Of a DNA stretch of 27,402 bases, positions 1 through 27,402 are shown piece after piece. Under the pieces are notes generated by a model. The model was not told the DNA's origin. It worked only from the letters and a program-made list of their open reading frames with translations, and ran no database searches. The first letter of the stretch is position 1. Each line of letters starts with the position of its first letter. This stretch comes from a virus, in IMG/VR virus record IMGVR_UViG_3300029286_000209, positions 1-27,402 of that record; one strand, 5' to 3'. A program made the translations under genes and the position numbers.

Positions 1-1675
1 CCCCTCCCAAGCCGTAGCCATCCAAGATGATGCGCGTCCCGTCATCCGGCTTCTCGGTGCTCGCGAAGAGCCGGTAGACCCCGATGATGTCGTGGATGTT
101 GACCGTCGTATCGCCCGCCGTGAAGTTCCAGTAGTTATTGAGCGCGTGCCCGGTCAACGCCCCGAAGTCGACCGTGATCCCATCCTCAAGCGCCTGCGCG
201 GCGCCCGTGATATTGACCGTCGTCGCCTCCCACGATAGCCCCCCATCGTTAGACCACTTGAAGGTGTTTGGTGAGCCGGTCCCGTCGATCTGCACGCGGT
301 AGCTGCGCTCCGTCGCGCCCGTGTAGTTGTTCCCCGAGTTCGTCTCCATGTCATCCAACGCATTGCCAGGACTCGGCACCGCGAACGAGATGTGTTTGGA
401 GACGACGCCCACGAACTCCAGGTCTTGCGAACAGAAGAAGTCGCCGTAGATCGTCAACCCCGAGCCATCGAACGCCAAATACTGCTGCGGGCTTGACTCC
501 GTGTCGCCGAAGAACAGCCGCCACTCGGACGCACTGTCGTCGTAGCCCATCCAGATGCCCGTTCCGTCCTTGTACCCGACGTCATCCCCTCCCATTCTCA
601 GGAGCGGGCTGTCGGTGCCCGCGACGCGCTGCATTCGGAATTGCGACCCAGCCGCCGCCGCCCAGTCAGGACTCTGTAGCGTCCCACCGATCAGCGTCCG
701 ACTGATGATGTCGTAGGTCGCGATGATGTGCTCTGCCGCCACCGTGTCCGCGAGGATATTCGCCTGGTCATCTTCCGACGGCTCGTAGCCGGCACCGCCA
801 TTGTCATGCGTCGTCCCCGCCGTCTCCGTCCCATCCCATCCGAGGACCGATACCTTGTACTTGTAGCTATGGGTCGCGTCGAGGTGCGCGTGCATCCAGC
901 CGATCTGGTCGCGTCCGAGTTCCGTCCAGACCCCCGTGAACCCGGTACCATCATCCACGTCGAAGTAGACGATGTAGTACGAGAACCCCTGCCAAGTCGA
1001 CTTCTGCTGGCGGAAGCGAAGGAAGATGCGCCCAAGCCCGACGATGACTTGCTCCGCGTTCCCCGTCCCCCAGTCATCGACCGATGTCGCGACATCGCCC
1101 GACACCTCGACACCCGTCGCGTTCACCTCGGACGTAGCGACAGACTCCATCGCATCCGAGTTGAGGGCCGTCACCCGGAAGCAGTACGGGCCGTAAGTGG
1201 TCCCCGGATCAGGGATTGTGAACTCGAACCGCTCGGCATCGACGAACTCACATCGTGTGTACGTCGAAGGGTCGCTGATGTCAATCCCCGCGTAGACCTC
1301 CCAGTACGAAGCGTTCGGCGGCTCGTTGTTGAGGCTCTCCGCCGTGCATCGGTAGGTCGCCGCCCCGTGCCTGACAAGCTCCCCAACCTCGTACGTCGTC
1401 ACGGCATCCCACACCACCGCGCCGATCCAGTAGACGTTGAAGCCGGCCAACTCTCCCTGCTTCAGTGCCTCACCCCGCGTGTTCTTTGTCGGAGCGATCC
1501 ACGTCAGCGACGCCCGCTCTAGGCCGGCGACGATCGCCAAGTCCGTCGGAGCCAGAGGGCCATAGGGCCGCGTCGGAACCTGGCACCCAACGACAAGCGA
1601 CCAGTCACCGATGTCCGTGCGCTGGACCACGAGGCCGTCGGCGAGTACTAGCTTCGTTGCTCCCTCATCCGGCAC
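1..1675 (-). CDS. Tail tip / central fibre protein, 3' end cut by window edge
   Basis: I translated this frame by hand: it is open from a GTG at 1673-1675 to the left edge, giving 558 residues with no stop. The GTG follows a GAGAGGGGG ribosome site. Residues about 42-187 and 210-290 read as fibronectin-III-like modules (FNVYW, YCFRVTALNSD, YKYKVSVLGWDG). Residues 88-127 look like a chitin-binding CBM5/12 module (WDAVTTYEVGELV, TYRCTAES, YWEVY) placed inside the first Fn3-like unit. Residues 304-330 (ANILADTVAAEHI) and 395-412 (LAFDGSGLTIYGDF) resemble the helical and beta parts of central tail-fibre proteins. Residues 451-521 repeat a domain found in the fibre at 5294-7459. Modules and position in the tail region suggest a receptor-binding tip or fibre protein; the exact role is inferred. 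The C-terminus lies outside the window. Confidence 0.8.
   Translation of the reverse strand, partial: MPDEGATKLVLADGLVVQRTDIGDWSLVVGCQVPTRPYGPLAPTDLAIVAGLERASLTWIAPTKNTRGEALKQGELAGFNVYWIGAVVWDAVTTYEVGELVRHGAATYRCTAESLNNEPPNASYWEVYAGIDISDPSTYTRCEFVDAERFEFTIPDPGTTYGPYCFRVTALNSDAMESVATSEVNATGVEVSGDVATSVDDWGTGNAEQVIVGLGRIFLRFRQQKSTWQGFSYYIVYFDVDDGTGFTGVWTELGRDQIGWMHAHLDATHSYKYKVSVLGWDGTETAGTTHDNGGAGYEPSEDDQANILADTVAAEHIIATYDIISRTLIGGTLQSPDWAAAAGSQFRMQRVAGTDSPLLRMGGDDVGYKDGTGIWMGYDDSASEWRLFFGDTESSPQQYLAFDGSGLTIYGDFFCSQDLEFVGVVSKHISFAVPSPGNALDDMETNSGNNYTGATERSYRVQIDGTGSPNTFKWSNDGGLSWEATTVNITGAAQALEDGITVDFGALTGHALNNYWNFTAGDTTVNIHDIIGVYRLFASTEKPDDGTRIILDGYGLGG
113..325 (-). repeat. Shared fibre domain, copy 1 (coding)
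   Basis: Residues 451-521 of the tip protein (RVQIDGTGSPNTFKWS, SWEATTVNITGAAQ) match the domain at 7076-7282 in the upstream fibre (IQIDGEGTPDTFKWS, TWEATGVAITGAAQ) almost residue for residue. The DNA is also clearly similar, for example the shared gcgcggcgcccgtga on the plus strand. This indicates domain duplication or recombination between two tail genes. Confidence 0.8.
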
Positions 1676-1804
1676 AGCCACCCCCTCTCATCTCACGAGC
1701 CCCGCAGAGCGCCGCAAAGCCTTCAACCCCATAACTCCACCACATCGCCCAACGAACCGATTAGCCGGCGTCTCCCTTCACGAGACACCCCATTGTAGCG
1801 AACA

Positions 1805-4672
1805 TCACACCAGCCGCCGACACGACACCTCGCTCAGCATGTTCCACCCCTGTTTGCCCCAGAGATCGAGGAGCTGGTCGAGGTACTGCGTGTAGCGGGG
1901 GATCGCCGATGCGATGCTGAATTGCTCCATCCCCCACGCATGGCACACTTCTGGCGAGAGCTTCCCCACGTTCTCCGCAGCCCACACGAACTGACCAAGC
2001 GTTCGGCACCGGAACCCCGTCGCCCCATGCAAGACGTTCTCGACGAACGCCCCGAAATCCGTGGTGATGACCGGCGTTCCACTGAGCGCCGCCTCCGCGA
2101 TCACGTAGCCGAACGGCTCAAGGTAGGTCGTCGGAACGAATACCGCCTTCGCCTTGCTCAAGAGCCGGCGCTTCATCTTCGGATCGGCGACACCCACGTA
2201 CTCGACTCCCTTCCCACTCACCGGAGTCGTCGCATCCATGCGTGGCCCTGCGATCACCAGGCGCGCACCGATCTCCTCCGCCGTCTGGATCGCGATACGC
2301 ACTCCCTTCCTCTCCACCACACGGCCCAGGAACAAGAAGTAGTCGTCCTTCGTCTTGGAATACGCGAAGTCGTCTGGGTCGAAGAATGGCGGAATCACGC
2401 AGTCCGTGAACCGCCCGTTGTCCTCTCCCTGACGGCCATAGGTCCAGTGCCGCCAGACATCACTCTCGAACACCCGGAAGGGCGCGAACGAGCCGACGTA
2501 CCCGATTCCGATCTCCACGGCCATCGGAAGTCCCGCCTTCTTGACAATCGGCTCGTGGTTCGTCCCTCCACTCAGCAGCAAGAAGTCAAGGTTGACACGG
2601 CGCCTGACGATCTCCGCACTCGCCCGGTCGAGGAACCTGTTGTGCAGCGCATCGAACCGCTGCATGAGGTGACCGCCCTCCCACTTCATGCCATAGGCCC
2701 CGACCAACTCGTCTGCCGTCAGCACGGTCACCACTTCATCAGCCGCCGGGACGACCGATCCCTCAACGCCGTAGAACGTGACGTGATGGCCGAGCGACTT
2801 CAGCACTTCCGCAAAGTTGACCGTCTTCGTGGCGAACGCATCGACCCCGCCATTCACCGTTGGGATGTCGATGTTCCCGACGAGATGGCACGAGAGCCGC
2901 TCACGGCGGATTCGGTGCGGCTGATTCTTCATCAGGCAGGCTGTTCCATCAGCGCGTGAGCGCAGGACTAGATGGAAGCCGAACTCCTTGACCAACCACT
3001 CGACGATGCCCCCCGCATCCGACCAATCCTCGACGATCACCGTGATCGGTTCCGATGTCCGCAGCCACTCTTCCGCACCCTGCAAGACGAGGCGTTCAGC
3101 ACCCTCGACGTCGATCTTGACCATCGCCGGCTGGACGAGAGGCAACAGGGAATTGAGGCGGGCGCACTTCACGACCTCCGTATCCCCTCCCTCTCGGCTT
3201 GCACCAATCAGCGTGTGGTGCCCTGCATCAGGCTTTCGGATGAGGAGCGCCTCCCCATCCACGTCCGCAGCAGCCACCTGTTGCGCCGCCACATTCTGGC
3301 AGCCATTCGCTGCGAGGTTTCTCTGGAGGAGCGCGAAGTTATCCGCCGCCGCCTCGAACGCATAGACCTGCCCCTTGGCCCCGACGAGCCGCGACGCCAG
3401 GACGCTGAAGTACCCGACATTCGCCCCCACATCGACGAACGTCTGCCCCGGTTTGAGGTGTCGCCGAATGAACTCCGTCGTGTTCTCTTCCCACACCCCG
3501 TCGCGTTGCAACCGCGGAAGGATGACGTGATCCGACGACATGAAGGTGAGCGCGATCGTGCCACACGACAGGCCGCTTAGGACGTTCTCCACCGTCACTG
3601 GCACGCTCGCCGCCTTCAACTCTACAGCCTCCGGCAGCGCATCGAGCATGAAGATCTGGCGGCACCCGGCACCCGGCTCCTCAGGGCCGACGAAGACGCT
3701 CTGCACCTTCGCCCGAAGCGCAGCCTCGATCCGCGGAGCGATTCTGTCAGGTGCGAAGATCGGGTCCCAGTCCGGTTGCTTCACGGTATCTGGCACCTCG
3801 ACGAAGAACCGATCGGCGCGCCCCCTCATCCTCTCCAGGTCCTTGAACGCCTGCGCCTCGCCCAGCGCATTGACCTCGTCGTGCAACACAGACAGGTAGA
3901 GGAGATTGTTGAACCTCTTTCGTAGCGCGATAAAGTCCTGCCAGCGCCCTGTGTGGATGTCACCGCGCAAGTTCGCTCGCGTCGTCAGATACCTGGATAC
4001 CGCAGCCAGATTAGGATCAGCCTCGACAGAGGTCACCAACCGCCCGCGCGCCAGAAGTCCGCGCGTCATGAATCCTTCTGAGCACCCGACGTCAAACACC
4101 GTCCCCGGCACGAGGTGCGCAGCAATCCATTCCAGGCGAGCAGCAGACGCCGGGCGCTCAACCGGGATGTCGGAGACCGTCGCATCTTCGATCGGCGCGT
4201 AGACGCGAACTCTTCCCCCGCGCACCTTCAGCATCTCCCGCAACGGGAAGCCATGCGATTCCTTCGGGCTGTGCGAGTCGCCGTTGATCCCTTCCCACTC
4301 CGTCTGGACGTTCACCTCGACCTCGATCCCCAAGTACCGCAGAATCGTCAGCCGGTGGTGACCATCGTATACCTGGAGTCGCCCATCCCCATCGGAGAAG
4401 CAAAGGACTTCCGACCCGTTGTAGCCGTGCGCCTTGATCTCCGCGTACAGCGCCGTGACTTCAACAAGCCGCCGCTGTATCGCCGCTTCGATATCCACCG
4501 CATCGCAGACGCTCTTGTGTATTCCAGCGCCGCCCGGTCGCTCGCGCATGAACTTCGCCAGAGGCGACGTCTCTCCGATGGCCTCACCTCTGTCGATCAT
4601 GCCCAACGTCGCAATGATTCTGTCGGCGAACCACGACGGCTCGATCAGCGTGTTGAGGATTCTGAACTGCAT
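1805..4672 (-). CDS. Four-domain ParB-like / methyltransferase / FkbM methyltransferase / GT4 glycosyltransferase
   Basis: This 955-residue protein joins domains usually found on separate polypeptides. Residues 85-122 carry a ParB/Srx-like core with DGHHR at 103-107. Residues 190-345 form a class I SAM methyltransferase (DVGCSEG at 194-200, acidic E217). Residues 405-575 form an FkbM-type methyltransferase (DVGANVG at 414-420, E440, KIDVEGAE at 519-526). Residues 595-945 form a GT4 glycosyltransferase with FLGRVVERKG at 781-790 and the EX7E pair E852/E860 in EPFGYVIAEA. FkbM enzymes typically O-methylate sugars or polyketides and GT4 enzymes transfer sugars from nucleotide donors, so glycan assembly with methylation is the likely role. 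No signal peptide or membrane segment is visible, so it is probably cytosolic. The ATG follows GGGAGGT at a 6-nt spacing, with its own candidate promoter. It sits between two fibre genes. Acceptor and sugar are unknown. Confidence 0.88.
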   Translation of the reverse strand: MQFRILNTLIEPSWFADRIIATLGMIDRGEAIGETSPLAKFMRERPGGAGIHKSVCDAVDIEAAIQRRLVEVTALYAEIKAHGYNGSEVLCFSDGDGRLQVYDGHHRLTILRYLGIEVEVNVQTEWEGINGDSHSPKESHGFPLREMLKVRGGRVRVYAPIEDATVSDIPVERPASAARLEWIAAHLVPGTVFDVGCSEGFMTRGLLARGRLVTSVEADPNLAAVSRYLTTRANLRGDIHTGRWQDFIALRKRFNNLLYLSVLHDEVNALGEAQAFKDLERMRGRADRFFVEVPDTVKQPDWDPIFAPDRIAPRIEAALRAKVQSVFVGPEEPGAGCRQIFMLDALPEAVELKAASVPVTVENVLSGLSCGTIALTFMSSDHVILPRLQRDGVWEENTTEFIRRHLKPGQTFVDVGANVGYFSVLASRLVGAKGQVYAFEAAADNFALLQRNLAANGCQNVAAQQVAAADVDGEALLIRKPDAGHHTLIGASREGGDTEVVKCARLNSLLPLVQPAMVKIDVEGAERLVLQGAEEWLRTSEPITVIVEDWSDAGGIVEWLVKEFGFHLVLRSRADGTACLMKNQPHRIRRERLSCHLVGNIDIPTVNGGVDAFATKTVNFAEVLKSLGHHVTFYGVEGSVVPAADEVVTVLTADELVGAYGMKWEGGHLMQRFDALHNRFLDRASAEIVRRRVNLDFLLLSGGTNHEPIVKKAGLPMAVEIGIGYVGSFAPFRVFESDVWRHWTYGRQGEDNGRFTDCVIPPFFDPDDFAYSKTKDDYFLFLGRVVERKGVRIAIQTAEEIGARLVIAGPRMDATTPVSGKGVEYVGVADPKMKRRLLSKAKAVFVPTTYLEPFGYVIAEAALSGTPVITTDFGAFVENVLHGATGFRCRTLGQFVWAAENVGKLSPEVCHAWGMEQFSIASAIPRYTQYLDQLLDLWGKQGWNMLSEVSCRRLV

Positions 4673-4696
4673 GCCCGCACCTCCCGTCTGACCGCT

Positions 4697-4725
4697 ATTC
4701 TACTCGCGGCGCCGTTTCACCCCAA
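4697..4725 (-). promoter_or_regulatory. Candidate sigma70-like promoter for the four-domain enzyme
   Basis: On the minus strand TTGGGG (4725-4720) and TAGAAT (4702-4697) are separated by 17 bases, 25 bases upstream of the ATG at 4672. The -10 matches consensus at 5 of 6 positions and the -35 at 3 of 6. It lies in a 160-base gene-free gap, which is rare in this tightly packed operon. This is a consensus match only. Confidence 0.35.
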
Positions 4726-4832
4726 GTGCGCAGCACAACAGCGCAGCGCCAGCTATCCAGTCACCCCGCACACGTCAGCGATGGACGATCCGCCCACGCC
4801 TATCTCCCCCAGACGCCTTGCCCCAACACGCG

Positions 4833-5045
4833 TTACTCCTTCGATGCATCGGGCGCTTCAATGTGATCGTCTAACACTCGCACCGCGGGCCACGTTGCCT
4901 CGGGCACTGCGGCCTTGGCGAGGATGCCACGCAGCAATTCCTCTCGTTCCGAACTCAGGATTCGTCCCTGCGCTTGCAGCAACTGCAACTGTGCCTCGAT
5001 CCTCAGTTTTTTCTCGCGCTCCAACTCGGTGAACTCGATCCTCAT
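4833..5045 (-). CDS. Small coiled-coil protein of unknown function
   Basis: This gene encodes 70 residues. The first half is strongly charged and helical (FTELEREKKLRIEAQLQLL, then SEREELLRGIL), suggesting a short coiled coil; the tail is acidic (DDHIEAPDASKE). Its ATG overlaps the TGA of the upstream 80-residue gene as ATGA, so the two are probably translationally coupled. I do not recognise a family. Position just after a tail fibre gene suggests a minor tail accessory or fibre assembly factor, but that is inference. Similar short helical proteins are common in phage tail regions and usually lack an assigned function. Confidence 0.65.
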   Translation of the reverse strand: MRIEFTELEREKKLRIEAQLQLLQAQGRILSSEREELLRGILAKAAVPEATWPAVRVLDDHIEAPDASKE

Positions 5046-5284
5046 TTCGCCTCCTCTATACTCCCCGAGACGTCAGGGAGATCATTTGACTTGACCCCTA
5101 GCGCAATCTCGATCGCTGCGATCTTCTCTTGGAACGCCCGCCACTCCTTGTCCAGCGTGTCGCGTCGTGCGAGAATCCCCGCGCGTTCCGCTTTCAGATC
5201 CTCGAACGAGAATGTCTCCACTTCCTCCGTTGATCGCGTCCGCCTAATCGTATTTGCCGACCGATTTTCCCAAGTATATTCCAT
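5042..5284 (-). CDS. Small helical protein of unknown function
   Basis: This gene encodes 80 residues. A GGAGGCGACA ribosome site lies directly upstream of the ATG, and the gene begins 9 bases after the stop of the fibre gene. Residues about 26-64 (FSFEDLKAERAGIL, DTLDKEWRAFQEKIAAIEIAL) form a heptad-like helix likely to be a coiled coil. The stop overlaps the start of the 70-residue gene. No family is recognised. The arrangement of two coupled helical proteins behind a fibre gene would fit a fibre chaperone or attachment factor; no motif proves this. Confidence 0.65.
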   Translation of the reverse strand: MEYTWENRSANTIRRTRSTEEVETFSFEDLKAERAGILARRDTLDKEWRAFQEKIAAIEIALGVKSNDLPDVSGSIEEAK

Positions 5285-5293
5285 TGTCGCCTC

Positions 5294-7459
5294 CTAGTTG
5301 TAGTAGTATATAATGCGGATCTCGCCAGTCGTCCCGAGTCGGTTCTTGACGATTGCGCCCGTCCCGCCATCGTAGCAGCACAGATCCGTGTCGGTGTCTG
5401 CTGTTGCCACGTTGCCCGTTGTCGTGCTGATGAGCTTCACCGCACCGCTTGTCTGAACCAGGAAGATTCCGGCCTCTGCGTTGCACGACACGATGCAGAT
5501 CCCAGAGGTAGCGTCGGGAAGCGATACCGTCCCATCATCCGCGAGGGCATCGGCCTGGTAGGTGAATAGGTTCATCGTACCAAGCATCGAGCGAATCCCC
5601 AGGATCCCAGTCTCTTCTGATTTGATGTGCAGCCCAGCTTTATCTGCCACGCCACCGACATCTGCTACCCAGACCTGGGCGGCGCTTGCTGGGCTCGTCG
5701 ATGGGGCGGTGCCTACCGCCATGCCGATCGCCTTTGCCGCGCTCGTCCCCATCGCCGCCAGCGTGCCAAGCAGCACGTTACCAGACGAGTCCAGAGTCAA
5801 TCCGATTGCCCCCGCCCCGTACATCAACTGCGTCTGCCCACCAGAGATGTACGTCCCGATACGGAACGTCTTCGGAATCGTTGCCGTCGATCCTCTGTAC
5901 TGGAAATAGCCGCCAGCAGTGCTTGTGTTCTCGTAGAATGTCAGTTGAGGAACCGAACCAGTGCCAGTCCCTCGCAAAACGATCTCGGCACCACCCGCAG
6001 TCACTAGATCAAGCTTCGCGCCCGGAGTAGTCGTGCCAATGCCGACGTTCCCAGCGAAGTACACCTTGTCTGATGCGCCTGCACAGTAGAGGGCATAGGG
6101 GGCGTTCGTGTGCGTTCCAACGCTAGTTTGCGACTCGACATAGATCCCGTACAAAGTCCCGATCGTCGCCGTTGCTGGGTTCGTCGGGGCTTTGACATAG
6201 ACGCCATAAGACGTGCCAATCGTCCCCCCGGCAGCGTTCCTAATCTCTGAATATAAACCGTAGGCCACCGTGATCGTCCCGGTTGTCGCGTTGTTTACCA
6301 AAACGTGGCAACAGAACGCACTAGCCAGTGTGGTCGTATCGTTGTGAACGACCCCGAACTCAAGCCCTTTCAATGATCCGGTAAGACCGTATCCATTACC
6401 GGCCTGGGACTTCGTATACCCGTAGATGCCTCGCAGTGTCGCAGAAGACTCAGCAGTTGGGGCCAACACCCCGTCAATCCACAAGGCCTGGAATGTCCCG
6501 GAAGTAATCGTCTGGTACCCAGACGCCACCTTCATACGGACTGTCGTTCCGGGAGCGTTCGTGCCTATCCCGACGTTCGCGGTATCCGTCACACGCAAGG
6601 CTTCTGTCGCGCCGTTGTTACCAACCTGGAAGATGATGTCAGAGCCTGCCGCGCCGACGCCAGACGTGGCGCGGATCGTTGCCCCGCTATCCGTCGATGT
6701 AGAGCCGATCAGCACTTGCCCGCCAGCACGGCCTGAGAGCAGCGCATAGTCGGCGGGTTTTGAAGCACCATCTTTGAGTAGCTTGCCAGTCACTCCATCG
6801 AAGACGGCAAAGTTGCCGTCTATTGCACCGGAAGGGCCAACAACGTCGCCGCCGCCACCCGTTGGGCCAGTTGGCCCCGTCGGCCCAGGAACCGTCGACG
6901 CTGGACCCGTCGGCCCTCTTCCGCCAACGAATGGCGTGTATTCCAGCGCCGCGTTCAGATCCGACGGGTCGTAGTCGTCCTTCTCTAAGAGGATCGTCCC
7001 GCGAGGATAGAGCCGCGTGTCGACGAAGAAGCTGATGAGCCCCTGATCGTCCGTGACGAACGGATTCGAGCGCGCTCTGAAATCCCAATGGTCCCCCGAC
7101 GTGTGTCCGGTCGTCGCGGCAAAGGTCACCGTCAACCCGTCGGCAAGCGTCTGCGCGGCGCCCGTGATCGCGACGCCCGTCGCCTCCCACGTCGAGCCAC
7201 CATCCTTCGACCACTTGAAGGTGTCAGGCGTCCCCTCCCCATCAATCTGGATGCAGAAGTCCGTCTTGTCATCCCCGGTGAAGACGGTGCCTCTGGTCAG
7301 GTCGTCCAGCCCCGCGCCAGTGAACGTCACGCCACCAGCCGTGTCGAACAACGGAATCGGGTTCGTGGTCCCCGGAACATAGACGTAGACCGTGACCGTC
7401 GACACCTTGAACCCGCTCGTGTCCTGCACGAAGCGCGCGTACTTCTCGTAGGTCGGCAT
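5294..7459 (-). CDS. Tail fibre protein with collagen-like segment and beta-repeats
   Basis: This 721-residue protein starts at an ATG after GGAGGTGAGGCG. Residues 1-60 form a likely virion-anchoring N-terminus, and 60-128 match a domain in the tip protein at the left edge. Residues 181-200 are collagen-like (GPTGPTGPTG). Two copies of the fibre motif VGIGT-x-xPG occur at residues 296-304 and 472-480, typical of bacterial and phage trimeric fibre shafts. Between them, four short units with an aromatic-rich core recur about every 18-19 residues (AYGLYSE at 399, SYGVYVK at 417, LYGIYVE at 436, PYALYC at 454), suggesting repeated beta-turns. No S74-type self-cleaving chaperone is evident at the C-terminus, which ends IRIIYYYN. 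It probably forms a trimeric fibre for host recognition. Threonines in the GPT repeats are possible glycan sites. Confidence 0.85.
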   Translation of the reverse strand: MPTYEKYARFVQDTSGFKVSTVTVYVYVPGTTNPIPLFDTAGGVTFTGAGLDDLTRGTVFTGDDKTDFCIQIDGEGTPDTFKWSKDGGSTWEATGVAITGAAQTLADGLTVTFAATTGHTSGDHWDFRARSNPFVTDDQGLISFFVDTRLYPRGTILLEKDDYDPSDLNAALEYTPFVGGRGPTGPASTVPGPTGPTGPTGGGGDVVGPSGAIDGNFAVFDGVTGKLLKDGASKPADYALLSGRAGGQVLIGSTSTDSGATIRATSGVGAAGSDIIFQVGNNGATEALRVTDTANVGIGTNAPGTTVRMKVASGYQTITSGTFQALWIDGVLAPTAESSATLRGIYGYTKSQAGNGYGLTGSLKGLEFGVVHNDTTTLASAFCCHVLVNNATTGTITVAYGLYSEIRNAAGGTIGTSYGVYVKAPTNPATATIGTLYGIYVESQTSVGTHTNAPYALYCAGASDKVYFAGNVGIGTTTPGAKLDLVTAGGAEIVLRGTGTGSVPQLTFYENTSTAGGYFQYRGSTATIPKTFRIGTYISGGQTQLMYGAGAIGLTLDSSGNVLLGTLAAMGTSAAKAIGMAVGTAPSTSPASAAQVWVADVGGVADKAGLHIKSEETGILGIRSMLGTMNLFTYQADALADDGTVSLPDATSGICIVSCNAEAGIFLVQTSGAVKLISTTTGNVATADTDTDLCCYDGGTGAIVKNRLGTTGEIRIIYYYN
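7076..7282 (-). repeat. Shared fibre domain, copy 2 (coding)
   Basis: Residues 60-128 of the fibre protein carry the copy paired with 113-325. Conserved landmarks in both copies are QIDG-x-G-x-P, TFKWS, DGG, WEAT, ITGAAQ-x-L-x-DG and a TGH followed by an aromatic pair. Here it is N-terminal; in the tip protein it lies in the later part of the visible sequence. Confidence 0.8.
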
Positions 7460-7463
7460 CGCC

Positions 7464-9476
7464 TCACCTCCTCGTAGTGGTCGGAACCGCAGCGACTTGC
7501 GCGATCACGAACTCACCTTCCGGCAGCCCCTCGATCTGTGTGTAAGGGTAGCGGTCGGCACTCTTCAGCGTCCAGGCCGTCGCCTTGCGAACAACCCGGT
7601 AGGCCTCCCCAACAGCCGGCGCCGTCGTGAAGGGTTGGTCGACACGCATCATGGTCGCATCGTTGTAGACGATTCGACGGAACCTGTCGGTGCCCGCCCT
7701 CCCACTCCCAAGCAACCACAAGTAGTCGCCAATGGCCTCGTATTCCTCCATGCGACTCTGGGCGGAATCAGTCAACGTCGTCGTTGTACCACCCGTAGCC
7801 GCCCCCGTGAACTTCTCCTTGACCAACGCATGACGGACGCGGTAGCCCGACACGTTCCAGTCACCCGTGCCGAACCACGCGACGTGCACAGCCGGCGCCG
7901 CGCTGCCGTCTGCCTGATCTCGCCACACACCCTCGGCCGTGACATTCGAGATCTGGAGCGGCGTCCCTCCACGGAACTGCGCGAGATCGCGCGTGACCTT
8001 CCCCTGCCAATCCTGCCGCCCTCGCGACAACCAGTAGGAGCGACGCCCGATGCGCTTGTTCTGTGCGCCCTGGAGCACCGTGTACCCGTACCAGTTGTCC
8101 CAGGAGAACCCCCATTCGAGTTGGACCACGCCGAGATCGAAGTCATCCTCCGTGTCGGTATCCGCCCGAACGAGGTCGCCAAGCTCCACCCCCAGCAAGA
8201 GCCACGGGCAACTCATCTCGCCGTCAACCCCGGGAACCGAGAGGTCGGAGAGCGCCATCTTCGCCTCGGCCAGCGCCTCGCCCGAGGTATCGGTCGACGA
8301 CCCATCCTTCTCCACCAGCCGCATGTAGCGGTGCTTCCGCGCCGCCGTCAGCGCCGCCGGATCGAGAACGCCATAGGTCGCTCGCGCCGCTTCGTTCTTC
8401 ACCTCGACGAAAGCATCCTTCCCCGTGTACCGATCCGTGTAGACGAGCTTGATGTAGGTACGGATCTGCGACTCGCTGTACCGCAAGCGGAGGCGGTTGA
8501 TGTTCTGCCCGAGGTCGATGTCCGGCGTCGTGTTGGTGCGCCGCGGGTCGATGACCGTCGGGCGGAAGCCAGCGACAGGCGAACCGCTCGCCGTCGCCTG
8601 CCCCGTCACCCCACCGGCCAGCGCATCCCCCGACTGGAAGGTTCCCCCCTCCGTGTCCTTCATGTAGAGGAAGCCCTTAGCCGTCCCCGCTTCCCAGGTT
8701 CCCGACTTGACGACCCACGACATGACCTTCCCCGTCGCCCCGCTGAGGCTCCCCGTCACCGTCTCGCCGTCCGTGAACTCCACGGAGCCCCCCGAGAAAG
8801 CGAGCTTCGTCGAGAAGCACTCGTGCATGCAGAATCCAATCCCATTGACGATCCGCGTCATCGCTTCGAGAAGGTTCGTGTCACCGATTCGGTAGTTGTA
8901 GACGAAGTAGTTGAGGTCTGGAGCTGCGATGACTACGTTCTCCGCGAACTCGTAGTCGACGAGGATCTGGTTGCACACATCGCGCGCCACGCCGATCGAC
9001 AGCCAGTTCTGGCTGTAGACAAGGCCATCGTCGCGGTCGATCCACTTCATCAGGTAGCCTTGCATGACGCCGACAATCGGGCAGTCGAAGTCATCAGCTC
9101 CGCCGTAGGTCTGCGTAGGCCCCATCTCCGCCTCGCCGATCTGCCCGACGAACATCAAGGCCAGCGGCCCTGAACCCTTCGCCAAGTAGAGTTCAGCGAC
9201 GTGCCCCGCGCCGAGCAGCGGCACTCCTCCAGGGTTGTAGCTCGACACCTCTCCCGGATCGAGGCTTTTGTTCGCCAGGCGCCAGTCCGCGTGGTTAGTC
9301 AGGGTCACAGTCAGCACGCCGCGTCCCGACTCCATCTCCCCCTTGAAGCTGACGCGCCTGACCCGCGACTCACCGTCGAGGTCGAAGAGATCGAGCCACT
9401 GCGTCCCCGTCCAGACGCGGAGGATTGCTGTGGTCACCGGCTCGCATGTGTTTGCGCTTGCAAAGGTTCGCGCCAT
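7464..9476 (-). CDS. Tail hub / tail-tip structural protein
   Basis: This 670-residue protein begins one base after the tape measure stop, where siphoviruses usually encode distal tail and hub proteins. The N-terminal part (RVWTGTQWLDLFD, VLTVTLTNHADWRL, VAELYLAKG, FVGQIGEAE) is beta-rich and reads like a baseplate or hub domain. Residues about 229-298 form a compact inserted module (GETVTGSLSGATGKV, GTWEAGTAKGFLYM, GGTFQSGDALAGG) that interrupts the hub-like sequence, which resumes at FRPTVIDPRR. The C-terminal region (VWRDQADGSAAPAVHVAW, WNVSGYRVRHALV) looks Fn3- or Ig-like, which suits an outer tip position. It likely joins the tail tube to the fibres. Assignment rests on position and style rather than a catalytic motif. 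Confidence 0.72.
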   Translation of the reverse strand: MARTFASANTCEPVTTAILRVWTGTQWLDLFDLDGESRVRRVSFKGEMESGRGVLTVTLTNHADWRLANKSLDPGEVSSYNPGGVPLLGAGHVAELYLAKGSGPLALMFVGQIGEAEMGPTQTYGGADDFDCPIVGVMQGYLMKWIDRDDGLVYSQNWLSIGVARDVCNQILVDYEFAENVVIAAPDLNYFVYNYRIGDTNLLEAMTRIVNGIGFCMHECFSTKLAFSGGSVEFTDGETVTGSLSGATGKVMSWVVKSGTWEAGTAKGFLYMKDTEGGTFQSGDALAGGVTGQATASGSPVAGFRPTVIDPRRTNTTPDIDLGQNINRLRLRYSESQIRTYIKLVYTDRYTGKDAFVEVKNEAARATYGVLDPAALTAARKHRYMRLVEKDGSSTDTSGEALAEAKMALSDLSVPGVDGEMSCPWLLLGVELGDLVRADTDTEDDFDLGVVQLEWGFSWDNWYGYTVLQGAQNKRIGRRSYWLSRGRQDWQGKVTRDLAQFRGGTPLQISNVTAEGVWRDQADGSAAPAVHVAWFGTGDWNVSGYRVRHALVKEKFTGAATGGTTTTLTDSAQSRMEEYEAIGDYLWLLGSGRAGTDRFRRIVYNDATMMRVDQPFTTAPAVGEAYRVVRKATAWTLKSADRYPYTQIEGLPEGEFVIAQVAAVPTTTRR

Positions 9477-9477
9477 C

Positions 9478-12400
9478 TCAGTACTCCGTCGCCAACTCGA
9501 ACCCCGTTTGGAGCAAGGACTTCCGCGCCTGCCTCCGGCTCACGGCCTTCGCCACTCTATCGCCGTCAATCTCGACGACCGTCTCGACCGTCACATCGCC
9601 CAGGCCCATCCCCAGCACGCCGAACGACGGCATGGACAAGCCCGCCCCCTGCGGCTGAAGACCCGGGAACGAGAGGGCCGGTGCGGGCGTACCGAACCCC
9701 CTCGCCCCGGTACCGCTCGGCGGGGTGTTCATTCCGAGCGGCATCCTTCCAAGCATCCCACCACTGACCTGCCCCGTGCGCCACGTCTCCTCGATCAGCG
9801 CCGCCACTCCGGGAAGGCTCATCATCCAACGGGGGACGACGAACTCGCCAGGCGTCAACAGCGCCGGAACCGTATCCTGCGTCCCCGCGCCGCCGACGTA
9901 GCCGCCCTTCGCCTTCTTCTCGCCGAAGATCGACTTCCAGAGTTCCGACCACATCGCGGCGAAGACCGACGACCAAACCTTCGTCCAGAAGTCATCTTTG
10001 CCCTGCGAGATCCCGTCGAGCGCCGTGCCGAGGTTCGTCAGCGCGAGCTTGAAGTTCTCCAGCTTGGTCTTGAGGTCGTTGCCCCACTGCTGGATGAGCC
10101 AGATAATCATGTCCTTGATGTCGGGCCAGTTCTGCTTCACCGTCAAGAAGACCGTCGCCAAGGTGTCGGCCAGCATCTCCAGAACCTCCTTGAGTACCGG
10201 CCAGACATCCGTCTTGAGATCGTTCCACACCACGTCGCGGAACCACATGACGACGTCCTTGAAGATGCCGTAGAGGTCGAGCGCAATCGCGCCGAGCGCC
10301 GGGAAGACATCGGACTTCAAGAACGGATCGACGTCAGTCTTCCACCATTCCCCGAACCCCCCGAAGAACGCCTTGAGTTCGCCGAGCAAGTTCTCCTGGA
10401 TGTAGGTCACGACACCGAGCAGGACATCTCCCACCGTCTGGAACACGGGGAGCACCGCGCCGATGATCGACGGCGCCAACTCCTCCCAGATCATTTTGAG
10501 CCGGTCGAAGACATCTTGGAACACGGCGACGACATCCGTCCACGCCGTCCCCATGTTCTTGAGGATGTCCTTCAACCACTTCAGGTGGTCGACGACCTCC
10601 TGCTTCTCGCTCTCGATTGGGTCCTCTTCCTCCTGCGACCAGTCGACCGGCGGCTGGCCGGGGACCGCGGCCTCGTACCGGATGCGGTCCACCTTCCACC
10701 CCGTCGGGACGTTCAGGTTGTCGACCATCGCCTTCGTGCTCTTCTTGGTCACCTCTGTCGCCGTCTCTACAGCCGGGAAGAACTGATCCATGAGCACCTG
10801 GGAGATCGCCGACACCGCCTTGAAGAACCCGCCGAACAGCGCGTCGAGAATCTTCCCCCAGAACCCCTGGAGGTCACTCATCATCGTTTGATAGCTCTCC
10901 AAGCTCTCGACGAACGACCCGAACGCCCGCGCAAGGTCCTGCGTCTTCTCCGTGAGCCAGATCACCGAGTCAGCGTAGCGGTCGACCTTCTCCTGCTCCT
11001 TCTCCCTCGCCTCCTCCGCAGACTGCCCGATCACGTCGAGCACCCACCCCAGGCCCGTCGCCACGGCCCCGAAGATGTTGCCGGTCATCGCCTGCCCCGC
11101 CGCCGTCACCCCGGCCTGCAATGCCGAGCTGAGGCCGCTCAGGTCCGTTCCCGTGATCTTCCCCAACGTATCAGCAGCCTTCGCGATGAGCCCGACCAGC
11201 GTCCCCGCGAAATCCAACGCCGCCTGCTCCGCCTCGCTGAGCCCGCGCTCCACATCGAACAACGCCGGAGGCAGCTCCTTCTTCATCAGCTTGGCGAATT
11301 GCGTGTAGAGGAAGTGGGCGATGCTCGACGAGTCGCCGAGCTTCTCGAACATCGCGTCGAGGTCAGCGGAAGTCGACACAAGCCCCTGTAGCGTCGCATA
11401 GTTCGCCAACAGCTCCGACGGCGACAGGATCTTCCCACCCGCGTCGATGTCCGCTTGCTCCGTCAGCCCGTAGGTCTGGACGCCAGTCCGCAACGACTCG
11501 ACCAGATCGCGGAGCTGTTTTTCGACCTCCGGATTCGGCGCCCACGGAACGCCCTTCGACACCCCCATAGTGAAGAAATCCGTGAGCGGCCGTTCCGAAA
11601 CTTCGAGCCGCTTCAACTCATCCGAGAAGCCCATGACCGCAAACCGCGACGCCTCCAACTCCTTCGCCCACTCCGGGATGCGCGCAGACGCCAGTTCTAG
11701 CGCCGCGTTCCACGCATCGAACAGCGGCCCGCTCTTGATGCCGTATGTCTCGAAGGCCGTTCCCACTGCCAGCAGGGAACTCTTCACCCGTTCAACCTCA
11801 CCCGACAGATCGAGGAAGTCGCCGAGCTTCATGCTCCCGGCTCCCGTCGCCCCCGTCGCCGAGGTGAGCGACGACAGCGCGACGCTGACCGAAGACATGA
11901 TCGACGAGAGGTCGAGCATCGTCTTGTTCGAGAACTCAACCGACAGCGTGTTGAGGCTCTCCCCGAACTTCCTCACGGCCTCAATGGTGTCGTTGATCTC
12001 CCTTTCCCAAGCCAGGACGGTTCCCGCCATGTCGCGCATTGCGAGCACCCACGCATCGAACAGCGGGCCGCTCTTGATGCCGAGCTGCTTGAACGCCTCC
12101 CCCACAGCCATGAGCTTCGACCGGACATCCCCAACGGACTCCCATCCCGCGAGGAAGTCGGCAACCGTCTGCGGCGCTCCATCAGCCTTCTGCCCGGACT
12201 TCAACCCGGTGACGACCGTCTTGATCTCCGCACTCAACCCGACGAGATCGGTGATCGGGAGCTTGGCGAACCGCTCGCCGAGCGTCTTGATCGCGGCGCC
12301 CGCCGTCTCCACCTCGACGATGAACTCGGTGATCGCCTCTTCCCACGCCGGCACCTCGGCAGCAAGCGCGAGCATGGACTCCTTCCACGTATTGAACAGC

Positions 12401-15400
12401 GCCCCGCCCTTGATCCCCGTGTTCTTGAAGGACTCTCCCATCGACGTAAGGGCATCGCGAACCCCAGAGATGTCGGAGTAGGTATCCAAGTACTCACCAA
12501 CCGTCATCTCGGTCCCATCACCCTTGAAGCCGGTCTGAAGCGAGGTGAACGACTTCGCCAACTCACCTTGGATGAGGCCAAGGACCTCCCCGAGCTTCAG
12601 CTTCTTGAGCTGCTCGGTCAGCGTGTAGAGGCTATCCCCGAACTCCCCTGTCTCCTCAAGCACCGTGTCCCCGAGATTCTTCTCAAGGTCCGCTGCGACA
12701 TCATTCATCGACTTGGTGAGTTCCGCCATCTCCTGATCGGTGAGCGTCACACCCGCCGCAAGCTGGCGGAGCTTCCCAAAGAACTCAGAGACGAAATCCT
12801 TGTTCCGGGCGAGCGGCGTGATGAAGGACTCAAGGGCGTCAAGGATGATGTCGAAGGTCGTCGCAGTCCTCTCCGCCACCCCCTCCAATGGCGCCGTGAG
12901 TGCAGCGCCGGTCCCCGCCGAGATCGGCAGAGCGCCGGCCACCGCTCCACCTTCCGCGAACCTCCGCGCGCCCTTCCGCCACATGCTCGTGACCATCCCC
13001 GAGAACCACGGGATGCGCATCATCCAGTTCGGGACGACGAACTCGCCAGGCTCAAGCAGCGCCGGGATCTTGTCGCCAAGCCCCATCCCCGGGACCCCAC
13101 CACCCTCTGCGAACGCCGTGACCGCGCCGCCCCACTTCTTCCCTCCGATATTGAACTGCCCGCCCTCCAGGTTGAGATTGAGGCCGCTCGGCAGCGAGGT
13201 GCGCAGGTACTCGTAGAGAGCATCGTAGAGACGCTGCTTCTGCGCCGGATCAGTGATCGCGTCGATCATCCCCTGGAGGAAGTTCCGCATGAAGTTCTCC
13301 GCGATCCCCTCACTCCCCGTCGCGTACTTCAGCGTATCGAACGACTGAGTGAAGTAGGCAGAGAAACGATCCATGAGCGCCTGCCAGTCAAGCTCAGACA
13401 CCGCCTGCTCGAAGATACTCGCCCATGCCGTGGCGAGATCTTTCGGGAGCCCCTCATCGACCAACGCTCTCTCAACGTCGAGGACGCCCATCGACTCCAC
13501 AATCGCCTGCACGCCACTGTATAGGGTCTGCTTTTCAAGGTTCAATGCTTGTGCGATTTCAGCCTGCGACTTGTCCCCCCCTGTGAACTTCGGGATGATG
13601 TTGATGAGCGCATAAAGGGACAGGCCGCTGATCGCACCGATCGCCATGCCAGCCGCCGCACCACCCGGACCGAACAGCGCCCCGATCTTCGCACCAGCCC
13701 ACCCGCCACCCAACGCCGCAGCGAGGCCGCCAAGCACCTTCATCAGCACGCCCATGAACGAACCAGGGTCAACCTCGCTGACCCTAGGCACGATGTTGAA
13801 GGTCAGGAGCATCGCAGCACTCGCCATAAGCCCGGCGCCAACCAACGGGATGCCGAGCGCCGCCGCAACCGCCGCGGTAAGGACTCCCATCCCCAGCGCG
13901 ATTGCGATCTTGTCAATGAAGTCGTCGAAGCTGAAACCGCCTTCGATCGTCGAGTCCTTCGACGAGATCCAGATCTGAAGGGCGAGCGTTGCGACGAGGC
14001 CGAGCGCCAAGCCCAACCCACCTGCGATCGCCGGCGCCACGAAGCCAACACCCAACGCGATGAGCCGGGATGCCAGAGTCGGGAGGAACCCAGTGATGAG
14101 CGCCACCGTCCCCAGACCAATGACCAAGTCCAACGCGATCTGCCCGAAGAACTCCCCCCAGTTCCTGTTGCGGAGATCGTTCAACAGCTCATCGAGGTTG
14201 AGCGCATCCTTGATCCAGTCGACGAGAGCCCGCACGAGGTCTTGGACGCCGAGAATGTTCGCTTCCCACGCGAAGTAGAAGATCCCGGCCAGCGCCACAA
14301 GCTGGACGAGCGGGTTCGAGAGGAGGCTCCACGCCTTCGTCAGCCCCCACACGAGCATGACGAGCTTCCCGATGTTGAGTCCGATCTTGAGGAAGTACTT
14401 GATCGCGTCTGCGTTCTGGACCACGTACTTGTAGGCCTTCGCCAACCAGACGACGACCCCTTCCTTCACCGAGTCCGCCCACTCCACGAACTTGTTGACC
14501 ATCGGGACGACGCCTTCCTGCGTGATCTTCTGAAGGATCGGCAAGAACCACTCCCCGATGTTCGTCGCCGCGAGTTCCAAGCTCGATTCCATGATCTTCA
14601 TCTGGCCTTGGAACGTCTTGAGCTGGATCTCTGCTTGGCGAGCGGCGGTCCCTCCGGCCTCCTCAAACTGCAACGTCATCTCACGCAGCGCCTTGCTGCC
14701 GACAGACATGAGGTTGACCATGCCCGGACCGGCCCGGACGCCGAAAATCGCCATCATGTCAGCAGCATCAGCGCCCGCCTGCTCGAACGTCTCCAAGATC
14801 CCGGCCATGTCCTTCCACGCGCCTGTCGCCCGGTTCTTGAAGTCGTCAATCTGCAACCCGAGAGGCTTCAGCTTCTCCGTCGTCAGCTCGGCGCCCTCCA
14901 AGATCTCACCGAGCGCATAGCGGAGGACGGTTCCCGCCGAACTCCCACGGATACCTCGATCCGAGAGCTTGGCGATTGCCGCACTCAGCGACTCGATGCT
15001 GATCTTCATCGCAGCAGCAATCGGGCCGGAGTACGACATCGCCTCGAACATATCGCTGACGTTCGCCGCCGAAGCCGAGGCACCAAACGCGAACACGTCC
15101 GCGACGCGCGTCGACTCCTTCGCCTCCAGGTTGAAGATGCGGAGCGCCGAACCCACCATGTCCGCGGCGCCAGCGAGTTCGATCATCTGGCTCGCCGCGA
15201 GGTCCGACACCCCTCCGATCGACTGAATGATCTCGTTGGTCGACAAGCCGAGACGGCCGAGGGCCTCTTCACCCTTCGCGATCTCGACCATCGTCCATTT
15301 GGTTGTCCGCCCGAGTTCCTTCGCCCGGTCAGTCAACTCTTGGAACTGCTTGCCGGTCGCCAGAGTGACGGAGCGGACCATCGCCATTGCCTGCTGGAAG

Positions 15401-15603
15401 TCACTGCTGACGTCGATGACCTTCTTCAAGCCAAGAGCCAAGCCGAACGCACCGCCGACCCCGACAATGGTCATAGCGGTGCGTCCGAACTTGCTCAGCG
15501 CAGCTTCAGCCTTGAACAGGCCCGCCGCGAATGGAGCAGAGTTGATCCCGAGCGTTACCCAGGCAGAGCCTACGACTTCAGCCCCCGGCACACCGATCGG
15601 CAT
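9478..15603 (-). CDS. Tail tape measure protein
   Basis: This 2041-residue protein is by far the largest in the window and follows the tail chaperones, as tape measure proteins do. The ATG follows AGAGGTGG. The N-terminus (VTLGINSAPFAAGLFKAEAAL, then MTIVGVGGAFGLALGLKKVI) and the following helical region (KELGRTTKWTMVEIAKGEEALGRLG) match TP901-type tape measure proteins. About residues 400-680 contain several hydrophobic segments (VMLVWGLTKAW, LVIGLGTVALITGFL, LTAAVAAALGIPLVGAGLMA), as expected for a protein entering the host membrane during DNA ejection. Residues about 1000-1338 carry three tandem repeats. The motif PALL-x-PGEFVVP-x-WMM occurs near residues 850 and 1920. It sets tail length and is likely ejected with the DNA. 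Confidence 0.95.
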   Translation of the reverse strand: MPIGVPGAEVVGSAWVTLGINSAPFAAGLFKAEAALSKFGRTAMTIVGVGGAFGLALGLKKVIDVSSDFQQAMAMVRSVTLATGKQFQELTDRAKELGRTTKWTMVEIAKGEEALGRLGLSTNEIIQSIGGVSDLAASQMIELAGAADMVGSALRIFNLEAKESTRVADVFAFGASASAANVSDMFEAMSYSGPIAAAMKISIESLSAAIAKLSDRGIRGSSAGTVLRYALGEILEGAELTTEKLKPLGLQIDDFKNRATGAWKDMAGILETFEQAGADAADMMAIFGVRAGPGMVNLMSVGSKALREMTLQFEEAGGTAARQAEIQLKTFQGQMKIMESSLELAATNIGEWFLPILQKITQEGVVPMVNKFVEWADSVKEGVVVWLAKAYKYVVQNADAIKYFLKIGLNIGKLVMLVWGLTKAWSLLSNPLVQLVALAGIFYFAWEANILGVQDLVRALVDWIKDALNLDELLNDLRNRNWGEFFGQIALDLVIGLGTVALITGFLPTLASRLIALGVGFVAPAIAGGLGLALGLVATLALQIWISSKDSTIEGGFSFDDFIDKIAIALGMGVLTAAVAAALGIPLVGAGLMASAAMLLTFNIVPRVSEVDPGSFMGVLMKVLGGLAAALGGGWAGAKIGALFGPGGAAAGMAIGAISGLSLYALINIIPKFTGGDKSQAEIAQALNLEKQTLYSGVQAIVESMGVLDVERALVDEGLPKDLATAWASIFEQAVSELDWQALMDRFSAYFTQSFDTLKYATGSEGIAENFMRNFLQGMIDAITDPAQKQRLYDALYEYLRTSLPSGLNLNLEGGQFNIGGKKWGGAVTAFAEGGGVPGMGLGDKIPALLEPGEFVVPNWMMRIPWFSGMVTSMWRKGARRFAEGGAVAGALPISAGTGAALTAPLEGVAERTATTFDIILDALESFITPLARNKDFVSEFFGKLRQLAAGVTLTDQEMAELTKSMNDVAADLEKNLGDTVLEETGEFGDSLYTLTEQLKKLKLGEVLGLIQGELAKSFTSLQTGFKGDGTEMTVGEYLDTYSDISGVRDALTSMGESFKNTGIKGGALFNTWKESMLALAAEVPAWEEAITEFIVEVETAGAAIKTLGERFAKLPITDLVGLSAEIKTVVTGLKSGQKADGAPQTVADFLAGWESVGDVRSKLMAVGEAFKQLGIKSGPLFDAWVLAMRDMAGTVLAWEREINDTIEAVRKFGESLNTLSVEFSNKTMLDLSSIMSSVSVALSSLTSATGATGAGSMKLGDFLDLSGEVERVKSSLLAVGTAFETYGIKSGPLFDAWNAALELASARIPEWAKELEASRFAVMGFSDELKRLEVSERPLTDFFTMGVSKGVPWAPNPEVEKQLRDLVESLRTGVQTYGLTEQADIDAGGKILSPSELLANYATLQGLVSTSADLDAMFEKLGDSSSIAHFLYTQFAKLMKKELPPALFDVERGLSEAEQAALDFAGTLVGLIAKAADTLGKITGTDLSGLSSALQAGVTAAGQAMTGNIFGAVATGLGWVLDVIGQSAEEAREKEQEKVDRYADSVIWLTEKTQDLARAFGSFVESLESYQTMMSDLQGFWGKILDALFGGFFKAVSAISQVLMDQFFPAVETATEVTKKSTKAMVDNLNVPTGWKVDRIRYEAAVPGQPPVDWSQEEEDPIESEKQEVVDHLKWLKDILKNMGTAWTDVVAVFQDVFDRLKMIWEELAPSIIGAVLPVFQTVGDVLLGVVTYIQENLLGELKAFFGGFGEWWKTDVDPFLKSDVFPALGAIALDLYGIFKDVVMWFRDVVWNDLKTDVWPVLKEVLEMLADTLATVFLTVKQNWPDIKDMIIWLIQQWGNDLKTKLENFKLALTNLGTALDGISQGKDDFWTKVWSSVFAAMWSELWKSIFGEKKAKGGYVGGAGTQDTVPALLTPGEFVVPRWMMSLPGVAALIEETWRTGQVSGGMLGRMPLGMNTPPSGTGARGFGTPAPALSFPGLQPQGAGLSMPSFGVLGMGLGDVTVETVVEIDGDRVAKAVSRRQARKSLLQTGFELATEY
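11590..12610 (-). repeat. Three tandem ~111-residue repeats inside tape measure protein
   Basis: The core GIK-x-G-x-LF-x-x-W occurs three times: GIKGGALFNTW, GIKSGPLFDAW and GIKSGPLFDAW, at nucleotides near 12400, 12070 and 11740, so the period is about 330 bases. Each is preceded by a small acidic segment (EYLDTYSDI, DFLAGWESV, DFLDLSGEV) and followed by a helical pair. A degenerate fourth unit may follow (SELLANYATLQGLV). This suggests growth by tandem duplication. Confidence 0.75.
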
Positions 15604-15622
15604 GGCTCACCACCTCTGCCCG

Positions 15623-16048
15623 CTACTTCGCTGCTTGCTGTGCCTTCCTCTGGCGCTGGCGTTCTCGGAACGCAAGAGCCTTCTGAATCGTCTCAGCGTC
15701 GACCCCGAACATCTTCGGGAACATGGTTTCCCAGATGGCTTCGAGCTGGCGCTTGAGCTGATTCCGGTAGCGCATCGAATCCCCCGACTTCATCCCCATG
15801 GGCGGCGTGACCCGGATCGCGGTCAACTCCTCGTGAATCATCACGCCGCGCGCATAGCTCAAGAGGTCGGTCAGCACCAGTCCCCGTATGTCCTCCTTCG
15901 TGAAGCCGTACCACCTGCCGAAGTTCACCATCACCCCTGGCAGCGAAAGCGTCCGCCGCCAGAGGGTGTAGTCGGCCCCTATTCCTTGGCCGGACTGGCG
16001 CTTGCGGCCGGCGAAGGCTCGCTCGACGTCGGTCCAGCCTTCTCTGCC
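15623..16048 (-). CDS. Tail assembly chaperone, -1 frame extension (gpGT-like)
   Basis: The downstream part of a frameshifted chaperone. In the -1 frame the reading is open without interruption from the slip site at 16048 to the stop at 15623, 141 codons, while a TGA in the same frame lies only two codons upstream of the site. An apparent GTG/ATG start near 15934 would omit conserved-looking sequence (DYTLWRRTLSLPGVMVNFGRWYGF) and lacks a good ribosome site. So I take it as the T part of a G-GT pair, giving a 299-residue fusion with the first 158 residues of the upstream gene. In lambda the GT fusion binds the tape measure protein while G coats it; the gene's position directly before the tape measure agrees. 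The C-terminus is rich in Arg, Gln and Lys (RERQRQRKAQQAAK). Confidence 0.85.
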   Translation of the reverse strand, partial: GREGWTDVERAFAGRKRQSGQGIGADYTLWRRTLSLPGVMVNFGRWYGFTKEDIRGLVLTDLLSYARGVMIHEELTAIRVTPPMGMKSGDSMRYRNQLKRQLEAIWETMFPKMFGVDAETIQKALAFRERQRQRKAQQAAK

Positions 16049-16521
16049 AAAGGGTCGTCAGCTCTCCGCTTCTTCATCTGCGCTTCAGCCTCTTCCGGCG
16101 TCACACCCTGGAACAAGAACATCAGAGCACGGATGTACTCTCCCTGGTCCTGGATGCCGTAGGAGATCAGGAGATCGACATCCCCGCGCGTCAGAGTCGA
16201 GTCGATGTGGCGGAAGGCCGCAGCGAACATCTCGATCTGGAGCGTGTGGCCGAGCTTCGAGTAGACCTCGAACCCCACCGCCGACCGCTTCGCCGCCTTC
16301 GCCTCGTCCGTCAGTTCCTTCTCCGCCTCCTGCATCTGGCGGTAGATATCGAGCATCATCCCCCAGAGGTCGATGTGCGACTTCGCGTTGAGATCCTCCA
16401 TGTCCCCGACCGTCAGCATCGGGAGATCGACCTTCTGCGGCTCCTTGTCCGCGAGAGTGATCGTCACGTTGATCGTCGGGACCTTCACCTGACCCGCAAG
16501 GGCCTTGAGATCGAGCTTCAT
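15979..16521 (-). CDS. Tail assembly chaperone (gpG-like)
   Basis: This 180-residue product starts at the ATG 16519-16521 after a GCGAGGAGG site, one base after the preceding stop; longer in-frame openings upstream overlap the preceding gene and are not used. The N-terminus (MKLDLKALAGQVKVPTINVTI) is beta-rich, followed by a helical body (DMEDLNAKSHIDLWGMMLDI, SYGIQDQGEYIRALMFLFQG). The end after residue 158 is low-complexity (SSEPSPAASASPAKE), typical of a zero-frame tail that is dispensable once frameshifting is considered. It probably coats the tape measure protein during tail assembly and is absent from the mature virion, as for lambda gpG. A frameshift signal lies at codons 157-158. Confidence 0.85.
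   Translation of the reverse strand: MKLDLKALAGQVKVPTINVTITLADKEPQKVDLPMLTVGDMEDLNAKSHIDLWGMMLDIYRQMQEAEKELTDEAKAAKRSAVGFEVYSKLGHTLQIEMFAAAFRHIDSTLTRGDVDLLISYGIQDQGEYIRALMFLFQGVTPEEAEAQMKKRRADDPLAEKAGPTSSEPSPAASASPAKE
16013..16054 (-). promoter_or_regulatory. Programmed -1 ribosomal frameshift signal
   Basis: On the minus strand C CCT TTG (16054-16048) is an X-XXY-YYZ heptamer in the zero frame of the chaperone gene, at codons 157-158. After a 5-nt spacer (GCAGA) comes a perfect 7-bp stem, GAAGGCT (16042-16036) with AGCCTTC (16019-16013), closing a 16-nt loop. The -1 frame has a TGA just upstream of the heptamer and is then open for 141 codons. Heptamer, spacing, stem and gene position match phage tail chaperone frameshifts. 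Confidence 0.85.
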
Positions 16522-16522
16522 C

Positions 16523-16993
16523 CTAGAGCCTCCTCGCCAAGAACTGCGCCGTGAACCGGGTGAGCGGTACTCCCTCTCCACCGTCTTCCGCGTCCGATGC
16601 CTTACACTCCAGGTCGATAAGTTCGAGCCCTCGGACGGGCTTCCCCTGGTACACGACCTGTTGCGTCGGTCCCTCTGGCCCCGGCGCGACGTCGATGACG
16701 AAGCCCGAGAGGTTGAGATGGGCCTCGTGGAGATGGCACGGGATCTGCGCCTCTCCCTTCTCATCCACCCCAGCAGGCGACAGCAGACGCGCCGTCGCCC
16801 CGCTCGCCCTGATCCCCAACGAATGGATGCCAGCGTAGGTGAATTGAGCCTCGACCCCCGCGACCTCCGCCGGCTGGCCGTCGATCAGCACGCTCGTCGG
16901 GTTGTGAGTCTCGCCGACGTGCACCTCGATCGGCTTGCCGAAGAAGGCTCCTTCTGCCCGAATCAGCCCCTTGATCGTCCCGCATGTGTTCAT
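16523..16993 (-). CDS. Unknown 156-residue protein in tail region
   Basis: The start is set by an ATGA overlap with the stop of the glycosyltransferase (ATG at 16991-16993, TGA at 16990-16992); the open frame upstream is antisense or out-of-frame reading of that gene. The protein is beta-rich (FFGKPIEVHVGET, TSVLIDGQPAEV, QFTYAGIHSLGIRASG, LNLSGFVIDVAPGPEG, QVVYQGKPVRGLELIDLECKA) without a signal peptide or membrane segment. I do not recognise a family. It sits between tail tube/glycosyltransferase and the chaperones, so a minor tail component is possible; alternatively, because it is coupled to the glycosyltransferase, it may belong to the same cargo unit. Confidence 0.7.
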   Translation of the reverse strand: MNTCGTIKGLIRAEGAFFGKPIEVHVGETHNPTSVLIDGQPAEVAGVEAQFTYAGIHSLGIRASGATARLLSPAGVDEKGEAQIPCHLHEAHLNLSGFVIDVAPGPEGPTQQVVYQGKPVRGLELIDLECKASDAEDGGEGVPLTRFTAQFLARRL

Positions 16994-18114
16994 CGCCGCA
17001 ACACCCCCTGATATGCAGCGTCGAGGAGTTCCCCGACGCGGTCGTAGTTGAAACTCGTCCTGACGTGACGAGCCACTTCGTCCGTCGACTCGCAACGGAC
17101 CGCTGCCCGCAACGCTTCCGCGATCGACTCCGGAGACAGCGGATCGCAGTAGAAGACGCCTCCCATCCCCTCCGGCAGGTACTCCTTCACCGTCCCTCTG
17201 TCGCTGACCACCACCGGCACGCCGAGCGCCGCCGCCTCCAAGCTCACGAGCCCCGGCGTCTCCAAGAGACTCGGGAGGCAGTGAGCAGAAGCCCGGCGCA
17301 TCACCTTGAACAGGCTGCGCGCCGTCCCCGGCGTCCCGATGACGATGTTCCGGCCATCGAGCTTCTCCTTGAACTTCTTCACGTACGGCTCGGACATCTG
17401 GCCGATGAGCACGAGCTGAAGCTCTGGATCGTCGCGCCACAAGATCTCCATGGCCTCGACGAGCCGGTGCTGATTCTTCCGCACCTCAATCCGCGCCGCA
17501 CAGAGCACGAACCGCTCCGCGATGACATCCTCCAGCCGATCAGGGAGGTCGGTGCGGTCGGCGAGCGCCGGCATGATCTCGCCGTCGAGATCCACCGCGT
17601 TCGGGATGACAGCGTACCGCTCACCCCACGACCTGGCGTCCACCTTCATCGGCTCGATGTGCTGCTTCCGCATGAGCTTGAGGGCTTCCGTCATCTCCCC
17701 TTCTGCGTTCGGCAGGAGGAAGTCAGACATGGCCCAGAAGACCGCGGCACCGAGAACGAACTCATCGAACTGCTGCGAGTTGCGCTTCTCTGCCGCCGCA
17801 TCGAAGCCGTAGAAAGCCGTGAGTTCCTTCTCCAACTCCTCCACCGGCCAGTAGACCGGCGAGCAGAAGATCGGGATGCCCTGCCGCGCAGCGATCTGCG
17901 CCGCGAGCATGTACGGCCCCTTCGGCCCTCCTGCGTTGACCAGATGGAGAAGATCCGTCCGATCCCAGTCAGGCACCGTGCGCAACAGGTTGACGATCTT
18001 CACCTGATGCCCGCGCCGCGCCAGTGCGTTCCCCATCCCAACAGCCTGCCGCTCCGAACCCATCGTCGGGTACTGGAGATCAGCAGTCGTCGAGAGCGCG
18101 ATCACGATGTTCAC
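16990..18114 (-). CDS. GT4-family glycosyltransferase
   Basis: A 374-residue GT-B enzyme predicted to transfer a sugar from a nucleotide donor. I chose the GTG at 18112-18114 (preceded by GGGGGTGGC) because it gives the expected N-terminal beta strand MNIVIALSTTADLQYPTMGSE; the open frame continues upstream without a better site. The C-terminal domain carries VLCAARIEVRKNQHRLVEAM (203-222) and LPSLLETPGLVSLEAAALG with the EX7E pair E285/E293. No membrane segment is obvious. It lies between tail tube and chaperone genes, an unusual place for metabolism, with no promoter of its own that I can see, so it is probably co-expressed with late structural genes. That timing favours modification of virion proteins, though host-surface modification is possible. 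Confidence 0.9.
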   Translation of the reverse strand: MNIVIALSTTADLQYPTMGSERQAVGMGNALARRGHQVKIVNLLRTVPDWDRTDLLHLVNAGGPKGPYMLAAQIAARQGIPIFCSPVYWPVEELEKELTAFYGFDAAAEKRNSQQFDEFVLGAAVFWAMSDFLLPNAEGEMTEALKLMRKQHIEPMKVDARSWGERYAVIPNAVDLDGEIMPALADRTDLPDRLEDVIAERFVLCAARIEVRKNQHRLVEAMEILWRDDPELQLVLIGQMSEPYVKKFKEKLDGRNIVIGTPGTARSLFKVMRRASAHCLPSLLETPGLVSLEAAALGVPVVVSDRGTVKEYLPEGMGGVFYCDPLSPESIAEALRAAVRCESTDEVARHVRTSFNYDRVGELLDAAYQGVLRR

Positions 18115-18186
18115 GCCACCCCCTTTGACAACAGACCAATGAGTGACCTGCGCCCGCGCCCGCAGACGCAGGCCACCCGCCACGCC

Positions 18187-18591
18187 CTACACCACGAGAG
18201 TCAGGGCGCCGTTTCCCTGGATATCGAAGCCGACAGTCGCCACCGCCGCCACCGCGACGTCGACGTTCTCCGCCGAGACGTACGCGATGCCGTGGTAGTA
18301 CTTGTCGCTGTAGACGTGGAAGTAGCACTCGACCTGCGTGCCGCTTCCGCCCATGAGCGCCGTGTTCAGCGCCGCCTGGCCGGCGTCGTCGAGATCCCAG
18401 AACCCCTCGGCCACACCCGTCCAGTTGCGGACGCCGCACTTGAAGGCGCCCCACCCATTGTTGGCGAAGACCGAGACGTCGTTCAGCGCCATGCTGATGG
18501 ACAAGCTCCAGTGATTCAGCTCACCCACGATGGCCGCCGAGCCGAGAGCCCCCGCCTTGAAGTACCCGTCTACTCCGCAGTAGGTCGTCAT
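18187..18591 (-). CDS. Major tail tube protein
   Basis: This 134-residue protein starts at the ATG 18589-18591, directly after a GAGGAGGGAAGAGGA site; the open frame extends further upstream into the terminator gene but without need. The sequence MTTYCGVDGYFK, LNHWSLSISMALNDVSVFAN, GVRNWTGVAEGFWDLDD, YYHGIAYVSAENVDV and FDIQGNGALT has the beta-rich pattern of siphovirus tail tube proteins, where the strand pattern forms a hexameric ring. It directly follows a tail terminator and precedes the chaperone/tape measure block, the usual order. It would polymerise around the tape measure protein. Confidence 0.88.
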   Translation of the reverse strand: MTTYCGVDGYFKAGALGSAAIVGELNHWSLSISMALNDVSVFANNGWGAFKCGVRNWTGVAEGFWDLDDAGQAALNTALMGGSGTQVECYFHVYSDKYYHGIAYVSAENVDVAVAAVATVGFDIQGNGALTLVV

Positions 18592-18608
18592 TCCTCTTCC
18601 CTCCTCCT

Positions 18609-19028
18609 CTAGTTCGGGGTGGCGTACCCGCGGAATTGAACCACGGGAAGCCATACCTTGTCGGCGTCATCCCAGACCGGCCGATCGCTTTGTGGCCGAA
18701 GGGTGATCGCGCGGTACCCTGACACCGTGAGCTGCTTTCCATCAAACACCGTATGGACTTGCGCCACGATGTCGCCTGCTTCGATCGGCCCGCTTGATTC
18801 GCTGACCACTTTGATGTAGAGCGCAATCTCTGTCGCTACCGGCGCCGCGCTCTGAAACGCTACCGAGTGAACAAGCTCACCGAAATCGAACATCACGAAG
18901 GGCTTGGTCCCACTCGGCGGCGGCACCATGTACCCGAAGCGCCCAGCAAGCTGCGTGGTCCACAGGGTCGTGTTCGCCTGTGCCAGCGTCACCACTGCCT
19001 GCATGAGAGCGACTTCGAGACTGGCCAT
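18609..19028 (-). CDS. Tail terminator / completion protein (DUF3168-like)
   Basis: This gene encodes 139 residues. The order helix (SLEVALMQAVVTLAQANTTLW), loop, strand (KPFVMFDFGELV), strand (ATEIALYIKVVSES), helix (EAGDIVAQVHTVFDG) and C-terminal strands (GYRAITLRPQ) fits the tail terminator fold, which caps the tail tube and joins it to the neck. It lies just before the tail tube gene, as expected. The ribosome site is weak (CTAGGG directly upstream), so translation may depend on coupling with the preceding gene, whose stop is 3 bases away. The family call is based on pattern and position. Confidence 0.72.
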   Translation of the reverse strand: MASLEVALMQAVVTLAQANTTLWTTQLAGRFGYMVPPPSGTKPFVMFDFGELVHSVAFQSAAPVATEIALYIKVVSESSGPIEAGDIVAQVHTVFDGKQLTVSGYRAITLRPQSDRPVWDDADKVWLPVVQFRGYATPN

Positions 19029-19031
19029 ACC

Positions 19032-19388
19032 CTAGAGCACCGCCTGAACGTACATGTCGACGTAGCCATCCCCCGCCGCGACATCCAGCTTGAACTGATA
19101 CGCGGCAGGCCCAACGGGCAGCGAGAACGTCTTGACGTAGCCATCACCGAAGTTCTCTTCCGTGTGGAACGCGTAGTTGTCGACGTTCTCCCCATCCAGC
19201 GACGCGAACGCCTTCACGTCGAAGTCAGACGCCGTGTTGCCCGCCTTCGTACTGTGGACCTGGCAGAGGATCGTCTTCGCGCCAGCCGGCACCGGGAGAA
19301 CGGTCGCCGCATCGTCAGCGACGCCATTCGCCGTCCCCGTGTGCGTCCACGTGAGAATCGTCACCAAGCCCGGAACCGCTCGCGCCAT
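19032..19388 (-). CDS. Small beta-rich structural protein
   Basis: This 118-residue protein has a strong GGAGGGGAGGAC site before the ATG. It is beta-rich and low in charge (GLVTILTWTHTGTANG, VLPVPAGAKTILCQVHSTKAG, SDFDVKAFASLDGENVDN, YQFKLDVAAGDGYVDMYVQAVL). It resembles the 100-residue protein at 20896-21198 in composition: an early hydrophobic strand, Ala/Gly/Val-rich centre and an aromatic-Asp C-terminus. A head or tail decoration role is the best guess. I do not recognise a named family. Confidence 0.65.
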   Translation of the reverse strand: MARAVPGLVTILTWTHTGTANGVADDAATVLPVPAGAKTILCQVHSTKAGNTASDFDVKAFASLDGENVDNYAFHTEENFGDGYVKTFSLPVGPAAYQFKLDVAAGDGYVDMYVQAVL

Positions 19389-19401
19389 GTCCTCCCCTCC
19401 T

Positions 19402-19683
19402 TCAGCCGCCCAATCCTTCAGTGAGCAGCCGCCTCACCTGAGCCTCGATCTCCTCCACCGTCTCCGCGACGTGCATCGTCATACCATTCGCCAGCAACAG
19501 CAGCGAGCCGCCATCCTCCAGCGCCCGCACGACGTCGACCAACTCATCCCGGACCGCCACAGGGCGCCGCGAAGCAGACGGCACAGAAGGCGTCGTAGAC
19601 GTTCCCTCACGTGGCCCCATCGTCTGCCGCTCCCCGAAGGCCCTGGGTTGCTCCGTCACGATCTCCGTAAGCCTCAACCTCAT
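19402..19683 (-). CDS. Small FlbD-like protein
   Basis: A 93-residue product. I chose the ATG at 19681-19683 because it overlaps the upstream stop as ATGA, giving MRLRLTEIVT; an ATG four codons earlier is less likely. The middle is a disordered Ser/Thr/Pro stretch (STTPSVPSASRRP). The C-terminal half (DVVRALEDGGSLLLLANGMTMHVAETVEEIEAQVRRLL) has the pattern of the FlbD/swarming-motility small domain, in which a strand, an L-NG-turn and a V-E-x-x-EI helix follow each other. In phages such proteins are seen near tail genes but have no agreed role. Position between neck and terminator genes suggests a minor morphogenesis factor. Confidence 0.6.
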   Translation of the reverse strand: MRLRLTEIVTEQPRAFGERQTMGPREGTSTTPSVPSASRRPVAVRDELVDVVRALEDGGSLLLLANGMTMHVAETVEEIEAQVRRLLTEGLGG

Positions 19684-19994
19684 GTCGCCGTCCACTCCTT
19701 CATGAGCAGCGGCTTCTGCTCGCGCAGGGCATTCTCAAGGTAGTGCTTCCCCGCCATCCTCGACGTTCCGACTTCCTGGTGAATCGCGTAGTGGACGTTT
19801 GACCCGTAGCGCAGACTCAGGTTCAAGGCATCCACCGTGTACGTGATCGAGGCGCGCAACCGCCCCGTGTCGACCGGACACTTCTGCTTCGCCGACCCCG
19901 TCAGCCGCACGCCAGCGCGGTGAAGAAAGCGGAGCCCATCCGTGTGCGAGAGCTTCCGGAGCTTCGCCGGATTCCACGCCACTACGACTGCCAC
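19680..19994 (-). CDS. HK97 gp10-like neck / tail component
   Basis: I chose the GTG at 19992-19994, preceded by GAGG at a 5-nt spacing and lying just after the upstream stop; the longer start at 20048 would overlap that gene by 47 bases and add a low-complexity tail. The resulting 104 residues contain KCPVDTGRLRASITYTV, YGSNVHYAIHQEVGTSRM and KHYLENALREQ, the recognisable core of the HK97 gp10 family. These proteins join head and tail in siphoviruses. Gene order (connector, stopper, gp10-like, terminator, tube) is the standard one. Confidence 0.85.
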   Translation of the reverse strand: MAVVVAWNPAKLRKLSHTDGLRFLHRAGVRLTGSAKQKCPVDTGRLRASITYTVDALNLSLRYGSNVHYAIHQEVGTSRMAGKHYLENALREQKPLLMKEWTAT

Positions 19995-20001
19995 CTCTTC
20001 C

Positions 20002-20388
20002 TCACCTCCGCCGTCGTCCCCAGACCGTCCACATGCGCTCGGACTCATCGAGATGGATCACGGCCACACCTCCGCCGAGGTCCACCAAGAACGTCTGCCC
20101 ACCGTACACGATCTCGTCAGCCGCCGTCGCCGCAGGAGAGAGATCCTGCGCCCCCTGAGAGGTGAAAGCAGACGAAGAAAAGACGAAGGCCCGATCATCA
20201 ATCTGGAGCCTCCCCTTCGACGCCTCCACATCCTTGACCGTCGCCATCATCACCAAGCCGCTGACCGTTGGTGACTCCCAGAACGTCGCGGTGTACTTCC
20301 CCGTCGTCTTGTCGAACACGCCCTCCGACCGAGCGCGGCGGTAGGTGAAGGAATTGCCGAGCCCCGGCGTGGTCCTCACCGTTCGCAC
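20002..20388 (-). CDS. Head-closure (stopper) protein
   Basis: The supported part is 128 residues from GTG 20388. The open frame continues upstream through residues GAQIGNVGAIVDEAV without an ATG, GTG or TTG; a strong GGAGGGG lies at about 20424-20430 but its proper distance falls on ATA (20417-20419), overlapping the connector's TAG. So the true start may be non-canonical, or the GTG is used with a poor site (GAGG two bases upstream). The beta-rich body (FTYRRARSEGVF, YTATFWESPTVSGLVMM, RLQIDDRAFVFSSSAF, DEIVYGGQTFLVDLGGGVAVIHLDE) and place after the connector fit a stopper protein that seals the portal channel. Confidence 0.72.
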   Translation of the reverse strand: MRTVRTTPGLGNSFTYRRARSEGVFDKTTGKYTATFWESPTVSGLVMMATVKDVEASKGRLQIDDRAFVFSSSAFTSQGAQDLSPAATAADEIVYGGQTFLVDLGGGVAVIHLDESERMWTVWGRRRR

Positions 20389-20417
20389 AGCCTCATCGAC
20401 GATGGCCCCGACGTTGC

Positions 20418-20855
20418 CTATTTGAGCCCCCTCCAGTCCTCCGTCATCTCATCCGACGGCCCAGCCCCTGCCTTCGTCTCGAAGGCCGGAGTCACGCGGT
20501 CCGAATCCTCTTCCATCGACGACTTGTAGGCAACGCTGATAGCGCCAGCGAACGGCGCCGCGTAGCCCAGCGCCTGCTCGCGAAACGCCGACGCCAGGTC
20601 GCGGTAGTGCGCGACCCGCTGGGACAAGGAGACGGCGAGCCCTCCATCCCTCAGATCGACGAACCGCGCGAGCTTCGCCGCGATCGCGTCACAGACCAAC
20701 GCGCACGCCTTCGCGACGTTCGAGCCGGACTCCGTGACCGCGTATGCGATCTCTTCATCCGACACCAGCTGGTCGGCGGTCGCCGTATCGCCAACCTTGA
20801 ACCGAATCTGGTCCCGCGTATTCGCCGCCGGGTTGCCTCCGTATGTCCAGGTCAT
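20418..20855 (-). CDS. Head-tail connector (gp6-like adaptor)
   Basis: This 145-residue protein starts at an ATG after GGGAGGAGGTCGGGGC. It has the common connector pattern: WTYGGNPAANTRDQIRFKVGDT at the start, SDEEIAYAVTESG, then a helix AKACALVCDAIAAKLARFVD and SLSQRVAHYRDLASAFREQA. These helices form the dodecameric ring below the portal in related phages. The C-terminus is polar and acidic (SSMEEDSDRVTPAF). It is followed directly by stopper and gp10-like genes. Confidence 0.88.
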   Translation of the reverse strand: MTWTYGGNPAANTRDQIRFKVGDTATADQLVSDEEIAYAVTESGSNVAKACALVCDAIAAKLARFVDLRDGGLAVSLSQRVAHYRDLASAFREQALGYAAPFAGAISVAYKSSMEEDSDRVTPAFETKAGAGPSDEMTEDWRGLK

Positions 20856-20895
20856 GCCCCGACCTCCTCCCTCATCTCACAGCAGCGCCGTGAGC

Positions 20896-21198
20896 CTACG
20901 AGAAGATGTCGAGGTAGAAGTCGACGGCGCTGTGCACCGAGTTGACCGTGACGTTCGTCGCATCCCAGCCCGTGATGTACGCGTCGCCGAGGCTCACCAC
21001 AGCGAATGCCGGAGCCGCGCCGATTGCGTGAGCAACGTTGACCGCCGTCCCCGCTACCGCCACCGTCCCCGTCTTCCTGACGCGAGCCATCTTCGCAACC
21101 GTCACCGCGCTGTCCGCGATGTACGCAGTCGCCAACCCATTCGTCAGCTGGAGGTTCTCGATGATCGTGTTGCCACGAAAGACCCGTGTACCTGCCAT
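20896..21198 (-). CDS. Small virion structural protein
   Basis: This 100-residue protein has an AAGGAGGG site before the ATG. The sequence AYIADSAVTVAKMARVRKTGTVAVAGTAVNVAHAIGAAPAFAVVSLGDAYITGWDATNVTV combines an N-terminal segment of the type seen in fibre and decoration proteins with an alanine/valine-rich beta region. It lies between the capsid genes and the connector. Similar in style to 19032-19388. A capsid decoration or minor tail role is likely; the family is not named with confidence. Confidence 0.68.
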   Translation of the reverse strand: MAGTRVFRGNTIIENLQLTNGLATAYIADSAVTVAKMARVRKTGTVAVAGTAVNVAHAIGAAPAFAVVSLGDAYITGWDATNVTVNSVHSAVDFYLDIFS

Positions 21199-21226
21199 TG
21201 GTTCGGCCCTCCTTCAGGTGCCGCGC

Positions 21227-21916
21227 TCACTGCTTCCGGCGCCCCCGCGGACGCCGAGGGATTTTGAGCTTCTCCATCTGTTTGCTGATGGTGCCCGGTG
21301 GCACTCCAGCAGCCTCCGCCATCTGAGTCGTCGTGCGGCCCAGGTCCCAGTATTGCTCCCTGAGCCACGCAGCGTCTTTGTGCAGAGGAGGCCCCGGAGG
21401 CCCTTCCTGGCCCGCCGGCCCTGGATCGTCAGCAGGGAGTTGCTGGCCGGGAACGTGTCCCGTCGCCGGCTTCACTCCCTCCCCTCCCTCCCCAGAACCA
21501 GCAGGAGAGGAGGCCGCAGCCGCCGGTGCAGCATTGGCATCGGCCCCCTCCCCATCAGCAGCAGATAGCTTCTCCACCTCACCAACCGTCGCCAGGCGAA
21601 TGAACCCGGTTTCGAGGAGCGAGCTTTCGTTGCGCCATCCTTCCGTTCCCCGAAGATCGACCAACGTCCCCGGCTCGATCTCCTTCCCGCCAGCCATGAA
21701 TCGGCGAATCGTGATGTAGCAGCGAGGGACGAGCGTCTCTCCTTCTGCGCTCCGCAGGGCTCGGATGAACCCCGATCTGAGCAGCGCATGGAAGTTCGTC
21801 GTCTTCTCAATCGCCGGCCCCACCACGTCACCGCGGCGGAGAGTGCGCTTGCGGAATCCGAACGGCCGCATGACCGTGTACTCCGTTCTTTCCTTTGTCA
21901 CGCTTGGCGCAACCAT
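21227..21916 (-). CDS. Capsid-adjacent protein with duplicated N-terminal unit and C-terminal HTH
   Basis: A protein of about 229 residues. I took the ATG at 21914-21916, 6 bases after AAGGGG; a GTG one codon upstream is equally possible. Residue numbers here count from that GTG (230 in all). Residues 13-54 and 66-110 look like two copies of one small beta unit (MRPFGFRKRTLRRGDVV with LLRSGFIRAL; IRRFMAGGKEIEPGTLV with LLETGFIRLA). Residues 118-180 are an Ala/Gly/Pro-rich linker with a short collagen-like stretch (GPAGQEGPPGPP). Residues 182-226 form a helix-turn-helix (AAWLREQYWDLG, TTTQMAEAAGVPPGTISKQMEKLKI) followed by a basic end (PRRPRGRRK). It lies just after the capsid gene in transcription order, so a head or neck protein that also binds DNA is possible. 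Function is unknown. Confidence 0.72.
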   Translation of the reverse strand: MVAPSVTKERTEYTVMRPFGFRKRTLRRGDVVGPAIEKTTNFHALLRSGFIRALRSAEGETLVPRCYITIRRFMAGGKEIEPGTLVDLRGTEGWRNESSLLETGFIRLATVGEVEKLSAADGEGADANAAPAAAASSPAGSGEGGEGVKPATGHVPGQQLPADDPGPAGQEGPPGPPLHKDAAWLREQYWDLGRTTTQMAEAAGVPPGTISKQMEKLKIPRRPRGRRKQ

Positions 21917-21958
21917 CACTCACCCCTTGTCTATTCTCCCAGGCTCACTCTGCCCGCG

Positions 21959-22945
21959 CTAGGAGATGGCTCCATTGAAGAAGACGCCGAGTTCCGAGCA
22001 GACCTGCCGAGCATCGTAGGCCATCTCGCCCTCGATGCGCTCTGCCGAAAGCAGCGGAGCGTCGATCGTCTTGATCTGGGCGTCGTAGCCCATGTTGTTG
22101 AAGCCGGTCCACTCAAAGATGTAGCCGGCGCTCGGCATGAGCAGACCCGCCGTCGGCGGCACGTAGGTGAGCAGAACGTGCTTCCCGAACGCGAAGCTGT
22201 AGCTCGCGGTTCCACCTTCGAGCCCAGCATCGTAGACGGCCTCGCCGATCAAGTACCGATCGACGCGGAACAGCCGCGCCAACAGCGCCGTGTCGGCGAT
22301 TCCGATCTGCGTGTACTTGATGACTTCCATCACGTCCGGGTGCATCGCCAGCTCGTCGTGCACCTCTTCACCGACGACCATGAGGTTCGGGTTGAACCCC
22401 GTCGTCTGCTTGACCTTCTGGCGCCCCGTTCGGATCGCTCCGCGCGGGTTGCCGTTCGCGTGGTCGTCCCAGTAGCGGAAGTACGGCCACGTGTTCGAGG
22501 CACCGCTGCCCGTCGCGTCGTTCGGGGTCCCCTGGTCCGCCCACTTGTTCACGGCGAAGAACCTGGTGACCCACCCCAGCTCGCGTTCGAGCAAGAGCTT
22601 CTGCGTGACGAACTCCGTCATCTGGACTTCGATGTTCTCGATGTCCGAGTTCGCGACGAGCGAGTACGGCACGTCGATGTGCCGCGCATGGACATCCGCG
22701 AAGTACGTCTTCGTCGCGCTGATGCGGAACCCACCGCCGCGCGACTCGCTGCCAGGCGTTCTGATCCCGGCATCGTTCCGCAGCCAGTCCGAGCGATCGA
22801 ATTCGAGAATCTTGTCGCTCTGCTTCTTGACCGGCACGCGCGGAAACGCCACGCCAGCGATGAACTGCGTCGCGGCGAGCTTGTAAGCGATCGAGATCTG
22901 GGTGAGCGCCGTATCGACATGCGCTTGACCGAGAGTCGGATTCAT
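21959..22945 (-). CDS. Major capsid protein (HK97 fold expected)
   Basis: This 328-residue protein starts at an ATG after GGAGGAGGT. Its position after scaffold and decoration genes, its size and segments such as AYKLAATQFIAGVAFPRVPV, SDWLRNDAGIRTPGSES, TYFADVHARHIDVPYSLVANSD, NPNLMVVGEEVHDELAMHPDVM and GYIFEWTGFNNMGY fit major capsid proteins of the HK97 type. Unlike HK97 itself there is no long N-terminal delta domain; a separate scaffold protein is encoded upstream, which is consistent. It would form the icosahedral shell, with the XkdF-type protease acting on the scaffold. Confidence 0.9.
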   Translation of the reverse strand: MNPTLGQAHVDTALTQISIAYKLAATQFIAGVAFPRVPVKKQSDKILEFDRSDWLRNDAGIRTPGSESRGGGFRISATKTYFADVHARHIDVPYSLVANSDIENIEVQMTEFVTQKLLLERELGWVTRFFAVNKWADQGTPNDATGSGASNTWPYFRYWDDHANGNPRGAIRTGRQKVKQTTGFNPNLMVVGEEVHDELAMHPDVMEVIKYTQIGIADTALLARLFRVDRYLIGEAVYDAGLEGGTASYSFAFGKHVLLTYVPPTAGLLMPSAGYIFEWTGFNNMGYDAQIKTIDAPLLSAERIEGEMAYDARQVCSELGVFFNGAIS

Positions 22946-22989
22946 CTACGAAAGCACCTCCTCCATCTGTCGCAGCCCGAGAGCCGCGC

Positions 22990-23379
22990 CTACTTGCTCG
23001 CCGGTGCGAAGACGGTCAGGACCGAGATGATGTCCCCGGAGACTCCGCCTTCGAGCGCGACTGCCACGCACCACGTTTCCGTGGCCCCAGCACCGTCGAT
23101 CGTGAACGCGACACCCTTCCCCGCCGAATCCGATTCGAGCGTGTTCGCAGCGGAGACGTTGCCACCGATCTCGAGCTGCGTGATGACGCCGCGAGCCGTG
23201 AGGACCGAAGCCCCCTGGTTCGCCGTCGGATCGTTCTGGAGAATGCCGATCGCGATCCCCGCAGCCCCGCACGTATCGACGGTGTTCGCCGCCGACACGA
23301 GCATAAGGTGGTACTGCTTGGCCGAGAGATCGGTCGTGTTCAGGAACGGCATGACCTGGCCGAGCACTTGATATGCCAT
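22990..23379 (-). CDS. Capsid decoration protein (DUF2190-like)
   Basis: This 129-residue protein has an AAGGAGG site before the ATG. Segments YHLMLVSAANTVDTCGAAGIAIGILQNDPTANQGASV, LTARGVITQLEIGGNVSAANTLESDSAGKG and ISVLTVFAPASK match the DUF2190/lambda gpD-like style of capsid cement proteins: a small beta barrel with a glycine-alanine-rich core. It lies between scaffold and capsid genes, the normal place. It probably binds the expanded capsid surface and stabilises it. Confidence 0.8.
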   Translation of the reverse strand: MAYQVLGQVMPFLNTTDLSAKQYHLMLVSAANTVDTCGAAGIAIGILQNDPTANQGASVLTARGVITQLEIGGNVSAANTLESDSAGKGVAFTIDGAGATETWCVAVALEGGVSGDIISVLTVFAPASK

Positions 23380-23437
23380 CGCCTTCTGCCTCCTTCTTCA
23401 GGCTACCTGCTTGCTGTGTATCTGGAAACGGAACGGC

Positions 23438-24544
23438 CTAGCGATTCTCGCGCCGCTCCCTCAACAGTTCCGGGTGATCCTTCCACGCCTTCGCGCGAGC
23501 CGCCTCGATGGTCAGAGCCTTGTCCGCTGCCATCATCGACTTGGCGATGGCCTCGACCTTGGCCTCGGTCGAACCCTCAACTGCGCCCGTGATCCCGCGC
23601 TCGTTGAAGATGCCGGACTTGGCGACGGCCTCATCCGCCGACTTCAGGACCTCGATGAGCTTCGCGGCCTTCTTCGGGTCGGACTTCTCGACCGCCGCGA
23701 TGATCTGCGCCAACTCGCGCGCATCGCCCGAGACGTGCTTGAAGCCGAGCTGCGAGGTGAGTTCGCCGATGTGCTTCTCGACGTGGATCGCTTCGAGCTG
23801 CTCCGCGAGCGTCTGCTGGCTCTTCTCCGCCTTCTCGATGCGAGCGAGCAGCGCGGCCTCGCGGTCCGCCGCCGCCTTCTGGACGGCCCGCGCCCGATCG
23901 GCGAGGAGCCCCGTCAGCGAGTCGCGGAGGTTCGCCGGGAGCGCCGCGAGGGACTTGCGGACATCCTCCGGCACCTCGACCACGGGATCGAACTTCGCGG
24001 CCTCGGCCTTGAGCACGTCGACGACCGACTGCGGAACCTTGTCGCCGAGCTTCTCCAGGTTGGCGAGCGCCGCCTTGATGACCGCCTGCGCCGGATCTTC
24101 GGCTGGCGTCGTCGGAGCGGGCTTCTCTTCCTTCGCCGTCTTGAGGACGGCACCCACCTCGCCGAGCCATGCCTCGACATCGGACTTCGAGATCGTCGCT
24201 TCCTCGCCCTTGAAGAGGGCCTGGCCCTTCTCCACGAGCCCCTGTGCCACGTCGTCGGCGACCTTCTTCGCCGTCACCGCGGCCCCGAGATCCTTGAACA
24301 GCTGCGTCGCCGTCTTCCGCAACGCAACGCGCTCCGCCTCATCCTTCGACCCGTCGAACTTCGCGACGACTTCTGCGATGTCCTTCTCCAGCGTAAGCAT
24401 TGGCCCAGCCTCCTTGTTCTCGCTCTTCGTCAAGAGGAACCGACGCCCGATGGCCGGACGCCGGACCAGGTGGACAGATTCCGTGTCGAGTGCGAACAAC
24501 TCCGTCAGTTGGACGCCGCCATCTTCGGTAAGCATGATGGGCAT
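23438..24544 (-). CDS. Capsid scaffold protein with N-terminal leader segment
   Basis: A 368-residue, charged, helical protein. Residues 23-41 (SVHLVRRPAIGRRFLLTKS) form a conserved-looking leader seen next to XkdF proteases. Residues 185-270 form a long Ala/Glu/Lys helix, likely a coiled coil (AVQKAADREAALLARIEKAEK). The C-terminus (SMMAADKALTIEAARAKAWKDHPEL) matches the capsid-binding end of scaffold proteins. The start at 24544 has no ribosome site; an internal ATG at 24398-24400 (residue 49) follows AAGGAGG at an 8-nt spacing, so a shorter product may also be made. It would direct capsid assembly and then be cleaved or released. Confidence 0.82.
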   Translation of the reverse strand: MPIMLTEDGGVQLTELFALDTESVHLVRRPAIGRRFLLTKSENKEAGPMLTLEKDIAEVVAKFDGSKDEAERVALRKTATQLFKDLGAAVTAKKVADDVAQGLVEKGQALFKGEEATISKSDVEAWLGEVGAVLKTAKEEKPAPTTPAEDPAQAVIKAALANLEKLGDKVPQSVVDVLKAEAAKFDPVVEVPEDVRKSLAALPANLRDSLTGLLADRARAVQKAAADREAALLARIEKAEKSQQTLAEQLEAIHVEKHIGELTSQLGFKHVSGDARELAQIIAAVEKSDPKKAAKLIEVLKSADEAVAKSGIFNERGITGAVEGSTEAKVEAIAKSMMAADKALTIEAARAKAWKDHPELLRERRENR

Positions 24545-24970
24545 GGTAGCAGAATACCGACCCTGACTGCATTATCATAAGCAACAGGATCAGGCGCGTG
24601 AGGAAAGATTAGAGATGGATGCGCCAGGAGAAGAACAAGCGGCGCCCCCATGCGAGCGCCGCCTGTCTCTCCACATGGCCCAAGGAGGAAACCGAGGACC
24701 GAAGCTGCAAGATTACTCCGCCTCCCACCCTCCCTGCGGTAGAGGACCCAGCACAGAGAGGGCGTGGAGGTCAGAGCGCGTAAGGTGAAGCGCCGAGTTG
24801 AGCGTTCGAAGCGGAAGGTTGGTGAAAGAGCGGAGTGACATCGGTCCTCATCCGGCTAGCGGGGGATCGTCCGCTCACAGACAAGATCGTTGGGCTCGTC
24901 GTCATCCTTCCGCCTCCAACGCTCACCCGGTACCACCACACCCGCGCATCATACTGCGAACCCGAGGCGC
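24545..24970. other. 426-base gene-free stretch between HTH gene and scaffold
   Basis: I see no convincing protein gene or tRNA on either strand. On the minus strand it contains a candidate promoter at its upstream end (24948-24976), a GC-rich hairpin near 24639-24662 and, close to the scaffold start, a -10-like TATGATAAT at 24571-24579 without a good -35. It is the largest gap in the window. It could separate an HTH-controlled unit from the capsid operon, or encode a small RNA. Confidence 0.5.
24639..24662 (-). terminator. Candidate hairpin terminator after HTH gene
   Basis: A perfect 7-bp stem GCGGCGC/GCGCCGC closes a 10-nt loop, and on the minus strand the following bases are TTGTTCTTCT, a moderately T-rich run. 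It could end transcription from the HTH side. The T tract is broken by G and C, so efficiency may be low. Confidence 0.4.
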
Positions 24971-24976
24971 CTACAA
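24948..24976 (-). promoter_or_regulatory. Candidate sigma70-like promoter at the end of the HTH gene
   Basis: On the minus strand TTGTAG (24976-24971) and TATGAT (24953-24948) are 17 bases apart. The -10 matches consensus at 5 of 6 positions, the -35 at 3 of 6. The -35 overlaps the HTH stop codon. It would transcribe the gene-free stretch and the scaffold/capsid genes. Confidence 0.33.
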
Positions 24977-25186
24977 TCCCCCGTCATCCTTCGCCTGCTG
25001 ACGCTTGGAGAGCCACTCCTCGTAGAGCCGCGCAGGGATGCGGTACGAGCGCCCCGCCCTGATGCACGGGATCTCCCCCTCTTCGAGCAGCCGGTAGACC
25101 GTAGCCATCGACAGGCCGAGCTGATGCGCGACAGCCTTTGGGCTGATGAACCGATCCTGAAGCGTCAGCCCTGATTGTTGATCCAC
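24971..25186 (-). CDS. Excisionase-type helix-turn-helix DNA-binding protein
   Basis: A 71-residue protein from a GTG at 25184-25186 after GGAGGG, 4 bases after the protease stop. The sequence FISPKAVAHQLGLSMATVYRLLEEGEIPCIRAGRSYRIPARLYEEWL is a clear HTH_17/excisionase (MerR-like winged) domain: helix-turn-helix, then a small wing and final helix. Such proteins act as excisionases or as small transcription regulators. Its place inside the head operon, directly before a gene-free stretch with a candidate promoter, fits a local regulator better than an excisionase; no integrase is in the window. Target DNA is unknown. Confidence 0.85.
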   Translation of the reverse strand: MDQQSGLTLQDRFISPKAVAHQLGLSMATVYRLLEEGEIPCIRAGRSYRIPARLYEEWLSKRQQAKDDGGL

Positions 25187-25190
25187 AAGC

Positions 25191-26075
25191 CTAACCCTCC
25201 GCCACCATCGTCCCGGCCTCTTCCTCTTCCTCGACCATCAGCTCGACCGGACGCCGCTTCCCTTGCCCCTGGATACTGAAGCCGGTGTACGTCCCATCCT
25301 TCACCCTTGCCCACTCGTCATCGTCGAGCACCTTCACGACGAGCACCCAAGATCCCTTGCGCACCAGCGTGTCCTCATTCTGCGGCGTTCCCTCGAACCA
25401 GAAGTCGACCGGCGCGATGTACGACTCGACCGGCGCCGACTTGATCTCCCGCTCGTGCTCGACGCCGACCCCGCGATGAGCCAAGAGATAGTTGTGCGCC
25501 GTCTCCTCGATCGTCTCCGCTGTCTCGAAATCGAGCCAGGTGTCGACCGCCATCGGCTCCAGGGCCACTCCGTAGACGAGCCGCTTCTCTTCATCCCGCG
25601 CCTTGAACACGGCGACGCGCCGACTCTTCTGGATGAGCGCCGACATCGCTACTGGCGCCGACTTCCCCGCCTTCCCCTCACCCCGAGTCGCCGGCTCGAA
25701 ACTCTTCCCCTGATGCCCCTGACAGTGCGCCTTGGCCTGGGGCGCATCCCACGGCCCTGCTGGGTAGCGATACGCCTGTTCCTCCCACTTCCCCCCACCC
25801 GGGAGCTGCCCCCAGATGATCGAGTAGGGCTTCCCATCACTCTGCCTGGACGACCGTCGGAACGCCTGGAAGCGGCCTGGAGCAGCCAAGCGACACGCAT
25901 GCTCGTTCGGGTAAGGCTTGGCGACGTACTCCTTCGCCACCTCTTCCACGACCTCCGCTCGCATCGCATCCGCGACCTGATCGTGCGTCAGCAGGCACAC
26001 CGTCCCCGGCGCGAGGTCCTCTGCCACCGACAGCGAGAACTCCTCGCCAGCGGCATCCTTGCACAGATACTCCAT
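25191..26075 (-). CDS. XkdF-type prohead serine protease
   Basis: This 294-residue protein has a GGAGGGCGTGAC site before the ATG. Residues 40-130 carry a domain common in phage head proteins (YPNEHACRL at 55-63, AKAHCQGHQGKSFEPA at 114-129). Residues 150-275 match the XkdF putative phage protease: VYGVALEPMAVDTW, HNYLLAHRGVGVEHE, APVESYIAPVDFWF, KGSWVLVVKVLDDDEW and GTYTGFSIQG. H207 and S218 (in VESY) are the likely catalytic pair by analogy with other herpesvirus-protease-fold prohead proteases. It should cleave the scaffold during head maturation. The scaffold gene is separated from it by the HTH gene and the gap. Confidence 0.88.
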   Translation of the reverse strand: MEYLCKDAAGEEFSLSVAEDLAPGTVCLLTHDQVADAMRAEVVEEVAKEYVAKPYPNEHACRLAAPGRFQAFRRSSRQSDGKPYSIIWGQLPGGGKWEEQAYRYPAGPWDAPQAKAHCQGHQGKSFEPATRGEGKAGKSAPVAMSALIQKSRRVAVFKARDEEKRLVYGVALEPMAVDTWLDFETAETIEETAHNYLLAHRGVGVEHEREIKSAPVESYIAPVDFWFEGTPQNEDTLVRKGSWVLVVKVLDDDEWARVKDGTYTGFSIQGQGKRRPVELMVEEEEEAGTMVAEG

Positions 26076-26095
26076 GTCACGCCCTCCTCTGCCCG

Positions 26096-27199
26096 CTATG
26101 ACCGCCGCAGAACTTCCACGATCCGCTGCGCCGCGTCCCCATCACCGAATGGATTGACCGCGTGAATCGCCGCCGTCCGCGCCTCCGTGTCGAAGAACAG
26201 CGCACCAAACGCGAGGCTGATCGAATCCCAGGTGCGCCCGCCGATGATCGCCGCGCCCGCCTCGACAGCTTCCATGCGCTCTGTGAGGTCGCGCAAGATC
26301 ACAACCGGCACCCCGAGCGACGCGCAACTCTCTTGGAGCCCTCCTGAGTCCGTCATCACAAGATGAGCCTTCGCCAAGAGATGCGTCATGCTCACGAAGT
26401 CCAACGACTGGACCTTCATCACGTTCGGCGGCGCCGCACTGAGCGCCTCGCGCATCGACTCGACCGCCTTCGGGTTCGGGTGGAGGATGAAGTAGAAGTC
26501 CGTATCCGGATTCTCCTCCGCCAGCAGCCCGAGCGCCGTCGCGATCTCCTTCAACGCAGCGCCCTGCGACTCGCGCCGGTGCGCGGTGACGACGACGTAC
26601 CGTCTCTCATCCACCGCCGGGAAGGTCAGAGCAGGCACCCGGTCGATCGCCATGAACGTCGCATCGACCTCCGTGTTGCCGACCACCGAGATGAAGCTCC
26701 TCCCCACTCCTTCCGACAGCAGCGCATCTTCGGCGCGCTTGGTCGGCGCGAAGTGCAACAGCGCGAGCTGCGCGATGAGCCGCCTGTTGATCTCCTCAGG
26801 GAACGGGTTGTCATCATCCCACGTCCGCAGACCAGCCTCGACATGGGCGACCGGGATCTTCAGGTAGCGCGCGGCGAGCGCCATCATCAGCGCACTCGTC
26901 GTGTCGCCCTGGACGATCCAACACTCAGGCGACGCACTGAAGTCTTGGCCGAAAGCCCACTCCGCAACCTTCGACATGAGCCTGCCGGCGAGTTCCGGCA
27001 AGGTCTGGTCAGGCGCCATCGCCCAGAGGTTGATGTCAGGAGAGAGGCCGATCGCCGCCTCAGACGAGCGGAGGAGGGTCGAGTGCTGTCCCGTGCACAA
27101 GACGAACACCTTCGCCCCATCGCATCGCAGTCTATGGATGACCGGCCACAGCTTGTGAAGCTCCGGGCGCGTCCCGTACGAGACGATGAAATCCTTCAC
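26096..27199 (-). CDS. wecB: UDP-N-acetylglucosamine 2-epimerase (WecB/MnaA-like)
   Basis: This 367-residue protein interconverts UDP-GlcNAc and UDP-ManNAc, by family knowledge, in the cytosol. The start is GTG 27197-27199 after GGGGGG. Family marks are all present: GTRPELHKLWPVI (9-21), CTGQH, QGDTTSALM with D99, VEAGLRT with E121, PFPEEINRR with E135, VVGNTEVDA, VVTAHRRES with H207, HPNP (240-243), MTDSGGLQE and RDLTERMEAVEAG, NPFGDGDAAQRIVE. D99, E121, E135 and H207 correspond in order and closely in spacing to the catalytic residues known from E. coli WecB. An active enzyme is likely. The gene sits directly before the protease, so it would be expressed with head genes. With the two GT4 proteins it suggests a phage glycan pathway using ManNAc or a derivative. 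Confidence 0.95.
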   Translation of the reverse strand: MKDFIVSYGTRPELHKLWPVIHRLRCDGAKVFVLCTGQHSTLLRSSEAAIGLSPDINLWAMAPDQTLPELAGRLMSKVAEWAFGQDFSASPECWIVQGDTTSALMMALAARYLKIPVAHVEAGLRTWDDDNPFPEEINRRLIAQLALLHFAPTKRAEDALLSEGVGRSFISVVGNTEVDATFMAIDRVPALTFPAVDERRYVVVTAHRRESQGAALKEIATALGLLAEENPDTDFYFILHPNPKAVESMREALSAAPPNVMKVQSLDFVSMTHLLAKAHLVMTDSGGLQESCASLGVPVVILRDLTERMEAVEAGAAIIGGRTWDSISLAFGALFFDTEARTAAIHAVNPFGDGDAAQRIVEVLRRS

Positions 27200-27200
27200 G

Positions 27201-27402
27201 TCACCCCCCGCCGAGCTTCCTCATGACCTCGAACGCCGTCCCCACACGCTCGCGGAGTGTCTTCTTCTGCACGCGCCCCGCGTAGAGCGCCATCCGCCTC
27301 TCGCCATCAGACACCGGATAGCTCTGCGCCGCATCGAAGACCAGCGCCGCCCCTCCCTGGACCTCCTTCCGCAAGGCGAGCGCCGCATCCGGCAAGTCCG
27401 CC
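27201..27402 (-). CDS. C-terminal part of an unknown protein, cut by window edge
   Basis: The frame is open from the right edge to the TGA at 27201, about 66 residues; a TTG at 27395 is only an apparent start. Visible sequence includes DAALALRKEVQGG, ALVFDAAQSYPV, ERRMALYAGRVQKKTLRERV and FEVMRKLGGG. It ends one base before the epimerase start, so the two are probably in one unit. The LVFDA-x-x-x-YP stretch faintly resembles a segment near the middle of some GT4 proteins, but the protein ends soon after, so I do not assign it. Confidence 0.55.
   Translation of the reverse strand, partial: ADLPDAALALRKEVQGGAALVFDAAQSYPVSDGERRMALYAGRVQKKTLRERVGTAFEVMRKLGGG

Follow-up and report, generated by a model that had tools for sequence, protein, structure and literature searches.

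A four-domain phage protein with ParB/Srx-like, WbdD-like, FkbM and GT4 domains is a candidate virion-glycosylation enzyme encoded among tail genes

WbdD, the chain terminator of the Escherichia coli O9a O antigen, is a kinase/methyltransferase for sugar phosphate. The substitutions H132A, H133A, R203A, and Y16F each abolish methylation by this enzyme, and its phosphate specificity has been credited to H132, H133, and R203 (PMC3482155). In BclA, threonine residues within PTG triplets are O-glycosylated (PMC6222408). Virion glycosylation by phages is likewise known; in mycobacteriophages, according to the account given of Freeman 2023 in PMC11600133, glycosyltransferase and O-methyltransferase genes modify the capsid and the tail tube. 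A fourth relevant system is the ParB/Srx (ParB-CTPase) fold, in which the GxxR motif, or box II, is the phosphate box, and of which bacterial fusions to S-adenosylmethionine (SAM) methyltransferases bind ATP (PMC12704722). Here we describe a 955-aa protein, encoded among the late tail genes of a phage, in which elements resembling parts of these systems are joined. Judged from its sequence and genomic surroundings, it is probably a virion-glycosylation enzyme that would build and methylate a fibre glycan and cap it through its N-terminal half.

The window, that is, the whole stretch of DNA analysed, is a 27.4-kb virus contig that carries on its minus strand the late region of a tailed phage, with genes for an XkdF-like protease, a major head protein (phrog_1005), tail proteins, a 2041-aa tape measure protein, and fibres. 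One sister contig (IMGVR_UViG_3300029268_000100; G001) is 99.7% identical to the window over positions 18525-27402. A second, the 59-kb contig IMGVR_UViG_3300029286_000042 (G002), overlaps both ends of the window, so the window and G002 probably represent a single type of genome, about 86 kb in length. The minus strand of G002 (L126) encodes a GTP cyclohydrolase I (10369-11100), a PTPS/QueD-like protein (11577-11951), and a GT4 enzyme (12933-14048), a set which suggests 7-deazaguanine or pterin chemistry. An ABC-transporter permease domain (PF00528, 1e-19) is also encoded on this phage contig, at 14704-15483 (minus strand).

The features of the locus are listed in Table 1. A first-pass annotation had described an unbroken frame of 955 residues with four intact motif sets, lying between two fibre genes and preceded by its own candidate promoter. 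The frame is indeed a single ORF, on the minus strand, which had not been given before, and its ATG is preceded by GGAGGTG. All of the quoted motifs were located in the translation: DGHHR at residue 103, DVGCSEG at 194, DVGANVG at 414, KIDVEGAE at 519, and the GT4 EX7E pair E852/E860 within EPFGYVIAE. Fibre genes do flank the frame on both sides, but on the upstream side two small ORFs and about 160 bp intervene. The promoter was not supported: a scan of positions 1500-5400 for sigma-70-like promoters found none, versus 0.7 expected in shuffled sequences.

Table 1. Features of the 955-aa gene and its surroundings in the window
Feature	Position	Strand	Basis or remark
955-aa four-domain gene	1805..4672	-	ATG at 4672, stop ends at 1805
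ParB/Srx-like N-terminal domain, aa 1-140	4253..4672	-	GxxR (DGHHR) box
First methyltransferase (MT1), class I SAM methyltransferase, aa 141-345	3638..4252	-	WbdD-like (Y158, R173, R179, H264, R338)
Link between the two halves, aa 346-393	3494..3637	-	gene boundary in L088/L089
FkbM methyltransferase domain, aa 394-592	2897..3493	-	PF05050 4e-17, TIGR01444 2e-30
GT-B family GT4 glycosyltransferase, phrog_3408 family, aa 593-955	1808..2896	-	phrog_3408 4e-77
70-aa small ORF, between upstream fibre and 955-aa gene	4833..5045	-	
80-aa small ORF, between upstream fibre and 955-aa gene	5042..5284	-	
Upstream tail-fibre-like protein, 721 aa, candidate substrate	5294..7459	-	position and collagen-like stretch
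Collagen-like stretch GPTGPA...GPTGPTGPT, fibre aa 182-200, four GPT triplets	6860..6916	-	sequence
Downstream tail/fibre gene, continues beyond window	2..1681	-	weak phrog_5073 tail fibre 2.6e-4; CBM_5_12 below cut-off

The gene is a natural fusion, since its set of domains recurs both as two adjacent genes and as independent fused genes. In the phage lineages L088 and L089, the four domains are found as neighbouring genes for ParB-like plus MT1 and FkbM plus GT4, which are 36-38% and 45% identical, respectively, to the corresponding halves of the window protein. That these genes touch or nearly do so would fit two genes joined by an error of assembly or sequencing, the possibility that the first-pass annotation had named as refuting its reading. 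However, such a join is hardly credible: L091 and L092 each encode an independent fusion as one protein (941 and 947 aa) with an equal domain order (Methyltransf_24 occupying the FkbM slot), neither GC nor GC3 shifts along the gene and no stop interrupts the junction of the halves, and both halves align in frame, with a short link between them. Each half has end-to-end homologues in other phage contigs. The first-pass annotation had set the architecture apart from standard phage morphogenesis genes, but it is not quite without parallel: as one gene, the version with FkbM has been found only in the window so far, yet fusions of this layout with another methyltransferase and two-gene versions of the four domains exist in other phages. 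Searches of viral and genome contigs with single proteins returned none of the relatives, which were found only by alignment-based scans. A literature search found no paper combining ParB, FkbM, glycosyltransferase, and phage.

The N-terminal module of ParB-like domain and MT1 is accompanied by glycan genes, either adjacent or in frame, in 6/6 phage lineages. It is fused to GT4 in L091 and L092 and neighboured by FkbM-GT4 in L089, by FkbM-GT4 and a cytidylyltransferase-like gene in L088, by sugar-transferase/FkbM and GT4 genes in L093, and by genes for a PIG-L deacetylase, a hexapeptide transferase, and a GT4 in L095. Homologues of the module in Bacillales also lie within glycosyltransferase clusters. 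Additional ParB-like and MT1-like gene copies stand side by side in L092 and L093; in the latter (6467-9032), the ParB-like/methyltransferase pair occurs twice in tandem, once split and once fused. In a genome from the order of Paenibacillus (L210, 3-677 and 5654-6784), a (GAT)n collagen-like ORF, a ParB-like plus methyltransferase gene, and a GT4-like gene were seen close together (<5 kb).

MT1 is matched weakly in Pfam. When a profile of eleven homologues was compared with the PDB, WbdD came first (E 6e-17), followed by UbiG (2e-13), and WbdD was also ranked first by Foldseek and by VIA-align (Z 18.8, with other methyltransferases close behind at 18). Alignment to the product of E. coli O9-type wbdD gave an hhalign probability of 98 (E 5e-14). 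In a free alignment, Tyr16, Arg31, Arg36, and Arg203 of WbdD fell into columns that are invariant across the phage, Bacillales, and WbdD proteins, their window counterparts being Y158, R173, R179, and R338; the distance of 15 residues from Tyr16 to Arg31 is the same as that from Y158 to R173. His132 of WbdD is conserved in every phage copy (H264 in the window), and the position of His133 is occupied by Asp265 in the window and is variable in other homologues. By these comparisons, MT1 resembles WbdD but differs from it at one of the three residues of the phosphate site. Matches of the N-terminal half to Streptomyces plasmids were dropped, as they covered the generic methyltransferase core only.

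The domain that precedes MT1 likely has a ParB/Srx fold. Its AF2 model, in which pLDDT is about 90 for most of the domain, has the order strand-helix-strand-strand-helix-strand that is typical of ParB/Srx domains. These elements surround a GYNGS loop and the DGHHR box, of which D103, G104, H106, and R107 are invariant in 11 homologues. Pfam searches with the domain gave no match up to E 10, and membership in the ParB family of ParABS systems (PF02195) was rejected, with neither the window protein, at E 10, nor any of 7 relatives matching that profile. A profile made from phage sequences alone found no solved structure. With Bacillales homologues added, the best solved match was SbnI, at a weak E value of 0.0023; all three SbnI entries were at the top, and the alignment spanned only about positions 83-148 of the profile. 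Among the matches listed in the fold searches there was no ParB-fold chain, but the list was filled by the methyltransferase part and is hence uninformative. The ParB-like label given by the first-pass annotation has its basis in the motif, the predicted topology, and the weak SbnI match, and does not extend to ParB family membership.

The same annotation had proposed that this part might be kinase-like. That idea is weakly supported by SbnI being the only credible solved match and by the resemblance of the partner methyltransferase to the phosphate methyltransferase WbdD; searches of the 955-aa protein against family profiles matched no kinase family. The two resemblances, to WbdD and to SbnI, are the basis for the hypothesis that the 955-aa protein perhaps forms methyl-phosphate caps. 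In this tentative and, on balance, doubtful scheme, a ParB/Srx-fold kinase would phosphorylate a hydroxyl of the glycan (or of Ser/Thr) and the WbdD-like domain would methylate the phosphate, giving methyl-phosphate-capped fibre glycans. The N-terminal half would then be, with equal doubt, a second, independently evolved kinase/phosphate-methyltransferase pair, the kinase fold of WbdD being unrelated, and a single polypeptide would perform on fibre glycans the task of WbdD on O antigen.

A different role for this half is suggested by a PNAS 2025 survey (PMC12704722), in which fusions of the ParB fold with Methyltransf_23 are phage-enriched and are called predicted DNA methyltransferases. The N-terminal half could accordingly be a methyltransferase for nucleic acids, equipped with a ParB-like nucleotide switch, serving anti-restriction and fused by chance to sugar enzymes. 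We regard this as very improbable, as the closest relative of known structure is WbdD, which methylates a sugar phosphate, the module is found with glycan enzymes in every phage lineage in which it was detected, and the 955-aa protein matched no DNA-methyltransferase family above its cut-off. The ParB-like/MT1 branch described here points to glycans rather than to DNA, the substrate presumed in that survey.

In the C-terminal half, the families assigned by the first-pass annotation agree with profile matches that lie beyond chance (Table 1). The FkbM domain exceeds the curated cut-offs of TIGR01444 (106 versus 37.7 bits) and PF05050 (63.3 versus 22.7 bits). A PADLOC match to mad2 was rejected as a link to defence, as it was strongest over some 70 aa in the SAM-binding core of the FkbM domain. 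The GT4 domain covers positions 23-363 of the 363 in the phrog_3408 profile, including EX7E, and its predicted fold is GT-B, the nearest structure being the alpha-1,2-glucosyltransferase tll1591, with AviGT4 lower in the list. Structure prediction modelled the FkbM part poorly: in the full-length model, whose input alignment was without FkbM, pLDDT was 20-40 across most of this domain. Viral relatives of the GT4 domain number at least 583, and many of these are fused to other, varied methyltransferases. A 677-aa protein encoded at L040 64-2094 has two GT4 catalytic regions within one chain.

Tetrahydrobiopterin glucosyltransferases are among the fold neighbours of the GT4 domain, and the sister contig G002 encodes the GTP cyclohydrolase I and PTPS/QueD-like proteins. 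A small-molecule or modified-base substrate, such as a glycosylated nucleotide or a pterin, is nevertheless quite improbable: the pterin-type genes are on another contig, the FkbM and WbdD-like domains point to glycans, and the GT4 relatives are linked to fibre genes.

This linkage was measured by asking for collagen-like ORFs (six or more GXY) within a reach of 6 kb of 51 dereplicated viral GT loci, the control being 40 phage FkbM loci and not random fibre-adjacent genes. A scan for WecB, intended as the control, had returned two near-identical phages only, and the FkbM loci were used instead. A collagen-like ORF was present in reach of 23/51 GT loci versus 2/40 FkbM loci (Fisher 1e-5) and was directly adjacent in 10/51 versus 0/40 (p 0.002). 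Within the GT loci themselves, the 10 adjacent cases also exceed the 3.5 that other genes would give (p 5e-4). The link is not universal, since 28/51 GT loci have no collagen-like ORF in reach. The repeats mostly carry Thr at the Y position, (Gly-X-Thr)n, and collagen-like fibre genes lie just upstream in L091 and L092, whose layouts are the closest to that of the window. The GPTGPA and GPTGPTGPT stretches of the upstream fibre in the window are of the kind seen in GT4-linked collagen-like fibres; being short and a common phage element, they leave room for the substrate to be another part of the fibre. In Synechococcus phage ACG-2014f (L006, 1130-6606), a collagen-like protein, small genes, a GT, a 2OG-Fe(II) oxygenase, and a tail fibre follow in order, one small gene having a methyltransferase-like DIGGGP motif. 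This row looks like a cassette for collagen hydroxylation and glycosylation, and a literature search found nothing combining cyanophage, collagen, prolyl hydroxylase, and glycosyltransferase.

Further sugar genes are found elsewhere in the window. WecB, a non-hydrolysing UDP-GlcNAc 2-epimerase that would supply ManNAc-type sugars, is encoded next to the head protease gene (26096-27199, minus strand; 317 bits, above the cut-off). A second, unrelated GT4 glycosyltransferase (16990-18183, minus strand) lies inside the tail operon beside a tail-tube-like gene and had no relative in a tblastn search of the phage collection. With WecB and the further GT4s, and with MT1 and FkbM domains resembling O-antigen and capsule enzymes, the phage might instead make or alter a glycan off the virion, for example a host surface polysaccharide, leading to superinfection exclusion or receptor change. 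We consider this unlikely, albeit less so than a small-molecule substrate, as the gene is in the late tail operon with no export partner seen adjacent and its GT4 relatives track collagen-like fibre genes. Of these readings, the one proposed by the first-pass annotation, in which the enzyme builds and methylates glycans and may act on the fibres, has the strongest support, from the association of GT4 relatives with collagen-like fibre genes and from the glycan genes accompanying the module throughout.

As a probable virion-glycosylation enzyme, the protein would be made late, together with the tail genes, and its GT4 domain would use a nucleotide sugar as the donor to glycosylate a hydroxyl, most likely that of Thr in a collagen-like Gly-X-Thr stretch of the phage's own tail fibre, or one on a sugar already attached. 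The FkbM domain would O-methylate the fibre glycan, and the ParB/Srx-like domain would bind a nucleotide and, with the WbdD-like methyltransferase, finish the chain with a cap. The GT4 step is supported by the genomic linkage, by Thr glycosylation in BclA, and by phage virion glycosylation through GT and methyltransferase genes; the substrate, the order of steps, and the chemistry of the N-terminal pair are what we infer.

The family or fold of each domain was known already. What is new is the four-domain layout, which recurs in other phages, together with the joining of a ParB/Srx-like domain to a WbdD-like methyltransferase and the statistical link between the GT family and collagen-like fibres. 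A large, unassigned viral GT family is thereby connected to collagen-like phage fibres, which provides a testable substrate. A glycan role is also offered for at least one branch of the ParB-fold/methyltransferase fusions, which until now have been presumed to have DNA as their substrate. If the methyl-phosphate hypothesis were true, a chain-terminating cap that is already known would be made by a new route, and the ParB/Srx fold would gain a new activity.

The methyltransferase domain of WbdD is homologous to MT1, but in WbdD a eukaryote-type kinase domain follows the methyltransferase, whereas in the window protein the ParB/Srx-like domain precedes it, and His133 is replaced by Asp. The ParB-fold free serine kinases SbnI/SerK have the DG-x-HR box in common with the window domain, although the match is weak and depends on the Bacillales homologues in the profile. 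In the exosporium collagen BclA of Bacillus, Thr of the triplets bears an oligosaccharide with a terminal methylated sugar, similar to the proposed fibre glycan, but BclA is a spore protein of a cellular organism and is not phage encoded. Mycobacteriophages, as described in the cited account, use phage-encoded GTs and an O-methyltransferase on virion proteins, as proposed here; these are separate genes with capsid and tail tube targets, and that account mentions no ParB-like or WbdD-like part. Finally, the phrog_3408 GTs of cyanophages ACG-2014f and S-CAM7 are 42-43% identical to the C-terminal 340 aa of the window protein (S-CBWM1, about 30%) and, like the window GT4, adjoin collagen-like or tail-fibre genes; in contrast to the window fusion, they are stand-alone GTs, with the methyltransferase and oxygenase encoded by separate genes.
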